From Paraburkholderia ginsengiterrae (GTDB taxonomy: Bacteria; Pseudomonadota; Gammaproteobacteria; Burkholderiales; Burkholderiaceae), in assembly GCF_001645125.1 (NCBI RefSeq), contig NZ_LXKA01000109.1, positions 62,001-126,000 of the forward strand: a stretch of DNA of 64,000 nucleotides. The letters run 5' to 3'. Below, piece after piece: positions 1-64,000 of this stretch. Each line of letters begins with the position of its first letter. The stretch's first letter is position 1. Made by a program: the position numbers and the translations under genes. The notes beneath the pieces were generated by a model, which was not told where the DNA came from, did no database searches, and was given only the letters and a program-made list of their open reading frames with translations.

Positions 1-753
1 TCCGATAGTGCACTGGAGCAACTGATTCGTCGCTTGCACAGCTTCCCGCTCGAAGTTGTTTTGAACTTCCATGATGGAGCACCATCATCAATGGCCCACA
101 AGGGCTTTACGGTCAGCGAGCTGATGACGCTCGTGCAACTGAACGTTATCGTCATCGCAAAATTGTTGGTTACTAAAACCGATACAGGTGAGGAAATCGC
201 CGCGGAGCAGGACCTAAGTTCTGGACAGTGGCATATCTTCTTCACCATGCTTGGTTTAGCCCTATCGCTGGACCATAATTCGCTGGTCGTCGTCGACGAG
301 CCAGAGAACAGCCTCCACCCAGAATGGCAATGGAGATACATCGACTTGCTCGAGAGAGTTATGTCTGGGAGCACAGGCTGCCATGTTGTCATAGCCACGC
401 ATTCCCCCCTCATTGCGTCGGGCGTCAAGGAGGGGGCGGGAAATGTCGTTCGACTCGTTCCTTCTGTTGACGGACCCATCGGAATCGCTGTAAAGCAAGA
501 GGAACTCACATTTGGTTGGGACGCTGGGGACGTGTACCGCAAAACGTTCGAAATGGAGTCAACTCGTGCACTCTCTTTTGTCGACACAGCAGATAGGGCT
601 CTCGCTCTGGTTCGCGATGGCAAAGACAAGAGTCAAGAGTTCAGAGTAATCGCAAGCGAGCTTGCCAATACTGCTCAATCTCTCCCGGAAGAAGACACGA
701 TGCGTAGTGTTATCAACGCAATCACTAAAATTGCGGAAGGGGAGAAGGCATGA
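1..753 (+). CDS. ABC/RecF-like ATPase, PtuA (Septu)-like, 5' end outside window
   Basis: The frame is open to base 1, so only the C-terminal half is present. Visible are an ABC signature-like LSSGQ, a Walker B strand with its catalytic glutamate (LVVVDEPENSLHP) and an H-loop (ATHSPL), as in AAA_15/AAA_21 or OLD/RecF-type ATPases. The stop overlaps the next gene by ATGA, and that gene is an HNH endonuclease. An ATPase translationally coupled to an HNH protein is the arrangement of Septu (PtuA-PtuB), an anti-phage system; it also occurs as a retron Ec78 accessory pair. The Walker A is beyond the window edge and cannot be checked. The alternative is a generic OLD-like ATPase unrelated to defence. 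Confidence 0.7.
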   Translation, partial: SDSALEQLIRRLHSFPLEVVLNFHDGAPSSMAHKGFTVSELMTLVQLNVIVIAKLLVTKTDTGEEIAAEQDLSSGQWHIFFTMLGLALSLDHNSLVVVDEPENSLHPEWQWRYIDLLERVMSGSTGCHVVIATHSPLIASGVKEGAGNVVRLVPSVDGPIGIAVKQEELTFGWDAGDVYRKTFEMESTRALSFVDTADRALALVRDGKDKSQEFRVIASELANTAQSLPEEDTMRSVINAITKIAEGEKA

Positions 754-1616
754 GCCGGCTCATCGGCAAGATGAAAAGCAAGAGTGCCGCTGAAAACGTG
801 CGGAAGCTCGGTTCCACCAAATGGAATCCTGCCCACGCGGACGTCATTGCTTACAGGGTTCAGCTGTTGGAAGCGCAGGAGTACACGTGCGCGTACTGCC
901 GCAGACCCATCTATCGCGACGAGCTTGGCTTCCGGGAGATAGACCACGTTTTGCCAAAATCGCAGGCGCCATCTGAGCCAAAAGATTTCGATGCAGTGAA
1001 AGCGAGCAGTAATTTGGTTAGCAATAGACGACACACGCGCGGGTACAAGGAGTTCACCTACGTTCCCGAGAATCTCGTGATTGCCTGCAAGCGCTGCAAT
1101 AGTCACAAGGGCTCCTATGACGGTCTGGCTAACCGTGCGACAAAGCCGGCCATCTATCCGTCCGTCGGCAAACACTTTGAGTGGGTAAACCCGCACTGCA
1201 ACAGTCCCGAAGCACATGTTGAGATTCTGGACGGGTACGTATACCGTGCAAAGAACGGGTCAGTAAAGGGGGCAGCGGTCATTCACGAATGCGGCCTCGA
1301 TACGATTGAACAGCTCAAGGCGCGCACGCTAGATGCCCTTGTGTTCACAAACAAAGACTTGATAGATGCGATGTTAGAGGCAGTGATAAGCCGCGAGAAC
1401 TTTGACAGCGACCACATCGCCGGCGTGCTGCATTTGAGTCATCCCACCGTGCCACTACAGTTCCTGAAAGACGCGGTCCGGTTAGCGCGCGCAGAGAGAG
1501 CTGTGCGGGGAGGAGCGGGACTAAACGCTGCGATACAGGTCGTCATCAAGCAACTCGATGAATTGCGCGCACAACAGGATGTAAATGCACAGCAACCAGA
1601 GCCTGCCGCCGTTTGA
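750..1616 (+). CDS. HNH endonuclease, PtuB (Septu)-like
   Basis: This 288-aa protein carries a zinc-type HNH fold. CAYC (about residues 49-52) and CKRC (about 112-115) form the zinc knuckle, IDHVLPKSQ provides the catalytic histidine, and NLVIACKRCNSHKG gives the N...H part of the motif. The start ATG lies inside the stop of the upstream ATPase gene (ATGA), implying coupled translation and probably a complex. In Septu, PtuB is the nuclease that degrades nucleic acid once the PtuA ATPase is triggered. The C-terminal half (about 150-288) is helical with no motif I recognise and is longer than a minimal PtuB. HNH identity is solid; Septu membership is inferred from the pairing. Confidence 0.75.
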   Translation: MSRLIGKMKSKSAAENVRKLGSTKWNPAHADVIAYRVQLLEAQEYTCAYCRRPIYRDELGFREIDHVLPKSQAPSEPKDFDAVKASSNLVSNRRHTRGYKEFTYVPENLVIACKRCNSHKGSYDGLANRATKPAIYPSVGKHFEWVNPHCNSPEAHVEILDGYVYRAKNGSVKGAAVIHECGLDTIEQLKARTLDALVFTNKDLIDAMLEAVISRENFDSDHIAGVLHLSHPTVPLQFLKDAVRLARAERAVRGGAGLNAAIQVVIKQLDELRAQQDVNAQQPEPAAV

Positions 1617-2173
1617 GAGGGATACTGGAGCGAACGCGAAGAGCGTCGAAAGACGCATCTTTAGAGGTTCACGGAATCGACTCCAGCTTTGCCTCATCCT
1701 CTCCAGGGGTTTTTCGAGTCCAACTACGAGTCCAGGAAGGGCGTGCGTTGGCGCATCGGCCTTTTTGGCGGCCAAGCGACCGTGATATCAGCGTTATGGC
1801 ACGCATGGGATGGCGTTCGAGAAGCTAACCATTCACCTCAAGACAGCGGAGTATCCGCACGACGCGTGTGGAGGCGGGGATTCCCAGACCATACTGAAGT
1901 GTTGGGTCGAAACTATCCCGAGCAGCCGGAAGACAGCATTTGACGAAGAGCTTGAGTCGCTCACACGCGCCCGACTGATTTCCAACGAGACCGTTTGAAG
2001 CTGGTCGTTGGATACTAGGGGACGATACGCCGCCTGATGGCGTTGCGTTGCCACTCGATGTCGGCGCTACCGCAATTATCCCCGCGTTCAAGCCGCCCGC
2101 CAGCGACAGGCGCAGACTTCGACACAGCAAATTTGGACGATGCGTCCTGGTACGGATTGGTGAGAGCTATTGA
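1617..2173 (+). other. 557-bp stretch with no confident gene
   Basis: Short overlapping frames occur on both strands, but none has a convincing ribosome site plus length. The best is a 62-codon frame at 1810-1998 beginning MAFEKLTIHL; it could be a small protein or the eroded piece of a larger gene. The stretch probably holds the promoter of the gene at 2174. Confidence 0.4.
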
Positions 2174-2947
2174 ATGAGCAACGTGATTTTCATGCCGTGG
2201 ATTGGCTCTAAGTACGATGCAGAGGGGTTTCGTGGATTGCGGGTGCTCGTCGTTGCAGAGTCCCACTATGGAAGCAAACGAAGCGAGCGGCCAACAGCAA
2301 CGCCCGAGCTCGTGAAGGCACTGGGTCAACGGCTCAAACATCCGGACGCAACTGCGCGACTGCGAAAGCATCCGCACTTTGCGCGAATCGTCACCGCGGT
2401 GAGCGGTGCAGCGAGCGCATCGGTATTCACGACGCAGGAGCGGGCGGACTTTTGGGAGCGCGTTTGCTATTACAACTTCCTTCAGGAATTCGTGCCTGCT
2501 GCGCGCGTCGCTCCACCGGCTGAATCATGGAGCGCTGGGAAAGCGGCCTTCCTTGATGTGCTCGCGACTCTGCGGCCAGATGTTGTCATTGCTTTCAGTA
2601 AGCGCCTCGGCCGGATTCTGATACCACTGTGTGACGAGGTGCCCTTGGCAAGGGTGCACCATCCCTCGACTGGCTTTGCATATGCGAGGTGGAACTCGGT
2701 TATTACTGAAGCCTTGGATGAAGCACATGCTCGGCGCCGTTCGTTGAGCGTTGGCGCTTGCGATTTAAGCCAAAACCCAGATTACTCGGCATGGCACCGT
2801 GCGTCGCGAAAGGCAAGTCCTGCCCATGGGCCCCATCTGCCACCAGAACTGCTTGCCGATGTTCACTCTCGGTGGGTCGTTGAGATGGCAGCAGCAAAAG
2901 GCGGCGGAGAGGTGACCGACGAAGGGCTTTGTCGTGGAGCTACCTGA
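2174..2947 (+). CDS. Uracil-DNA-glycosylase-fold-like conserved protein
   Basis: This is a 257-aa soluble protein. Near the N-terminus are MPWIGSKY and a hydrophobic strand ending LVVAESHYG, resembling the first strand and active-site loop of UDG-superfamily proteins. A later strand, DVVIAFSKRLG (about residues 139-149), and an ARVHHPS segment (about 158-164) resemble the second UDG motif, HHPS. These match a family of poorly described UDG-like proteins in accessory islands, but the residues are not identical to those of true glycosylases, so activity cannot be claimed. The last roughly 60 residues are low complexity and may not be structured. It stands alone, between the Septu-like pair and a broken gene on the other strand. 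Confidence 0.5.
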   Translation: MSNVIFMPWIGSKYDAEGFRGLRVLVVAESHYGSKRSERPTATPELVKALGQRLKHPDATARLRKHPHFARIVTAVSGAASASVFTTQERADFWERVCYYNFLQEFVPAARVAPPAESWSAGKAAFLDVLATLRPDVVIAFSKRLGRILIPLCDEVPLARVHHPSTGFAYARWNSVITEALDEAHARRRSLSVGACDLSQNPDYSAWHRASRKASPAHGPHLPPELLADVHSRWVVEMAAAKGGGEVTDEGLCRGAT

Positions 2948-3011
2948 TTAGCTTGGAGGTATGTCGGCTGGATACCGTTTCGATTAGCGTCACCGGCGAT
3001 TGAAGAATCAA

Positions 3012-3334
3012 TCACTCCACCGCCCCGGCCGGATAGTCCTCCGGCCACTCCCTTGCCAGCAATTCCACCTCCGCCCGCACGGCCGCGCCGAATGTCCCCG
3101 CTGAATCCTCCGTTTGGCTATCGCCACCGCCTACATCCGTAGACGCTCCCGTTCTGCCCGCTGTAACCGAAGAAAGCTGGCGTCCGATAGCCTCAATTCG
3201 CGCGCCACGACGCTGATATCGCTGTCTGCATCGCCCAAAATGAAGCAGAGCAGTTCGATTGGGGCTTGCGTCGCGTCAGGGCGTGTTGCCGGGGCTGCGG
3301 CTGATACATCAGCGTTTTCGATTGAGAGTTCCAT
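3012..3334 (-). pseudogene. Small hypothetical gene broken by a CG dinucleotide insertion
   Basis: Read on the minus strand from the ATG at 3334, one frame gives MELSIENADVS... through ILGDADSDISVVA and then runs into a stop at 3131. The coding character moves to another frame, continuing RIEAIGRQLSSV and ending LAREWPEDYPAGAVE with a stop at 3012. Removing one CG from the run at about 3199-3205 joins the two frames into a 106-aa protein reading SVVARIEAIGRQL. This is a plausible slippage frameshift in a GCGCGCG tract. An upstream in-frame extension to 3463 is possible. I do not recognise the product. It is either a true pseudogene or a sequencing error. Confidence 0.45.
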
Positions 3335-3499
3335 GCGGAATGTAGTCGCCCCATTTATATAGGCTCGTCGTCGTCCATCAGGGAACAGAACTGCTTCCGA
3401 AGTGTCGGCTGCTGTAACGGGTCTGTCCCGTCTGCGCGGCATTTCATCGCTCGCGCAGACCATGGTTTTGGTTCGACTTCTCTCTGCGGGGGCACGAAG

Positions 3500-4675
3500 A
3501 TGGGCTGGGAATACACCGACTTTCGACGCGAGGAACTCTACGAGGAAGTGTGGGCGGAGCCGGTTACGAAGGTTGCGAGACGCTATGCGATTTCCGACGT
3601 CGGGCTTAGGAAAATATGTCTGGACCTCGAAGTGCCGCTTCCACCGGTCGGCTACTGGGCCAAATTGGCTGCAGGCCGGACCGTGACGAGGCCTCCCCTT
3701 GGCACGACGAAGGGACCAACGACTTATCGCCGTTCTCGGTACATTGCGCCGTTAGACGACGTGCTCGACGCCCGATATCGTGAAAGTCTTGCAGAAGACT
3801 TACCGCATCGCCCCACAATACCAGACCTTCCCCTGCGGACATCCCTGGAGGACTGTTTGCCGCTCGCGAAGCGAATCGCGAAGAAGCTTGATGGCAAGGG
3901 GCGCGATGCTCAGGAATGGCGCCAGTGTGACGGCGCGGGCCTGATGTGGGTCGACGCATCAAATGCCAACAGCCTGCGTGCGGTGCTGCTCCTCAATCTT
4001 GTGCTCGAATCGGCGATGGCCGCAGGCTACGCTATTTCTGCCGATGCTAAAGGCGCCACTCGAGCATTCGTTTCCGTGCTGGACATCAAATTGTCGTTCA
4101 AAATTCGCGAAAGAAACCGGCGTGAACCTATCCCGCTGACGCGCGAACAGCGCCAGAAGAATGAACAGGTCGGATTCAACTTCTACACCCAGCAGTACGA
4201 ATATCATCCAACGGGCGAGTTCGATATCGCGGTGACCGAGCCCGATAGCAGCTATGAACTGGCAAAAATTGGCGACAGTCGGACCGCATCCGTTGAAACT
4301 AAAATCGTGGCGTTCATCGGCCGACTTCGTGAGCTGTCGATACGCCGACGTGTGAAAGCCGAAATCGACGCCAAGCGCCAAGTCATCGCTGAAGCCAAGG
4401 CTGCGGAGGAGCGGCGCCAGGCCGAAATACGAAGGAAGGCTCTCGACCGCCTCAAGGAGGTGGAAGAATGGGCGACTAGACTTGAGCGGGCAAATCGGCT
4501 GAGGAACCTTGCTGACAAGTTCCAAACCGAAAAACTGTCTTCAACCGACGGGGTGATTGACGCCGGCTGGATGCGCCGCGCGGCAGACTGGTTGGACCCA
4601 ACGGTAGTGCGACGTTGGGATGATATGGATGGTCCAGCAGTCGTTATTGCTGGAAAAGCGCCGTCGTGTCGGTAG
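3500..4675 (+). CDS. Conserved HTH/coiled-coil protein beside helicase genes
   Basis: A 391-aa soluble protein. The N-terminal 50 residues ([19 protein letters not shown], then [20 protein letters not shown]) look like a helix-turn-helix of a kind common at the start of uncharacterised island proteins. Residues about 265-330 are a charged, alanine- and arginine-rich helix, predicted coiled coil. No catalytic motif is visible. It sits 89 bp upstream of the large helicase on the same strand, so it may belong to that transcription unit as a DNA-binding or regulatory component. Start: ATG at 3500 after a purine-rich stretch (GGGGGCACGAAG). Function unknown; the DNA-binding role is inference. Confidence 0.6.
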
Positions 4676-4764
4676 AATCATTGGCCACAACGAAAATATT
4701 CGGCGACAGACCAAGTGCTCATTCTCGTGGGCGTTCGACCGGCCGACCATCGAGGGCAAACAAA

Positions 4765-7700
4765 ATGGACGTTTTTGAGTTTCGGGGAAAACTCGTTTCT
4801 GATTACGAGACATTCACGAGAAGCTTCACCCGTATCAAAGCGACAGACATCAAGGCGTACGTCGACCGGGCGTACGACTCCGAGCGCTATTGGCCCGCAC
4901 CGCTAATACAGGTAAACCCCAATTTCAAGACGGCAGCCACGGTTGATGCGCTCGTAAAAGAGGGAACCCTTCATAAAGAGTGCTCGCGCATTTTCCGTGC
5001 CGGAAAATCGGCTTCCAGTCCGGGCGTTTCGCTGACTCTGTTCAAACATCAAGAACAAGCCATAAGTTGCGCTCAGAATGGGGAAAGCTACGTACTGACG
5101 ACGGGTACAGGTTCGGGAAAGTCGCTTGCCTACTTTATTCCTGTAATCGACGGCATTTTAAAAGCCAAGGCGACAGATAGCACGCCGCGTACGCGTGCGA
5201 TTGTCATTTACCCGATGAACGCGCTTGCGAACAGCCAGATGGAGGAGCTCGGCAAGTTTCTCGCCGACTACGGCCAACATTCGCCTGTGACATACGGTCG
5301 GTACACGGGCCAAGAAAAAGACGAAGAACGTCAGCGGCTGGCCTCAAATCCGCCGGACATACTGCTCACGAACTTCATGATGCTTGAGCTCCTGATGACG
5401 CGTCAGGATGACAAGGATAAGGCCGTTATCCGCAATGCTAGGGGTCTGCGATTCCTTGTCCTCGACGAACTGCATACCTATCGCGGCCGACAGGGCGCAG
5501 ACGTCGCATTGCTCGTTCGCCGTGTGCGAGAAGCTCTCGCCGATGAGCTTCAGTGCATCGGGACGTCGGCAACGATGGCAACGGAAGGGTCAGAGGAGGT
5601 GAAAAACGCGAAGGTTGCGGAGGTGGCGAGCCGACTCTTCGGCACTAACATCGCAGTTGCCAATGTAATCACTGAAACCCTGCAACGGGTGACTCCTGAA
5701 CACCTGCTCGTCGAACATGTTCGGCACGAACTAGGGGCCGCGATACGAGCAGGGATTCCCTCCGAGCTGTCCTTCGAGGCACTAGCTAAACATCCGCTCG
5801 CTGTCTGGGTCGAGTTGAACTTGGGGCTGACGCGAGACGTAGGGCCGTGGCGTCGAGCTCGGCCAATAACGTTGACTCAAGCTGGCAAGCGGCTCGCCGA
5901 AGACGCGGGGATTTCTGAAGAGTTGGCGCGCAGCACCCTCGCGGACTTTCTGCTGCTGGCGTATCGAACCACGGACAAGCCCCCGCAGGATGGCGGCCGG
6001 AGCTTGTTCGCCTTCAAGTTGCACCAGTTCATTTCGGGAGGAAGCAAGGTCTACGGGACCCTTGAAGCCTCAGATAAGCGCTATCTAACTCTTGATGGCA
6101 GCCAGTATGTTCCGGGTGAGCGCGACCGGCGTCTATTTGCTCTGCATTTCTGCCGCGAGTGTGGACAAGAATATGCGCCTGTATGGGATGAGCACACCTC
6201 GAGCGGGCGCATGTTCAACCCACGCGGCATCGAAGAGCGCACGCACGAAGATGAAGACATCAAAAGCGGCTATTTCATGCCCGACACAACGGGTGTATGG
6301 GACGACACGCTCGACCGCTACCCGGAAACTTGGCTGGAAGTGAAGAAGGATGGCGACCTGAGGCTTAAGTCGACCTTCAAAAAGCGCCAGCCCCAGCACG
6401 TCCGCGTCGACGCGGAAGGAAAGCAAAGCCCTGACGGTACGCCGGGATGGTACATGCCCGGAAATTTTGGATTCTGCCTGCACTGTGGTGTGGTTCATCA
6501 AAGTGCAGGTAAAGAGTCGCTGAGGCTTACGGGGCTTTCTGGGGAGGGCAGAAGCTCGGCGACGACCATGCTCACGCTCTCCGCGTTGCGGTACTTGTAC
6601 GAAGAAGACGAACAACTGAAGGACGAAGCTAAAAAAGTACTCGGTTTCACGGACAATCGGCAAGACGCCGCGCTACAGGTCGGTCACTTCAATGATTTTT
6701 TGCAGGTTTTGCTGCAACGAGCTGCTCTATTGGCCGCCGTCGAAAAATCAGGTGGTTCACTGAAGGAGAGTGATATTCCTCACGCCGTGTTCACCGCCTT
6801 GGGTTTTGAGCGAGATGACCCTGGCGTGCGGGCGGAGTACATGCAGGAACCCGACGTTAAGGGCAATGCACGTCGCCAGGTACAGGATGTCATGCGGGCG
6901 ATTCTGGGCTACCGTGTCTATTTCGACCTGCGCCGTGGTTGGCGCTTCAATAATCCGAACCTGGAACAACTTGGGCTCGTGCGCATTGAATACCAGGACC
7001 TCGATGACCTTGCTGGTGACACTGGGGAGTGGGCGACAGCACCTTTGGCGCTGCAAGCAGCTTCAACGGTTGTCCGAAAAAAGCTTCTCAAGATGGTTTT
7101 CGATGCGATGCGGCAAGGTCTATGTCTATCTTCCCGCTATCTGGACCGTACCGAACTCGACAAGCTTAAAACGGCGAGCTTTGCCAACTTGCGTGAACCT
7201 TGGGGTTTCACCGAGGACGAAAACCCGGTTGCCGCGAATTGGTTCATAACGACCGGTCGACCACGTGACGAAGACAGACGAAATGTCGAATACCTTGTCT
7301 CCGGGAGCTCCCGTTCCAAATTAGGCAAGGAAATCAAACGGTCCAGCACCTGGAAAGAGGTCGACGCGAATGGGGTGGAAAGTAGCAATCCTCACGCCGC
7401 CAAAATCAAGGATGCTGATTACAGCGAAATCGTCGCGGCTTTGTTGAAGGCGGCCAAGTCTTATGGACTGGTCGTTTCGGAGGAAACGGAGTTTGGCATG
7501 ACCGGCTACCAATTGAACGGTACCGGCTTAGTGTGGACGTTAGGCGCAGGAAAAAGCGAACGCGTCGCAGATGACAATGCGTTTTTCCGTAGTCTTTACG
7601 GCAACATCGCAGGCATGCTTGCGAACCCGGTTCATCGGATGTTCGATTTCGAGGCACGTGAACACACCGCACAGGTAGAGCAAGACGACCGTATGGAGCG

Positions 7701-10080
7701 GGAGGCTCGTTTTCGCTTCACGCCGAAAGACCGCGAAGATTGGCTCAACGCCAACGGCAAACCGCTTGAATGGCTTCCGGTTCTGTTTTGCTCGCCGACG
7801 ATGGAACTGGGCGTCGACATCTCATCGCTCAATACAGTTTACCTGCGGAACGTCCCGCCGACGCCAGCGAACTACGCACAGCGCAGTGGCCGCGCCGGTC
7901 GTGCCGGGCAACCAGCACTGGTCATAACTTACTGCGCGGCACAGTCGCCTCACGACCAGTACTTCTTCCGCGACCCAGTACGTATGGTGCATGGTCAGGT
8001 GAATCCGCCAACGCTCGACCTGGCAAATCGGGAGCTCATTCAGAGCCATCTGCATGCGATTTGGTTGTCCGAGACCGGCAAAAAACTCGACAACAGCGTG
8101 CGTGGCCTCTTAGACATGAACGACCCGGCAGCGCCGCTTACCGACGACTATCGCCAGGAGATGGACGCCGATGGACCGCAGCGGCGCGGCCACGCGCGCG
8201 GCTTACGCGTCCTAGACATGCTTTCCTCAGAACTCACCCCTGACAAGGCTCCGTGGTTCACCGAAAATTTTCCAGAGCAGGTTTACCGGCGCGCCTTCGA
8301 CGCGTTTGACCATGCGCTTGACCGCTGGCGAGAGTTGTTTGCGGCGACCAAGCGGCAGATGGAAATCAACCAGAAGGTGATGAACAACCCCGCTGCGAGC
8401 GAGCGGGAACGCCGCGACGCAAAACAACGTCACGACGAAGCGTTCCGTCAGCAGTCGCTTCTTCTGCAGGAGTCAGGGTCAGCGAATTCGGACTTTTACA
8501 CATACCGGTATCTTGCCAGCCAAGGCTTCCTACCAGGCTACAACTTCCCCCGTCTTCCGTTGATGGCTTATATCCCGGCACGGAAAGGCAAAGTCGGACG
8601 AGAGAACTTCCTTTCTCGTCCGCGTTTCCTCGCGCTTTCGGAGTTCGGGCCGTACAGCCTCATCTATCACGAAGGCAGTCAATACAGAGTGACGAGAGCT
8701 CTGCTGTCGGTCGGTGCAGAGGACCAAGTCTCGTCGGGTACGAAGCTTACGACGGAAGTGGCCCGCATCTGCCCTGCCTGCGGCTATGGGCATTTTCGCG
8801 GTCAACGCGACGCCGATAGGTGCATTTCATGTTCGGCGCTGTTGGCCGATGCTGTCGCGGTGAAGAACCTCTATCGTATCGAGAACGTCAGCACCAAACG
8901 TGCTGAACGCATTACTGCGAACGAGGAAGAACGAGTCCGCCAAGGCTATGAAATGCAAACGACTATCCAGTTCGGCGAGCAGGATGGAACCTTGCAGGTT
9001 CGTCATGCAGAGTTGAAAGACGAAGACGGAATTGTTCTGGAACTGCAATATGGGTCAGCGGCGACGGTCTGGCGAATGAACTTGGGTTGGCGTCGACGCA
9101 AGGAAAAAAGCATCCATGGGTTCTCCATAAACCCTGTGTCAGGGCATTGGATGGGCGGAGCGAATGAAGAAGGGGACGCTGACGGTGAGACGGCTCCAGA
9201 TAAGACACCTGCGCAGCGAATTGTTCCGTACGTCGAAGACCGTCGCAACGTGCTGATTGTCCGACCGGTCGAAGAACTCGACATAAAAACCATGGCAACG
9301 CTCCAGTACGCGCTTAAGCGGGGTATTGAAGCGGTGTATCAACTCGAAGAAAGTGAACTGATGGCAGAGCCGCTTCCGAAGTCAGACCTGCGACGTTCAA
9401 TCCTGTTGTATGAGTCGGCTGAGGGCGGTGCGGGCGTTCTGACGCGGCTGGCCTCGGAGCCCGGCGCGTTGGCGTTGGTCGCGGCCGAAGCGTTGAGCAT
9501 CATGCATTTCATTCCGCCCGTGAACGGAGATTGGGTGACTGGTGAGCTGGAAGAGCACAAGGATGATGAGGGTAAGCCTCTGTGCGAAGCGGGCTGCTAC
9601 AAATGCCTGCTCTCGTACTACAACCAACCAGACCACACTCGCATCGACCGGCAAGACGTCGACAACGATGGCAAGGTACTGGAGGTGCTGCGCAGGTTGA
9701 CGCGAGCTCAAGGTTCTGTGGGTTCTTTCGGTCGGACACCCGAGGCCCAAGCCGGAGAGCTAAACCGCATCTCCGGGAGCTCGCTAGAGCATGCCTGGCT
9801 GAAATATGTTGAAGAGCACGGGTATCTCAAGCCGGACCGAGGGCAGGAGCGGATTGAGCGCTGCAATACAGCTGCCGATTTCTTTTATGTCGACTGGAAA
9901 GCCGCCATCTTCGTAGATGGCCCGCATCACGATGTGGAAAAGCAGGCCGACGCCGACGCAGCAATCAATAGATGCCTGGAAGGGGCCGGCTACTACGTTG
10001 TGCGCTTCCCCAAAGAAGTGGACCGCTGGTCGGAAATCTTTGCGACTCATGCTTCGCTGTTCGGAACAGGAAACCAATAA
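4765..10080 (+). CDS. DISARM-related DEAD/H helicase with DUF1998 and C-terminal Vsr/DUF559-like nuclease domain
   Basis: A 1771-aa superfamily 2 helicase. Motif I is TGTGSGKS (about residue 113), motif II DELH (about 234), motif III GTSAT, and motif [13 protein letters not shown] (about 1039). Cysteine pairs suggest zinc sites (FCRECG, FCLHCG, CPACG...CISC). The four-cysteine DUF1998 element [18 protein letters not shown] is near residue 1606. In DISARM, helicase (DrmA) and DUF1998 protein (DrmB) are separate; here they appear in one chain. A final segment (about 1660-1771) with FVDGPHH followed by [12 protein letters not shown] resembles the Vsr/DUF559 nuclease fold. The ATG at 4765 ([10 protein letters not shown]) was chosen over the GTG at 4666 because it has GAGGG upstream and looks like the usual N-terminus. 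The stop overlaps the next start. Confidence 0.85.
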
Positions 10081-12929
10081 TGTCCACGGTTCAAGCTACA
10101 TATCAACCGGGCAGCCTTGTCTCCGCACGTGGGCGTGAGTGGATTGTCCTTCCTCAGTCGACCGAAGACACACTTCATCTTCGTCCGCTCGGTGCGACCG
10201 AGGACGACGCCACGCTCATCTACCTGCCTATCGAACCGACACCAGTTGGTCCGGCGACGTTCCCCTCGCCGACCGTACAGCAGGCGTCAAACTTCGCGGC
10301 CGGGCAACTGCTGCGCGATGCGCTCCAACTAAAGCTACGAACTGGGGCAGGTCCCTTTCGCAGCTTCGGGAACATTGCCGTCGAGCCAAGAGCCTATCAA
10401 CTCGTGCCGCTGCTTATGGCTCTGAAACAGGATGTCGTTCGCCTCCTGATAGCGGATGACGTCGGCATCGGCAAAACCATCGAAGCGGCGCTCATTGTTC
10501 GAGAGCTTGTAGACCGTGGTGAGATATCACGGGTCGCGGTGCTTTGCCCGCCGCATCTTTGCGAACAATGGCAGCGAGAGCTGATGGACCGGTTTCACAT
10601 CAATGCGGTCGTTGTACGTAGCACAACGGCCAGCCGTCTTGAGCGGGGGTTACCGGCGAACCAATCAGTGTTTGAGGCCTATCCGTTTACCGTGGTGAGC
10701 CTAGACTACATTAAGTCCGACCGTCGGCGAGACGAATTTCTACGAGCCTGTCCCGAGTGCGTCATCGTCGATGAAGCACACACTTGCACTTATAGCGGCC
10801 AAGGCCGTCAGCAGCGTTACACCTTGTTGAAGGGGTTGAGCGAAAATCCAGAGCGACACATGGTGTTGCTTACGGCGACGCCACACTCCGGAGACGACGA
10901 TTCTTTTTATAACTTACTTGGCTTATTGAATCCTGCCTTCCGCGAGTTAAAGGACATCCCGGCGGACGGCCGCAAGCAACTACGCGAAGAGCTTGCAAAC
11001 CACTTCGTCCAGCGTCGCCGACCTGATATCGACGAGTGGCAGGACCGCCAACTCTTTCCCGAGCGTCTGACGGCTGAAATCTTTTACAAGCTCACCGGCG
11101 AGTGGGGGCAGCTCTTTGATGATGTGCTTGAATACGCACGCGAACTTGTCATCCGGGCGGAAGGGCAAGACTTGATGCAGCAACGCATGAGCTGGTGGGC
11201 CGCATTGGCGCTTCTGCGCTGCATCTCTTCCTCTCCCAAGGCTGCCGTGAACGCTCTACGGACTCGCCTTCAGGGGCGAGCGCTGGCCGGGCCGGATAAT
11301 ACGGAAATGCTAACGCTCGAGGACGCGGAGGAACAAGGCAGAGAGCGCGTACTCGACGGCTCAGAAGACAACCTGACAACCCAGGATATCGAGCCGGGCG
11401 CAAAAACGGAAGACAGCGTACTGTTGACGAAGCTCGTCGCACGCGCCGAAGAGCTGTCCGGCGCAGTCAAAGACCCCAAGCTAAAGCGCCTTATCGACCA
11501 CCTGAAAGAACTCACTGGTGCAGGCTTTCAGCCGGTGGTTTTCTGCCGCTACATCGCTACGGCTCACTACGTCGCCGAGCAATTGCGCTCGGTTTTCCCG
11601 CACCACGAGGTCAAGGCCGTGACTGGCCAGTTCGCGGCGGCGGAACGGGAAACTGCCGTGGAGGCAATGAGCGAGGCGCAGCAGCGCATCCTTGTTGCCA
11701 CGGATTGCCTTTCGGAAGGTATCAACCTTCAGAATCTCTTCACTGCGGTGGTCCATTATGACCTGTCGTGGAACCCAACCCGCCACGAACAACGCGAGGG
11801 CCGCGTTGACCGATTTGGCCAGGAGGCCCGCGAGGTCCGCACCACCATGTTATACGGTCAGGACAACCCGGTCGATGGGGCTGTGTTACAGGTCATCCTG
11901 CGCAAAGCGGAGAGCATCCGCAAGGAACTCGGTGTGCTCGTTCCCATGCCCGATGACCAAGGAAAACTGACCCAGGCACTCGTAGGTGCCGTGTTGTTGA
12001 GAAAGGGGACAACTGCCGCCAAAATGCCCCAGCTCGGTTTGGATTTCGGTGCACCGGAAGAGGCCATCGACACGGCTTGGCAGTCTGCGCGAGAGAAGGC
12101 TTCGAAAAACCGCACCCTCTTTTCTCAGCGCCGTCTCAAACCGGAAGACGTCCTTCCCGAGTGGCAGAAGACGCTGGCTGTACTTGGTGGTGAAGATGAT
12201 GTCGAACGTTTCGTCAAGCGCGCTGCTGTGCAACTCGGAGCACCGCTCGAGCAGAGCACTAAGGGCGGCGCCAAACATTGGAAGCTTCATGCGGCTAGCT
12301 TGCCATCAGGGATACGCGAGCGTCTTGAACGAGAGGGGCTCGCCGGCACTTTGCGTATCGATTTTCACCAACCCGTCGCGGCGGGCGGTCAATACATTCA
12401 TCGCACTCATCCGCTGGTGTCCGCACTGGCCGACCATCTGCTCGAAACAGCGTTGGACGAACGCCGGGAGCCGAAGGAAGTCGGCGCAGATGCTGTGGCC
12501 CGTGCAGGCGCCATTTTCACCGATATGGTCGATGTTCGTACTGTGGTGCTGCTGATTCGTCTGCGCCACCAATTGACGGCGACACACCGCGGCAAGTCTC
12601 AATTGTTGCTCTGTGAAGAAGCGCTGGCTGTCGGCGTGCCGGCCGACGATGAGTCCAGCCTGCTGGACGACGCAACAGCGCGTGTGCTCATGGCTACAGA
12701 GCCCACCCGCAACATGCCTCGGCCCCTGCGAGACCAGCACCTCCAGCGGGCGCTTGACCAATTGCCCGGTTGGCAGCCTGCGCTGGAAGACCTGGCTCGC
12801 ACCCGAGCTCAGTTGCTACTTGAAGACCATCGCCGCGTTCGGGAGGCTTCCGGTGCACGAGGGGAATATCGCGTCACGCCGAGCCTTCCTGTAGATGTAA
12901 TGGGTGTCTTTGTGCTCATCCCGGCCTGA
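10080..12929 (+). CDS. SNF2/HepA-type helicase, DrmD-like
   Basis: A 949-aa SNF2-family ATPase. Motif I is ADDVGIGKT (about residue 124), motif II VDEAH (about 231), motif III LLTATPHSGDD, and the C-terminal lobe ends DLSWNPTRHEQREGRVDRFG (motif VI with two arginines). TPHSGDDDSFYNLL and the long insert between lobes are typical of the RapA/HepA branch that includes DISARM DrmD. The ATG shares its A with the TAA of the upstream helicase, so the two are coupled. Expected role: an ATP-driven DNA translocase working with the methylase and the DUF1998 helicase. The last 250 residues have no motif I know. Class 1 DISARM carries a DrmD with an N6-adenine methylase, matching this neighbourhood. Confidence 0.85.
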   Translation: MSTVQATYQPGSLVSARGREWIVLPQSTEDTLHLRPLGATEDDATLIYLPIEPTPVGPATFPSPTVQQASNFAAGQLLRDALQLKLRTGAGPFRSFGNIAVEPRAYQLVPLLMALKQDVVRLLIADDVGIGKTIEAALIVRELVDRGEISRVAVLCPPHLCEQWQRELMDRFHINAVVVRSTTASRLERGLPANQSVFEAYPFTVVSLDYIKSDRRRDEFLRACPECVIVDEAHTCTYSGQGRQQRYTLLKGLSENPERHMVLLTATPHSGDDDSFYNLLGLLNPAFRELKDIPADGRKQLREELANHFVQRRRPDIDEWQDRQLFPERLTAEIFYKLTGEWGQLFDDVLEYARELVIRAEGQDLMQQRMSWWAALALLRCISSSPKAAVNALRTRLQGRALAGPDNTEMLTLEDAEEQGRERVLDGSEDNLTTQDIEPGAKTEDSVLLTKLVARAEELSGAVKDPKLKRLIDHLKELTGAGFQPVVFCRYIATAHYVAEQLRSVFPHHEVKAVTGQFAAAERETAVEAMSEAQQRILVATDCLSEGINLQNLFTAVVHYDLSWNPTRHEQREGRVDRFGQEAREVRTTMLYGQDNPVDGAVLQVILRKAESIRKELGVLVPMPDDQGKLTQALVGAVLLRKGTTAAKMPQLGLDFGAPEEAIDTAWQSAREKASKNRTLFSQRRLKPEDVLPEWQKTLAVLGGEDDVERFVKRAAVQLGAPLEQSTKGGAKHWKLHAASLPSGIRERLEREGLAGTLRIDFHQPVAAGGQYIHRTHPLVSALADHLLETALDERREPKEVGADAVARAGAIFTDMVDVRTVVLLIRLRHQLTATHRGKSQLLLCEEALAVGVPADDESSLLDDATARVLMATEPTRNMPRPLRDQHLQRALDQLPGWQPALEDLARTRAQLLLEDHRRVREASGARGEYRVTPSLPVDVMGVFVLIPA

Positions 12930-12960
12930 TGCCAGCCCCCGAACAGGAATCCAATAGAAA

Positions 12961-15900
12961 ATGGCTCGCCGCTTAACACAAGAACTCGCCTTCTCCGCCC
13001 TCGCCATCGAGGGTGGCTTGCTGGCGCCTGACTTCCTCAACAAGGTCGCACATCTGGAAGCATCGGAGCAATCCGAGGCAGACTACGACGTCCCTCGCGG
13101 GCTCAAGCTTCGCGACGAAATCGGTCGCTACTGGAAAATTGCCCAGAACCTCTGGCAAGACTTCGACGCCAAGCGCCGCCGGTCGGACCTCGATACGCAT
13201 GCCATCACCGTGCGGGACTTCCTGGAGCCCTTGTGCAGGCAGGTGCTGGGTTTTGCGGATTTGCGGCCAATCGGCCAAGTCGTGCTTGATGAGCGTATTT
13301 TCCCGATTGGCTTCTGCGCAGGGGAGGGTCGGGTGCCGGTGATTTTCGCCGCGTACGACCAGGGGCTGGACAAGCCGAGCAGCCGCCACGGGGACGGAAT
13401 CCGCCGCCGCTCCCCGTTTCTGCTCACACAGGAATACCTGAACGCGAGCGAAAAGGCGTTGTGGGCGGTTGTTAGCAACGGGCTCAGGTTACGCGTCTTG
13501 CGCGATAACCCAAGCTTTACCCGTCCGGCGTATATTGAGGCGGACCTAGAGGCCATCTTTACCGAGGGATTGTATCCAGACTTCACTGCTTTGTGGCTAC
13601 TGACTCATGGCACCCGCTTCGGCAAGGTGGGGGCGGAGCCTGCTGACTGTCCGATAGAGCGTTGGCGTAACACCGTGCAAGAGGACGGCATTCGTGCCCG
13701 CGAACGACTGAGGGTGGGTGTCACCGAAGCGCTGAGGGCGCTCGGCACAGGTTTTATCGTGCATTCCGCTAACGGTCTTCTACGAGAGCGTATTCAGAAT
13801 GGCGAACTCTCGCCGCAGGCGTTTTTCGAGCAACTTTTGCGGTTGATTTACCGCCTCATTTTCCTCGCCACAATCGAGGACCGTGAACTGGTGTTCGCAC
13901 CGGACGCCAACCCCGAGGCTAAGGCTCGGTACCATGCCGGCTATAGCCTGCAGCGCTTGCGCCAACTCGCCGCGCGTCGACGCAGCTATGACCGGTATTG
14001 TGACCTTTGGCAGGTGCTCGCCATCACCGTTGCTGGCTTTGAAAATGGCGAGCCAGCACTTGGGTTGCCCGCCTTGGGTGGCCTTTTCGAAGCTAACCAA
14101 TGTCCGGACCTTGACGGGGCAGCTCTGGAAAATCAGGCTCTGCTGTCGGCGCTGTTCAGCCTCTGCTTTTTTCGTCAGGGAGCAGCACTCTCGCGGGTCA
14201 ACTACCGTGACATGGATTCCGAAGAACTCGGAAGCGTCTATGAAAGCTTGCTGGAGTTAGTGCCGATGGTCACCCTCGCTGGCGGCGCCCGCACGTTCGG
14301 CTTCGTGGACGATGGCGAGGAGGGAAGCACTAAAGGCAACGCCCGCAAGCTCACCGGTTCCTACTACACCCCCGATAGCCTGGTGCAGGAACTCATCAAG
14401 AGTGCGCTGGAGCCAGTCATTGAGCAAACGCTGAAGGCCAACCCGCAGGAGCCGGTCAAGGCGCTGCTCGGTTTGACGGTGTGCGACCCAGCCTGCGGCT
14501 CCGGCCACTTTCTGCTTGCTGCAGCCCGTCGCATCGCCGAGGAAGTCGCGCGACTCAACGCCCCGGATGGTAACCCGTTGCCGGAGGACTACCGCCGCGC
14601 TCTTCGCGACACGGTGGCTCGCTGTATTTACGGCGTCGACAAAAATCCCATGGCAGTTGAACTGGCCCGCACTGCGCTCTGGCTGGAAGCCTATACGCCT
14701 GACCGGCCGCTGACCTTCCTCGACCATCACTTACGCTGCGGCGACGCATTACTCGGGGTGCTCGACCCCGCTATCTTGGACCGGGGCATTCCAGACAAAG
14801 CATTCAACGCGCTTTCGGGCGACCACAAGGACGCGGTCAAAGCCATCAAGAAAGCTAATCGCGATGCACTCAAGGCCATAGAAAAGACCCGTGAGAAGTC
14901 CCATCAGATGCTGAGCCTCGGGCTGGAGCAGCTGGGGGATATTGCAGCGCTCGAGGCACTCCCTGACGACACTCTGGCCGCGCTGGAGGCCAAGCGTGCG
15001 GCCTATCGCGATGCCGAGGCTCACATTGCTACCTCCTGCGCTCGACTGGCCGCCGACCTCTTTGTTGCCGCCTTTGTTTTGCCTAAGACAACGGAGAGCG
15101 AGCGCTGCGTGCCGACGAGTCAGGACTTGTGGCTGGTAATGAATGGTAGTGCACCACGACCGGACGTGGCCGCTGTGGCGGCCCAGGCGGCGCGCACGGC
15201 GCAAGCCTTCCACTGGTGGCAAGTCTTTCCGCAGGTTAAGGCAAGGGGCGGCTTCGACGTGTTACTTGGCAATCCGCCATGGGAGCGCATCAAGCTTCAG
15301 GAAGAAGAGTTCTTTGCCACCCGCAGCCCGTCAGTCGCCGCTGCGCCGCACAAGGCAGAGCGTGGGCGGCGTATCGGCCTGCTTGCAGAAGGAATGCTGC
15401 TGCATACCCTGTATCCGGAAGCGGAGGCCGCGCAGGGTCTGGTCCCACCGAATCGCGCTGAGCAACAACTCTATGCCGATTTTCTTGCCGCGCGACGCGG
15501 GGCCGAGGCGGCCAGCCTCTTTGCCCATGATGCTGGGCGCTATCCGCTCACAGGCGTGGGCGATGTGAACACCTACGCGCTGTTCGCCGAGACCTTTGCG
15601 CAACTGGTGAGCGAGACTGGGCGGGCCGGCTTTATCGTGCCGACGGGAATTGCCACTGACGACAGCACTAAGGCATATTTCGAGGCGATTTCTCAGAATG
15701 GCCGTCTGTCAACACTGCTAGCTTTTGAGAACGAGGAGTTCATCTTTTCTGAAGTACACCATGCTTTTCGCTTTTGCGTCCTAACTTTGGGCGTAGCCGA
15801 AAGGGCCGAATTTGTCTTCTTTGCGCGTCAACCGTCGCAAGTGCATGATTCACGCCGCCGTTTCACCCTGACTCCCGAAGAATTTCGCCTCATTAACCCG

Positions 15901-17400
15901 AACACTCGGACATGCCCTGTATTTCGCAGTCAGATGGATGCCGAACTGACCAAGAAGCTCTATCTGGCCGCGCCGGTGCTTATTGCCGAAAATCCTCCAG
16001 AGCAGAACCCGTGGGGCATCCGTTTCGCAACAATGTTCCATATGTCCAACGACAGTGACCTGTTTCACGATGCCCCTGCTGCTGACCGGCTGCCGCTGTA
16101 TGAAGCAAAGATGATTCACCAGTTCGACCACCGTTGGGCCACCTATAGGGCGAACGGGGAATGCGAGGATGTAAGTGAGGTCGAAAAATTTGACCCTGAA
16201 TTCAGCGTATTTCCACATTACTGGGTCAACACCTCCGAAGTTGAGCAGCGTCTCGCGGACAAGCGCTGGGACAGGGGGTGGCTGATTGGGTGGCGAAATA
16301 TTACGGGTGTGGAGAAGATTCGTGGGCTGATTGCATCGGTTATGCCACGTTGTGCTGTTGGGAACAGTCTAACACTGCTATTTCCTGCTCCCATGCCGGC
16401 AGCCGTTTATGCATGTTTGTATGGAAATCTTGGGGCGCTAGTTTTCGACTTTGTATTACGCCAGAAGCTCGGCGGGGCAAATTTTAATCAATTCATTGCC
16501 CGACAGTTACCTGTAATACCTCCCGACCGCTACGCCGATGCCGACGTTGCCTTCATCGCACCGCGGGTCCTCGAACTTACCTACACCTCTCATGAGGTCA
16601 AGCCTTGGGCGCAAGACCTCCAGTACGACGGTGAGCCTTTCGCTTGGGACCCCGAACGCCGCGCGTTGCTTCGCGCCGAACTCGACGCCTACTATGCTCG
16701 TCTCTATGGCCTCACGCGTGAAGAACTGCAGTACATCCTTGACCCCGCGGATGTGATGGGTGACGACTATCCATCGGAAACCTTCCGTGTGCTCAAGAAC
16801 GATGAAATCCGAGAGTTCGGGGAGTATCGGACACGGCGATTGGTGCTCAAAGCGTGGGACAGTTTGGAATCGGGCGAACTGAAGTCAGACTCGTCGCCTG
16901 TGCGCTCGGTGCCAGTTGTTTATTCGGACCTCGCCGTCATCCGTAGCGAGGCGGAAGCGGAGTTTGCTAGTCTAATTGCTGCCCTGATAAAGCAATATCA
17001 GGATGGAATTTCCGTTGCGGCCCTGCAGGCTTTTGTCAGCCGGGCGACGGCTCCGGGGTACCCCGAATTGCTCCTTGAACCCAAAGAAGCAGAAAGGTTG
17101 CAATCTCTTGTCAATGGCATGAGTGCGCTGACTGCACCTGAAAGCCTGACCCACATTCCTCCGCTTGTTTATCGACTTGAGGTAAGTGGCGCGATTCGGT
17201 CTGAACGCAGGGGTGGCACGACAGTTTTCATTCGTGGGGCTAGTTCCCTCCCGGCCGACGTACGAAGCTTGCCCGAGCATCTTGAGTTGGCTAAGTTGAT
17301 GTTGAAGCTTGAGGCGCGACGGGAGCTTGCGAGAAAGAACGATGTTCGTCTCAATGAACCGGCTGAGCGCGGAACTGATGCCGGGACTCGCACTGGCTAA
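12961..17400 (+). CDS. Large Eco57I/PglX-type N6-adenine DNA methyltransferase
   Basis: A 1479-aa protein with SAM-binding motif I (CDPACGSGHFLLAA, about residue 510) and catalytic motif IV NPPW (about residue 770), as in N6-adenine methylases of the Eco57I class, BREX PglX and DISARM DrmMI. The roughly 450 residues before the methylase core are long enough for a targeting or nuclease region, but I see no clear PD-(D/E)xK there. The C-terminal third should hold target recognition. It lies 31 bp after the SNF2 gene, with CAGGAA before the ATG. The likely job is to mark host DNA so the two helicases and nucleases spare it. A stand-alone type IIG enzyme is possible but less likely given the flanking helicases. 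Confidence 0.88.
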   Translation: MARRLTQELAFSALAIEGGLLAPDFLNKVAHLEASEQSEADYDVPRGLKLRDEIGRYWKIAQNLWQDFDAKRRRSDLDTHAITVRDFLEPLCRQVLGFADLRPIGQVVLDERIFPIGFCAGEGRVPVIFAAYDQGLDKPSSRHGDGIRRRSPFLLTQEYLNASEKALWAVVSNGLRLRVLRDNPSFTRPAYIEADLEAIFTEGLYPDFTALWLLTHGTRFGKVGAEPADCPIERWRNTVQEDGIRARERLRVGVTEALRALGTGFIVHSANGLLRERIQNGELSPQAFFEQLLRLIYRLIFLATIEDRELVFAPDANPEAKARYHAGYSLQRLRQLAARRRSYDRYCDLWQVLAITVAGFENGEPALGLPALGGLFEANQCPDLDGAALENQALLSALFSLCFFRQGAALSRVNYRDMDSEELGSVYESLLELVPMVTLAGGARTFGFVDDGEEGSTKGNARKLTGSYYTPDSLVQELIKSALEPVIEQTLKANPQEPVKALLGLTVCDPACGSGHFLLAAARRIAEEVARLNAPDGNPLPEDYRRALRDTVARCIYGVDKNPMAVELARTALWLEAYTPDRPLTFLDHHLRCGDALLGVLDPAILDRGIPDKAFNALSGDHKDAVKAIKKANRDALKAIEKTREKSHQMLSLGLEQLGDIAALEALPDDTLAALEAKRAAYRDAEAHIATSCARLAADLFVAAFVLPKTTESERCVPTSQDLWLVMNGSAPRPDVAAVAAQAARTAQAFHWWQVFPQVKARGGFDVLLGNPPWERIKLQEEEFFATRSPSVAAAPHKAERGRRIGLLAEGMLLHTLYPEAEAAQGLVPPNRAEQQLYADFLAARRGAEAASLFAHDAGRYPLTGVGDVNTYALFAETFAQLVSETGRAGFIVPTGIATDDSTKAYFEAISQNGRLSTLLAFENEEFIFSEVHHAFRFCVLTLGVAERAEFVFFARQPSQVHDSRRRFTLTPEEFRLINPNTRTCPVFRSQMDAELTKKLYLAAPVLIAENPPEQNPWGIRFATMFHMSNDSDLFHDAPAADRLPLYEAKMIHQFDHRWATYRANGECEDVSEVEKFDPEFSVFPHYWVNTSEVEQRLADKRWDRGWLIGWRNITGVEKIRGLIASVMPRCAVGNSLTLLFPAPMPAAVYACLYGNLGALVFDFVLRQKLGGANFNQFIARQLPVIPPDRYADADVAFIAPRVLELTYTSHEVKPWAQDLQYDGEPFAWDPERRALLRAELDAYYARLYGLTREELQYILDPADVMGDDYPSETFRVLKNDEIREFGEYRTRRLVLKAWDSLESGELKSDSSPVRSVPVVYSDLAVIRSEAEAEFASLIAALIKQYQDGISVAALQAFVSRATAPGYPELLLEPKEAERLQSLVNGMSALTAPESLTHIPPLVYRLEVSGAIRSERRGGTTVFIRGASSLPADVRSLPEHLELAKLMLKLEARRELARKNDVRLNEPAERGTDAGTRTG

Positions 17401-17409
17401 GGGGGAACG

Positions 17410-19395
17410 ATGGGCAGTTGGCTTCAGGCATACCCGCCGACCAGGAAACTCCCTAGGCTCTGGGTTGAGCGGTTTTGGCTCATTGATTCAAAGGAGCCGC
17501 TGACCATCGTCCGTAAGGTTGACCTGCAGCCGGGCATGAACATCGTCTGGGCAAAGGAGCCAGAATCCAACGATGCCTCTGGGCTGGCCAGTGCCGGTCA
17601 TGGGGTTGGCAAGACGTCCCTTTGTTTGCTGCTTCGCTACTGCTTAGGGGACGACGCCCCCTCTATCGCCGCACTTCGCGAGAAGGCTGCGGCGTCTTTC
17701 CCACGGGGAGGCGTCGCGGCAAAGATTCATATTGATGGCATAGCCTGGCTCGTATTCAGACCGTACGAAGCTAATAGCCATTCGACAGCAGGGGTCGATT
17801 GCGAGCTTGAAGCTTTGTTCTCAGAAGGCGCTACCCGTGGCGGATTTCCATTGTTTCTCGCAGCCCTAAGCGAGTCCTTTATAACAAGGCTCCCCGCGTC
17901 TTCGCTTCCGGGAAGCAGCCAGGCCCTGGAATGGAAGCACTTACTGGCGTGGTGCGTTAGAGACCAAAAAACGCGATTTGACGGGTTTTTCCACTGGCGG
18001 GATGGCGACGGCCTCGGATTTCGCCGTTCTCGGCAGGACCCACCTCTATTCGTGCGAGCCGTACTAGGACTTCTCGACGCTGAGGGTGACCGCCTCATTC
18101 GCGAGGTGGAGTCATCTCAGACGGAACTCAAACGCATCGAGGAGCAACTGCTCTTGCTAGAGCGTGAGCAGGCCTATGGGCTGACTTACGTCGAGGCGCG
18201 GCTCCGCACTTGGCTTCGCGCTGGACCTGACGTCCCAATCTTTACTAGTATCCTAGGACCCTCGCTGGAGGTAATGGTAGCCGACTTGAAGTCTAAAGCG
18301 GAGGCTTACGAGGCCGAAGTCGACAGAGAGTCTGAACGGTTAGAAGATGCGATTGCACCGCTAATTGTCAACCTTGGTGAGTTGCGGCAAGAACTCACGC
18401 TGCGTACGAAAGAGAAGGAAATCGCACAGGCCTTACTTGACGCGAATCAGGCGGAATACACGCGCTTGCTGACCGAGCTTCAGGAGTTAAATAGTCTCGT
18501 TGGCCTATGTCGTTTGGGTCAGGTCGAGTTTTCAGATTGTCACCATATCTCGACGAGACGCAGCACGTACAATTTGCCTCAGCTTATCAACCAGCGTGCG
18601 GCAAAGGCGAATGAGCCACAGCGGCGGCTCGAGCTGCAGGAGGCCAACCGACTCGAAAGCGAATGCCGAAAAGAACTTGAAACTCAAGAGTCACTCGTCA
18701 ACAAGAAGCGTGTCGAGGTCCGTCGGCTCCAGGTACGAAAGGGAACAAGCGAGGCACAACGAAACTCTCTCGAGGAGCTTTGGGATGATTTGAAGTCTCG
18801 CGTACTGGCCCGTGAGAACGGTGCCGCGTCGCAGTCATTGGAGCAAAGTCGGACGCAACGGGACCTTCAAGCGCTAGACCTGAACAAAAAACGAGCCGCA
18901 CTGCTCAAGCGAGACCACGAGCGCTCGGAGCGAGCGACCACTTTGCATCGGCTTACTCAAACGGTCGCCGCGCGCCTGCTAGGGGAGTCTGGCCAGGGCC
19001 GGTTTATTCCGGATTCGGATGACCGGCTTTTCGAGCTTAAACTCGGCGGTGAGGCATATCAAGTGCTCGAGGTCTTGCTTGGTGACATTACCTGTCTGAT
19101 TGATTCTGCAACCACCGAAGCGAGTCACTATCCGGGCTTTCTGGTTCACGACTGCCCACGTGAGGCCGACATGAGCGAGCGCCTTTATCGGGAGTTCCTG
19201 TCGACTGTGGCTGACGCAGCTATTGAACTGTCCGTCATCCAAGGTTCCGTTCCCTTCCAATATATTGTAACCACAACGTCTCCGCCCCCGGAAGCTCTTA
19301 AGACAGACAGTCACCTGGCGCTTGTTCTGCAGCCGGGCTCTGATGAGGGGTTGCTTTTCAGGCGACGACTCGGGCCGGGAATGCTAAGTTTTTAG
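17410..19395 (+). CDS. SMC/Rad50-like coiled-coil ATPase of the DISARM-like locus
   Basis: A 661-aa protein with a Walker A near the N-terminus (GHGVGKTSL, about residue 65), long heptad-rich helices (about 220-310 and 325-510), and a late acidic strand FLVHDCPREADM (about residue 577) that fits a Walker B plus catalytic glutamate. This is the split-head layout of SMC/RecN/Rad50-like ATPases, and resembles ATPases annotated DUF2326. No LSGG signature or CxxC zinc hook is evident. It begins 9 bp after the methylase stop with GGGGGAAC before the ATG, so it is almost surely co-expressed. Standard DISARM does not include such a protein; it may act as a DNA-end or structure sensor. Confidence 0.75.
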   Translation: MGSWLQAYPPTRKLPRLWVERFWLIDSKEPLTIVRKVDLQPGMNIVWAKEPESNDASGLASAGHGVGKTSLCLLLRYCLGDDAPSIAALREKAAASFPRGGVAAKIHIDGIAWLVFRPYEANSHSTAGVDCELEALFSEGATRGGFPLFLAALSESFITRLPASSLPGSSQALEWKHLLAWCVRDQKTRFDGFFHWRDGDGLGFRRSRQDPPLFVRAVLGLLDAEGDRLIREVESSQTELKRIEEQLLLLEREQAYGLTYVEARLRTWLRAGPDVPIFTSILGPSLEVMVADLKSKAEAYEAEVDRESERLEDAIAPLIVNLGELRQELTLRTKEKEIAQALLDANQAEYTRLLTELQELNSLVGLCRLGQVEFSDCHHISTRRSTYNLPQLINQRAAKANEPQRRLELQEANRLESECRKELETQESLVNKKRVEVRRLQVRKGTSEAQRNSLEELWDDLKSRVLARENGAASQSLEQSRTQRDLQALDLNKKRAALLKRDHERSERATTLHRLTQTVAARLLGESGQGRFIPDSDDRLFELKLGGEAYQVLEVLLGDITCLIDSATTEASHYPGFLVHDCPREADMSERLYREFLSTVADAAIELSVIQGSVPFQYIVTTTSPPPEALKTDSHLALVLQPGSDEGLLFRRRLGPGMLSF

Positions 19396-19563
19396 CCAAT
19401 TCCAAGCGGCGACTGATAGCGGCGAGACAGGAGGCTTTATGCATGATTTGCACATGTTACAACCTGTTCCGGCACCTGGCAGCCTGTCCTGGGCACCTCT
19501 TGGCTGTCGGAGGGCACATCAAAGCGTTTGCCTAGGGAAGGCGGCGCCCGCACGAGGCATAGT

Positions 19564-20394
19564 ATGAATAGCACAGTCGGATATTCCAGTGTCGATGCGG
19601 TACCGCCGTCTCCGATTCAGTGGAACATTCTCGAGCAAACTCGTGTCGAAAAGGCCGCGTCTGATGGCGGTTTCGACATTACTTTGACGCGAGAGGGAAG
19701 CTGGCTCGTCTTTCGGTCAAGCGCCTTCTCCCAACGCCTTGGCGTTGAACAGCAGTCCGCCCACACCTTCCGCGTGGAGTTTTCAGACTTGACGTGGGGA
19801 AAGACAGTGGCGGAAGACTGTTCGCTTCTCGTCGTGCAGCAGGAAGGGCTGTGGCCCATAGTCGCAAGTAACGTGACAGGCTACGACTTCCTCCATCACG
19901 TGCTACGTCGCGCAGCAAGCCTGTGTCGCGTCCTAGCGACCGAAACTCTCGGTCAGTTTCGCGCTGCCACCGTTGACTTGCCTGCTTCTACTGAAGCTGA
20001 AAGACTGGTAATTCAGCGGGTGGGCCAGGACATCTTCCGACGCGGCCTCATCGAATATTGGCAAGGCCAGTGCGCTGTCACGCAGCTCGATGTTATTCCA
20101 TTGCTGAAGGCGTCCCACATTCGACCGTGGGCTGCTTGCGATACGGATGTGCAGCGACTGGATGTTTTCAACGGTCTCCTCTTGGCGCCGCACGTAGATG
20201 CCTTGTTCGATGGAGGCTGGATTTCATTCGGCGATAGTGGCGAAGTGATTGTGAGTGAACTCTTACCTATGTCAGCCCGCTCGCATCTGGGCGTGCGACC
20301 CGATTGGAAGTTGGCATCTTTGACCGACTGTCACAAGGCATATATCGCTTACCACCGCGACAAGGTCTTTCGCGAGCAGACTAGACTTTGGTGA
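19564..20394 (+). CDS. HNH endonuclease, last gene of the DISARM-like locus
   Basis: A 276-aa protein with a C-terminal HNH_2-type domain: CAVTQLDVIPLLKASHIRPW (about residues 176-195) and then DVFNGLLLAPHVDALFDGGW (about 204-223). SHIRPW, N and H of this arrangement form the beta-beta-alpha metal site found in many restriction-type HNH nucleases. The N-terminal 140 residues are beta-rich and may recognise DNA or a partner. The ATG at 19564 follows GAGGCATAGT; the upstream in-frame codon at 19528 lacks such a site. It lies 168 bp downstream of the SMC-like gene, far enough for its own promoter. It is a candidate effector nuclease for the block, or an independent single-gene restriction factor. 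Confidence 0.78.
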   Translation: MNSTVGYSSVDAVPPSPIQWNILEQTRVEKAASDGGFDITLTREGSWLVFRSSAFSQRLGVEQQSAHTFRVEFSDLTWGKTVAEDCSLLVVQQEGLWPIVASNVTGYDFLHHVLRRAASLCRVLATETLGQFRAATVDLPASTEAERLVIQRVGQDIFRRGLIEYWQGQCAVTQLDVIPLLKASHIRPWAACDTDVQRLDVFNGLLLAPHVDALFDGGWISFGDSGEVIVSELLPMSARSHLGVRPDWKLASLTDCHKAYIAYHRDKVFREQTRLW

Positions 20395-20650
20395 GTGGCA
20401 GGAACGATGGGGGACGGTAGCCATACTTGACTCCCGCAATGGCTTTCGCGCTGCTCGCGTGCACAACCAAAGGGCAGTTTATGAGAAGTGGTGCCGCCGC
20501 GTAGATTACAGGTTGTGCTATTTATGTCGCGAGCGGCGAAGCTGTAAGAGTTTGCGGGGAAAAGGTCGGCATTTGCTTGATTGCTATGTCGGAGAACAGA
20601 TGCCTCGTCCGTGCGGCTTGATATCGCGGAAACAAAACGGAGTGTGATGT

Positions 20651-21796
20651 ATGGCTAATGCCGTCGAAAAACTGTTCGATTCCGTACTCGCCAAATTGCC
20701 ACCGGAATCGACCGAGATTAACGATGAATCGAACGCCGACAGTGACCGCAGCCGTGACATTATCGATGAACCATTGGATTCAGAGTCGGACGAAGTTCAT
20801 ACTCTCGACTTTCACGACTCTGTGTACGAAGCGCACGACGCATTGCATTCCGGACGCTCGCTATGGGAGTTGCCACCGGAAGCGGATGGCATCATCGAAG
20901 GAGGCATTCGTCGGTCCGGTTTCGACGTACTCGCCTTTTTCAAGTCGCGTCGCCACCTCGCTGCGAGACCATTCCCAGGGCGCTGGGGCATTTTCTACCT
21001 GCGGCACGGGTTGTTGTACGTCGAAGCACAAATTGCCCGGGCCCACCCCGGCTTTGGGAGGCCCCGCGACCTTGCGCGTCAGTTCCTCCGCATGCACGAG
21101 CATTTTCACTATCAGGCGGACCTACAGACACTGATGTTCGAGGCAGTGAAGGGCCGTCAGCTCCACCAGCCGTTGCGTCGCGCCTTTCGTGGACTACGGG
21201 ACGAATTCGTCGAGGAAGCGCTCGCGAACCGTCAGGTCTGGACGTGGGCGCAAAAGCCCTCGGTCGGCATCGACGATTTCGCGTACGACTTCATGAAACT
21301 GCAGCCCAACGCATACGCCAGATTTGACGAACCTGGAATGGAGTTGACGGCAGAATGGGCTGCTAATGTCGTGGATACTTCTGTCGGTCCTGACGTGCGT
21401 AGATACGACCTGGCGCAATGGGTTGAGGCACTTCCGCAATATTATCTGCGGCCATCGTTGTGCCCGGAATATGTGGTCTACCCGGCAGAATCGAGTCTCT
21501 GGCTATCGCCTGCGTTGGTCCTGCCCAAGGTGACCAATATTGCGGAGGGCCGTGAAGTCACTAAGCGGCTAAAATCCAAGTTCGCTCACCTCGAAAAAGC
21601 GTGGCGCAAGACAAAGCAAAAACTCCTTGAAGCCCCCCAACTTCACGGTCTCAACTTAAAGCCATGGCCCAAGGACGGTCCCGATTCATATTCGGTGAAA
21701 GTAGATGAAAGCAACCGCGCTCATCTGAGACATGAGGGAAATGGTCGATGGACTGCATACATTATCGGGACACACAAAGAACTCGAGCACGGCTAA
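20651..21796 (+). CDS. HExxH metallopeptidase-like protein with ParE/RelE-like C-terminal domain
   Basis: A 381-aa protein not recognised as a named family. Residues 149-153 read HEHFH, a zinc HExxH motif, inside the helix FLRMHEHFHYQADLQ; a second acidic helix, FVEEALANR (E188/E189), 35-40 residues on could give the third zinc ligand as in gluzincins. The first 60 residues are acidic and probably disordered. The C-terminal 70 residues (lysine-rich helix, then YSVKVDESNRAHLR and TAYIIGTHKELEHG) resemble the strand pattern of small ParE/RelE-fold toxins. It follows the HNH gene by 256 bp on the same strand and may belong to the defence block or be a separate protease/toxin unit. Confidence 0.55.
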   Translation: MANAVEKLFDSVLAKLPPESTEINDESNADSDRSRDIIDEPLDSESDEVHTLDFHDSVYEAHDALHSGRSLWELPPEADGIIEGGIRRSGFDVLAFFKSRRHLAARPFPGRWGIFYLRHGLLYVEAQIARAHPGFGRPRDLARQFLRMHEHFHYQADLQTLMFEAVKGRQLHQPLRRAFRGLRDEFVEEALANRQVWTWAQKPSVGIDDFAYDFMKLQPNAYARFDEPGMELTAEWAANVVDTSVGPDVRRYDLAQWVEALPQYYLRPSLCPEYVVYPAESSLWLSPALVLPKVTNIAEGREVTKRLKSKFAHLEKAWRKTKQKLLEAPQLHGLNLKPWPKDGPDSYSVKVDESNRAHLRHEGNGRWTAYIIGTHKELEHG

Positions 21797-21888
21797 CCGT
21801 ACAGACCGGTGTCCCGTCTCAAGCTCCGACGAATTCGGCCTCACCACGCGTGGGACATCAGGCGACAGTACCCAACATAATCGGCGGC

Positions 21889-22521
21889 TTATTCGATAAC
21901 TTCATGTTGCCGCAGCCACTGACCGTGCTCAGAGACAATGGTCGAGAACGGCGAAGGATTTTCGCGGTACATCACCTTGAACAAAGAGAGGCAATCCGGG
22001 GACGACTTGTCTGTGCTGACACTTTGAACTGACGCGTCAACTAATGAACTTGTGGGACCAAGCTGGATGGCCTTCTCAGCAGCGACGGTCGTTGCCATCA
22101 TGTCGTCTGTACCCTGTAGCGCACATGTTCGGAACGCGCTGCGGGCGGCCGTGTTAAACGCTGGGCTTCCCTTAAATTGTCCGAACAGTCCGAATTCGAT
22201 GTTCATAGTCTGGTGCCATATTTCCAGCTGTACTTTCTGCCTCTCTATGTCGGCGCCGGGCGTTTCGAAGAACACCGCTACTATCGAGAGACCCGTACAG
22301 AGGGCAGCACCTGCGTCCCACCACGGTGAACGCAAAGAATCGATGAAGCCCAGCATAACCGCCGCGCCGACCAAAATCCCGCACAAAAGGATAGCTGCCG
22401 CACCAACGTACTCAGCCGCAACCAAGAATTTGATAGCAAGGCCCACTCCCAACAAAAGAGCCGCAGCCGAAATAGTAGCTCGTATTCTCATAAACTCTTC
22501 AGTAGCATTTTCGCGAGTCAT
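21889..22521 (-). CDS. Inner-membrane protein with N-terminal transmembrane helices
   Basis: A 210-aa protein. Residues about 12-85 contain two or three hydrophobic helices (AALLLGVGLAIKFLVAA, AAAILLCGILVGAAVMLGFI, AGAALCTGLSIVAVFF). The remaining roughly 120 residues are soluble, with cysteines at FRTCALQ and SPDCLSL that could pair if periplasmic. I do not recognise the family. It is convergent with the metallopeptidase-like gene, about 90 bp separating the stops. The ATG at 22521 follows GGCGGGTCGCTG, a fair ribosome site. An orphan gene; no operon partner is visible. Confidence 0.55.
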   Translation of the reverse strand: MTRENATEEFMRIRATISAAALLLGVGLAIKFLVAAEYVGAAAILLCGILVGAAVMLGFIDSLRSPWWDAGAALCTGLSIVAVFFETPGADIERQKVQLEIWHQTMNIEFGLFGQFKGSPAFNTAARSAFRTCALQGTDDMMATTVAAEKAIQLGPTSSLVDASVQSVSTDKSSPDCLSLFKVMYRENPSPFSTIVSEHGQWLRQHEVIE

Positions 22522-22847
22522 CAGCGACCCGCCGACCGTCGCCTAGCTCGTTGAAGGAAACGGAGCGACGAGCGCCAGGAAAAAAAGTGACCAGAGGACA
22601 TTTGGTCCGCGCGTCAGTCGCCCTTGCTTTTGAACAGCCGCCCATGTATTCAACCATCATTGGTTGCTATCCTTCAGCGGACGCCGCTCTGCGGCGACCT
22701 ATCTACGTCGCTTACCTCTTAAAGCGCCCCGCCTGCCTAGGCTGCAAACTGCAGTACTTCGAGCAGTTGCCCAAATTTCTGCAGCAATTCATCGAAGGTG
22801 TGCTCACTGCATCTAACCCCGCAAGGACTGGTGGGCGGCCCGCCCGT
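22522..22847. other. 326-bp gap, possible gene debris
   Basis: No complete gene seen. On the minus strand a short coding-like stretch reads FDELLQKFGQLLEVLQFAA followed by a stop near 22735, but it has no start and could be chance. A GC hairpin (GGGCGGCCCGCCC, about 22834-22846) lies just past the stop of the lipoprotein gene and could help end its transcript, although no T-run follows. Confidence 0.3.
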
Positions 22848-23312
22848 CTAGTTAGAAGCCGCTTTGGTCCTGACGGCGCTGGGTTCGCCAGTCTGCTTGA
22901 ACATGTCGTCCATCAAGTCCTGGACGACGCCGTCGGCATTGGGGAACTGGTGCAACACGGAATTTTTCCAGTGCCCGGACGCGATAAGGCCGCCGCTTGG
23001 CGCCTTGTAGAAGCGGATGTCCATCGAACGCAGGTACATGACGATGTCCCAGAACCAGCTGTCGGTGTAGGTGACGTTCATGTCGGCTTTGTCGCACGCG
23101 GGGGCAACCGACACCGACACGCCGTGGTTTTCCAGGTTGCGTTGAATTGCAGCGTCCATGTCAGCAGACTTGCCGCCGTGCGCGGTAAAGCACGCTGTCG
23201 TCATCGGCGAGCCTTTCGCCTGCGGACCAGTGGTGACGTTTTGAGTCGTTGAACATCCAGAAAGAATGGCGAGCGCGAACACAGCGGCGACAGCGGAGAC
23301 CAGAGTGCGCAT
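22848..23312 (-). CDS. Small outer-membrane-type lipoprotein
   Basis: A 154-aa precursor with a classical lipoprotein signal: MRTLVSAVAAVFALAILSGC, lipobox LSGC, cysteine 20 becoming the lipidated N-terminus. The mature part has two further cysteines (TTACFTA, APACDKA) that could pair, and a segment DSWFWDIVMYLRSMDIRFY typical of small uncharacterised Burkholderia lipoproteins. The ATG at 23312 was preferred over longer in-frame options because AGGAAAAT sits just upstream and the signal peptide begins there. No enzymatic motif. Probably a periplasm-facing protein of unknown role, transcribed alone. Confidence 0.75.
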   Translation of the reverse strand: MRTLVSAVAAVFALAILSGCSTTQNVTTGPQAKGSPMTTACFTAHGGKSADMDAAIQRNLENHGVSVSVAPACDKADMNVTYTDSWFWDIVMYLRSMDIRFYKAPSGGLIASGHWKNSVLHQFPNADGVVQDLMDDMFKQTGEPSAVRTKAASN

Positions 23313-23519
23313 TTTATTTTCCTGTTTGAATGCAAAGACGGCACTCTGATTATCGGCAGCTACGTCGCGAACTTGAGCAAGCGGGAGGAAAACCATCCGG
23401 CCATCGTTAGGTGGAATGCGCACCGTCACACGCTTCGCGCCACACTGCGCCTCCGCTCGATTGCCACCATGGCATGCAGCCAATATGCGCCCGGCGCGTT
23501 AAAAATAGCCGGGCCGCTT

Positions 23520-23675
23520 TCAATGTTCTTCGCGTCCATAGGGCTCGCCCAGGATGACAAGCACATAGCGCACCGTATCGGTCGGAACGTTTTTCCCGCG
23601 CAGTCCAGCTTCGAGGGCTTTCGGCGCTTAGACCTCTGTCAGGAAGGCTCCAAAAGCCAGTTTCTCGAAAGTAAC
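23520..23675 (-). pseudogene. Remnant small ORF with an in-frame stop
   Basis: On the minus strand a coding-looking frame reads VTFEKLAFGAFLTEV, a TAA, then APKALEAGLRGKNVPTDTVR followed by YVLVILGEPYGREEH and TGA. No start codon with a ribosome site is visible, and it begins right below the stop of the CoiA-like gene. It looks like the tail of a gene that has lost its front and gained a stop. Recoding cannot be ruled out. A 7-bp inverted repeat (GCCCGGC at 23489-23495, GCCGGGC at 23508-23514) lies just downstream and could be its old terminator. Confidence 0.3.
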
Positions 23676-23684
23676 GAGACGAGG

Positions 23685-25175
23685 TTATGTACATCGCCAT
23701 GGGGGCTCGACACCTCCTCGCAGCATCCGCCAAGACTCTTCCACCACGCCGATGTCCTTCAACAGGTCGAAGGCAGCATCCGCGATGCCACCACACTGGG
23801 TGACCAGTGTTTTAACGGCAGTCTCGGAAGGCTCGATTGACATGCTGTACAGCATATCCACGAACAGTTGAGCGTTGAACTGGGCGCCCGCATAGCGGAC
23901 GGTCGCATCACTTGCGCGTAAGAGCGCAACGTCTTCCGACGGCCATCGCTCCCGCCACGTCCACTCTCGCCGTAGAACAACGGCAGTAGGCTTGCTTACT
24001 GCTCGGTCCGGTGTCGAGGGTGTCGCGGGATGCACAGGCGGCTCCGGCCGCGCCTGCGGCCAGAGGCCCCCGTAAAGAACGGTAAATGCGTCGCCGCTAC
24101 GCTCGAGGAATCCGCATTTCGCCAGATACCCGAGGAAAAGTCTAAGCACCGCCGACACCTGGTGCCGGACGAGTTCCGAGGTGCCGAATCTGCCGCTGAC
24201 CCAGTCGTAAACTTGCGACAGCGAAAACCGTTTCGTCTCTTCCCGACCGCCGATGGGGTCATAGATGAACCGGACAAAGGTAGCGCCTTGCCATACATCA
24301 ATCGGAGAGGGTATGGCCTGCGCTCCTTCCCGGAGAGACACATGCAGATGTCGTGGCCAGCGTGCACCGTGAGCCAACCCGAGCACGGTGCGCAATTCAA
24401 GGCGCTTCATCTCATCGGGAAGAGCCTGATACCGAGCGTTAGCCTCGTCCACCTTGCTCGGCTGCTTCGGCGGTTCTGGCCGGTGACGCGGGACGCTTGC
24501 GACCTCGCTGCTTTTGCGCACGACCCAAGCTTGGTACTCTGCAAGCAGCTCCGCCTCGATTACAGCGTAGTCACTGTTGCTGACCCAGTTGCGGTTGGTC
24601 ACACATTCGAGTACGTGCCATGCGAGCTCCTGCAGCGTGAGCGATTCTTCCTCCAACAGTGGGAGCAAGTCTATCTCGATGCAGGGCACGTGGCTCGCAC
24701 GAAGATACTTCGCTTTCTCCGGTTCAACCTCGTGTCGGACTTTCACTTCGACGATGACCTGAGACCTGTCGTCCAGACGTCCCGCGACATCGGCGATATA
24801 CGTTCCGATGCGCGACTCCGCGCAGGCTTCACTCAATCGCCAAACTTTGCCGGGCAGGTCAGCGGTCTTCGAACGCTCGAAGAGACCGAACCTCGGGTGC
24901 AGTCTTTTGAAATTGACCACGAGTGGCGGAAGCGCGACAGAGCGATGCTCGAGTATCAGATGTTTCGCCGCAAGGTGCAGAGCGGTCTCCGCACCGCTGA
25001 CACATTCGGCCCCGGATGCGTGCGAGAAGTACCACGCCCGGATTTGCCCCTGCTTCGCTAAAAGGCGACCGCCGCACCCCGGACAAACGCAACCGCATGC
25101 TAGGCCTTGGGGCACCGAGTGTATGTCGACGAGCCGGCCCCGACGGTCAAGCGCAAAAACGATGCGATGATGCAT
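23685..25175 (-). CDS. CoiA-like protein: zinc-ribbon plus PD-(D/E)xK nuclease domain
   Basis: A 496-aa protein. Residues about 30-55 hold CVCPGCGGRLLAKQG and then AWYFSHASGAEC, the zinc-binding, DNA-handling front end seen in competence protein CoiA and related island proteins. A nuclease core follows: ESRIGTYIADVAGRL (acidic D) then QVIVEVKV (ExK), a good PD-(D/E)xK site at about residues 120-145. The C-terminal 300 residues are helical and unassigned. The ATG at 25175 (MHHRIVFALD) begins the conserved region; a GTG at 25265 in the same frame is the alternative. It is encoded after the H-NS-like gene on the same strand. CoiA relatives act in DNA uptake or recombination; here a defence or DNA-processing role is equally possible. 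Confidence 0.65.
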   Translation of the reverse strand: MHHRIVFALDRRGRLVDIHSVPQGLACGCVCPGCGGRLLAKQGQIRAWYFSHASGAECVSGAETALHLAAKHLILEHRSVALPPLVVNFKRLHPRFGLFERSKTADLPGKVWRLSEACAESRIGTYIADVAGRLDDRSQVIVEVKVRHEVEPEKAKYLRASHVPCIEIDLLPLLEEESLTLQELAWHVLECVTNRNWVSNSDYAVIEAELLAEYQAWVVRKSSEVASVPRHRPEPPKQPSKVDEANARYQALPDEMKRLELRTVLGLAHGARWPRHLHVSLREGAQAIPSPIDVWQGATFVRFIYDPIGGREETKRFSLSQVYDWVSGRFGTSELVRHQVSAVLRLFLGYLAKCGFLERSGDAFTVLYGGLWPQARPEPPVHPATPSTPDRAVSKPTAVVLRREWTWRERWPSEDVALLRASDATVRYAGAQFNAQLFVDMLYSMSIEPSETAVKTLVTQCGGIADAAFDLLKDIGVVEESWRMLRGGVEPPWRCT

Positions 25176-25278
25176 AAGGTCGGATGCTGGTCTCGTGGAC
25201 TGAATGGCTGCCGATTCTAACTGTTCCGTCGGGTGGGGCCAGAAAACCGCTGCTCCACTGGGCACCTGACCACTACGT

Positions 25279-26277
25279 TTAGGTCGTCAACTCAGCGCCA
25301 GGCTCGACTGCGGCCACCGGCGCGGGCACGGCCACGCTCTGGCGCGGCGCATTTTTCGCAGACGCCTTCTTAGCAGGCACCTTCGCGCTCACGGGCTTTT
25401 TGGCAACCACTTTCTTCACCGCAACCTTCTTCGTCGGTGCGGTCTTTGTCGCTGCGACCTTCTTGACGTCGGCTTTCTTGGCAACTTTTCTTTTCGCCGA
25501 AGGCTTCGTCTCGGCCGAAGCACCCGCGTCCGCCGCCACGCCGGCACCATCAATCAAAAACTTCGAACGGTCCTTCACCGATGCCAGCCACGCCGGAGCA
25601 CGCCCGCGCCCGCTCCAAGTCGCGCCGCTCTTCGGGTCCTGGTAAAGCGCCGGCTGCGGGCCCTTCCGCTGCCCCGTACCCACAGTCGCCCCGGCCGATT
25701 TCGACGCCGTCTTCTTGCCAGCCACCTTCGCCTTGCTCACAGCACCCGCGGTCGCCACAACAGTAACTTCAGCGCCGCCTGGAATCAAAAACTTACTACG
25801 GTTCTTGGCTTCGGCAATCCAGGACGGCGCGCGTCCGCGACCGCTCCATGTCGCGCCATTCTTTGGGTCAAGATAAAGCGCCGGCTGCGGACCGCGGACG
25901 TAACTGCCAGCAGCTTTAGCTTTGCTAGCAGAAGAAGATTCTGCTGTCGCCGCACTGGCATCAACCAGGAACTTGTCTCGGTTCTTTGCGCTTGCAATCC
26001 AACCCGGCGCCCGGCCGTGTCCGGTCCAGGTTGCACCACTCTTAGGTTCGCGATACTTGACCGCAGTAGCGCTACCATTGCTCTTGGTCTTAGCAACTGC
26101 CTTCGTGGCGCTCCGCTTGCCCCCAGCGTGCGCGTCAATGTCAGCAGTCGTAAGACCGTGTTCTGCCATCAACTCGCGAATCTTTTCGATGACGCCCGAC
26201 GATTGCTTTGCAATCAACACTTCTGCCTGCTGTTCGAGCCTTTTGATTTTTGCTTGCAAGGATTCCAGAGTTGCCAT
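25279..26277 (-). CDS. H-NS-family nucleoid protein with three DNA-binding domains and a Lys/Ala-rich tail
   Basis: A 332-aa protein. Residues 1-50 form the helical oligomerisation region (LESLQAKIKRLEQQAEV, then VIEKIRELMAEHGL). The H-NS C-terminal DNA-binding unit occurs three times, at about 75-106, 135-165 and 210-242, each with a GATW-G-GRAP-W core followed by a KFL motif; the AT-hook-like core is GRGRAP (GHGRAP in the first). Ordinary H-NS has one unit. Residues about 255-332 are a histone H1-like run of KK, VAKK and AKKAS. The ATG at 26277 follows GGGAGCG. Such a protein should bind AT-rich foreign DNA in several places and silence it, fitting its position inside an accessory region. 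Confidence 0.9.
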   Translation of the reverse strand: MATLESLQAKIKRLEQQAEVLIAKQSSGVIEKIRELMAEHGLTTADIDAHAGGKRSATKAVAKTKSNGSATAVKYREPKSGATWTGHGRAPGWIASAKNRDKFLVDASAATAESSSASKAKAAGSYVRGPQPALYLDPKNGATWSGRGRAPSWIAEAKNRSKFLIPGGAEVTVVATAGAVSKAKVAGKKTASKSAGATVGTGQRKGPQPALYQDPKSGATWSGRGRAPAWLASVKDRSKFLIDGAGVAADAGASAETKPSAKRKVAKKADVKKVAATKTAPTKKVAVKKVVAKKPVSAKVPAKKASAKNAPRQSVAVPAPVAAVEPGAELTT

Positions 26278-26342
26278 ATTTGTCGCTCCCGTTTAACTGC
26301 CCGCACTATGCCACGGGCGTGGCTCAATCACTATCCGCGCAA

Positions 26343-27611
26343 TCAACGCCTAGTTCTTTCGTACTCGTCCTTGCTGAATACCAAGCCCTCGGGCGTGACG
26401 ATGTCATCTGCCGATGGAGACAAAGGCGATGGTGGGTCCCCTCTCTGGTCCTCTATCAGAGCTGCCAAGGCTCGTGCGCAGTCAATGACGTCATTTTGGA
26501 CTTGCTTGGATGACGCACCACCGTCCAAATAGATGCGCAACATCTCTACTTGCCGCATGCGCAACCCGATTTTTCTGAGGGTTGGCGAAAACCATTTGCC
26601 GATTGCACTCAGGTCGTAGAACGAAAGCCTAACTAGCTCCTCGCCAATCTCCCCGATTTCGGTCTTTATTTGTTCGATTTTTCCGTCCTGCGTCATCCGG
26701 TACGCGCGGCGCCCCAAATCACTGACGTCTCTCGAGAACTGTCTAACCGCATGAAGCGCCTCCGCGCAAAAAGCCTCGGAAGGGGGGATGTTGTCAATGA
26801 TGTCTTGCTTCAGTCCATCGGCAAGCGAAGATGCTCGTTTAGCGAGCTCCTCCAAATCTTGGCCGTTATTCAGTGCTAGCCGAAAGTTCACGACCTCATC
26901 AAACGCGTCGGCCGTAAGAGTCAGCCGCGGACGGAGCCCCTCGTTTGCAGCCACATCGGTCGAAGCCAGTGTTCTCAACGATGTAGCAACGAATCCGCAG
27001 TCGGCTCGCCATTTTTCGAGGTTGGGGTTGGTTAATCTGTCGTTTGACGGAAGAGCGGCCCAAGCTAGCGCTCTCGTTAGGAGCGACGCCAAATCAGAGC
27101 GAAATTTTTCCTCGCTTGTCTGCGTCGTCTCGACCTTTTCACCACGTGTAGCCAAGTGTTTTCTAACCAGTTCCACAACTTCGTGCGGCTCGGCCGGACG
27201 TGATGTCGAGATATGACGCAGATATGGTTTCTGCTGTGAGTAGTAAACGGGCTCACTACCCTTTGGAACCGTGACTACGAGTACTACGCGCTCCGATTCG
27301 ACCGCCCATGTGGCTTTCGGCGTGACTGCGGGTCTGATTGAATTCGTGCAAATTCCCTCAAGGCGTTGCAATAATTTGTCCCGTTCGGCTGGACTCTCGA
27401 CCTCCTTGAGACCGGCAATGTCACCCTCGTCATCGACTCCGATGAGAATTGTTCCGGAATTGGACGTCGCGAATGCTGCAATCTCCTTCGCCAAATCCGT
27501 CACTTGTTGAGGGAATTCCCTCTTGAACTCTAACTCTTGCCCTTCACCCTTTGCCCTTAGTTCCGGAAGGCCACGGGACACGAGTTCGTCAGCCCAAAGA
27601 GGTACTTTCAT
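26343..27611 (-). CDS. AlbA_2 (Schlafen-type) domain protein
   Basis: A 422-aa protein with an N-terminal AlbA_2 domain: GQELEFKREF, KEIAAFATSNSGTILIGVDD, GDIAGL and, after a gap, VPKGSEPVYYSQQKPYLRHI. This fold occurs in putative transcription regulators, in some anti-phage proteins, and is related to Schlafen nuclease cores. The E..FK plus the SNSGTILIGVDDEG strand are the family's diagnostic features. The C-terminal 270 residues are helical and unassigned. The ATG at 27611 was chosen for the GGGGAAA seven bases upstream; the longer frame to 27656 has none. It stands alone between the H-NS-like and a small conserved gene. Confidence 0.75.
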   Translation of the reverse strand: MKVPLWADELVSRGLPELRAKGEGQELEFKREFPQQVTDLAKEIAAFATSNSGTILIGVDDEGDIAGLKEVESPAERDKLLQRLEGICTNSIRPAVTPKATWAVESERVVLVVTVPKGSEPVYYSQQKPYLRHISTSRPAEPHEVVELVRKHLATRGEKVETTQTSEEKFRSDLASLLTRALAWAALPSNDRLTNPNLEKWRADCGFVATSLRTLASTDVAANEGLRPRLTLTADAFDEVVNFRLALNNGQDLEELAKRASSLADGLKQDIIDNIPPSEAFCAEALHAVRQFSRDVSDLGRRAYRMTQDGKIEQIKTEIGEIGEELVRLSFYDLSAIGKWFSPTLRKIGLRMRQVEMLRIYLDGGASSKQVQNDVIDCARALAALIEDQRGDPPSPLSPSADDIVTPEGLVFSKDEYERTRR

Positions 27612-27849
27612 GCTTTCCCCGATTTCGTTTTGATAACAGGAATACGCCATCCACACAGCTGGACGCCAGCGTCAACCATTTTGCCCGCAGATGGGCCATG
27701 GATACAAATGCGCTTCGGCGCGCCAGAGTAGCCTACAGCGGGCTAACGCATCGCGATGCAGGCACTGCGGGAGGTGCCGTCCGCATGACGAGCCGAGGTT
27801 CGCAAGCTGACTACCGGTCACGGTCGCTGGCTGCGTTGCCGGTAAGTTG

Positions 27850-28122
27850 TTAGTCCTCAAACGGGTTACCGCTGTCTTTCACTTCGGTATTGAGGTTGTA
27901 TTCCGCACGCACGGCCTTGAGCACGCCCTCGATGTCGCGCTCGAAGCCCACCGCGTTGCCGAAGTGGGTCATGTTCCAGTTGCAGCCTGTCTTGTCAGCC
28001 TCTTGCAACTGCGGCCGCGGCACACGAATCTTCACGCCAACCTCGACGATTTCCTGCAGTCGATGGATTCGCCGGTCGACCTCCTGCTGTAGCTGCGAAG
28101 CATTGAGCGTTTTGCGTATCAT
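27850..28122 (-). CDS. Small conserved hypothetical protein
   Basis: A 90-aa soluble protein. It starts with a helix (LNASQLQQEVDRRIHRLQEI), then VGVKIRVPRPQLQEAD and a distinctive GCNWNMTHFGNA patch, and ends in an acidic tail. I recall similar short proteins in Burkholderiaceae genomes but no function. The ATG at 28122 with GGAAACC just before it is taken as start; a TTG eight codons upstream is possible. No obvious partner. Confidence 0.6.
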   Translation of the reverse strand: MIRKTLNASQLQQEVDRRIHRLQEIVEVGVKIRVPRPQLQEADKTGCNWNMTHFGNAVGFERDIEGVLKAVRAEYNLNTEVKDSGNPFED

Positions 28123-28311
28123 CCAGGTTTCCGTCTGGTTGCTCAAGCCAGTCTAGCGCAAGTGAGGCGTTCCGCGACCTGGCGCTGAAATGCAAGGTGC
28201 GTGAGAGCGCAGGCGCCCTGGTTCGTCGGGGTGCGTCAGTAAGTCAGGAAGCGACAATCACGACGACGCTGCCGCCAATGCCACGACCACCGACGTTCGC
28301 GAGGCCAATCA

Positions 28312-29271
28312 CTACGCCGCCAGCTGATGCTCATAATATGGCCGGTCCCTGTCATCAAGTATCGCGTACAGCGTCGCAAGGTCTGATGCATCCGGGTTTA
28401 ACCATGCATCGATGTTTTCCGACTTGATAGGAATAATGCACCGGTCATGTCCCGCTGCAGCAATTTCGGGGGGCGGCTCATCTGTTATGGCAGCAAAAGA
28501 CAGGAGGTCCGGTTCGCCGGGTGCCGACCATCGGGACCAGAGGCAGGCGACGAGCATGTCGTGAGCGGGGTTCGGCTTGAACTCAAGTACCACGTTCTCG
28601 TCCTTTTCACCCTCGGCGAGCTCAAGACCTTCCATTTTTGCGCGGCTGACGTTTTCATAAAACGCGTTGACGACCAGGATACCGTGCGTGTGTCCAAACA
28701 AGGGGCGCCAAAAACCTTCGAGATTATCTCGCCGAGCGTTATACGTTCCGGGATATTTAAGGTCGTGCGAGGCCGGTTTGCCAGCAATGCGACATTGATA
28801 ACGCATCGGTTTAATAACGCGTTGGCCGTCTTCAATCACCATGACGGGCGCATAGTTCCCCGGAAAGATGCGCGAATCGCGGGCCTTGGGCTCAGTCCGC
28901 TGAATGTCGTCAAGCTTACCGAGGGTCCACGCAATTTTGTCGGTGGCAATCCGCTCACTCTCGGCGGGTGCCTTGGTTACTTTTGTCTGGAGTGAACGTT
29001 CCGCGTCTGCTAGCCGCCTACGTTGCTTAAACAGGTCCTGTTCGAGTTTGGTCGCCTGCTCTGCATTGAACCGGTCGATAAGAGCCTTCACCTCGCGCTC
29101 GGCATCAGACTGAGGCTCCGAAAACGCGTCTTCCATAGCTTTCGGTATTTTCGCTTTGCTGCCCTCTGCTCGCTCGAAAAAGAGTCGCGCGAACTCCTTT
29201 ATGCTCATCGTTGCGCCGAACATCCGCACGAACTTGCGGTAGTCAGCCAGAATCTGAGCCGAATAGCACAT
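28312..29271 (-). CDS. SRAP (YedK/HMCES-type) abasic-site protein
   Basis: A 319-aa SOS-response-associated peptidase family member. It begins MCYS, so removal of Met exposes Cys2, the residue that crosslinks to abasic sites in single-stranded DNA. The family's other landmarks are present: PGNYAPVMV, RYQCRIAGKP, TYNARRDNL (N-A-R), RPLFGHTHGILVVNAFYE and the histidine region near the C-terminus (AGHDRCIIPI). The segment from about 20 to 130 is a charged helical insert, making it longer than E. coli YedK (222 aa). GGAGG lies just before the ATG at 29271. It sits near the imuA-imuB-dnaE2 cassette, giving two damage-tolerance functions close together. Confidence 0.88.
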   Translation of the reverse strand: MCYSAQILADYRKFVRMFGATMSIKEFARLFFERAEGSKAKIPKAMEDAFSEPQSDAEREVKALIDRFNAEQATKLEQDLFKQRRRLADAERSLQTKVTKAPAESERIATDKIAWTLGKLDDIQRTEPKARDSRIFPGNYAPVMVIEDGQRVIKPMRYQCRIAGKPASHDLKYPGTYNARRDNLEGFWRPLFGHTHGILVVNAFYENVSRAKMEGLELAEGEKDENVVLEFKPNPAHDMLVACLWSRWSAPGEPDLLSFAAITDEPPPEIAAAGHDRCIIPIKSENIDAWLNPDASDLATLYAILDDRDRPYYEHQLAA

Positions 29272-29628
29272 GTGAACCTCCGGTTTGCGTCTCCATGATA
29301 ATCCCACCTCTCGGGCATTCGGCTCAACAACGAGTGCCCGTCTCGTCTTCAATCGTGATGAAGATGACGCCTTTCGCGGTCTCAGGTCGTTGACGCACCG
29401 TGACGATGCCGTATCCGCGCGAGCGAGTCTTCCCGTGGTGTCGACGCGCCAGTGTGTTTTTCCCGGTGCTGCAAAAGCCGTTTGACGCAACCCTTCGTCG
29501 ATTGCGGGCAAGCGAAGTGCTGTCGTAGCCCATTCGGTCGCGGCGCTGCCATTGGATGCTTCAACGTGCCGGATGCCCCCGCATGCTCCGGCCGGAGCAT
29601 CCAGGAACCACTTCCCACTGATGGCCGT
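29272..29628. other. Intergenic stretch with dnaE2 debris and an 18-bp palindrome
   Basis: Between the SRAP start and the methyltransferase stop there is no complete gene. It holds the dnaE2 fragment listed separately and a perfect palindrome ATGCTCCGGCCGGAGCAT at 29583-29600, which could be a protein-binding site or form a hairpin. No T-run follows it. Confidence 0.5.
29329..29430 (-). pseudogene. dnaE2 fragment (C-terminal OB-fold region)
   Basis: About 100 bp on the minus strand encode YGIVTVRQRPETAKGVIFIT and IEDETG, nearly identical to the segment CGIVTVRQRPETAKGVIFIT in the intact dnaE2 at 32479-35628. The DNA matches that segment at roughly 80 percent by eye, so this is an older or separately acquired copy. 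Both flanks diverge at once and the frame ends after a few codons. It is the leftover of a lost dnaE2 copy beside the SRAP gene. Confidence 0.7.
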
Positions 29629-30441
29629 TCAGGGCTTCCTCGCAGAGGCGAGCACGCACGGCATTGGCACGTGAAACTCCTCGTTGTTGCGATAAGCGGC
29701 CGCACTTTCCGCGACGGCCTTTTCAATCAGAGCGAAGTCGTCCTGCGTTTGAGCTTTCAGGATTGCGGCTATGCGCACACCGCCGCGCATCAGCGCATGG
29801 AGAGGTGTTTCGGGCGCACGAATGCGCCATGTCTGGTCTACGTCCTGAACGTGCGGTTCGATGAAGCCCGAGTCGAGCAGCACGCGCTCGCATTCACGCC
29901 AGTTGCTGAAGCGAAAGAACAGAGGTCCTTCGGGGAGCCCTACATCCATCTGACCGTGCGCTTCGACTGCCTTGAGGACCATGCCAAGTCCAATTGCCTT
30001 GTCCGCTGCTGCCCATGCAGTAAAAGCAATTCTTCCCCCGGCGCGCAGTACACGAAATGCCTCCGCGAGAGCCTTCTCCGGATGGGCGAAATGGAACAGC
30101 CCAAAGCTGATGCCCACCGCGTCGAAACTCTCATCGGCGAACGGAAGGTCTTCCGCACTGCCGACGCGGAACGTGAGCGACGGATAAAGGCATCTTGCGT
30201 GCTCAACCATCGCCTCGGCGACATCGACACCCACTACATCGGCCCCCCGTTCCGCCGCAGCAGCAGCGAGGTAGCCTGGGCCCGATGCGACGTCGAGAAA
30301 ACGCGAGCCTGGTTGGACATCAACCGCGTCGAGCAGTGCACCGTGCGATTGGGTGGTCAGGTTCGCGTAGTAGGCGTGATAAGGCTGGGCGAGTCTCTCC
30401 CAGCCTTGGTGCTCGAAAGCATTGAATGCATCTTCTTCCAT
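29629..30441 (-). CDS. Class I SAM-dependent methyltransferase (UbiE-like)
   Basis: A 270-aa enzyme with the class I fold. Motif I is FLDVASGPGYLAAAAAERG (about residues 40-58), motif II VVGVDVAEAM, then GSAEDLPFADESFDAV and a post-III region ALAEAFRVLRAGGRIAF. This is the Methyltransf_11/UbiE-like pattern for small molecules; substrate unknown. The ATG at 30441 is preferred over 30462 because AAGGGGAT lies at the right distance before it. The C-terminal 100 residues would shape the substrate site. No cofactor or pathway gene is adjacent. Confidence 0.8.
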   Translation of the reverse strand: MEEDAFNAFEHQGWERLAQPYHAYYANLTTQSHGALLDAVDVQPGSRFLDVASGPGYLAAAAAERGADVVGVDVAEAMVEHARCLYPSLTFRVGSAEDLPFADESFDAVGISFGLFHFAHPEKALAEAFRVLRAGGRIAFTAWAAADKAIGLGMVLKAVEAHGQMDVGLPEGPLFFRFSNWRECERVLLDSGFIEPHVQDVDQTWRIRAPETPLHALMRGGVRIAAILKAQTQDDFALIEKAVAESAAAYRNNEEFHVPMPCVLASARKP

Positions 30442-30851
30442 TTCTGCATCCCCTTGGTCCATTGCACTATGGGATAACGTCAGGGATTTCAGTGTGGTGC
30501 CGTCCGTGAGCCACCGCTTCCTCTGCCTGCGGTGCCCGTGACGGGACAGCGGAAATGGGCGCGACCGCCGCCCAATCCGTCAGGCTCCTGTCGCTCGTCA
30601 ATCAACGTGCTCTGCAGAGGACGCGTCCGACTTATTTGTGTTCGGCAGGTCAACCCGCCCGTAACTTGCCAGCAACGGCCCTGCTCACTGCCTTGAGCAA
30701 CCCACTGAGTCGAGACGGAAAGGGGGGCGCTCATTTGGGTGACTCTCATTGCTGGTGGCGTGCTTGCGCGTCCCCACCTCAATGCGGCACCTCTCGCTCG
30801 GGCGGCATACCCTCTCTGAACGCATGGCTCGCCGCCCGGTTATCAGCCGAT
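30442..30851. other. 410-bp gap without a recognisable gene
   Basis: Short frames exist on both strands but none has a ribosome site or protein-like composition. It probably holds the methyltransferase promoter on one side and the 3' end of the lipoprotein transcript on the other. Confidence 0.4.
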
Positions 30852-31673
30852 TTACCCGCCCATTGTGACGAGGAGCGTGACGTCCATCGGGATAGTCACC
30901 GCCTTGTGGCCCAGCACGCCCTTAGGAATATTGAACGTGCCGCCATAGTGAATCGTATGTGCACCGGGAGGCAACTGAAGCATCAGGAAGTAACCGTCTC
31001 CCACTGACGTGCCACTGCCGCCGACAGTGTTAAAAATCCACGGCGTAGGAGCGGTAAACGTGAACTGGACGGTCGTCGTCCGATAAGCCGTTACATTGGC
31101 GACCGGGACACCGTCGATGGTGACGAACAGGTCCTGAATGTAATTAGCGAACTGCTGGGCAATCGCCAGTTGGCCCGCCGCCGTAGTCGCAAAGAATGGC
31201 GGGGCATCCAACGACGACGCCTCGATATCGAGCGTGGTTAGAAAGATGGCTTTGCCAGCCGGGATAATCGTCGCCGATTGGTTGCACACTACTGTTGCCT
31301 CCGGCGCAGACCAGAACCAGACATCCCCGCTTTGGCCCGCCGAGATGGGACGATTGTTACAGTCGTTAAACGGATGCGGCAGGGTCGGGTCATTGACTGG
31401 CAATGCCAAGGCCCATTGCCAGAATGCCGCCTCCCACAGAGGATACGTTTTCCCCTCGAAGGTCTCGTTCGGCGGGACAATTTGAGTACTGGTTACCGCC
31501 GCCTTGGTGACAGAGTTATTGGCCACCGACGCAGGCGCCGCGCCGTCACTGCCGCCACCACCGCAGGCGGCTAACGCCGTCGCAAGAGACACGAGGATTG
31601 CGGATATCCCTAACACTTTCCTGACGGAGGCCGCCGCGGCAGCGCCGTCATGCTTTTCGACCTGGTCATTCAT
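30852..31673 (-). CDS. Exported lipoprotein of unknown function
   Basis: A 273-aa precursor. A charged start is followed by VLGISAILVSLATALAACGG, with lipobox LAAC (Cys about 37) and a glycine/serine linker. The mature region has PLWEAAFWQWALALPVNDPT, NDCNNRPISAGQSGDVWF and a beta-rich C-terminus (TTTVQFTFTAPTPWIF, GAHTIHYGGTFNIP), which resembles uncharacterised secreted proteins of soil bacteria. The ATG at 31673 follows CTGGAG; a longer in-frame reading to 31871 has no ribosome site and would bury the signal. No enzymatic residues recognised. Likely a surface or periplasmic beta-sandwich protein. Confidence 0.75.
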   Translation of the reverse strand: MNDQVEKHDGAAAAASVRKVLGISAILVSLATALAACGGGGSDGAAPASVANNSVTKAAVTSTQIVPPNETFEGKTYPLWEAAFWQWALALPVNDPTLPHPFNDCNNRPISAGQSGDVWFWSAPEATVVCNQSATIIPAGKAIFLTTLDIEASSLDAPPFFATTAAGQLAIAQQFANYIQDLFVTIDGVPVANVTAYRTTTVQFTFTAPTPWIFNTVGGSGTSVGDGYFLMLQLPPGAHTIHYGGTFNIPKGVLGHKAVTIPMDVTLLVTMGG

Positions 31674-32478
31674 GATGGTCTCCAGCAGGGTTGAACTTAC
31701 GCCGGTCCGAACCGCACGGACGATGCTCCAAAACAAATTCGCACTCCGCGGAGGCGCTGACACTCCGGGCGATTCGCGGACGTACGCGAGAGCGACGCCA
31801 GCAAAGCTCAGTTCAGGAACAGCGGGCAGCGGAAAATGAACGGGTCGGGGAGCCTGTACTCTTTCATCCAATACACAACTTCATCGACGGTGTCTCGAGG
31901 AGACTTGCGGACATACAACGAACCGCAAATTCGAGATGGCAAAGCCCTCCACCATCAGCGCGAGGGTAAAGACCTACCGAACCGGCCGACTGGCCGGGAA
32001 TATGAGTCATGTCGTCGGTGATTCGATGCGAGATTGCCTCGACCGGGTCCGGCGTAATGAACGAGAGAAGTGCGTCACCAGGCTGGTTTTGGGGGCTTGG
32101 TGTTGGCAGATGGGCGCCCAGGAGTTGCGCGGAAGTCTGCCTTTGGTGACTTTATGAGTCGGCAACGACGTGAAGGTAGTGTTGCACGATTTGTTATAGC
32201 CAAGGGGTGGAAGGAATACAAGACCAGAACGAGATACCTTTCCGCCTTCCGCTGGTGAGAGGTGGCGCGAAAGACCGTGTCAACTTCGACACAAGCATTC
32301 GATAATGCAATTCATGCAATCACGTTGGCCCGACTTCTGGGCGAGACGATGACTCAATCAGACGCGGGGATTGGAGCAAGTCACTACTCCCGCTCCGCCC
32401 GGGATGCGGCACAGGTCGCATATTCACCGGTCGATTGCTTGGCGCCGATTCGTCTGCAGTTAGATGTTTGACGTCTCT
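31674..32478. other. 805-bp gap without a confident gene
   Basis: Several short frames occur, including MAKPSTISARVKTYRTG at 31936-32157 (73 codons) and one at 32262-32471 (69 codons). They lack convincing ribosome sites and overlap one another. The stretch is less GC-biased at third positions than its neighbours and may be eroded DNA between the lipoprotein promoter and the dnaE2 3' end. Confidence 0.4.
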
Positions 32479-35400
32479 TCAATGGAAGTTCCTGCTGACC
32501 GACGGCAGCTCGCCGAGCAGGTATGACATATCAATGAGGCGTTGCGCGACAAGGTGCCGTACTTCACCTTCACACTGCCATACACCGAGCACACCAAGTA
32601 ACGATGCGCCAAGGACTTCCTTACGCTGTTGCTCAAGCACCTTGGGCCAAATGATGACGTTGACGTTACCGGTCTCATCTTCGATGGTAATAAAGATGAC
32701 GCCCTTCGCCGTCTCTGGCCGTTGACGCACGGTGACGATGCCACAGGCACGGGCCAGGCGACCGTTCCGATAAGTCTGCAGCGTTGAGGCCGGCATCAGT
32801 TTGTTGGCAAGCAGTTGGGGGCGCAGTAGCGCAAGAGGGTGTCGTCCAAGTGTTAGCCCCGTCGACCGGTAGTCACCGACGATATCTTCCGCTTCGGAGG
32901 GCGCACCCAGTTCTGGTGTTTCGTCTTCAACCTTCGCAACCGATAACATGTCTTTGTCAGGCACTGAAGCGACTGACTGCCACAGCGCTTCGCGTCGATT
33001 GCCGGCAAGAGATGACAGTGCGTTCGCCGCTGCAAGCACCTGCAGGTCGTGACGGTCCAACTGAGCGCGTTTCGCGAGGTCGCCCACTGTCGTGAACTGT
33101 CGCACGGCTCGTGCATTTTCAATACGCTCCGCGGCTCCGTCCCGCATACCTCGGAGCAGCGACAAACCTAACCTGACGGCAGGCTTCCCGGCACCGTCTG
33201 TGTGCTCAAGCGATGAGTCCCAGCCACTTATCGTGACGTCCACCGGCAGTACCTGGACTCCGTGCCGCTTCGCATCCTGCACGAGTTGCGATGGCGAGTA
33301 AAAACCCATCGGCTGGGAATTCAACATCGCAGCGAGAAACGCTTCCGGCTCGTGACGCTTTAGCCAACTGCTTGCGTACACCAGCAGCGCGAAGCTGGCG
33401 GCATGGCTTTCTGGAAAACCGTACTCGCCGAAGCCGAGAATCTGCTGAAAGATGCCATCCGCGAATGTCTTGTCGTACCCGCGCTCGAGCATGCCGTTCA
33501 CGATGCGGTCGTAGTATTTATCCAGACCACCTTTGCGCCGCCACGCTGCCATCGCCCTTCGCAACTGGTCTGCCTCCCCAGCGGTGAAGCCGGCCGCCAG
33601 GATGGCCACCTGCATCACCTGTTCCTGGAAAATCGGAACGCCCAACGTGCGGCCCAGTGCCGTCTCAAGCGCCTTGCTGGGATAAGTCACCGGCTCGAAT
33701 CCCTGTCGGCGCTGCAGATACGGGTGAACGGCGCCACCCTGAATTGGTCCCGGGCGAACAATCGCAACCTCGATAACCAGGTCATAGAACGTGCGGGGCT
33801 TCAGTCGTGGCAGCATCGACATTTGCGCACGCGACTCTATCTGAAACACACCGACGGTATCCGCGGCCGAAATCATCTCGTACGTCTTCGGGTCCTCTGC
33901 CGGAATGTCCTGCATTTCAAAGCGCTCACCGCGCTGGTCTGATACTAGGTCCAGCGTGCGACGAATTGCTGACAGCATCCCGAGTGCCAGCACGTCAATT
34001 TTGAGTAGCCCCAGCGATTCGAGGTCATCCTTGTCCCACTCGATGACCGACCTGTCCACCATCGCAGCGTTCTCAACCGGCACGAGGCGTGTAAGTTTTC
34101 CCCGGCTGATAACAAACCCGCCGGAGTGTTGGGACAGATGTCGCGGGAAGCCAAGCAACTGCGACGCGAGAGATGCCCAGGCCTGAATCAGCGGCGTTTC
34201 CGCGTTGAGGCCGGACTCCGTAAAGCGTTTGAGAAGGTCCTGTTTGCCATCAAACCATTGATGCCCCTTGGCCACAGCATCGACAATTTGCGGGTCAACG
34301 CCCAACGCCTTGCCAGTTTCGCGAAGAGCGCCGCGGGGTCGATACGTCGAAACGGCGGCGGCAATCGCAGCCCGGTCTCGACCGTATTTTTTGTAGATGT
34401 ACTGTATGACTTCTTCGCGCCGTTGGTGCTCAAAATCGACGTCAATGTCCGGCGGTTCACCACGCTCTTTAGAGATAAAGCGTTCGAAAAGCATGCTGCC
34501 ACGTGCAGGGTCGACCTCGGTAATGCCGAGGCAGTAGCAGACTGCAGAATTGGCAGCCGAGCCACGGCCCTGGCAAAGGATATGCTGGCTGCGAGCAAAG
34601 TGGACGATGTCATAGACGGTCAGGAAGTACGGCTCATATTGCAGGTCCGCAATCAGCTCGAGTTCGTGCTCAATCTGCTCCTGAACGTTATGCGGGATGC
34701 CTGAAGGGAAACGTCGCTGTGCGCCGACGTATGTCTCCTGCCGCAGGTATGCCGCCGGTGTAAATCCGGGTGGCACCAATTCGTCGGGATACTCGTACCG
34801 AAGCTCGTCGAGTGAGAACGTGCAATGCGCGACGATGTTGGTCGTCTCGCTGAGCGCGTACTCCGGATAAAGGTTTGCGAGTCGCAGCCGGGAACGCAGA
34901 TGCTGCTCCGCATTTGGCGCCAGGTCATATCCGCATTCGTGCACCGGCCTGCCGACGCGAATGGCCGTGAGCGTATCCTGCAATGGCTTGCGCGAGCGCA
35001 CGTGCATCACGACCTGGCCGAGCGCGACGACTGGGATGCCGTGCATGTCGGCAACGTATTCAATGGCGCCGCGATGGATGTCATCCATCGCCCGCTGATG
35101 CAGCACGAGCCCGCACCACGCACGACCGGGAAATGTCTGGTCGAGCCACTCAAGCTGCGCATTGAGTGCATCCTCTTTAGCGGGAAAATCTGGCACCAGT
35201 ATCGCGAGACAGTTGGGCATGCCGCGCAGGTGACTGTTCTCCCTGTCGGGCCGCGACAGGTCCTGGGGCGTCAGCCGGTACTGGCCTTTGGGTGCACGTG
35301 TACGCGCGAGCGTAATCAGCTCGCAAAGGTTCCCGTATCCCTCGCGATTCTGGGCGAGAAGGATGAGGCCGAACGCCGGTGAGCCGTCGGCATTGACGAG

Positions 35401-35628
35401 CCGGAAGTAGGAGCCGATGACGAGCGGAAGCTTCACTTCCTTGGCCGCAACATGCGCCCGCACGATACCTGCAAGCGAGCATTCGTCAGTTATCGCCAGA
35501 CCCGAGTAGCCGAGTTGCGCCGCACGCCCGGCCAGTTCCTCTGCATGCGAAGCGCCATGCAGGAAAGAAAAGTTGGAAAAGCAGAACAGCTCGGCGTACG
35601 CCGGTAGTGTGGAAAACGTGGAATCCAT
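32479..35628 (-). CDS. dnaE2: Error-prone DNA polymerase DnaE2 (ImuC)
   Basis: A 1049-aa C-family polymerase. The N-terminal PHP domain begins YAELFCFSNFSFLHGASHAE with GLAITDECSLAGIVRAH. The palm motif PPDIDVDFEHQRREEVI (about residues 390-406) carries catalytic aspartates. The fingers and tandem helix-hairpin-helix region follow (LGFGEYGFPESHAASFALLV), and an OB fold near the C-terminus has IVTVRQRPETAKGVIFIT. DnaE2 copies past damaged bases, using ImuB as its clamp-binding adaptor. It starts 6 bp after imuB, so it is translated from the same transcript. Induction is expected through the LexA box at 37757. Length is normal and the gene looks intact. Confidence 0.96.
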   Translation of the reverse strand: MDSTFSTLPAYAELFCFSNFSFLHGASHAEELAGRAAQLGYSGLAITDECSLAGIVRAHVAAKEVKLPLVIGSYFRLVNADGSPAFGLILLAQNREGYGNLCELITLARTRAPKGQYRLTPQDLSRPDRENSHLRGMPNCLAILVPDFPAKEDALNAQLEWLDQTFPGRAWCGLVLHQRAMDDIHRGAIEYVADMHGIPVVALGQVVMHVRSRKPLQDTLTAIRVGRPVHECGYDLAPNAEQHLRSRLRLANLYPEYALSETTNIVAHCTFSLDELRYEYPDELVPPGFTPAAYLRQETYVGAQRRFPSGIPHNVQEQIEHELELIADLQYEPYFLTVYDIVHFARSQHILCQGRGSAANSAVCYCLGITEVDPARGSMLFERFISKERGEPPDIDVDFEHQRREEVIQYIYKKYGRDRAAIAAAVSTYRPRGALRETGKALGVDPQIVDAVAKGHQWFDGKQDLLKRFTESGLNAETPLIQAWASLASQLLGFPRHLSQHSGGFVISRGKLTRLVPVENAAMVDRSVIEWDKDDLESLGLLKIDVLALGMLSAIRRTLDLVSDQRGERFEMQDIPAEDPKTYEMISAADTVGVFQIESRAQMSMLPRLKPRTFYDLVIEVAIVRPGPIQGGAVHPYLQRRQGFEPVTYPSKALETALGRTLGVPIFQEQVMQVAILAAGFTAGEADQLRRAMAAWRRKGGLDKYYDRIVNGMLERGYDKTFADGIFQQILGFGEYGFPESHAASFALLVYASSWLKRHEPEAFLAAMLNSQPMGFYSPSQLVQDAKRHGVQVLPVDVTISGWDSSLEHTDGAGKPAVRLGLSLLRGMRDGAAERIENARAVRQFTTVGDLAKRAQLDRHDLQVLAAANALSSLAGNRREALWQSVASVPDKDMLSVAKVEDETPELGAPSEAEDIVGDYRSTGLTLGRHPLALLRPQLLANKLMPASTLQTYRNGRLARACGIVTVRQRPETAKGVIFITIEDETGNVNVIIWPKVLEQQRKEVLGASLLGVLGVWQCEGEVRHLVAQRLIDMSYLLGELPSVSRNFH

Positions 35629-35634
35629 GGCCTG

Positions 35635-37104
35635 TCATCCGAAAAGGCCGTGGAGGAACCAGCGCGGCTCTTCTTCTGCATCTCGGCTGCTTACACGCTC
35701 ACGATATATCCAGAAACAGCTCTGGTCTTCGCCCTGAGCGACAAAATAATCACGCGTCATGAGTTCGCCATCGAACCACCCGCTCTCGATGCGTTCTCCC
35801 GGCGACACAAGGCGTAGCGGTGAGCCATAGAATGGTCGGTGCTTCCGCATCAGCAGGCGCACGGGCTTCTCGAGCAGCCATGTTGGCCGTGGAAGTCCCT
35901 GCGGAAGCAAAGTGCTTTTCGACGCACTCGCGACAGGCACCCAACGGTTCGCAATCTCTGGACGGTAGTCTGCCGTTGGGGAGGGCTTTAGGACGTTGTC
36001 TTCGCCAAGCCTTGCGACCAGCAGTTCGACGAGACGGGCATGGTCCTCTGCGGAGCCACCGGGCTCTGGAAAGAGCGTGTCGGACACTGGCGCTGCTGGT
36101 TGCACGTTCAACGCATCAAGTCGCAGTGCGATGACCGGCGCGCTCAGTTCTACGCGGGCAAGCCGCTCTTTGATGAGCCGGACAAGATGGTCCTCGTGCC
36201 ATGTTGGCTCACCCAGCGCAATCTCGATAGGCGTAGGGTCTATCGCCTGCCTGCCGCGCTCGTGTTCGAGCAGAAGCGTCGCGCCTGTAAGCGCCAGATG
36301 CTTCGCACAAAGCCAGCCACAAAGCTGCACAACAAGGCGATGCGCGCCGAAAAGCGCCGCTTCCGCGTGCTCAATGCGGTCGGGCATTTCAATGCGGGCA
36401 GAAAACGTTGGAGGCAGTTCCAGCCAGTCAAACAGCTCGGGCACCGTACCGAAAGCGCGGTCCAGCGAATCGAGCAGGTGCTCGCCGCAACGGCGCTGCA
36501 GTCCCGCGCGCGGCAGCCGTCGGACATCCGCTATGGTCTCGCAGCCAAGCCCGGTAAACCAGTCGGCGAACGGTCGCACTTCCGGTACTGATAGCAGAGG
36601 TAATGCGGACAGTTGCCGTTCGAGCGAGTCGACCTTGAGTACGCGCCGGTTCCGGTGTTTTGCCAGCAGCCATGCGCCTTGCCCAGTGGGCGCGGCACTT
36701 ATCCGCGCGGTCAGTCCCATGGCTTCGAGTATCGCTTTCGCCTGCCGGCATACAGCGAGCAGTCCACCAAACAGACGCAGGCTTGCGCCGATGTCGACCA
36801 CGACGACAGCCTCTTCGAGCACAGCGACATCGGGTGAGAACCGCATGAGCGCCACTGCAACTTCGCGTTGCGTGGCATGTTCGCGGCCGAGGTCGCGCTC
36901 GTACATCTCTACCTCCGGCGCGAGCGTCAACACACCGCCGCGCTTCATGCCAACCCGCACGCCCGCAGACCTGGCTACCCCGTCAGCGATGAGCACCGTG
37001 TCCCTGTCCAGGACCACGCAGCCATGTGCGGGCTCAGGCAGCCACTTTGGCCGGAAGACCTCGAGCTGCAACCGCGATAAGTGGACGGCGAGAAATACGC
37101 GCAT
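35635..37104 (-). CDS. imuB: ImuB, inactive Y-family polymerase-like adaptor
   Basis: A 489-aa DinB/Y-family-like protein. Its N-terminus (MRVFLAVHLSRLQLEVF) shows leucine where active Y-polymerases have the metal-binding aspartate of the first motif, as expected of ImuB, which is catalytically dead. VVVVDIGASLRLFGG marks the palm and GCETIADVRRLPRAGLQRR the helix-hairpin-helix region. It links ImuA and DnaE2 to the sliding clamp during mutagenic repair. It overlaps imuA by about 70 bp and precedes dnaE2 by 6 bp. Start at 37104 chosen because it opens the conserved strand. Confidence 0.93.
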   Translation of the reverse strand: MRVFLAVHLSRLQLEVFRPKWLPEPAHGCVVLDRDTVLIADGVARSAGVRVGMKRGGVLTLAPEVEMYERDLGREHATQREVAVALMRFSPDVAVLEEAVVVVDIGASLRLFGGLLAVCRQAKAILEAMGLTARISAAPTGQGAWLLAKHRNRRVLKVDSLERQLSALPLLSVPEVRPFADWFTGLGCETIADVRRLPRAGLQRRCGEHLLDSLDRAFGTVPELFDWLELPPTFSARIEMPDRIEHAEAALFGAHRLVVQLCGWLCAKHLALTGATLLLEHERGRQAIDPTPIEIALGEPTWHEDHLVRLIKERLARVELSAPVIALRLDALNVQPAAPVSDTLFPEPGGSAEDHARLVELLVARLGEDNVLKPSPTADYRPEIANRWVPVASASKSTLLPQGLPRPTWLLEKPVRLLMRKHRPFYGSPLRLVSPGERIESGWFDGELMTRDYFVAQGEDQSCFWIYRERVSSRDAEEEPRWFLHGLFG

Positions 37105-37741
37105 GGTGCGAAAACAGGACAGGAGTAGGTTGAAGTGGAATGGACAGAGGCGCTGCGCGTGCTGGACCTCGTCGCTTCGTGATGTCGACAGTCAAACCGT
37201 CCCGTTCTGGTTTGAGCGCCAGTCTTAAAACCGCTGGGGAAGCGTCCTGTGCGGCTGCCAGCGGGCGGACCATAAAGAAAAGCGTCTCTGAGGCCTGTGC
37301 GGCCAGATGCAACCGACGCAGCGAAGAGGTCTGAACGTATTGCGCCCAGAACAGCAATGCCCCGCAACTGCCGGCGCGCAGAATCTGCTCTGCTGCCCAC
37401 AATGCGTCCGCCGTCTTCGAGGCCCGAATCTGCATCAGTTGCTCTGGCGACAACCCGATGTACTCGAGGCCAAGCCCGTTGGGAATGTGCGGTGGCTGCA
37501 CCATAGCAACCGGGCGCTTGCCCAGTTCGCTGAGCGCAGGGCGTAGCAGCCGCATTTCACCCACGCCGGCCTGTTGCACCAGCAGGTCCACTAGCGCACC
37601 GACCGGCCAACCGCCGCCGGGCAACTCGGCGGAGAGCGCCGGGTAGCCGGTGTCAACGACCCGTCCGCGACCGCGCGCGAGCTGGGACGCCCGCCACAGG
37701 GACGGGTGTATCTCTTCAGCCAGAACAGTAGCGGTGGACAT
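37034..37741 (-). CDS. imuA: ImuA, RecA-fold SOS mutagenesis protein
   Basis: A 235-aa first gene of the mutagenesis cassette. The RecA-like fold is seen in GYPALSAELPGGGWPVGALV followed by the helix MRLLRPAL, with a degenerate P-loop lacking GKT. EQLMQIRASKTADALWAAEQ and CGALLFWAQYV follow the RecA-like order. ImuA assists ImuB and DnaE2 in induced mutagenesis, probably by acting on RecA. The ATG at 37741 is 15 bp from a perfect LexA operator. The 3' end overlaps imuB. It resembles the SulA/ImuA family and length is typical. Confidence 0.92.
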   Translation of the reverse strand: MSTATVLAEEIHPSLWRASQLARGRGRVVDTGYPALSAELPGGGWPVGALVDLLVQQAGVGEMRLLRPALSELGKRPVAMVQPPHIPNGLGLEYIGLSPEQLMQIRASKTADALWAAEQILRAGSCGALLFWAQYVQTSSLRRLHLAAQASETLFFMVRPLAAAQDASPAVLRLALKPERDGLTVDITKRRGPARAAPLSIPLQPTPVLFSHHARISRRPLIAVAARGLPAKVAA

Positions 37742-37756
37742 GGCGCACTAGAAAAC

Positions 37757-37772
37757 CTGTATATTTATACAG
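37757..37772. promoter_or_regulatory. LexA (SOS) box
   Basis: CTGTATATTTATACAG is a perfect inverted CTGT-N8-ACAG operator of the proteobacterial LexA type. It lies 15 bp upstream of the imuA start and about 57 bp upstream of the oppositely oriented gene at 37829, so it could repress both directions until DNA damage. Confidence 0.93.
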
Positions 37773-37828
37773 TATCGTACACGCAATTTTGCGACAGTGA
37801 ACTGACACTTTTAATCGGAGGCTCACCT

Positions 37829-38143
37829 ATGGATGCACGCGTTCGCAAGGTTGGCCATCCGATGCCCGAGCTGGCGGGGTTCATGGCAAAACTGCGCGCT
37901 GCTTTTGGCGACGAGGCCATTGATGATGCTGTCAGGCGCGGCAAAGCTGGCGAGCCGACGTTTTATGCCAATGAAAACGGCCGTGCTGTTGGCACGGCAA
38001 GTCCGGCGAACGACAATGTCTGGCGCGTCGCCGCTGACATACGGAACCGGCAGTATTGCCCCGGGTGCGATGGCGGATGCGTCGGACAGGGCGTTGGTTG
38101 CAAAGAGTGGCTGCAACGACAGGCTGGGAAGGAGAGTTTGTGA
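37829..38143 (+). CDS. Small conserved protein, possibly SOS-regulated
   Basis: A 104-aa soluble protein. The N-terminal half is helical (ELAGFMAKLRAAFGDEAID), and the C-terminus has four clustered cysteines, CPGCDGGCVGQGVGC, which could bind metal. I recognise it as a Burkholderiaceae-type hypothetical but not by function. The ATG at 37829 follows CGGAGG. The LexA box shared with imuA lies upstream, and the stop overlaps the next start (GTGA), making it first gene of a small operon. A role in plasmid or phage-linked DNA work is possible; nothing in the sequence proves one. Confidence 0.65.
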   Translation: MDARVRKVGHPMPELAGFMAKLRAAFGDEAIDDAVRRGKAGEPTFYANENGRAVGTASPANDNVWRVAADIRNRQYCPGCDGGCVGQGVGCKEWLQRQAGKESL

Positions 38144-38490
38144 AAACAATTGGATTGGCCATACTGATGGCGACATTCGCGCCGGCCGCGTTTGCGGCTG
38201 GCGTGTATACCGAGGTTTGGAATCCGCCAGAGGCGCGTGCGGCCGCCCCACACAGGGTCAGTGCTGCGCACAAGCTCCCGGTTCGTCGACGCGTCGTTCC
38301 GCATGCGATGAAAGTGCACGCGCGGCGCACGCCGATATCTGCACCCAAGCTCGTGGCGAAGCAACGCAACATACAAAAGGGTCCGCCCGCAATCGAGCCC
38401 GATATGTCTGAGATTCCACGGCAGCTCACTCCCGAGGGAAACGTGCTTCGGGTTGATTCTCGCGGCATGTCGCCCGAGGTCACACGTTGA
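38140..38490 (+). CDS. Small exported basic protein
   Basis: A 116-aa precursor starting at GTG 38140, which overlaps the preceding stop; GGAAGGAGAG is just upstream. VKTIGLAILMATFAPAAFAA is a Sec signal peptide with an AFA-A cleavage site. The mature part is rich in arginine, lysine, histidine and proline (LPVRRRVVPHAMKVHARRT) and probably unstructured. Unknown role. The downstream gene overlaps by one base. Confidence 0.6.
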   Translation: MKTIGLAILMATFAPAAFAAGVYTEVWNPPEARAAAPHRVSAAHKLPVRRRVVPHAMKVHARRTPISAPKLVAKQRNIQKGPPAIEPDMSEIPRQLTPEGNVLRVDSRGMSPEVTR

Positions 38491-38708
38491 TGGAGTCAGA
38501 GAGCTATAGCGGCTACACGGTGTGGGGGCACGCAATCCTTCAAGAGGAAGGCATCTTGCAGCCGGAACGGTATGCGGCGAGCGGGACAATCACTACGGGC
38601 GGCAAGTTAATAGAAGCATCGGGTGTCCTCGGTCATTTCGATAGAGAAGAAGATGCTCAACATACAGGGCTGGATTGGGCCCGCGCCTGGGTCGATGCAT
38701 ACGGGTGA
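38490..38708 (+). CDS. Small conserved hypothetical protein
   Basis: A 72-aa protein (MESESYSGYTVWGHAILQEE, later SGVLGHFDREEDAQHTGLDW) starting at the ATG that shares its A with the upstream TGA. It is acidic and likely a compact beta fold similar to short Burkholderia hypotheticals of the 'YTVWGHAIxQ' type. Third gene of the divergent operon next to imuA. No function can be assigned. Confidence 0.6.
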   Translation: MESESYSGYTVWGHAILQEEGILQPERYAASGTITTGGKLIEASGVLGHFDREEDAQHTGLDWARAWVDAYG

Positions 38709-39303
38709 GATAACTACCTCGTCAGCCATTGCGATGTGCACCGATTTCCTTCCTGTCATCTACTTTCATTTGCCAATCGTCGGGCTCCGTCGTGAAGCAT
38801 CCGAACGGTTCTTCGCGTCGCTAAAAAGAGTCCCATCCAATTATGGCTTTATGTCGAAAGGACTCTTCGATGATACGAATGAGTAAAGACATATCTAGCG
38901 AATGATGTTTTAATTTTTCTGGCGGCCATTTTAGACGAATACATCGCTCGCTTCGGTCGAGTGTCAGAGACTGACCAGTCGCGCTGACACGTCATTGAAG
39001 GAAGTCTTTTTACCACCAGGCATTCGTCGTAAGGCCGTCCGAACATGGACCATCCCGACGGAGTGAGCTGTATGCCGAGCAGGCTTGGGATTTCGTAGCG
39101 GCGGATATGAACGACCCAGCTACGAGGTTCGGCTGTCCTACTTTGGTATTCGAGCGTACGTCGCGTTAACGACGACGCGAACTCGCGAGATATGGCAGTG
39201 AGTTTCAAATGTTGTCGCGCGCGGTTGTACTCTCGATGCCTACCGCTGCTAATGGCTGGGCCCGTAAGTGGCAACCCGCGCGCCGGACCGCTTCCTCACG
39301 CCG
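38709..39303. other. 595-bp low-coding gap
   Basis: The composition is more AT-rich than its flanks. A 141-codon minus frame (38849-39274) contains protein-like pieces such as SWVVHIRRYEIPSLLGIQL, but the start has no ribosome site and the ends look random. It may be a decayed gene. No hairpin terminator was seen for the kinase gene that ends at 39304. Confidence 0.4.
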
Positions 39304-40638
39304 TCAACCGTTCCGCCGCAATGGTTGAAAATAGCGCGCACGGAAACCACCGTCGGTATTTTCAAGCACGAGGCGCCCGCCGGTCCGACGAGCAATCTCC
39401 GAGACGATGGAAAGACCCAGTCCGCTTCCCGACGCTGCGGAATGGTCCAGCCGGTAGAACGGTTCCAGTACCCGCTCGAGTTCCACGTCTGGAATGCCCG
39501 GGCCTGAGTCGACGACTTCAAACATCACGTCGCTTCCTGCCTGAACGACGGACACGTCCACCTTGCCACCGACCGGCGTATATCGCACCGCATTGTCGAC
39601 CAGGTTTCTCAGCACCACTGTGACTGACGACACGTCGATAATGGTGTCAAGTTCATCGAAGTGCTCGAACCCAAGGTCGATATCTTTCTCACGTGCGAGA
39701 CCAATCGTGGCGTTGATTACATCGGTTGCCACTGCTCGCAATGAAACCGCAACTGGTCGCTCCAGCGCTCCCTGTTCAGACCTCGCCAGTTCGAGCAGTT
39801 GCTCCACCAACCTATGCGTGCGGCGTAATCCTGACTGCAAGACTACAAGCCGCTCGCGGGCGTCTGGCGACGTAATGGCTGCGCCAAGATTGCCCGCCTG
39901 CAGCGACAGCGCGGCGATTGGCGAACGCAATTCGTGCGCAGCGCTCGCGACGAACCGGCGCTGATGGGTGATGGCCTCTTTAAGTCGGGCAATCAGGCGG
40001 TTAATCGACCTGACGAACGGCAATGCTTCATTGGCTATCCCATCCTCAGAGAGCGGTTCGAGCGACGCATCCGTTTGTCGGTCGACAACATTCGCCAGAC
40101 GCGTGAGAGGGGCCAGCTTGGTTCTGACAATCACCACGACCACGATGAACAACCCCGGGAGAAGTATCAGCATGGGGACAAGCGTTCTCATCGAACCGTC
40201 CTGCGCAATTTCGTCACGCAACGCGGAAGGCTCAGCCACGGCGATTCGCTCGCCGCTGCGGAGCGTACGAATGTGGACGCGCCACCTTTGGCCGTTACCG
40301 TCCAAATCATGAAATCCATCAGCTAGCGAGTTGGGAATCACAAGTCCTGCGGCCGGTGTGTGTGTCGTCTCGTCGCTTAGCCTGTCGATGACGACCTTGA
40401 GGTCTGCATCCTGCGAACTCTCGACAGAAGGCCGAGAACCAGTAAATGCTAGCGCTCGGCTGTCAATAAGCGCGGCTATTTCCTTGAGCTGTCCGTCCTG
40501 CAGTTCTCTGGCCTCCTGGTAGGCGAACACGAACGACAGCGCGCAGGCAATCACACCCACCCCGCCAATCACGCAGCCAATCCAGGCCGACAGCTGCCAC
40601 GTCAGGGAACGTGATTGTTTTCCTTGTCTACCAACCAT
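39304..40638 (-). CDS. Sensor histidine kinase (QseC/CusS type)
   Basis: A 444-aa membrane kinase. TM1 is about residues 14-38 (IGCVIGGVGVIACALSFVFA), TM2 about 150-172 (MLILLPGLFIVVVVIV), with a periplasmic sensor of some 110 residues between. A HAMP region leads to the H-box RRFVASAAHELRSPIAAL (phospho-His about 235), then N-box LRNLVDNAVRYTP, G1 VDSGPGIP and G2 GSGLGLSIV. It overlaps the regulator gene by 37 bp, so the pair is coupled. It should sense a periplasmic signal, perhaps a metal or toxic compound, and control the divergent efflux operon. The ATG at 40638 is preceded by GGGGTGTGGG. Confidence 0.92.
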   Translation of the reverse strand: MVGRQGKQSRSLTWQLSAWIGCVIGGVGVIACALSFVFAYQEARELQDGQLKEIAALIDSRALAFTGSRPSVESSQDADLKVVIDRLSDETTHTPAAGLVIPNSLADGFHDLDGNGQRWRVHIRTLRSGERIAVAEPSALRDEIAQDGSMRTLVPMLILLPGLFIVVVVIVRTKLAPLTRLANVVDRQTDASLEPLSEDGIANEALPFVRSINRLIARLKEAITHQRRFVASAAHELRSPIAALSLQAGNLGAAITSPDARERLVVLQSGLRRTHRLVEQLLELARSEQGALERPVAVSLRAVATDVINATIGLAREKDIDLGFEHFDELDTIIDVSSVTVVLRNLVDNAVRYTPVGGKVDVSVVQAGSDVMFEVVDSGPGIPDVELERVLEPFYRLDHSAASGSGLGLSIVSEIARRTGGRLVLENTDGGFRARYFQPLRRNG

Positions 40639-41276
40639 CCCACACCCCGTACGTTGCGAATGACCGACGCCCCCAGCTTCTTGCGGATACCATGAATCAC
40701 CACTTCCACGGCATTGCTCTCGACCTGCTCTTCCCACGCATAGACCTTTCGCTCAAGTTCGCTTCTCGACATGACAGTGCCAGGCTTCATCATCAGCGCG
40801 CTCAGCAGCGCGAACTCGCGACCGGTCAGGCTGCACTCTGTCTGACCATACACCGCGAGGTGTGTATTTGAATCCAGAGTCAGATTTCCGCTCGTCATTT
40901 TCGTGTCGCCGTGGTCACCAAGCCTGCGAGTGACCGCCCGAAGACGTGCGAGCAGCTCGCCGATTTCGAACGGCTTGACCAGATAATCGTCGGCGCCCGC
41001 GTCGAGCCCGGCAATTCTGTCGTCAAGGCTGTCGCGCGCGGTGAGAATAATGACTGGAGCCTTGCTGCCTTCTGCCCTCAAGGACCGGAGTACGTCGATG
41101 CCATCACGTTTCGGCAGGTTCAGGTCAAGCAGCACCACATCGTGCTCGCGTCCTATCAGCGCACCTGACGCCGAATCAGCATCGCATACCCAGTCGACCG
41201 CATAGGCGGCGTCCTTCAATGCCTGCACGATTGCGCCGCCAATCATTTCGTCGTCTTCTACGAGCAGAATTCTCAT
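40602..41276 (-). CDS. OmpR/PhoB-family response regulator
   Basis: A 224-aa regulator. The receiver starts MRILLVEDDEMIGG (acidic pocket), has the phospho-acceptor in DVVLLDLNLPKRDGIDVLRS, and the switch residues in PVIILTARD and DDYLVKPFEIGELLARL. The winged helix follows: LTGREFALLSALMMKPGTV, SRSELERKVYAWEEQVESNA and VVIHGIRKKLG. It overlaps the kinase gene. The ATG at 41276 follows GTGAGAGG; the ATG at 41285 is the alternative. A CTAAGT direct repeat 27 bp upstream, between it and the efflux operon, is its probable binding site. Confidence 0.94.
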   Translation of the reverse strand: MRILLVEDDEMIGGAIVQALKDAAYAVDWVCDADSASGALIGREHDVVLLDLNLPKRDGIDVLRSLRAEGSKAPVIILTARDSLDDRIAGLDAGADDYLVKPFEIGELLARLRAVTRRLGDHGDTKMTSGNLTLDSNTHLAVYGQTECSLTGREFALLSALMMKPGTVMSRSELERKVYAWEEQVESNAVEVVIHGIRKKLGASVIRNVRGVGWLVDKENNHVP

Positions 41277-41302
41277 GCCTCTCACCGGTCGGCGGCAACT
41301 TG

Positions 41303-41319
41303 CTAAGTCAACACTAAGT
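41303..41319. promoter_or_regulatory. CTAAGT direct repeat, probable response-regulator site
   Basis: CTAAGT at 41303-41308 and again at 41314-41319, 11 bp apart (one helical turn). OmpR/PhoB-family regulators typically bind direct repeats of 6-7 bp with this spacing. It lies between the divergent regulator and efflux genes, so it could set both promoters. Confidence 0.55.
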
Positions 41320-41347
41320 CTCGCGCAGTAGTATCTGAAGCGTTTTT

Positions 41348-42730
41348 TTGCGCCGGATATCCATCGTGACCCATCGTACTTACGATACTAGGTTGCAATA
41401 CCGCATTACCGCAACCGGTCAGCGACGTAGAGGTGCAAGTGCGCTCGTGCGGTTCGCTCAGCTGACGCTGACTGTAGCGTTAAGTGGATGTGCTTCGTAT
41501 GCACCCAGGCCTCTTCCAGAGGCGCCGCAATGGTCTTATGACATAGCGACTACCGACGCCCCGCTGACGGTGGACCAGGTGGTCAAGTGGGCACTTCAGC
41601 AAAGTCCCGACATCCGGCGCGCTGAGCGGGAACTCGATATCGCCACCGCCAAAGAATATGCGGACGGCCTGTTGCCAGACCCAACGCTGACGTTCAGTAC
41701 CGACCGCCCCGGCGCCGAGGGTTTTGTACCCGCGTTCATGGCCGGGCTCAGCTACGAGGTATCAGCGCTGGTTGACCGCCCCGCAAAAAAGCGAGCAGCC
41801 GCCAAAGCCAGTGAGAAGCAACAGCTCGCTTTGGAATGGGTGAAATGGCAGGTCGCGAACCGTGCTTATGCGCTCTACGTCACTAACGTGAGCCTCCAGC
41901 GACTCGAAGGTGAAGTCGGGCAGCTTGTGGCGTATCAGAAGGTCGGCACCGAACGATTGCAAAAGGCCCTTGCACGCTCCGACGTAACACGCGACGCAGC
42001 CTTGCAGGCGGAAGTAGCACACAACGACAACGTGCAGCAGCTAGGCACGCTACGACAGGAACGTCTCAGGGCCGAGCAGGACCTAGCCAGGCTGCTTGAC
42101 ATCCCGCCGGGGTCGCATTTGACGCTCGCAGCTCCGCCGGAGCCATCGGAAGTCCCACAGGACCTCGTCGTCCGCGCGCTTTCAGACCTGGGGCAGCGTC
42201 GCCCCGATTTGCTGGCTCTGCGTGCGGGGTACGACGAACAGGATGAACGCTATCGCGCAGCGCTTCTCGCACAGTTTCCACGGCTCGACATCGGCGTCAC
42301 AAGAGGCCGCGACACGTCGGCCATCTATACCTCGGGACTTACCGTTTCTGTGACCCTGCCGCTGTTCAACGGCAATCGGGGCAATATCGCCATCGAAAAG
42401 GCCACCCGGGAGAGTCTCTATCAGGAATACGGGCAACGGCTCGACGACGCATATACCGCCGTCGACGCCATCAGTTCTGAACTGACTTTGCTAACTGAAA
42501 GTCTTCACAGCTCGCAGTCCACGGAAGCCGCGCTCAATGCATCGGTAAAACAGTTACGTCACGCCTATGGTACTGGCGACGTCACTTTTCCGGTGCTGGC
42601 CGACATCGAAGTCCGGCAACTGAATCAACGCATTGCGACAGCAAAGCTCGCCAATTCCATCCTTCAACAACAAGTCGAACTCTGTACCTTGATTGGTGTG
42701 AGCGCGATTGACCACCAACCGCTTCAATAG
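41348..42730 (+). CDS. TolC/CusC-type outer-membrane efflux lipoprotein
   Basis: A 460-aa outer-membrane factor. After a basic start comes FAQLTLTVALSGCASYAPRP, a lipobox LSGC (Cys about 48). Two OEP repeats follow, each with long helices (DQVVKWALQQSPDIRRAERE, then QRRPDLLALRAGYDEQDERY), the usual internal duplication of TolC proteins that trimerise into a channel. It is the first gene of an operon with an adaptor (7 bp later) and an RND pump. The chosen start at 41348 gives an unusually long pre-signal region of about 30 residues; an internal start is possible. The CTAAGT repeat lies upstream. Confidence 0.9.
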   Translation: MRRISIVTHRTYDTRLQYRITATGQRRRGASALVRFAQLTLTVALSGCASYAPRPLPEAPQWSYDIATTDAPLTVDQVVKWALQQSPDIRRAERELDIATAKEYADGLLPDPTLTFSTDRPGAEGFVPAFMAGLSYEVSALVDRPAKKRAAAKASEKQQLALEWVKWQVANRAYALYVTNVSLQRLEGEVGQLVAYQKVGTERLQKALARSDVTRDAALQAEVAHNDNVQQLGTLRQERLRAEQDLARLLDIPPGSHLTLAAPPEPSEVPQDLVVRALSDLGQRRPDLLALRAGYDEQDERYRAALLAQFPRLDIGVTRGRDTSAIYTSGLTVSVTLPLFNGNRGNIAIEKATRESLYQEYGQRLDDAYTAVDAISSELTLLTESLHSSQSTEAALNASVKQLRHAYGTGDVTFPVLADIEVRQLNQRIATAKLANSILQQQVELCTLIGVSAIDHQPLQ

Positions 42731-42737
42731 GTCGCCC

Positions 42738-43775
42738 ATGACATCTGTCCGCCTGCTGGTCTTCATTGCGGTCATCGGCATCTGCTCCGTCGCCGGCCAT
42801 CCTGCGTTTGCCGTGGACGTCGTGACGATGCCTGCGGTCCAGAAGCGCCTTGCATCCACCCTCTCAGCGCCGGCCCGCGTGCAGGCAGCATCCAATGCCG
42901 TACTTGGCGCGCCTACTGCCGGCGTCGTCTCCAGCTTGCGCGTGATTCCGGGTGAAGAAGTGCGGGCCGGGCAAGTGATTGCACGGCTGACCGGTCCCAC
43001 CATATCGACTGATACCGCACGCCTTGCGGCGGACCTGACATCGGCCCAGATTCGAGTGACGGCCGCGACCCAGGCCGCCGCTATCGAACAACAGAAGCTG
43101 GAGGAACAACTCAGTACTCGCGATGCGGTCATTCGCGCCCATGCCGAACTCGACACCGCGCGTCAACAACTTGCAGCGGCGCAGGCGGCATCCCGCGGCT
43201 ACGCAAGTCTCACCACCATTAGTGCGCCGGCCGCTGGGATGGTGACGGCCGTTAGCGCTGCCGATGGTCAGTACGTGAGTGCGGGGCAGGCGCTCATAAC
43301 CATCGCGCCCACTACCGGCCTTTACGTAGTCGCCGACCTGTTCGGGAGCAATGCCAGCCTGGTTGCGCCGGGCATGAAGGGCGTTTTTCTGCCCGAAGGC
43401 AACAATGCAATGATTCAAGTGGTCGTTCAGCGCGTATCACGCAGTCTGACCACACCCGGCCAGATGGAAGTCTGGCTCAAAGCTGGACCAGGCTACACCC
43501 TCGACCCGGGGGCGGTTGGCACCGTTTCTCTGACCACGTCCGACGACAAGCAAGTGGCTATCCCATCAGCCGCGCTCATTCTCGACGCCGGGCAATGGTG
43601 GGTACTCGTGCGCGACCGGAGTGGCAGCCGTCGGCGCCAAGTCGTTCCGGGCCTGTCGGACGGCGGTTGGACATCTGTCAGGCAAGGTCTTGTGGCCGGC
43701 GAACGCGTCGTGACGCAAGACGCCTATCTTCTCTTTCACCAGGACTTTGCTACGCGTTATCAGCAAGCCGATTGA
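42738..43775 (+). CDS. RND periplasmic adaptor (membrane fusion protein)
   Basis: A 345-aa adaptor. MTSVRLLVFIAVIGICSVAG is a signal sequence; the biotinyl-lipoyl half-motifs are seen in GVVSSLRVIPGEEVRAGQVI and ISAPAAGMVTAVSAADGQYV, separated by a helical hairpin (QQKLEEQLSTRDAVIRAHAE). The beta-barrel and membrane-proximal parts follow. It bridges the outer-membrane channel and the RND pump encoded on either side. It starts 7 bp after the channel gene, and the pump starts 21 bp after its stop. Shorter than HME-type adaptors, with no N-terminal metal-binding stretch such as HxxH or a methionine cluster. Confidence 0.9.
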   Translation: MTSVRLLVFIAVIGICSVAGHPAFAVDVVTMPAVQKRLASTLSAPARVQAASNAVLGAPTAGVVSSLRVIPGEEVRAGQVIARLTGPTISTDTARLAADLTSAQIRVTAATQAAAIEQQKLEEQLSTRDAVIRAHAELDTARQQLAAAQAASRGYASLTTISAPAAGMVTAVSAADGQYVSAGQALITIAPTTGLYVVADLFGSNASLVAPGMKGVFLPEGNNAMIQVVVQRVSRSLTTPGQMEVWLKAGPGYTLDPGAVGTVSLTTSDDKQVAIPSAALILDAGQWWVLVRDRSGSRRRQVVPGLSDGGWTSVRQGLVAGERVVTQDAYLLFHQDFATRYQQAD

Positions 43776-43796
43776 CGTCGCTTTCAAAGAAGAACA

Positions 43797-46700
43797 ATGC
43801 TCAACGATATCGTCAAGAGGCCGCTACTCTGGGTCATGCTCTACGCAGCCCTGATTGCATATGGCATCTACGCGCTGTTGAACATTCACGCGGAAGTGTT
43901 GCCACAGTTCAATATGCCGCAAGTGAGCGTTGTCGCGCAGTTGCCGGGCGCGACAACGTTGGACCTGGAGGGGCTGATTGCCCGACCGGTCGAAGCCGAA
44001 CTGTCGTCGCTCGCGTCCTTGAGCGACGTACGGACAGTCATAGGGCAAGGTTCTGTCAAGATTGAGGCGCGCTTTTCTGAAGGAACTTCCCCAGCAAGTG
44101 CCCTGCAGGACGTTAACGGTGTCATCGGTCGCATCAACAGTTCGCTTCCGAAGGGTGCCAATCTGACGACGGAAATCTCCGGCAACGCGATAAACGAGGT
44201 CGCGGACTACGCAATCCAGATTCCTGACGGCGTGGACGCGTCCCAAGTCCAACGTATCGTCGAGTCAAATTTTGCACCACGTATCCGGGCGGTCGCTGGT
44301 GTACAACGCGTGTCTGTCGCCGGACCCGGAGCAGACGCAATATGGGTGCGTCCCGACCCTGCAAGGCTGCAGCGTTTCAACGTCTCTGCGTCGGCGCTTG
44401 CGGCAACGCTCGACGCGGCGACCGCGATGGTGCCGAGCGGGTATGTCAACCTCGGACATCAGGACGTATTCATGGAAGGCAGAAGCCTGCCGACGAGTCC
44501 CTCCGACTACGCGCACGTGCTCATTGGGAACCCTGGGGCCGCGATGCCTCTAGGCGCTGTTGCTGAGGTCATCCGGTCGGCGCTCCCGTCTCACCATTCG
44601 GTGAAACTCGATAACCGGCCGACCATTGCTCTGGTCGTTTTCAAGCAACCCGGGGCCTCGACCTTGCCCGTCGTCGACGAAGTTGATAAGACGCTCAAAG
44701 AACTGGAGCCGCAGTTGCCAGTCGGCGCACGCTTCGTGCGTATCTACAGTCAGGGGCATATTGTCGGTGTGGTCGCCTCTGACTTGACCAGGAACCTTGC
44801 CATTGGCGCCGTGCTTGCGGTTGCCGTGCTGTTCTGGATGCTCGGCGCCAGCCGCGGCATCTGGGCGCTAGCGTTGAGCATTCCGTTATCGCTGCTGCTC
44901 GGTATTGCCGGGTTGTACCTGATGCGGCAGACACTGAATCTGCTCACGTTCGGCGCCCTCTCAGTCGCGGTGGGCCTGCTTGCCGACGACGCCATCATCG
45001 TACTGGAAAGCATTTACCATCGTTGGGAAGCTGGCGACGGCAGGTGGGAAGGGGTTGCTCGTGGCTTGCGCGACATAGCCGGTCCTGACATTTCCGGGAC
45101 GATGACGACTGTCGCGGTGTTCCTGCCGCTCGTGTTCGTGGGTGGCCTGGCGGGGCTGTTCTTTGTCCCGTTCTCTGTGGCGATGACAGTCAGCCTGGTT
45201 GCATCGCTGCTCATTTCGTTGAGCCTGATTCCGCTCGTGCTGGGGTTCATCGGACCACATGTCGAGCAACGCACGACGTCCGGTTCGCGCGCGGTTGCGT
45301 GGCTCAAGGGCCGTAATTTGCATCTGTTTGAATTTGCCCTGCGTCGTCCGCGCGCCTCGCTCTGGTCGTGCGTCGCCATTTTCGCGGTCTCGGTGGCCGG
45401 GCTTGTGCTGGTGCCCGTCGATTTCCTGCCGCTTCCGAACGAGGCAGTACTGCTCGAAAGCTTTACGCTGCCGCCCGGAACTTCATTGCATGACGCCCAG
45501 GACGCGTCGGACCGCATTACGCAGCGGTTGATGAGCCTCCCGCCTGTTGCGCACGTGTTTTCCCGCGTCGGGTCTGCTTCGGGAACGTCATACACCGAGC
45601 CCGCTTATGCCGGCGAGATTCAGATAGCGTTGAAGCCCAATGTGAACGCGAGCAGTCTGGACAAGGTCGGCAAGCAGGTTCTGGAGGCCTCAAAGCTCCC
45701 GGCGGTCCAGACAATCATTGGGACACCGACGCTCGAACGGGTGGGCGAAACGCTTTCCGGCCTGCCGCAACCGTTTGTCATCGACGTCTACGGCGATTCG
45801 ATTGAAGCATTGCAGTCACTGTCGAACGAGGTTACGCATCGGCTCGCAGGCGTATCCGACCTCTCGGACGTCTTCAACAACGATGCCTATCCCGTAACGG
45901 AGCTGCAAATCACGCCCAATCCCGATGGTCTCGCGCTCCACGGCATTACGCCGGCGCAGCTCTTTTCCCAATTGCACATCCTGCTGGCCGGACAAACGGT
46001 CGCTAGCGTTCCAGAGGGCAATGGTCACCTGGATGTGTTCGTGAGACTCGCCGACCCAACGCATCTGTCCATCGAGCAGCTCAACCAACTTCCCGTAATG
46101 GCCAATGGGTGGGTCGCGTTGAAAGACGTGGCGTACGTCCACATGGCGACCGGGCCCAACGTTATACGGCACCTGAACGGACTGCGGGCGGTCGAGATTC
46201 TGGCGACACCCACTGCGCCGCTCGGTCAGGTCATTTCAGCTTCAAGGAAGGCCCTCGCGACGCTTCCCTTACCGGCGGGATACGAGGTGCGGTTTGGCGG
46301 TCTGTATCCGCAACTCGAACATGCTGCGCTCAACGTTGGCGTGGCAGCCGTAGTTGCTCTCGCGCTGATGTTGGGCATCCTGACGCTGCAATTCGATGGC
46401 CTCCTCGTGCCTGGACTTCTGCTGTTGCAAATGCCGTTGGCATTCTCGGGAGGGGCAATCGCTCTGGTGGTAAGTGGCGTTGGACTGAATGCCATCGGCC
46501 TGATTGCTTTTCTCACCCTGATTGGGGTGAGCTTGAATCACGGTATCGTGTTGCTGCAACTAGTGAAGCGAAACGAGGCACAGGGACTGTCCGTAGTCGA
46601 TGCCGTGCGTGACGCTGTTGACGTGCGATTCCGGCCGATTCTCCTGACTGTGCTGACAGCCTCACTGGGCCTGCTGCCGACGGCACTCGGTTTCGGCAAA

Positions 46701-46841
46701 GGTGCCGCCCCTGAACAGGGACTCGCAATCGTTACATTGGGTGGGCTAATCTGGAGCGGCTTGCTCAGTACGAACCTGCTGCCAGCCCTTTATGTGTACA
46801 AGCGCGAGAGGCAACTTCGGAAAGCATCCCAGAGGCGTTGA
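43797..46841 (+). CDS. RND efflux pump, inner-membrane permease
   Basis: A 1014-aa RND permease with twelve predicted membrane helices in two halves (TM1 at about 11-29, large periplasmic loops at about 30-325 and 540-840). TM4 carries the proton-relay acids in VGLLADDAIIVLESIYHRWE (about residue 391), a D-D pair as in drug-type and HAE3-like pumps rather than the single acid of some metal pumps. The partners are a CusC-like channel and an adaptor. Substrate not determined: the operon sits beside metal genes, which suggests but does not prove metal or oxidant efflux. Proton-driven export across both membranes is expected. Confidence 0.92.
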   Translation: MLNDIVKRPLLWVMLYAALIAYGIYALLNIHAEVLPQFNMPQVSVVAQLPGATTLDLEGLIARPVEAELSSLASLSDVRTVIGQGSVKIEARFSEGTSPASALQDVNGVIGRINSSLPKGANLTTEISGNAINEVADYAIQIPDGVDASQVQRIVESNFAPRIRAVAGVQRVSVAGPGADAIWVRPDPARLQRFNVSASALAATLDAATAMVPSGYVNLGHQDVFMEGRSLPTSPSDYAHVLIGNPGAAMPLGAVAEVIRSALPSHHSVKLDNRPTIALVVFKQPGASTLPVVDEVDKTLKELEPQLPVGARFVRIYSQGHIVGVVASDLTRNLAIGAVLAVAVLFWMLGASRGIWALALSIPLSLLLGIAGLYLMRQTLNLLTFGALSVAVGLLADDAIIVLESIYHRWEAGDGRWEGVARGLRDIAGPDISGTMTTVAVFLPLVFVGGLAGLFFVPFSVAMTVSLVASLLISLSLIPLVLGFIGPHVEQRTTSGSRAVAWLKGRNLHLFEFALRRPRASLWSCVAIFAVSVAGLVLVPVDFLPLPNEAVLLESFTLPPGTSLHDAQDASDRITQRLMSLPPVAHVFSRVGSASGTSYTEPAYAGEIQIALKPNVNASSLDKVGKQVLEASKLPAVQTIIGTPTLERVGETLSGLPQPFVIDVYGDSIEALQSLSNEVTHRLAGVSDLSDVFNNDAYPVTELQITPNPDGLALHGITPAQLFSQLHILLAGQTVASVPEGNGHLDVFVRLADPTHLSIEQLNQLPVMANGWVALKDVAYVHMATGPNVIRHLNGLRAVEILATPTAPLGQVISASRKALATLPLPAGYEVRFGGLYPQLEHAALNVGVAAVVALALMLGILTLQFDGLLVPGLLLLQMPLAFSGGAIALVVSGVGLNAIGLIAFLTLIGVSLNHGIVLLQLVKRNEAQGLSVVDAVRDAVDVRFRPILLTVLTASLGLLPTALGFGKGAAPEQGLAIVTLGGLIWSGLLSTNLLPALYVYKRERQLRKASQRR

Positions 46842-46946
46842 GTTCGTGTAGAACATCGCCCTGTCATTGGCACGGTTTTATGATGGCGCCACACCCGCGC
46901 AGGGCTGTACAGCTGTTGAACCCGACAACCCTGGAATCGAGAAAAG

Positions 46947-48158
46947 ATGCAGACCAATTCCACGCCGCGCGCCGACACGCTTAGCCAAATCCCACGTGGT
47001 ATCTGGATGCTCGGCTTTGTCAGCATGTTCATGGACATCTCGTCGGAAATCATTCACAGCCTTTTGCCGATGTTCCTGGTAACTGGCTTGGGTGCGAGCG
47101 CGATGATGGTTGGCCTGATTGAAGGCGTCGCCGAAGCGACTACGCCTATCGTGAAAATGTTTTCCGGCGCCCTGAGCGACTACCTCGGCAATCGGAAATG
47201 GCTAGCGGTCATTGGATACGGCATGGGCGCGTTGAGCAAACCCTTGTTTGCGCTCGCGCCGACGGCGGGCATCGTCCTGACAGCGCGCGTTGCTGACAGA
47301 ATCGGCAAAGGTGTGCGAGGTGCGCCGCGCGACGCACTCGTAGCTGATATCACGCCCGCCCACCTGCGTGGCGCCGCCTATGGCTTGCGACAATCGCTCG
47401 ACACAATCGGCGCGTTTCTTGGACCGTTGCTCGCCGTCGGGCTGATGCTGCTTTGGGCAGACAACTTTCGTCTCGTATTCTGGGTGGCTGTGATTCCGGG
47501 GCTCGTCGCGGTAGGGTTGCTGGTGTTCGGCATCAAGGAACCCGCGCACCATTCGGACGCGAAACGTATCAACCCGATGAAGCTCGAAAGCCTGAAGAAG
47601 CTGAGCCGGACTTATTGGTGGGTGGTGTTCATCGGAGCGGTATTCACGCTCGCGCGATTCAGCGAGGCATTCCTCATCCTGCGCGCGATGCAGGGCGGTG
47701 TACCGATTGCGCTGGTGCCGCTGGTGATGGTGGCAATGAACCTGGTGTATTCCGTCTCGGCCTATCCCTTTGGCAAACTGGCTGACTCGATGAGCCACAC
47801 CAGACTACTCGCCATCGGCCTTGTGGTGCTGATTGCGTCGGATGTTGTGCTTGCACACGGAAGCCACTGGCCGGTCGTATTGCTGGGTGTCGCGTTGTGG
47901 GGCCTGCATATGGGGCTCACGCAGGGCCTGCTCGCGACGATGGTTGCACATGCAGCACCGCCGGACCTGAAAGGCACCGCGTTCGGCTTCTTCAATCTGA
48001 TGAGCGGACTGGCGATGCTGATTGCAAGCGTCGTCGCGGGTGAGCTTTGGGACAGCATGGGCGCTGCGGCAACCTTTTACGCGGGTGCAGGGTTTTGTCT
48101 GCTGACTCTGGCGGCCCTTGCCATAGGCGGAGGTTTGCGGCGAAAGAACACCTTCTAG
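46947..48158 (+). CDS. Major facilitator superfamily transporter
   Basis: A 403-aa MFS protein with about twelve membrane helices. MFMDISSEIIHSLLPMFLV (TM1) and GVAEATTPIVKMFSGALSDY with RKWLAVIGYGMGALSKPLFA are the family's loop A region, and ADRIGKGVRGAPRDALVAD is the signature of a subgroup often annotated as drug or metabolite exporters. It lies 105 bp after the RND gene, which allows its own promoter. Substrate unknown. The sequence is complete and unbroken. Confidence 0.88.
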   Translation: MQTNSTPRADTLSQIPRGIWMLGFVSMFMDISSEIIHSLLPMFLVTGLGASAMMVGLIEGVAEATTPIVKMFSGALSDYLGNRKWLAVIGYGMGALSKPLFALAPTAGIVLTARVADRIGKGVRGAPRDALVADITPAHLRGAAYGLRQSLDTIGAFLGPLLAVGLMLLWADNFRLVFWVAVIPGLVAVGLLVFGIKEPAHHSDAKRINPMKLESLKKLSRTYWWVVFIGAVFTLARFSEAFLILRAMQGGVPIALVPLVMVAMNLVYSVSAYPFGKLADSMSHTRLLAIGLVVLIASDVVLAHGSHWPVVLLGVALWGLHMGLTQGLLATMVAHAAPPDLKGTAFGFFNLMSGLAMLIASVVAGELWDSMGAAATFYAGAGFCLLTLAALAIGGGLRRKNTF

Positions 48159-48242
48159 CGAAAAACGCATGCCTGACTACGGGAGGCTCATGCCGTCGCA
48201 GCACAATGCGAACTCTATGACTGAGTCCGGCACCACGATGCA

Positions 48243-48542
48243 TCAGTCATCATCATCCTCATGGTGGTGCTTGTACCAGCCACGATGCCGCCCATTGTCA
48301 TGCCAACGGCGCCCCTCCCAGTATTCGCCCTGATATCCGTAGCCATAAGCTGGTGCCGGCGCGTACACGACCGGCGGCGATTCGTAGACGACCGGCGGCG
48401 GTTGGTAGACGACTGGAGGCGGTGCCATATACACCGGGCCGGGTACGCCAAAATAGACGCCGATATCAGCGTGGGCCGAAGCCGCGCCGGATGCGAATCC
48501 TAAGCAAACCCCCAGCGCGGTTAAAACCAATGCCCGTTTCAT
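48243..48542 (-). CDS. Small exported protein with PPxVVY repeats
   Basis: A 99-aa precursor. MKRALVLTALGVCLGFASGA plus SAHA is a Sec signal. The mature part has three 7-residue repeats (PPPVVYQ, PPPVVYE, SPPVVYA), encoded by a 21-bp tandem repeat around 48359-48424, then a YGYGYQGEYWEGRRWHDN segment and a His/Asp-rich end (HHHEDDDD) that could bind metal ions. Similar short proteins of Burkholderia are called YXWGXW repeat or hypothetical. It is transcribed alone, between the MFS transporter and the bufferin operon. Confidence 0.7.
   Translation of the reverse strand: MKRALVLTALGVCLGFASGAASAHADIGVYFGVPGPVYMAPPPVVYQPPPVVYESPPVVYAPAPAYGYGYQGEYWEGRRWHDNGRHRGWYKHHHEDDDD
48359..48424. repeat. 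21-bp tandem repeat, three units
   Basis: Three in-frame 21-bp copies based on GTAGACGACCGGCGGCG encode PPxVVY units of the exported protein. The copy number is likely to vary between strains, as for other coding minisatellites. Confidence 0.7.
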
Positions 48543-48703
48543 GGTGCTCGTCCATTCAGGTTATGCGGACCGCCTGCGGGGGTCCGATACACCATCGTAG
48601 GCGACGGAAAAAGTGCCCGGTGAAACGAAGGAGTCTCTCCTGTAACCGTTTGTAATACGCGACGAGACGTAGCTACGGTTCCAGCACAAGCGCATTCATC
48701 GCG

Positions 48704-49186
48704 TTATACATTTGATGTTGGGCGGCTACTCAAGCGCCTGTATAACAGGTAGTCCAATGACCATTTTCCAGCGCCTCGGCACAGCAGAACCAGGAGCATC
48801 GCGGCCCACTGAATGTGCGTAGGCCATGCTTGCGGATACACGAACACCTCGATGACAGTTGTCATGCCGAGCAGGACCAACGCTACGGGTCGCGTCGCCA
48901 GGCCGAGCACAAGTAAAACAGGGGTTGTCAGTTCGATGGACACTGCCAGGTAGGCTGCAAGCTCGGGAGGAAGCAACGGCAGTCGATAGTCTTCCCTAAA
49001 CAACTGGAGCGCGGCATTCCAATCGGCCAGCTTAGTCATCGCCGAGTTCCAGAAGACCGTGGCGACAGCAAGCCTCAGTGGAAGCGCGAGAGCCGTGTGC
49101 GGCACCCGCTCCAGCCACCCAACGGCGCGTAGTACACGGTCAGTCAGTCTCGAACTGCGATGAGCGGATTGGGATTCCGGCATCAT
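48704..49186 (-). CDS. DoxX-family membrane protein of the bufferin operon
   Basis: A 160-aa DoxX-like protein with about four helices. ALPLRLAVATVFWNSAMTKL and AYLAVSIELTTPVLLVLGLA carry the family pattern, followed by TRPVALVLLGMTTVIEVFVY. It starts with ATGA overlapping the bufC stop, so it is the last gene of bufA-bufB-bufC-doxX. DoxX proteins often close such clusters (HvfD) and may give electrons or redox balance during peptide maturation or metal handling; the exact role is not known. Start at 49186 chosen from the overlap. Confidence 0.85.
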   Translation of the reverse strand: MMPESQSAHRSSRLTDRVLRAVGWLERVPHTALALPLRLAVATVFWNSAMTKLADWNAALQLFREDYRLPLLPPELAAYLAVSIELTTPVLLVLGLATRPVALVLLGMTTVIEVFVYPQAWPTHIQWAAMLLVLLCRGAGKWSLDYLLYRRLSSRPTSNV

Positions 49187-49998
49187 GTGACTTGCCTCCC
49201 AATTGCCTGGCTGGATGCCTCGTTTGATAGGCAGATGTCGACGAAGCACCCAGATGCAAGAAGGTGTGCGAGCCAGACAGATGTCTCAGCGTCCGGCACG
49301 TCGACAAGGGCATCATGCAAGGGGCGCCCCGCAAGCAAGGCAGCCGTGAACCGGCATTGCCCTTCTGCCATCCGGTTCATCTCGACACCCGAAGGCCCTC
49401 GGTGGATATACAACCAGACCGGGTCGGCGGCCAGATTGATGTTTGCCAATGCGCTATCGTCCCGAGACAACACCGCGTGCCAGATGGCATCGACGGGAAA
49501 GGGCGACTCGCGTACCCGCGCTGCAGGACTCGGCAAAAACCGTACGGCTTGCATGTCGGCTCCATTCAGTTGCTCAAGGCGCCGTAGGTCAAGCGGCTTT
49601 GCATCTGGCGCGTGCAGGGCCTCATTCACGGCCCATTCGAGTCGTGCCGTATCTGGCAAATAAACAAGAGACGCCGCTTCCGGCATCCGCGCCAGAAATT
49701 CCGGAAACAACTCTCCGTAGCTATCTAGCAAAGCGCTCGACGGTGGACATTGCTCAATAAAAAGTCGAGCCGCGCCTTCGAAGAATTCGGACCCAACCAG
49801 AGCCTGCACCGCTGGATAGGTCAGCCGTAGTGCTGCAAGCAGCGTGCTGTTCGCCGTATTTCGATAGATGGCGAGCCGCGCCTGCGGAGCCAGGCCGTCG
49901 GCTACCACATACCCAGATGCGTCGCCATCGGCAAGCCCAAGCATGTCCCGGCGGACCGCGCGTTGCAGCTCAAGCAGCGTAGGTGAACAGATTGTCAT
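49183..49998 (-). CDS. bufC: BufC/HvfC, DUF2063 partner of the peptide-modifying enzyme
   Basis: A 271-aa DUF2063 protein. The N-terminal helical region reads LLELQRAVRRDMLGL, RLAIYRNTANSTLLAALRLT and YPAVQALVGSEFF, the diagnostic start of this family; ARLFIEQCPPSSALLDSYGE then EFLARMPEAASLVYLPDTAR follow. In bufferin and methanobactin-like systems it helps the DUF692 enzyme bind the precursor peptide. It overlaps bufB by 29 bp and doxX by ATGA. The ATG at 49998 follows GAGGCAGCG; the frame extends upstream to 50028. Confidence 0.9.
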   Translation of the reverse strand: MTICSPTLLELQRAVRRDMLGLADGDASGYVVADGLAPQARLAIYRNTANSTLLAALRLTYPAVQALVGSEFFEGAARLFIEQCPPSSALLDSYGELFPEFLARMPEAASLVYLPDTARLEWAVNEALHAPDAKPLDLRRLEQLNGADMQAVRFLPSPAARVRESPFPVDAIWHAVLSRDDSALANINLAADPVWLYIHRGPSGVEMNRMAEGQCRFTAALLAGRPLHDALVDVPDAETSVWLAHLLASGCFVDICLSNEASSQAIGRQVT

Positions 49999-50860
49999 TT
50001 CGCTGCCTCTCAATAGCGGCCTCTGCAATCGCCGCTTCTTCCATCAGAACCTCGAGCGCCGGGACATCGGTGTCCCATTCAATCAGCGTGGGAACGGGTC
50101 CAAAGCGCTTGAGGGCTTCCTCGAACAGGTCCCACACCGGAGGCGCGACTCGCGAGCCATGGTCGTCGATGCGAATTGTCTGTCCTTGGTCAAGCTGTCG
50201 GACGCTGTGGCCGGCCAGGTGAACCTCGGTAACCGAGTCCGGCGGCAGGGCGTCGAGATAGGCCAGCGCATTCCAACCGTGATTGCTGGCACTGACATAG
50301 ATATTGTTGACGTCACAGAGGATGCCGCACCCCGTGCGTCGCGCGACCTCGGCAAGAAAATCCCATTCGGGGATGGTTGAGTGGCGCAAGCGCAGGTAGG
50401 TCGATGGGTTTTCTAAAGAAATCCGCCGCTGCAGGTGGGTTTGGGTTTGGTCGACGTGCATGCAGACAATGCTCAACGCTTCTTCCGTCATGGGGAGCGG
50501 CAACAGGTCGGCGAGATAGATGCCGCCGCTGATGCTCCAGGACAGATGTTCTGAAACCAGTCCTGGTTCAACACGCCCGATGACGTCGCGCACGCGCTCC
50601 AGATGCCGGACATCCATCCCTTCGGCGCTGCCCAAAGAAAGTCCCACGCCGTGGAGCGAGATTGGGTAGTCGCGGCGGATGGCGTCCAGGTAACCGGGTG
50701 CGCTACCCCCGCCCATATAGTTCTCGGTATGGACTTCAAACCAGGCAGCGGGCGGACGTCCCTCGACAACCTCACGATGATGTCGGAAGCGCAGCCCAAC
50801 CCCGGCGCATGCCGGAATCAGGCCATGCGCGGATTGCGACGCAGCAGAAGCGGCATCCAT
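49970..50860 (-). CDS. bufB: BufB/HvfB, DUF692 multinuclear iron enzyme
   Basis: A 296-aa TIM-barrel DUF692 protein, relative of methanobactin MbnB. Metal-ligand stretches are visible: FEVHTENYMG (about residues 41-50), SLHGVGLSLG, SEHLSW, LENPSTYLR, CDVNNIYVSASNHG, VHLAGH, IDDHGS and LIEWD. The family uses two or three irons to turn cysteines of a precursor into oxazolone/thiooxazole-type heterocycles; in bufferins the product buffers copper. The precursor gene lies 16 bp upstream and bufC overlaps downstream. CGGAGGAG precedes the ATG. All expected histidines and acids are in place, so it should be active. Confidence 0.93.
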   Translation of the reverse strand: MDAASAASQSAHGLIPACAGVGLRFRHHREVVEGRPPAAWFEVHTENYMGGGSAPGYLDAIRRDYPISLHGVGLSLGSAEGMDVRHLERVRDVIGRVEPGLVSEHLSWSISGGIYLADLLPLPMTEEALSIVCMHVDQTQTHLQRRISLENPSTYLRLRHSTIPEWDFLAEVARRTGCGILCDVNNIYVSASNHGWNALAYLDALPPDSVTEVHLAGHSVRQLDQGQTIRIDDHGSRVAPPVWDLFEEALKRFGPVPTLIEWDTDVPALEVLMEEAAIAEAAIERQRNDNLFTYAA

Positions 50861-50876
50861 GAACTCCTCCGTTCGC

Positions 50877-51197
50877 TCAGGAAGGCTTCAGCTTGCCGCC
50901 CTGGATTTTGCTGCAATCCCCAGCGGGGAGCAGAACGAATGATTTCGCATCGCGTGCCTGGGTGGCTTGCCCTGCGCAGGAATGCGCTCCCTCCGCGCAG
51001 TCATTTTTCGATACGGCATTGATGCCGTAGCACTTCTCCAGTTTGTTCGCTTCCATCCGGGCCATGTTGTCCTTCACAACTTGCGGCATTCCGCTCATAT
51101 CCTTCATGGTCTGGGCCTGGACCGGTACTATCTGCATGGCAAGTGCCAAGCCGATTGCCGACGACAAGGTCGAGGCGGCCATAACATGTTTGTTCAT
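50877..51197 (-). CDS. bufA: BufA1-like bufferin precursor (DUF2282)
   Basis: A 106-aa DUF2282 protein. A Sec signal (MAASTLSSAIGLALAMQIVP, then VQAQ) is followed by a helical linker and a C-terminal core with four conserved cysteines: EKCYGI, NDCAEG, HSCAGQ and GDCSKI. This cysteine layout is that of bufferin precursors, which the DUF692/DUF2063 pair modifies before export to the periplasm, where they bind copper. The ATG at 51197 has a strong AGGAGGA ribosome site. A predicted SigF-type promoter lies 50-76 bp upstream. Only one precursor gene is present in the cluster. Confidence 0.9.
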   Translation of the reverse strand: MNKHVMAASTLSSAIGLALAMQIVPVQAQTMKDMSGMPQVVKDNMARMEANKLEKCYGINAVSKNDCAEGAHSCAGQATQARDAKSFVLLPAGDCSKIQGGKLKPS

Positions 51198-51246
51198 CAC
51201 GCTTCCTCCTGAGGGTTGCGGCCCGGCATTCCGGCCGTGTAAGGAA

Positions 51247-51273
51247 GTTCGGCCGGCCGCCGCAAAAGGTTAC
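51247..51273 (-). promoter_or_regulatory. Predicted SigF-type ECF promoter of the bufferin operon
   Basis: On the minus strand GTAACC (51273-51268) and CGAAC (51251-51247) are separated by 16 bp. This matches the GTAACC-N16-CGAA type recognised by SigF-like ECF factors that control bufferin genes in Caulobacter. The promoter points at bufA and lies in front of the divergent sigF gene, closing a regulatory loop. Confidence 0.7.
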
Positions 51274-51330
51274 GGTCCGAGCAAACTTTTTCTGCGTGAC
51301 AAACAGTCGTCCGCGCCACAAAATTTCCAC

Positions 51331-51990
51331 ATGCCCCGGCATCCACATCCACCCAGTTCGGTTCCAGGTTCCGAGAGAGAGGACCTGGAGTCGTTCACGC
51401 CGGTCGGTCAGGCCGCGCCGGTTGCCAGCCGTGCTGACGGAAAACTGGACTGGTCCATCACCATGGCCAGCGCGCAAACCGGCGACCAGGAAGCCTATCG
51501 TCGGTTGCTCCAGGATATAACCCCCTATCTTCGTGCGCTCGCGGCACGGCACATCCGGAATGCCGATGACATTGAGGACACGGTTCAGGATGTGCTGCTC
51601 ACCGTGCACTCGGTCCGCGACACGTATGACCCGTCGCGCCCGTTCGGGCCGTGGCTGGTCGCCATTGCAAACAGACGCATCGTCGACGGTCTGCGTCGGC
51701 GGGGACGCGTTTGCTCACATGAATCTTCAGTGGAAAATGGGCTTGAAACCTTTGCTGCTGATGAAGCGAACTTACAGGAAGGGGCCGTGAATGCCCGTCT
51801 GGTGAGGGAAGCTATCGAGCAATTGCCTGTCGGACAGCGGGACGCGATGCGCATGCTCAAGCTGGAAGAAATGTCTTTGCACGAGGCTGCGGCTGCAAGC
51901 GGAACATCGGTTGCAGCGTTGAAGGTAGCCACTCACCGGGCAATGAAACAATTGCGGGAAATGTTCCAGCGGCGAGGTAGCAAATCATGA
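51331..51990 (+). CDS. ECF RNA polymerase sigma factor, SigF-like
   Basis: A 219-aa ECF sigma factor. After a roughly 40-residue unstructured start, region 2 reads DQEAYRRLLQDITPYLRALA, then DDIEDTVQDVLLTVHSVRDT and GPWLVAIANRRIVDGLRRRG. Region 4 is LPVGQRDAMRMLKLEEMSLH with SGTSVAALKVATHRAMKQLR as the recognition helix. The stop overlaps the next gene, a DUF1109 anti-sigma factor, as in sigF-nrsF of Caulobacter. It should switch on the divergent bufferin operon in response to copper or redox stress. ATG at 51331 (MPRHPHPPS) chosen; longer frames run into the bufA region. Confidence 0.9.
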   Translation: MPRHPHPPSSVPGSEREDLESFTPVGQAAPVASRADGKLDWSITMASAQTGDQEAYRRLLQDITPYLRALAARHIRNADDIEDTVQDVLLTVHSVRDTYDPSRPFGPWLVAIANRRIVDGLRRRGRVCSHESSVENGLETFAADEANLQEGAVNARLVREAIEQLPVGQRDAMRMLKLEEMSLHEAAAASGTSVAALKVATHRAMKQLREMFQRRGSKS

Positions 51991-52661
51991 ATCGGACCTC
52001 TGACCTGATAGACGTGCTGGTCGCGGACGCAACACCGGTCCGGCGTTTGCGGCCCCCAGCGGCGAGAGCAGCCTGCTGGTTATTGTTTGCCGCAGTTGTG
52101 ATGCTCTTCGTTGGTATCGCGCATGGGGTACGTGCCGACCTGGCAGTCAAATTGCATCAGCCCCTCTTCGCCATCGGTGTAGCTGCAGCCGTGGCAACAG
52201 GCATTCTGGCCGCCACAGCGGCCTTTCTTGCCAGCGTGCCAGGCAGGTCCCGCCGTTGGCTTCTGTTGCCTGCACCGGCAACTCTCGTCTGGGTAGCTTC
52301 GATTGGCTATGGTTGCCTGACCAACTGGGTCACGATTGGACCGGAAGGCATGTCGCCTGGCGAAACGGCCCGATGCTTTGCTACTCTGGTATTGGTTAGT
52401 ACGCCACTATCGCTCGTAATGCTGATTATGCTGCGCCACGTCGCTCGACTGGCACCGGGTCCGGTCACGATGGTTGGAAGTCTCGCGGTCGCCGCCATGA
52501 CTGCAGTTGCATTGTCGATTCTCCACCCGCTTGACGCAACGGCCATGATATTGCTGTGGAACCTTGGCGTCGCCGGGCTTTATCTGCTGCTGAGTGGCTG
52601 GTATGGTCAGCGACTTTTAGGCTGGGTGGCGCACCACTGGAGCCTGGGTACCCCGCACTAG
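51987..52661 (+). CDS. NrsF-type anti-sigma factor (DUF1109)
   Basis: A 224-aa inner-membrane protein. It starts MNRTSDLIDVLVADATPVRR and has six hydrophobic helices (for example ACWLLFAAVVMLFVGIAHGV, VAAAVATGILAATAAFLA, LLPAPATLVWVASIGYGC, LVLVSTPLSLVMLIMLRHV). Cysteines in IGYGCLTNW and ETARCFATL match the pair used by NrsF to sense metals or oxidants. It holds the sigma factor inactive at the membrane until the signal arrives. It is coupled to sigF by ATGA. Confidence 0.9.
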   Translation: MNRTSDLIDVLVADATPVRRLRPPAARAACWLLFAAVVMLFVGIAHGVRADLAVKLHQPLFAIGVAAAVATGILAATAAFLASVPGRSRRWLLLPAPATLVWVASIGYGCLTNWVTIGPEGMSPGETARCFATLVLVSTPLSLVMLIMLRHVARLAPGPVTMVGSLAVAAMTAVALSILHPLDATAMILLWNLGVAGLYLLLSGWYGQRLLGWVAHHWSLGTPH

Positions 52662-52709
52662 CGCCAAAGAAAGGTCCTCAAATCAAGGTGCGGCGTTTAA
52701 GGATGCAAT

Positions 52710-53324
52710 ATGGACAGCAAACGGCACTGGGAAGACGTGTACCGGTCGAAAGCCCCGGATGCAGTCAGTTGGTATCGCCCGCACCTTGATATCTCGCTGA
52801 CGCTGATTTGCGAAGCCGTGTCGGACCGGAACGCAGCCATCCTTGATGTGGGTGGAGGAGAATCGACGCTGGTCGATGATTTACTTCAGCGCGGATACCG
52901 AAACCTGACCGTGCTCGATACGTCCGCCATCGCTCTCGATACGACGAAACAGCGTTTGGGTTCTATCGCCGAGCAGGTAACGTGGGTCGAATCCGATATT
53001 ACGTCGGTCGACCTGCCTGAGTATCGATACGACGTTTGGCATGACCGCGCCGTCTTCCACTTCCTGACGGAACCATCGCAACGAGACGCCTACACCCGCC
53101 TGCTGACGAAAGCACTCAAGCCGGGTGGCCGCGTTGTAATTGCCACATTCGGACCACTGGGGCCGAACAGGTGTAGCGGGCTGGATGTAAGTCGATACGA
53201 CGCTCAGCAGCTCTCCGACGAATTTGGTCCAGGTTTTGAATTGGTCACAAGCACACTCGAGAACCACCACACGCCGGGTGGCTCCGGCCAGCAGTTTCTC
53301 TACTGCGGTTTCCGGAAACTGTGA
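52710..53324 (+). CDS. Class I SAM-dependent methyltransferase
   Basis: A 204-aa methyltransferase. The N-terminus reads HWEDVYRSKAPDAVSWYRPH, the usual start of a family often annotated as thiopurine or tellurite-type methyltransferases. Motif I is ILDVGGGESTLVDDLLQRGY (about residues 45-64) with LTVLDTSAIAL as motif II and HDRAVFHFL as motif IV. The substrate is unknown; relatives in metal and tellurite loci methylate small thiols or metalloids. It sits between the anti-sigma gene and the convergent mer genes. Confidence 0.82.
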   Translation: MDSKRHWEDVYRSKAPDAVSWYRPHLDISLTLICEAVSDRNAAILDVGGGESTLVDDLLQRGYRNLTVLDTSAIALDTTKQRLGSIAEQVTWVESDITSVDLPEYRYDVWHDRAVFHFLTEPSQRDAYTRLLTKALKPGGRVVIATFGPLGPNRCSGLDVSRYDAQQLSDEFGPGFELVTSTLENHHTPGGSGQQFLYCGFRKL

Positions 53325-53376
53325 CTGTTGGGTTGCCCCGACTCGGCGTCACGCGTGGCCTATTGCTTGAGCCTGG

Positions 53377-53592
53377 TCAGGCGCAGCAGGAACCGGACTG
53401 CTGCATCGGCGGGCACCTGTTCGTGCCGTACGAGCAGTACACACAGCAATCCCCGGATTTCGGTCTCAGCACAGTCTTGCAATGCTCGCATTCGTAAAAC
53501 CACACACAGGCGTCGGTGGGCATCGTCTCGTCTTTCCTGTGCCCGCACACCGGACACGTGATGCTCGAATCCAGCACGACTGCAGCCATCAT
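53377..53592 (-). CDS. GDCCVxC-domain protein of the mer locus
   Basis: A 71-aa cysteine-rich protein. CPVCGHRKDE and ECEHCKTVLRPKSGDCCVYC followed by SYGTNRCPP make the GDCCVxC signature; members in other genomes often have selenocysteine in place of one cysteine. The start overlaps the merP stop by ATGA, so it is the last gene of merT-merP. It may hold or hand over mercury in the cytoplasm, a role usually taken by MerA's N-terminal domain, which is absent here. The ends are complete and no in-frame TGA interrupts it. Confidence 0.82.
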   Translation of the reverse strand: MMAAVVLDSSITCPVCGHRKDETMPTDACVWFYECEHCKTVLRPKSGDCCVYCSYGTNRCPPMQQSGSCCA

Positions 53593-53876
53593 TGCACCTG
53601 CTTTACGTGAGACGGATAGCCAGCATCGGCTGTGGCGTTCGTCAACGCGTCAACCGAAGCCTTCTTCGGGTCAAATACCACCTCGGCACGCTTGCTTGCG
53701 AAGTCGACCTTGGCCGAGGTCACGCCGGGCACTTTCTCGAGCGCCTTGCGAACCGTAATCGGACACACGGCGCAATCCATGTTTGTGACGTCAAGGGTGA
53801 CCGTGCGAAGTCCGTCGGCGAAGGCCGTGGATGCAGTCAGCGCCGTCGCGACGAGCACAGCAATCAGTTTCTTCAT
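53589..53876 (-). CDS. merP: Periplasmic mercury-binding protein MerP
   Basis: A 95-aa precursor. MKKLIAVLVATALTASTAFA is a signal peptide; the mature protein has the HMA core VTNMDCAVCPITVRKALEKV, in which MDCAVC binds Hg(II). MerP passes the ion to MerT in the inner membrane. It lies between merT and the GDCCVxC gene, within one operon read from the promoter at 54266-54296. Typical length and fully conserved motif. Confidence 0.95.
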   Translation of the reverse strand: MKKLIAVLVATALTASTAFADGLRTVTLDVTNMDCAVCPITVRKALEKVPGVTSAKVDFASKRAEVVFDPKKASVDALTNATADAGYPSHVKQVQ

Positions 53877-53885
53877 GGCAGATAC

Positions 53886-54236
53886 TCAATAAAAGAGCGG
53901 CGCATAGAGGGGGAACGACATCAGCACGAGCGCGGCAGGCATCACGACCCAGAAAATAAAGCGCTGCCGACGTCGCGTCGAAGGCACCGCGCAGGTTTCG
54001 CCCACCGCGCATTCTTCGGACCTGGCGTAGAGCCTGCGGAAAGCGACTGCAAAAAAGGCGATGGATATGACGACAAATAGGGGTTGGAACGGCCGCAACG
54101 CGGTCAGGCGCGAGCCCCAGGCGCCCCCGACTCCCAACACGACAAGGAGCAGGGGGCCGGCGCAGCAAGCGGACGCTCCAAATGCGGCAGCAGTTCCGGC
54201 TAGCAGGGAGCCGGCGGTGGCCGAGCCAGGTCGCAT
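53886..54236 (-). CDS. merT: Mercuric transport protein MerT
   Basis: A 116-aa inner-membrane protein with three helices. The first helix carries the paired cysteines GASACCAGPLLLVVLGVGGA. A second cysteine pair (EECAVGETCAV) is in the loop between helices 2 and 3. It brings Hg(II) from MerP into the cytoplasm. First gene of the merT-merP-GDCCVxC unit, opposite merR. Note that no mercuric reductase (merA) is encoded here, so imported mercury needs another sink. Confidence 0.94.
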   Translation of the reverse strand: MRPGSATAGSLLAGTAAAFGASACCAGPLLLVVLGVGGAWGSRLTALRPFQPLFVVISIAFFAVAFRRLYARSEECAVGETCAVPSTRRRQRFIFWVVMPAALVLMSFPLYAPLFY

Positions 54237-54265
54237 GGCACTTCCTTTTCGGACTGGTTGAGTCT

Positions 54266-54296
54266 AGTCTAGGTGCGTACCTAAGTACGGAGTCAA
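54266..54296 (-). promoter_or_regulatory. MerR-controlled mer promoter/operator
   Basis: On the minus strand TTGACT (54296-54291) and TAGACT (54271-54266) are separated by 19 bp, the long spacing typical of MerR-activated promoters. The spacer holds the dyad CCGTACTTAGGTACG. MerR is expected to bind it, repress without mercury and untwist the DNA with it. It drives merT-merP. Confidence 0.92.
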
Positions 54297-54303
54297 GCGC
54301 ACC

Positions 54304-54714
54304 ATGCAGGAAATGACCATCGGACAACTGGCTGAAGCGGCAGAAGTCAACGTCGAAACAGTGAGGTACTACCATCGTCGCGGGTTACTGCCAACGCCAC
54401 CCCGCCCCGCAGGTGGCATTCGACGATACCCGACAGCCGTACTGACGAGGCTTCTCTTTATCAAGCGGTCCCAGTTGCTTGGGTTTTCGCTGGATGAGGT
54501 AGAGGCGCTGTTATCCCTGCACGACGGTCAGACGTGCAACTCAGCGCGCGCAATCGCCGAACATAAGCTTGCCGACGTACGTCAGCGCATACAGGATTTG
54601 TCTATGTTGGAAGACGCATTGGCGAAGCTGGTACAACGCTGCTCGACGTCGAAAGGCAAGATTTCGTGCCCACTCATCGATACGCTCATGAACGGCGGAG
54701 AGCTGCCCCAGTGA
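54304..54714 (+). CDS. merR: Mercury-responsive regulator MerR
   Basis: A 136-aa MerR-family activator. The winged HTH reads MTIGQLAEAAEVNVETVRYY and RRGLLPTPPRPAGGIRRYPT; a dimerising helix follows, and three cysteines (GQTCNSAR, QRCSTSKG, ISCPLID) match the Hg(II)-binding set of Tn501 MerR at about 79, 114 and 123. It is encoded divergently from merT across the 67-bp operator region. The start at 54304 or at the Met three codons later. Confidence 0.95.
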   Translation: MQEMTIGQLAEAAEVNVETVRYYHRRGLLPTPPRPAGGIRRYPTAVLTRLLFIKRSQLLGFSLDEVEALLSLHDGQTCNSARAIAEHKLADVRQRIQDLSMLEDALAKLVQRCSTSKGKISCPLIDTLMNGGELPQ

Positions 54715-54902
54715 ACGCGTTAGTGCGAGGCGTGCCGGTAGCGCACACCACCGACACAACCGGGACAGGGCTAACCAGCGTGACGAGTCAGGCGGTCAGC
54801 AGGCCAACTGCGCTTTACCGGTAACCGCGACGCGAGAGGCGCAATCATTTCGTCTCTCGAGCGTCTAACAATAGGGCTGTGCTTATCTCTGGGTAGACTG
54901 TA

Positions 54903-55289
54903 ATGCTGAACGTTTTTTTCCGATATCTGCTCGCGACGAGCTTGTTACTGGTCGTCAGTGCCGCTTTCGCCGGGGAGCAGCCGTTCAACCAGGCGCAGTT
55001 CGACAGGCTGAACGCCGACGGGAAGCCAGCCGTCGTCTACTTCCACGCGACCTGGTGCCCCACCTGCAAGGTCCAACAACCCATCGTGGCCCGACTCGCC
55101 ACCAGCCCGGAAATGAAAGACGTGACCATTTTCGTGGCCGACTACGACAAGGAAGTTGCCCTTAAGCGGACCTTGAAAGTGACCCAGCAGTCAACGTTCG
55201 TTGTTTTCAAGGGTGGCCACGAGGTTGCGCGCTCTACGGGGCAGACGCGCGAACAGGACATCAAAAACACGTTCGCCAAAGCCCTGTAA
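54903..55289 (+). CDS. Exported thioredoxin-fold protein (TlpA/DsbE-like)
   Basis: A 128-aa protein. MLNVFFRYLLATSLLLVVSA plus AFA is a signal sequence, followed by a thioredoxin fold with active site FHATWCPTCKVQQPIV (about residues 50-55) and the cis-proline region TQQSTFVVFKGG. WCPTC differs from the cytoplasmic WCGPC and suits a periplasmic reductase. Its stop overlaps the start of a CcdA-like gene, which would bring electrons across the membrane. It may keep cysteines of MerP, bufferins or cytochrome c proteins reduced. Confidence 0.9.
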   Translation: MLNVFFRYLLATSLLLVVSAAFAGEQPFNQAQFDRLNADGKPAVVYFHATWCPTCKVQQPIVARLATSPEMKDVTIFVADYDKEVALKRTLKVTQQSTFVVFKGGHEVARSTGQTREQDIKNTFAKAL

Positions 55290-56017
55290 TGGATTTCACG
55301 CCGGGTACGTACGTGCTCGGGTTCCTGGCCGGGGCCCTGACGACGTTGTCACCGTGTGTGCTCGCCCTTGTTCCCGTACTCGTTGCGTCTGCATTGGCGG
55401 CACATCGGCTGGGGGTCGTTGCACTCTCAGCTGGATTAGGCGTGTCGTTCGCGGCCATCGGGATTTTCGTGGCCAGCGTCGGCGCGTCGCTGGGTGTGGA
55501 TAGTGAACTCTTCCGTCGCGTGGCCGCCGTGCTGATGATTTTGTTTGGGCTCGCGATGTTTTCCCATCGATTGCAGGCCATTTTCAACCGCGCGGTCTCC
55601 GGAATCGGTGACCCGGGTCAGAACTGGTTGAGCAAGATACGAGGCGACAGCCTGTCGGGCCAGTTCGCGGTCGGACTGATTCTGGGAGCAGTCTGGAGTC
55701 CCTGCGTCGGCCCCACATTGGGCGCGGCAACCACACTCGCCTCGCAAAGCAGGAGTCTCGGGAGTATCGCGCTGTTGATGGGCATATTTGGCATCGGAGC
55801 CGGTCTACCGCTTGCGATTCTCGGTTCCCTTTCCCGGACCTCGACGCAGAAGCTGCGACGCCGACTTGGCCTAGTGGGAACGGCAGGGACAACCATCCTC
55901 GGAGCGGTGTTTATAGCCTTTGGCCTGCTCGTCCTTACGGGGCTGGACAAGACGCTGGAGACGGCGCTGCTGTCTGCAAGCCCCGCGTGGCTAACGGACT
56001 TCACAACGTCGCTTTGA
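55289..56017 (+). CDS. CcdA/DsbD-beta-like transmembrane electron-transfer protein
   Basis: A 242-aa membrane protein with six helices and two conserved cysteines in GALTTLSPCVLALVPVL and GAVWSPCVGPTLGAATTL, one in each half, as in CcdA and the middle domain of DsbD. It shuttles thiol electrons from cytoplasmic thioredoxin to the periplasmic partner, here the thioredoxin-like protein whose stop it overlaps by one base. Together they form a small redox pathway beside the mer genes. Confidence 0.92.
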   Translation: MDFTPGTYVLGFLAGALTTLSPCVLALVPVLVASALAAHRLGVVALSAGLGVSFAAIGIFVASVGASLGVDSELFRRVAAVLMILFGLAMFSHRLQAIFNRAVSGIGDPGQNWLSKIRGDSLSGQFAVGLILGAVWSPCVGPTLGAATTLASQSRSLGSIALLMGIFGIGAGLPLAILGSLSRTSTQKLRRRLGLVGTAGTTILGAVFIAFGLLVLTGLDKTLETALLSASPAWLTDFTTSL

Positions 56018-56230
56018 GAAGCCACGTGCGGATTCGATAGTCAGGGTACAAACCAGACCATGCCCTCGGCCGTCCACCTCCGGGAAATTTTCTAAAGCTC
56101 ACTTAACTCGAAATATTCGGTTTCAGAACTCACAACCCCTTGGTCAACAATGTGGGTGTCTGCGGCGTTAAGGAGATGAATGGTGCGAAGCCGTCCCGTT
56201 ACCTGAACGGGAAAACTGCTGGAGCGGAAC

Positions 56231-56506
56231 ATGAAAAACACGAGCGGACAGTCCCCGCGTTGTCAGGTCGAAAAGTGGCTCGCACCGGCTCCCGCGACAC
56301 CTGTTCATGTGACCAGATTCAGTAGCGCCGGATGGAACGGGCGACGCTACGTGTGCGTTGAGACGTCGTCACCAGCCGGAGCGCGCGCATTGTTCTTCTT
56401 CAGGCACGATGACGGCAGTTGGTGCGTATTCCCGCAGACTGCCAACAGGCGGAAGTTGGCCGCAGAGCACGCCGTCATGCCGGTCACGCTTGTTGACAGT
56501 TATTGA
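56231..56506 (+). CDS. Small conserved hypothetical protein
   Basis: A 91-aa protein with a compact beta-rich core (VTRFSSAGWNGRRYVCVETS, then ALFFFRHDDGSWCVFPQ). Similar sequences are scattered in Burkholderia genomes without a function. The ATG at 56231 follows GGAGCGGAAC. Monocistronic. Confidence 0.6.
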   Translation: MKNTSGQSPRCQVEKWLAPAPATPVHVTRFSSAGWNGRRYVCVETSSPAGARALFFFRHDDGSWCVFPQTANRRKLAAEHAVMPVTLVDSY

Positions 56507-56885
56507 ACGCAACGATGCGCCCGAAGCACTGCAAATGAATTGGCGACGCTCCAAACAGGAACGCATCAGGCTATATCGTCGCGGCGCCGGCGCGAACTGA
56601 AGTACGTCCAATGTTTTGGTTCTGAGTTCGACGTCCTCTTCTCTGCCATGGCGGCGACTGAGGAGCGATGAGAACCATAAGCAGTGTGCAATTCGCACGT
56701 CGCACAGTCCCGTGGCGCATGACGGTTACCGCGCCTCTGACGAAAGCAGTCGGTGTCTGACCGACTGCAATTCGTGAGCACAGCACGCGAGCATCTGGGT
56801 CAGGTGAGCCAGACGACCAGAAAAATAGCTCGTTCGAACGGACTGTCGCGACCGGTTCCGATGCTGACGACGCGCGTGGGTCTGC
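56507..56885. other. 379-bp gap without a recognisable gene
   Basis: No frame shows protein-like content together with a ribosome site. It may carry the 3' ends of flanking transcripts. Short frames in both directions look like composition effects. Confidence 0.4.
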
Positions 56886-57218
56886 TCATGCACCAGCACC
56901 GCCGGTTGGGTCCGGACGGAGTGGCGTCTGCAGGAGCGGCGACGGTCCCCACATCTCAACCTTGAAATTGGTCGCGAAGGTCCGTAATTCCTGCTCCAGC
57001 GCGCGCCATGGCCCGTCTGCGAACGTCGCCCAGTCGATTGTAGACCTCCAGCAGGCGGTCGTTCGAATCTGCGGGGCGCCGAGCATATTCCGGTTCGCAC
57101 GAAGTTCGACCAGACCTGGCTGCTGCACAATCGTTTCCGCCGCCTTCCTGGCCCATTCGGCGTAAGAGTCCAGATTCACGCCTGGCTGCAGGTCGTACGT
57201 ATTCGTCACCTCTATCAT
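56886..57218 (-). CDS. Antibiotic-biosynthesis-monooxygenase-like (ABM) fold protein
   Basis: A 110-aa protein. The start MIEVTNTYDLQPGVNLDSYA and the segments VQQPGLVELRANRNMLGAPQ and WATFADGPWRALEQELRTFA fit the dimeric alpha-beta barrel of ABM/EthD-like proteins. The ATG at 57218 follows GAGGAGAC, a good ribosome site. The last 20 residues are proline-rich and probably loose. Likely a small oxygenase- or heme-binding-like protein of unknown substrate. Confidence 0.6.
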   Translation of the reverse strand: MIEVTNTYDLQPGVNLDSYAEWARKAAETIVQQPGLVELRANRNMLGAPQIRTTACWRSTIDWATFADGPWRALEQELRTFATNFKVEMWGPSPLLQTPLRPDPTGGAGA

Positions 57219-57383
57219 GGACGTCTCCTCACCGATGGAGTTGGGTTCCGGCAGGTACATGCCCACTGCCAGTTCGTCGGTATGGCAATGCGCAGCGTCT
57301 CTGATACTGCCTTCGTTCGCTCCAGCGGGTCAAGCAGCGTTTCCATGACAAAGCATCGAACTTGCTCTTGGAGACGGCCGGAA

Positions 57384-57638
57384 ATGAGACACCTGACTTC
57401 TCGTCGATTGATACGGACACAGAAGCTGAAGTTGGCTAGGGGTGCACGTCTGCGCCTCGAGCGAGCGACCACCGGACCGCAATTCGTTGAACTGCAGCGC
57501 AAAATCGGCCTCGACTCGCCGAATCACTTTGCGTACCTCATCGCAAAAGCTGTTTTCATGGAGTCAATTGGTGTTGAGCCCCATCGGTGCGATTTCCCGC
57601 CGCGCTGGGTTGAACCGTGCCGTGGTGGTCCGCGATGA
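57384..57638 (+). CDS. Small hypothetical protein
   Basis: An 84-aa basic protein (RRLIRTQKLKLARGARLRLE, then FVELQRKIGLDSPNHFAYLI) with a helix-rich centre. The start used is the ATG at 57384 within a longer open frame from 57282. Not recognised. Followed 112 bp later by another orphan gene. Confidence 0.4.
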   Translation: MRHLTSRRLIRTQKLKLARGARLRLERATTGPQFVELQRKIGLDSPNHFAYLIAKAVFMESIGVEPHRCDFPPRWVEPCRGGPR

Positions 57639-57750
57639 CAACAGTCGAACATAGACCTACGCGTCTAAAGAACCTGACGCCTGATGCCGTAATTGCCATC
57701 AGCGAGTCGCTCGATTCGCCAAAATCTAACAATCAATATTGAGGAAGCAG

Positions 57751-58167
57751 ATGGCAGTCGTCAACGCGTACCTACCGCAACCATCCCAGCTGATGTTCGA
57801 GACCGAGGAGGGACGAAAAGTGGCCGACGCATGTATCGAATTCGGAGGCTGGCATCATCGCGACAAGACGCTGACGCCAATCCAGCTGTCGGCGCTGCTA
57901 ACAATGCCGGGTAATCCTGGCTTGGCCTGGGCGATGGACAGCCTCGCTGCGGCGGCCGAGGCGGGCATACTTGACGGAGACACGTTCATCGGGCAGTTGT
58001 TTGCGAGCAAGGAGGATGTGCGAGCTTGCCGTCTAATTTTGCGGGACACCGGTGCCGACAAGTGGCTGAACGACCGACATTTCACCGCGTTGAAGAAGTT
58101 GGGCTGCGCAGAGTTGGACGCAGTCAACTACGCTAGCATCGCAAGCTTCTTCGACCCTGCCGAGTAA
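57751..58167 (+). CDS. Hypothetical soluble protein
   Basis: A 138-aa protein with helical repeats (QLSALLTMPGNPGLAWAMDS, AAEAGILDGDTFIGQLFASK, ACRLILRDTGADKWLNDRHF). No family recognised. GAGGAAGCAG precedes the ATG at 57751. Complete, with an acidic C-terminus (FDPAE). Convergent with the GIY-YIG gene. Confidence 0.55.
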   Translation: MAVVNAYLPQPSQLMFETEEGRKVADACIEFGGWHHRDKTLTPIQLSALLTMPGNPGLAWAMDSLAAAAEAGILDGDTFIGQLFASKEDVRACRLILRDTGADKWLNDRHFTALKKLGCAELDAVNYASIASFFDPAE

Positions 58168-58211
58168 CGACTTAAAAGGGCAGTCGCGCAGCGTGCTCGA
58201 CACATGAGCCG

Positions 58212-59135
58212 TCAGATTTCGGCCTCGTCTTGAGGCGACGCGGTGACCGCCTCCTTCACCTGCTCTTCTTCGAATGATTTGAGCGTCCTGCCCTCTGCCG
58301 TCATCCAGAGCTTCGGGCCGCTCGAGGCCTGCCCACGGATGACAGCGAGTGGTGCGCTCGCCGAGTCGAACACGTAGTCTTGTGTGAAAACAAGAACGTC
58401 ACCCTGCGGCGCGAGCACCCCTTTGTCGATAAGTGACGTGCGTAGCCGATTATAGTTGTGCCGACTAAACGCATCACTCACCACCGAGACCGCGGTCGCC
58501 CCCTTGAGAACCCTCAAACCCGCGCCCGTGTAGATAGCCTCGGCCTTGAGCAAGTCACGGGAGAAGTAGAAGCGGGGCTCGTCCGGTGAAAGTAATGGCT
58601 CCCTGTTCGATGACACAGCAGAAGCTATGTCGGCGACATCGAATATCGAGTATCCGAGCACGGCCAGTAACGTCTTGGCGACCTCAAGAACGTCGTCGCA
58701 ATCTGCCTGCTGTCCCGGCCTCAGAACGGTCCTCTGACCTGCGTTCCCGTTTTCCAAGACGAACCTCCGTGCCGTTTGGGCTTCTTGGATGCATCGCTCC
58801 TCAATGTAGTATGTGTGGGAATGTGTCAGGTTATCCGTCTTCGACGAGATGATGAGTGCATGGTCCCAGAACTCTTTCTGAAGATGCTGGTCGAGCCGCT
58901 TTACGATGTTCGCTGTCTGTCCGACGTAAAGCTGCTCCCGCCCATCTTCGTCCTCCCCGACGAGCAGGTAGACAACGCATCCTTCGTTGGCGCTTTCAGG
59001 CATCGCGACGTAGGCAGCGAGACGCCGTCGCGGCACCTGCGTGACCTTGACAAGATGCATCGTGAATTCGGCAACACGGATGCCGTCCGGCACACCTTCT
59101 GGAAGATAAATCTGGATAGTTTTTGGTCGAATCAC
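58212..59135 (-). CDS. GIY-YIG nuclease-like protein with DUF4357
   Basis: A 307-aa protein. It starts IRPKTIQIYLPEGVPDGIRV, the usual leader of this family, from a GTG at 59135. GIY-YIG features follow: CVVYLLVGED and LYVGQTANIVKRLDQH (catalytic arginine in IVKRL) and the glutamate of YYIEERCIQEA. A C-terminal DUF4357 reads LLKAEAIYTGAGLRVLKG and SVVSDAFSRHNYNRLRTSLI. Such proteins are found in defence islands and near restriction genes. Role probably DNA cleavage or nicking. The adjacent Mrr-like gene is divergent. Confidence 0.78.
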   Translation of the reverse strand: MIRPKTIQIYLPEGVPDGIRVAEFTMHLVKVTQVPRRRLAAYVAMPESANEGCVVYLLVGEDEDGREQLYVGQTANIVKRLDQHLQKEFWDHALIISSKTDNLTHSHTYYIEERCIQEAQTARRFVLENGNAGQRTVLRPGQQADCDDVLEVAKTLLAVLGYSIFDVADIASAVSSNREPLLSPDEPRFYFSRDLLKAEAIYTGAGLRVLKGATAVSVVSDAFSRHNYNRLRTSLIDKGVLAPQGDVLVFTQDYVFDSASAPLAVIRGQASSGPKLWMTAEGRTLKSFEEEQVKEAVTASPQDEAEI

Positions 59136-59477
59136 AATGAGAGGCGCCAAGGGGCGGTTGCAGTCCAGTGAGCGACGAGTGACGACGCCAGCTTCCCTGA
59201 AGTCTACCGGCGCGGAGTGCAACCGTGTGATTGAAGTAGTTGATGCGCGCAGAGCAGCCATTTTTCGACTACTCCTTCTCGTCTTAAGCGGTCCGCATAA
59301 AACTGCTTACGTTCAACCATCCCGTCAGGCTTGAGCAAAGCTCTTCGCCAACCGCAAGCGCCCCCACAAGGTGGGGAGCGTACAGATGGGTTAGAGTGCT
59401 GCCAGAGGTTGTCGTGCTGGCGCGACAGAGACGAATTCATAGCAGCTTCAATAGAGCCGCATGAGGCGAGGTCAGAG
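59136..59477. other. 342-bp divergent intergenic region with a hairpin
   Basis: Lies between the divergent GIY-YIG and Mrr-like genes and should hold both promoters. A hairpin, CCCCAC-AAG-GTGGGG at 59362-59376, is the only clear structure. No gene seen. Confidence 0.4.
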
Positions 59478-60941
59478 ATGGTGGAATACGCAGACTGGCG
59501 ACAATATCAGGAACAGACAGCGGCAGCGTTTCGCCGGCTCGGGTTCACTGCGGAAGTCGACTACACGGCAGACGGCGTCAGGGCCCGGCATGATATCGAC
59601 GTATATGTCACCTTCTCGCAGCAGAGCATCCCGTGCACTTGGGTCGTCGAATGCAAACTATGGGCCAAACGGGTACCAAAGGAAAAGATTCTGGCGCTGA
59701 AAAGCATCGTGGATGACCTCGGCGCTGACCGCGGAATCATCGTCAGCGAAGCCGGGTTTCAACCCGGGGCGCAAGATGCAGCTCGCGGAACGAATATTAC
59801 GTTAGTGACGTCGCTCGAAGAGTTCGAGCGTACAGCTCGTGCCAGTGCGTCAGCTGCATTGACATACATTGAAGTGGAAGGCGAAGCGCCAATCTATCAG
59901 TTCCCGACCTTGTCGGAACCACAGCAGCTACTTGTCTACAGAGACCAGCTCATCACCGCAAACTGGCGCTCAGGCACCATCACGTTCATCGACCCGTGGA
60001 CCAAGGCGATTGTAGAGACGATTGAGCTTGACAGATATGAGGTCCGCAGCGAGGAGACGAGCCGCAAAATTTTGAATTACCCACCAGGAAGCATGGCGAT
60101 AGCTGATGGGCGGCTGTTTGTCGGCCAAGTTTTTTCAGAGTTCGTCCTGGTCATCGACATTGCAACACAAGCCATCGTTAAGCGGCTCATTCTGCCGGGT
60201 GGTGGTGAGGGCGAGCTTGCGGCGTCGCACGATGAGCGAACCGTTTACTTTGCGAGCAACCGGGTTCCCAACTTCTATGTGATTGACAGCGCCACATATT
60301 CGTTAGACGAAGTACCCTATCCCGGTTCAGGCCGAGGTTGCATGGCACTCGCGAAGCATCCTGCCAGCGACATTTTGTACTTGGGCCTTCAAAGAGGCGG
60401 CGCTCTCGATGGTCAGCAATATCCGGGCGGGAATTGCTTCCTGGCAGCCTACGACTTCACATCGCGCTCGTATGTGGCTCAGGTATATCTTGCTGACGTG
60501 GTCGATGGCCGTAGCGACGACGCCATCCCCGCTTGTATTAGTTTTGACGAACGGTCCAATCATCTTTATGTCGGCATGTTCCAATCGATGCTCGGCATCC
60601 GAGTGATAGATGCGGCCACCTACTGCCTCGTCCGGAATATCTCCGTTCCCCGTAATGGGCACAACGAAAAGTCGCAGTGGGCAGACCCAATGTCTCAGGC
60701 TTTTTCCGAAGACCTTGTCCTCTCCGTGAATCGCAACAACTGCGAACTGGCCATTCTCGATAGGGTCGACGACCGGACTCTAGACAAGATATTTTTAGGC
60801 GTTGCACCGAATGGTCCGCGCGCGGTGGTCCTTTGGAACGAACACGCCATCGTGAGCTATCCAGGTCGCAACGGGCTAATATTCCTTGACCTGTCGGAAG
60901 TTCGCCGGAGCGTTGAAGTCTCCGCAATGTCGGAAGGCTAA
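59478..60941 (+). CDS. Mrr-type restriction endonuclease fused to a beta-propeller
   Basis: A 487-aa protein. Residues 1-115 form a PD-(D/E)xK domain of the Mrr/RecB kind: ADWRQYQEQTAAAFRRLGFT, then RARHDIDVYVTFS (Asp) and TWVVECKLWAKRVPKEKILA (ExK), followed by GADRGIIVSEAGFQPGAQDA. The remaining roughly 370 residues consist of repeated four-stranded blades with segments such as TFIDPWTKAIVETIELD, FVLVIDIATQAIVKRLILPG and GIRVIDAATYCLVRNISVPR, as in YVTN or WD40-like propellers. The ATG at 59478 follows GAGGCGAGG. Known Mrr proteins have a small winged helix instead; a propeller could bind a phage component or modified DNA. Confidence 0.8.
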   Translation: MVEYADWRQYQEQTAAAFRRLGFTAEVDYTADGVRARHDIDVYVTFSQQSIPCTWVVECKLWAKRVPKEKILALKSIVDDLGADRGIIVSEAGFQPGAQDAARGTNITLVTSLEEFERTARASASAALTYIEVEGEAPIYQFPTLSEPQQLLVYRDQLITANWRSGTITFIDPWTKAIVETIELDRYEVRSEETSRKILNYPPGSMAIADGRLFVGQVFSEFVLVIDIATQAIVKRLILPGGGEGELAASHDERTVYFASNRVPNFYVIDSATYSLDEVPYPGSGRGCMALAKHPASDILYLGLQRGGALDGQQYPGGNCFLAAYDFTSRSYVAQVYLADVVDGRSDDAIPACISFDERSNHLYVGMFQSMLGIRVIDAATYCLVRNISVPRNGHNEKSQWADPMSQAFSEDLVLSVNRNNCELAILDRVDDRTLDKIFLGVAPNGPRAVVLWNEHAIVSYPGRNGLIFLDLSEVRRSVEVSAMSEG

Positions 60942-60980
60942 TTCCCGGTGCGGGTACGTGTTGACGGGCAAGCCGCCAGA

Positions 60981-62177
60981 CTACTTGGCGCTTTCATCTG
61001 CGAGCCACGGCGCGCGTCCGGCATCCAAAGACGTGCAAATCCAACTCCCGCCCTCCGACTTAACGATTTCGTAAGGAAGACGTCGACTTGCAGCGGTAGG
61101 AATTGCCACCTTCAGTTTTTCAAGGTATCGCGCCGTAAAATCGGCTTGAGTCATAGTCGCAAACGAGATGTTTTCGATAGATGGACCGCGCAGAAGGTTA
61201 GCCGAACCACTAAGAACTTCCGTCGCTCCGTCAGATAGTCCAGCGTAGAACTTGGCATGGAAGTCCTGCTTCGTGACACCGCCGCTGATTAACTTGTCCT
61301 CGAGACCGTATCCCTGCAATTCGTCGTAATCGAGACCTTCCGCTTCGAGAGTTTTCTTGAAAGACGTGTATGTCGCCTTCCGGGTCAGGAGCGTCGACTT
61401 TTTTGTGTCGAGATTGCGAATCAGCCAATCCCAAATCCTTCGCTTGTCCTCGGTCTTCATGTATTGATGGCCAACGAACGGCGCCGCAATAAGAATTCTA
61501 TCGGCAGTCAGGTGCCACCGAATTACCAGCTTCTCCAGAAATTGCATGATTTCGGTTTTGCTGAACAGACCATTCAAGCGACCTTCGAGGCGCGTATTTC
61601 GAATGTCACCCAACAAGCACCTCTCATGAAGAGGGGTAAAGTCGGCACCAAGGCGCTTCGGCGCATAGAACGTGGCCTTATGTGACCGTCCGCACTCGCA
61701 GGGCACATCAACGCACACCAGCACATGGTCGCGTCCCCCGTCACCTCCCGAGAGAAGATAATCTGAAGCGCTGCGCCACGCTCTATCAACCTGTCCAGCC
61801 GCGGCCTTCAGGCTGCTGTAAGCAGCTGCATCGAGTGCGGCACCGGTCGCACTGCAAATATATAAAGGAACTGCGTCGCAGTCGAATTCCCAATTTGTCT
61901 TCGTTCGAGGAATATTGTGCTCGACGATTTCCGTCGCCACGGGTGACGCCGCACCTTCACGAGCGTAATCGTGCCACTCTCGGACCTGCCATCCATATTC
62001 TGAGTAAGATTCGGACGGATTAACCAGGTCAACCGAGAATAGCTGTTTGCACTTTGAACACTCTACTTCCCAGAACCCATCATCATTGATACCCCCAATA
62101 TGAGTCACTTCGGTGTAGTGAAACGGGTGTTTGCAGCCTGGACATTTCGCACTAAGGGTGCGTTGGGTATATGACAT
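60981..62177 (-). CDS. Zinc-ribbon PLD-like nuclease
   Basis: A 398-aa protein. The N-terminus has two CxxC pairs (AKCPGCKHPFHY and VECSKCKQLF) forming a zinc ribbon, and another cluster at CVDVPCECGRSH. Residues about 215-365 match a phospholipase-D-type fold: IMQFLEKLVIRWHLTADRIL leads to the HKD-like motif FHAKFYAGLS plus VLSGSANLLRGPSIEN, one H-K site as in single-motif PLD nucleases that dimerise. Tail-to-tail with the Mrr-propeller gene, 39 bp between stops. It could be the DNA-cutting partner in a defence pair; DrmC of DISARM is also a PLD, but this gene is 40 kb from the helicases. Confidence 0.7.
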   Translation of the reverse strand: MSYTQRTLSAKCPGCKHPFHYTEVTHIGGINDDGFWEVECSKCKQLFSVDLVNPSESYSEYGWQVREWHDYAREGAASPVATEIVEHNIPRTKTNWEFDCDAVPLYICSATGAALDAAAYSSLKAAAGQVDRAWRSASDYLLSGGDGGRDHVLVCVDVPCECGRSHKATFYAPKRLGADFTPLHERCLLGDIRNTRLEGRLNGLFSKTEIMQFLEKLVIRWHLTADRILIAAPFVGHQYMKTEDKRRIWDWLIRNLDTKKSTLLTRKATYTSFKKTLEAEGLDYDELQGYGLEDKLISGGVTKQDFHAKFYAGLSDGATEVLSGSANLLRGPSIENISFATMTQADFTARYLEKLKVAIPTAASRRLPYEIVKSEGGSWICTSLDAGRAPWLADESAK

Positions 62178-62371
62178 AGGATAGTCGGGCCGGCGTGTAT
62201 GTTCGAAGCTTCGATTGTATTACGCGCGACCCGTTCACTGTGACGGCTAGCCTCGAGATATGCCTGTTCGAAGCAACACGAAGACCTCCTGGACAATTTG
62301 CACAATATCATTGCTGTCCTGGGATAGTGAACATATATATCGGACTCCATGATATCGAGTGCAGTTATCTG

Positions 62372-62953
62372 CTACCAATTAAGCAAGACACGCAGCCGTG
62401 CCATGAGCCAGTCCGTTTCGACTACACTGGTCCACCCTTTGCCTTCAATGGCCCGTCTGATGCGCCGCAGCGTCACGTCACGCGAATTTTGGGGAAACTT
62501 CGCCGCGTCTTTGAGTGCCTTTGGCATCGACTGCTGCGCGAGGTCCTCGCATACCTCCCATCGCTGATAGCGTTCTGGCGCCGTGAGACCGACCACAAAC
62601 CGTCCTGCAATTTTCCGCCCGGCGAGCTTGGGCTGTGCGCCGGCGAGTGATGCGGGTGTCGTGTCCCAAGGAAAGTCGTTGGGAACCTGTGAACTCAACG
62701 TCTCCTCAAGAAGAAGCGGTTCGTAGTCACGCATTAGTCCGCTGACGCGGATGTCCTCGTGAAGTTGGTCCCAATGCAGCTCTGCGCCGGACGCAGAGAC
62801 CCGAACATCGTTTCGCTGGTCGGGCGTCGCTGTTAGCAATCGGGGAAACCATCGCAATGGAATCCGAAATATGCGTCCGTCCCTCAACGAGACGGTGAAG
62901 TCCTTGTCATTCACGGTTACTTTGATTGCTATTGGTGGGTTGGGGTCTATCAT
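62372..62953 (-). CDS. DUF2442-containing protein
   Basis: A 193-aa protein. The first 85 residues match DUF2442: VTVNDKDFTVSLRDGRIFRI, then PLRWFPRLLTATPDQRND and GAELHWDQLHEDIRVSGLMR. The C-terminal 110 residues are helical and unassigned (PASLAGAQPKLAGRK). DUF2442 often stands next to DUF4160, or in toxin-antitoxin-like pairs. It starts 23 bp after the stop of an antitoxin-like gene at 62977, so the two are probably co-transcribed. Confidence 0.7.
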   Translation of the reverse strand: MIDPNPPIAIKVTVNDKDFTVSLRDGRIFRIPLRWFPRLLTATPDQRNDVRVSASGAELHWDQLHEDIRVSGLMRDYEPLLLEETLSSQVPNDFPWDTTPASLAGAQPKLAGRKIAGRFVVGLTAPERYQRWEVCEDLAQQSMPKALKDAAKFPQNSRDVTLRRIRRAIEGKGWTSVVETDWLMARLRVLLNW

Positions 62954-62976
62954 TTTCTCAGGCTCACAGCCGAAGG

Positions 62977-63978
62977 TCAGTGCTTGAGCAGATAAGCGAC
63001 GACTTGCTTCGCTATGTCAACAAACGTCTTGTGCTTGCCAGCAGCGATTGTTTGCGAGCTGAGCGCAGTGCCCGCGGCAGCGACTATTCGGATTCGAATG
63101 CGCTCGCCGACGACAAGAATTTGCACGCAAGCTTCGGGTATTGGCGTGGAATCCCCAACCGCTTGTTGCTCAACGAAAAGCGTAAATATCCGAGCCCCCG
63201 GATACGGGCCCAATGGCCACTCGTATCCGTGCGAGTGAAGCGCTTCTGAAGCGCGCTCCCACAATGGTCTCCGCGGGTCAATATCCGCCATCGCTGTGTA
63301 TAGCGGTTCAACATCGCTCGGCTCGCGTTGGTGCTCACCCTTATACATTTTAACGATGGTGCGCGACCACTCTGCTGCCCACGCCGCGGCTATCCGTTTG
63401 ACCGATTTGAAATCAACGTCGTCGTCGAGCATCTCAACGGGACGGCGCCCCCCCAAGCTACCTCGCGGCGATGAGAGGAAACCAAGTCGGCCCATCGGTT
63501 CGGCAGGAACAATAGTTCTGCAAATTATCTGCAACCGCTTGCGATTCAGCAGCGGGTCGGCCAATAACGCCGGGAAGTATTCAGTCTCATCGACGTCGAC
63601 GCCAAAGACGCTCCCATCTTCTACTAGCCGCGCCAGGCGCTTTTCGCTTAAACCGATGCGCTTTTTGAATTCAGTCGGTGTCAGCAGTTCCCCGTTTGCA
63701 ACCATCTCGCGCCGAGCGACCAAGGCTTGCTGCCAATAGTGCTCCCGCAGAATTTCGCCGCCGACATCCTCGCCGGCATCGAGGTAAGCTTCTCGAACGA
63801 TTTGCTCTATGCGAGCAATCACCTCGTCCGGTAACTTCTGGAACTTGCTGCGGTCCGCAGCCGGTAGTCGGAAACCGTTCGCGGCGATTCTGCGCACAAG
63901 CGATGATGCCAAAAACTGAGCAATATCGAACTCGGCGTCAATACGACCCATGGCGATATCCCAGCCACTTTTAGCCAT
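62977..63978 (-). CDS. Antitoxin-like protein (MbcA/ParS-type C-terminal domain)
   Basis: A 333-aa protein. An N-terminal helical part is followed by ELLTPTEFKKRIGLSEKRLA, an HTH, and VDVDETEYFPALLADPLLN, then LGFLSSPRGSLGGRRPVEML, which resembles the DUF2384/MbcA-ParS antitoxin fold. It precedes the DUF2442 gene by 23 bp, probably as an operon. The ATG at 63978 is close to the window edge (64000) so the promoter is only partly visible. Whether a toxin is encoded further upstream cannot be seen. Confidence 0.6.
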   Translation of the reverse strand: MAKSGWDIAMGRIDAEFDIAQFLASSLVRRIAANGFRLPAADRSKFQKLPDEVIARIEQIVREAYLDAGEDVGGEILREHYWQQALVARREMVANGELLTPTEFKKRIGLSEKRLARLVEDGSVFGVDVDETEYFPALLADPLLNRKRLQIICRTIVPAEPMGRLGFLSSPRGSLGGRRPVEMLDDDVDFKSVKRIAAAWAAEWSRTIVKMYKGEHQREPSDVEPLYTAMADIDPRRPLWERASEALHSHGYEWPLGPYPGARIFTLFVEQQAVGDSTPIPEACVQILVVGERIRIRIVAAAGTALSSQTIAAGKHKTFVDIAKQVVAYLLKH

Positions 63979-64000
63979 GGGGAGCTCGCTGAACTGATGA

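Follow-up and report, generated by a model that had tools for sequence, protein, structure and literature searches.

A probable ARMADA type I operon in Paraburkholderia ginsengiterrae, with an HNH endonuclease as a regular fourth gene beyond an exchangeable slot

Which defence system do two helicases, a methylase, a coiled-coil ATPase and an HNH nuclease form when they are encoded in one run, and which of them belong to it as a rule? Such a run lies in a 64,000-nucleotide stretch of a Paraburkholderia ginsengiterrae contig, hereafter the window, in a genome (G000) of 8.5 Mb and 393 contigs; the nearest relatives of its core are found in Caballeronia and Burkholderia. The five genes follow one another uninterrupted on the plus strand. 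The first (4765..10080, in an ORF open from 4666) encodes a YprA/DruE-like SF2 helicase with a fused MZB/DUF1998 region and a putative C-terminal Vsr/DUF559-like domain, and the second (10080..12929, ORF open from 9972) a RapA/BrxHII-like (DrmD/DpdE-like) SNF2 helicase. Both starts are taken from homologues, most of which begin near ORF residues 28-35 and 36-44, respectively, making 4765 and 10080 the likely positions; the YprA stop and the likely SNF2 start then have one base in common. Next come a 1479-aa PglX/DrmMI/type IIG-like N6-adenine methyltransferase with the motifs DPACGSG and NPPW (12961..17400) and a 661-aa LmuB/YydD-like SMC coiled-coil ATPase (17410..19395), with gaps or overlaps of at most 31 bases among these four genes. 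The HNH endonuclease gene (19564..20394, start again inferred, ORF open from 19528) begins approximately 170 bases after the ATPase gene. An earlier note on this DNA had listed the same co-directional genes, and all are present. The sixth that it counted, a 391-aa protein at 3500..4675 on the plus strand, is taken as a neighbour outside the system, since it has no phmmer match with E<=1e-3 in the ORFs of the 92 other loci described below, some of which are truncated upstream.

Profile searches with PADLOC assign the YprA protein to DruE at 300 bits versus 50 for DrmA, the SNF2 helicase to the DpdE/DrmD type at 700 and 299 bits, and the methylase to the DrmMI/type IIG type at 216 and 145 bits. 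The coiled-coil ATPase yields a weak LmuB match (36.5 bits), and Pfam places the last gene in HNH_2. The 257-, 391- and 381-aa proteins of the window have zero PADLOC matches and no family assignment. In a 2025 preprint by Bell et al. (PMC12458937), ARMADA type I is described as YprA, a BrxHII-like helicase and a PglX-like methylase, in that order, the YprA being nearest to that of Druantia and carrying a C-terminal Vsr nuclease that is predicted to be active. The window has this content and order from 4765 to 17400, with DEAD, Helicase_C and MZB all in one 1804-aa chain, and in its relatives the same three-gene order is the rule wherever the contig lets it be seen. Ten window proteins between 34 and 21793 show no UvrD family, and a PADLOC check for Druantia III has no DruH among the matches listed for them. 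As to DISARM class 1, MZB is confined to the YprA chain of these ten proteins and no PLD family occurs in them.

With moderate confidence, we read the locus as an ARMADA type I operon, predicted to act against invaders, with more genes than have been described for it. In the comparison of loci, a constant core of YprA helicase, RapA/BrxHII-like helicase and PglX-like methylase and a regular HNH gene flank a slot whose contents vary among close relatives; in the window, this slot contains one LmuB-like SMC ATPase. The core of ARMADA type I is already known; what is new is the HNH nuclease as a fourth gene, the exchangeable slot and the frequent degeneracy of a nuclease motif. In the main text of PMC12458937, 'SMC' is absent and 'HNH' occurs just in one reference title, neither being a component there. 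The antiviral role of the operon is a prediction. The earlier note had called the locus DISARM-related with DrmC missing, and had set the SMC-like ATPase and the HNH protein outside the DISARM set; the DrmD-like and DrmMI-like proteins and the absence of a PLD family from the ten proteins bear this out. Its DrmA and DrmB in one chain turn out to be a YprA of the ARMADA/DruE type. The comparison of gene order that it proposed gave the same core order in relatives where the contig permits. It had left the choice between a variant and a distinct system. The three-gene core maps to ARMADA type I, and a match to a named system was the note's own criterion for refutation, so that little is left of the distinct-system claim.

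The comparison rests on 93 loci, 80 from a genome collection and 13 further ones including the window. The former are the best 80 of at least 485 relatives (at least 591 pattern matches) ranked by the RapA profile, which tilts the sampling to near relatives of the window RapA; hosts nonetheless include Pseudomonadota, Myxococcota, Verrucomicrobiota, Spirochaetota and Bacillota. Of 20 neighbourhoods considered outside that collection, eight were omitted: three on contigs equal in length to those of L086, L089 and L094 and taken as duplicates, one coreless and four cut short. The main count is of the 61 loci whose contig extends at least 5 kb beyond the methylase; in the other 32 of 93, either the methylase was not recognised or the contig ends within 5 kb of it. 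This count is without L144 and L153 (HNH present, short contig) and includes L105, which has an HNH gene, and L094 and L134, which have none. For distances and slots, loci with a nearby HNH gene were kept at any contig extent, giving a set of 55 that takes in L144 and L153. L133, where the contig carries an HNH gene but a methylase was not recognised, enters the genome-level count only. A RapA tree was built with FastTree from 58 rows, three of the 61 loci having no 700-aa RapA ORF; some of its branches are long.

The HNH gene bears on the alternative that survives best, though we consider it unlikely: that ARMADA type I is a three-gene core, and that HNH, SMC and the others are independent defence genes gathering downstream, as in defence islands. 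An HNH gene lies downstream, always in the one orientation, in 54 of the 61 loci, and its presence requires three changes on the RapA tree, a number as low as this being reached in 0 of 500 shuffles. Across the 55 loci, the HNH profile match begins -3 to 8674 bases after the methylase stop; this distance is at most 191 bases in eight loci and -3 to 0 in three, which argues against mere accumulation. HNH distances also follow those of the core RapA (r 0.82, 33 loci, 0 of 2000 permutations). Furthermore, among 300 genomes of the window's taxonomic order, a full-length HNH (>=243 bits) occurs in 14, the next-best match being one of 183 bits to the HNH domain only. Twelve of the 14 fall among the 14 genomes in which an ARMADA-type YprA scores >=685 bits, and the remaining two are G384, where HNH sits at a contig end, and G556, where no ARMADA was found; in this one order, the full-length protein is thus almost confined to ARMADA genomes.

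On the side of independent genes, seven of the 61 loci have no HNH gene (L076, L091, L092, L107, L094, L134 and G186), and one locus, L195, has an SMC-HNH pair without a core. Whole-genome searches revealed no full-length HNH in the first six of the seven, and none lies within 16.6 kb in G186. At the genome level, a full-length HNH is present in 64 of 91 genomes, a lower bound since many are fragmented and such assemblies can lose the gene. For 28 further loci, mostly truncated by contig ends, eight genomes have it and 20 do not, 17 of these 20 being labelled MAG (L114, L122 and L136 are not). Genuine absences exist, and HNH is not universal. As to what the protein does, its residues H197, N215, D224 and D228 (ORF numbering) correspond to the active-site H, N, D and D of VcaM4I; in a check for an N-terminal EVE domain, VcaM4I aligned over residues 145-284 of the HNH model only. 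HNH is probably a nuclease effector.

The core carries a putative nuclease of its own. At the YprA C-terminus, a DFFY...(V/I)DGPHH motif, which we take to be Vsr-like, is intact in the window (DFFY...VDGPHH), and DUF559 matches there at 19.7 bits, just below the cut-off of 20.6. Across the 58 loci that could be tabulated (three of the 61 have no YprA ORF of 1600 aa), 23 have an intact motif, 17 of them with HNH, and 35 a degenerate one, 34 of them with HNH (Fisher p 0.013). The exception, L134, has SMC without HNH on a contig that continues, the gene after SMC presumably being aconitase-like. Tabulated by genome, motif against HNH gives 18/11/40/5 (74 loci, p 0.009), and further degenerate-motif genomes without HNH are L122 (an isolate, on a short contig), L147, L152 and G484. 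The motif changes state only twice on the tree, so p-values of ~0.01 overstate the link, and the pattern represents a consistent order of events and not many independent trials. In a large clade, the putative built-in YprA nuclease would thus have decayed, and HNH is probably the main cutter. Separately, the preprint has the type I nuclease predicted active (PMC12458937), and in the branch studied here the motif is often gone.

Between methylase and HNH lies a slot of 0-8.7 kb. In the 55 slots examined, SMC occurs 23 times, a GmrSD_N-type gene seven, one AAA_15/AAA_21 ATPase family five and a second such family six, and reverse transcriptases four, with others, RES being one of the slot families, found one to three times each; family names are those of representative proteins. 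Where slot genes co-occur, SMC comes first, followed by reverse transcriptase, GmrSD and then HNH; L082 and L140 are examples. The edges of the slot can be sharp. For instance, L128 and L127 share 91.7% DNA identity from YprA through the methylase stop, their slots (3.2 and 5.6 kb) have no blastn match over 100 bases, and identity resumes at 94.5% from the HNH start. L128 and G517 likewise have core and HNH in common (90%), with a 936-aa protein in one slot versus SMC in the other, and their methylases diverge in the C-terminal part. Among 74 non-independent pairs with RapA identity >=80%, drawn from few clades, nine have identical slot families (three of them both empty) and 44 have none in common. 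That the GmrSD_N, reverse transcriptase, AAA_15/AAA_21 and RES families resemble separate systems favours independent genes, as does the recruitment of auxiliary nucleases by BREX loci described in PMC12839542. We nevertheless prefer the larger ARMADA type I operon and, tentatively, go one step further. ARMADA type I may be a chassis for defence that has an exchange slot built into it. Core and HNH would serve as constant flanks, possibly as homology arms, between which cassettes for sensing or effector function, namely LmuB-like SMC, reverse transcriptase, GmrSD and AAA ATPases, replace one another with the operon unbroken; HNH would have taken over cutting, after which the helicase nuclease decayed in the large clade.

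SMC is the commonest slot occupant (27 of 61 loci; weak partial matches, in sets of two, five and two, are left aside) and always stands first after the methylase. On the 58-row tree its presence requires 18 changes, of which well-supported branches force 17; this is no better clustering than by chance, since 191-199 of 500 label shuffles gave a number as low. A quite improbable alternative is that SMC and HNH form a dedicated sensor-nuclease pair, Lamassu- or Septu-like, to which ARMADA is merely a neighbour. It would account for the LmuB-like character of the SMC, for the pair standing alone in L195, for HNH directly following SMC in six of eight plasmid records, and for HNH starting within 2.3 kb of the methylase in 11 of the 23 loci with both genes, leaving room for little besides SMC. 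SMC and HNH distances correlate as well (r 0.40 on 12 loci, a value reached in 13 of 2000 permutations). However, 32 of the 55 HNH-bearing loci are without SMC, other genes intervene in 12 of the 23 loci with both, SMC adjoins the methylase and not HNH, and the presence of one is independent of the other (Fisher p 0.69, 61 loci). Further, although the LmuB SMC-like ATPase expected of Lamassu is present, PADLOC lists no LmuA among the families of the ten window proteins. Coreless SMC homologues are three of 20 examined. SMC distances follow those of RapA (r 0.66, 27 loci, 0 of 2000 permutations), and together with the correlation with HNH this suggests some lasting pairing; YprA and RapA give r 0.98 (27 loci, 0 of 2000). 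All these correlations, including that of HNH with the core, show shared history and are no proof of interaction. Of the SMC sensor and HNH effector proposed in the earlier note, a probable nuclease effector is retained and an obligate partnership is not.

A variant DISARM with HNH in place of the PLD protein DrmC is very improbable: the DrmD-like and DrmMI-like proteins would suit it, but the YprA scores as DruE far above DrmA, DUF1998/MZB is found in the YprA chain only, no PLD family occurs in the ten proteins, and the gene order fits ARMADA type I.

For the ARMADA type I operon, its anatomy, its conservation and the apparent hand-over of nuclease function suggest HNH as effector and SMC as an optional clamp, and a mechanism can be proposed. 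The methylase would mark host DNA, and both helicases would load on, and then translocate along, unmarked or abnormal invader DNA (replicating, 3'-tailed); DruE, a relative, favours 3'-tailed DNA (PMC13192584). HNH would cut this DNA, alone or beside the Vsr-like domain of YprA. SMC may use ATP to clamp DNA ends or other structures, aiding sensing or passing DNA to the nucleases, and would be an optional plug-in, as would the other modules of that slot (GmrSD, reverse transcriptase, AAA ATPase). Type II, the one among the ARMADA types tested by its authors, gives direct, non-abortive defence in E. coli and depends on each of its four genes (PMC12458937); the type I core is expected, by analogy, to combine self-marking with translocation on foreign DNA. 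A 2026 review lists how ARMADA restricts DNA as unknown (PMC12904381), and HNH is a concrete candidate effector for type I. In L108, L135, L138 and their kin, the helicase nuclease is degenerate and HNH adjoins the methylase; these look like minimal four-gene systems. With the sharp-edged exchange of cassettes within one operon, the core, effector and plug-in modules can be separated and tested.

Among known systems, ARMADA type I is closest, with the same gene content and order, DUF1998 in a single chain and a putative C-terminal Vsr-like domain; unlike it, the present loci have HNH as a regular fourth member, a slot that can hold an LmuB-like SMC and, in many relatives, a degenerate C-terminal nuclease motif. 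ARMADA type II has three protein families in common with the window but differs in gene order and has ArmD, a GajB-like/RelE fusion protein that is absent here. DISARM class 1 shares a DrmD-like helicase, a DrmMI-like methylase and a YprA family helicase, whereas the window is without a separate DrmB or a PLD protein and its YprA is of the Druantia/ARMADA kind. The slot SMC is like LmuB/YydD of Lamassu in its size and SMC fold, in having the Walker B aspartate followed by a residue other than glutamate (23 of 23) and, in five of 23, in its CPxC hook; unlike in Lamassu, no LmuA was found beside it among the families listed, and it is set in a restriction-modification-like operon. The HNH protein resembles the EVE-HNH modification-dependent endonuclease VcaM4I in its HNH domain and four catalytic residues. 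Finally, the auxiliary effectors of BREX and related systems described in PMC12839542 also place extra nucleases, GmrSD and HNH types among them, around a restriction-modification-like core, but here the slot has a fixed place between two regular genes.

The exchangeable slot between the methylase and the HNH endonuclease gene of the ARMADA operon holds, in the compared loci L082, L083 and L140 and in genome G505, an SMC gene followed by a gene for a reverse transcriptase protein. These reverse transcriptase proteins range from 446 to 1325 aa, and their C-terminal part, as judged by eye, is presumably nitrilase-like. On contig C2 of G505, the HNH gene of the ARMADA locus (L052) is split by a transposase-like gene.

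Additional genes, which we take to be AlbA/schlafen-like, occur between the SNF2 helicase RapA and the methylase in genomes G517 and G484 (loci L043 and L050), a hint that the operon has another insertion point, one used less often. In four loci from the phylum-level sample (L067, L069, L070 and L071), the methylase reads as at least two ORFs, which in L067 and L071 are separated by a 192-aa ORF on the reverse strand.

The ARMADA-SMC operons of L193 and L194 are both carried by large plasmids and are adjoined by genes for a Mu-type transposase and TniB (15624-18119 in L193, 13609-16377 in L194), with a TniQ gene additionally present in L194. The transposase and TniB genes are a possible vehicle for these operons. 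On the Paracoccus versutus plasmid L195, an SMC gene is paired with an HNH gene (10932-13686) although the ARMADA core is absent, and the pair lies about 2 kb ahead of an ORF that is presumably serine-recombinase-like.

Elsewhere in the window, an Mrr_cat restriction endonuclease domain occurs in a 536-aa protein (59331-60938) that adjoins a DUF4357/GIY-YIG protein (58215-59261), and together they form a second defence-like patch. Upstream of the ARMADA operon lies a Septu-like pair (34-1616), comprising a PtuA-like ATPase, the N-terminal portion of which would fall ahead of the window start, and a PtuB-like HNH protein.
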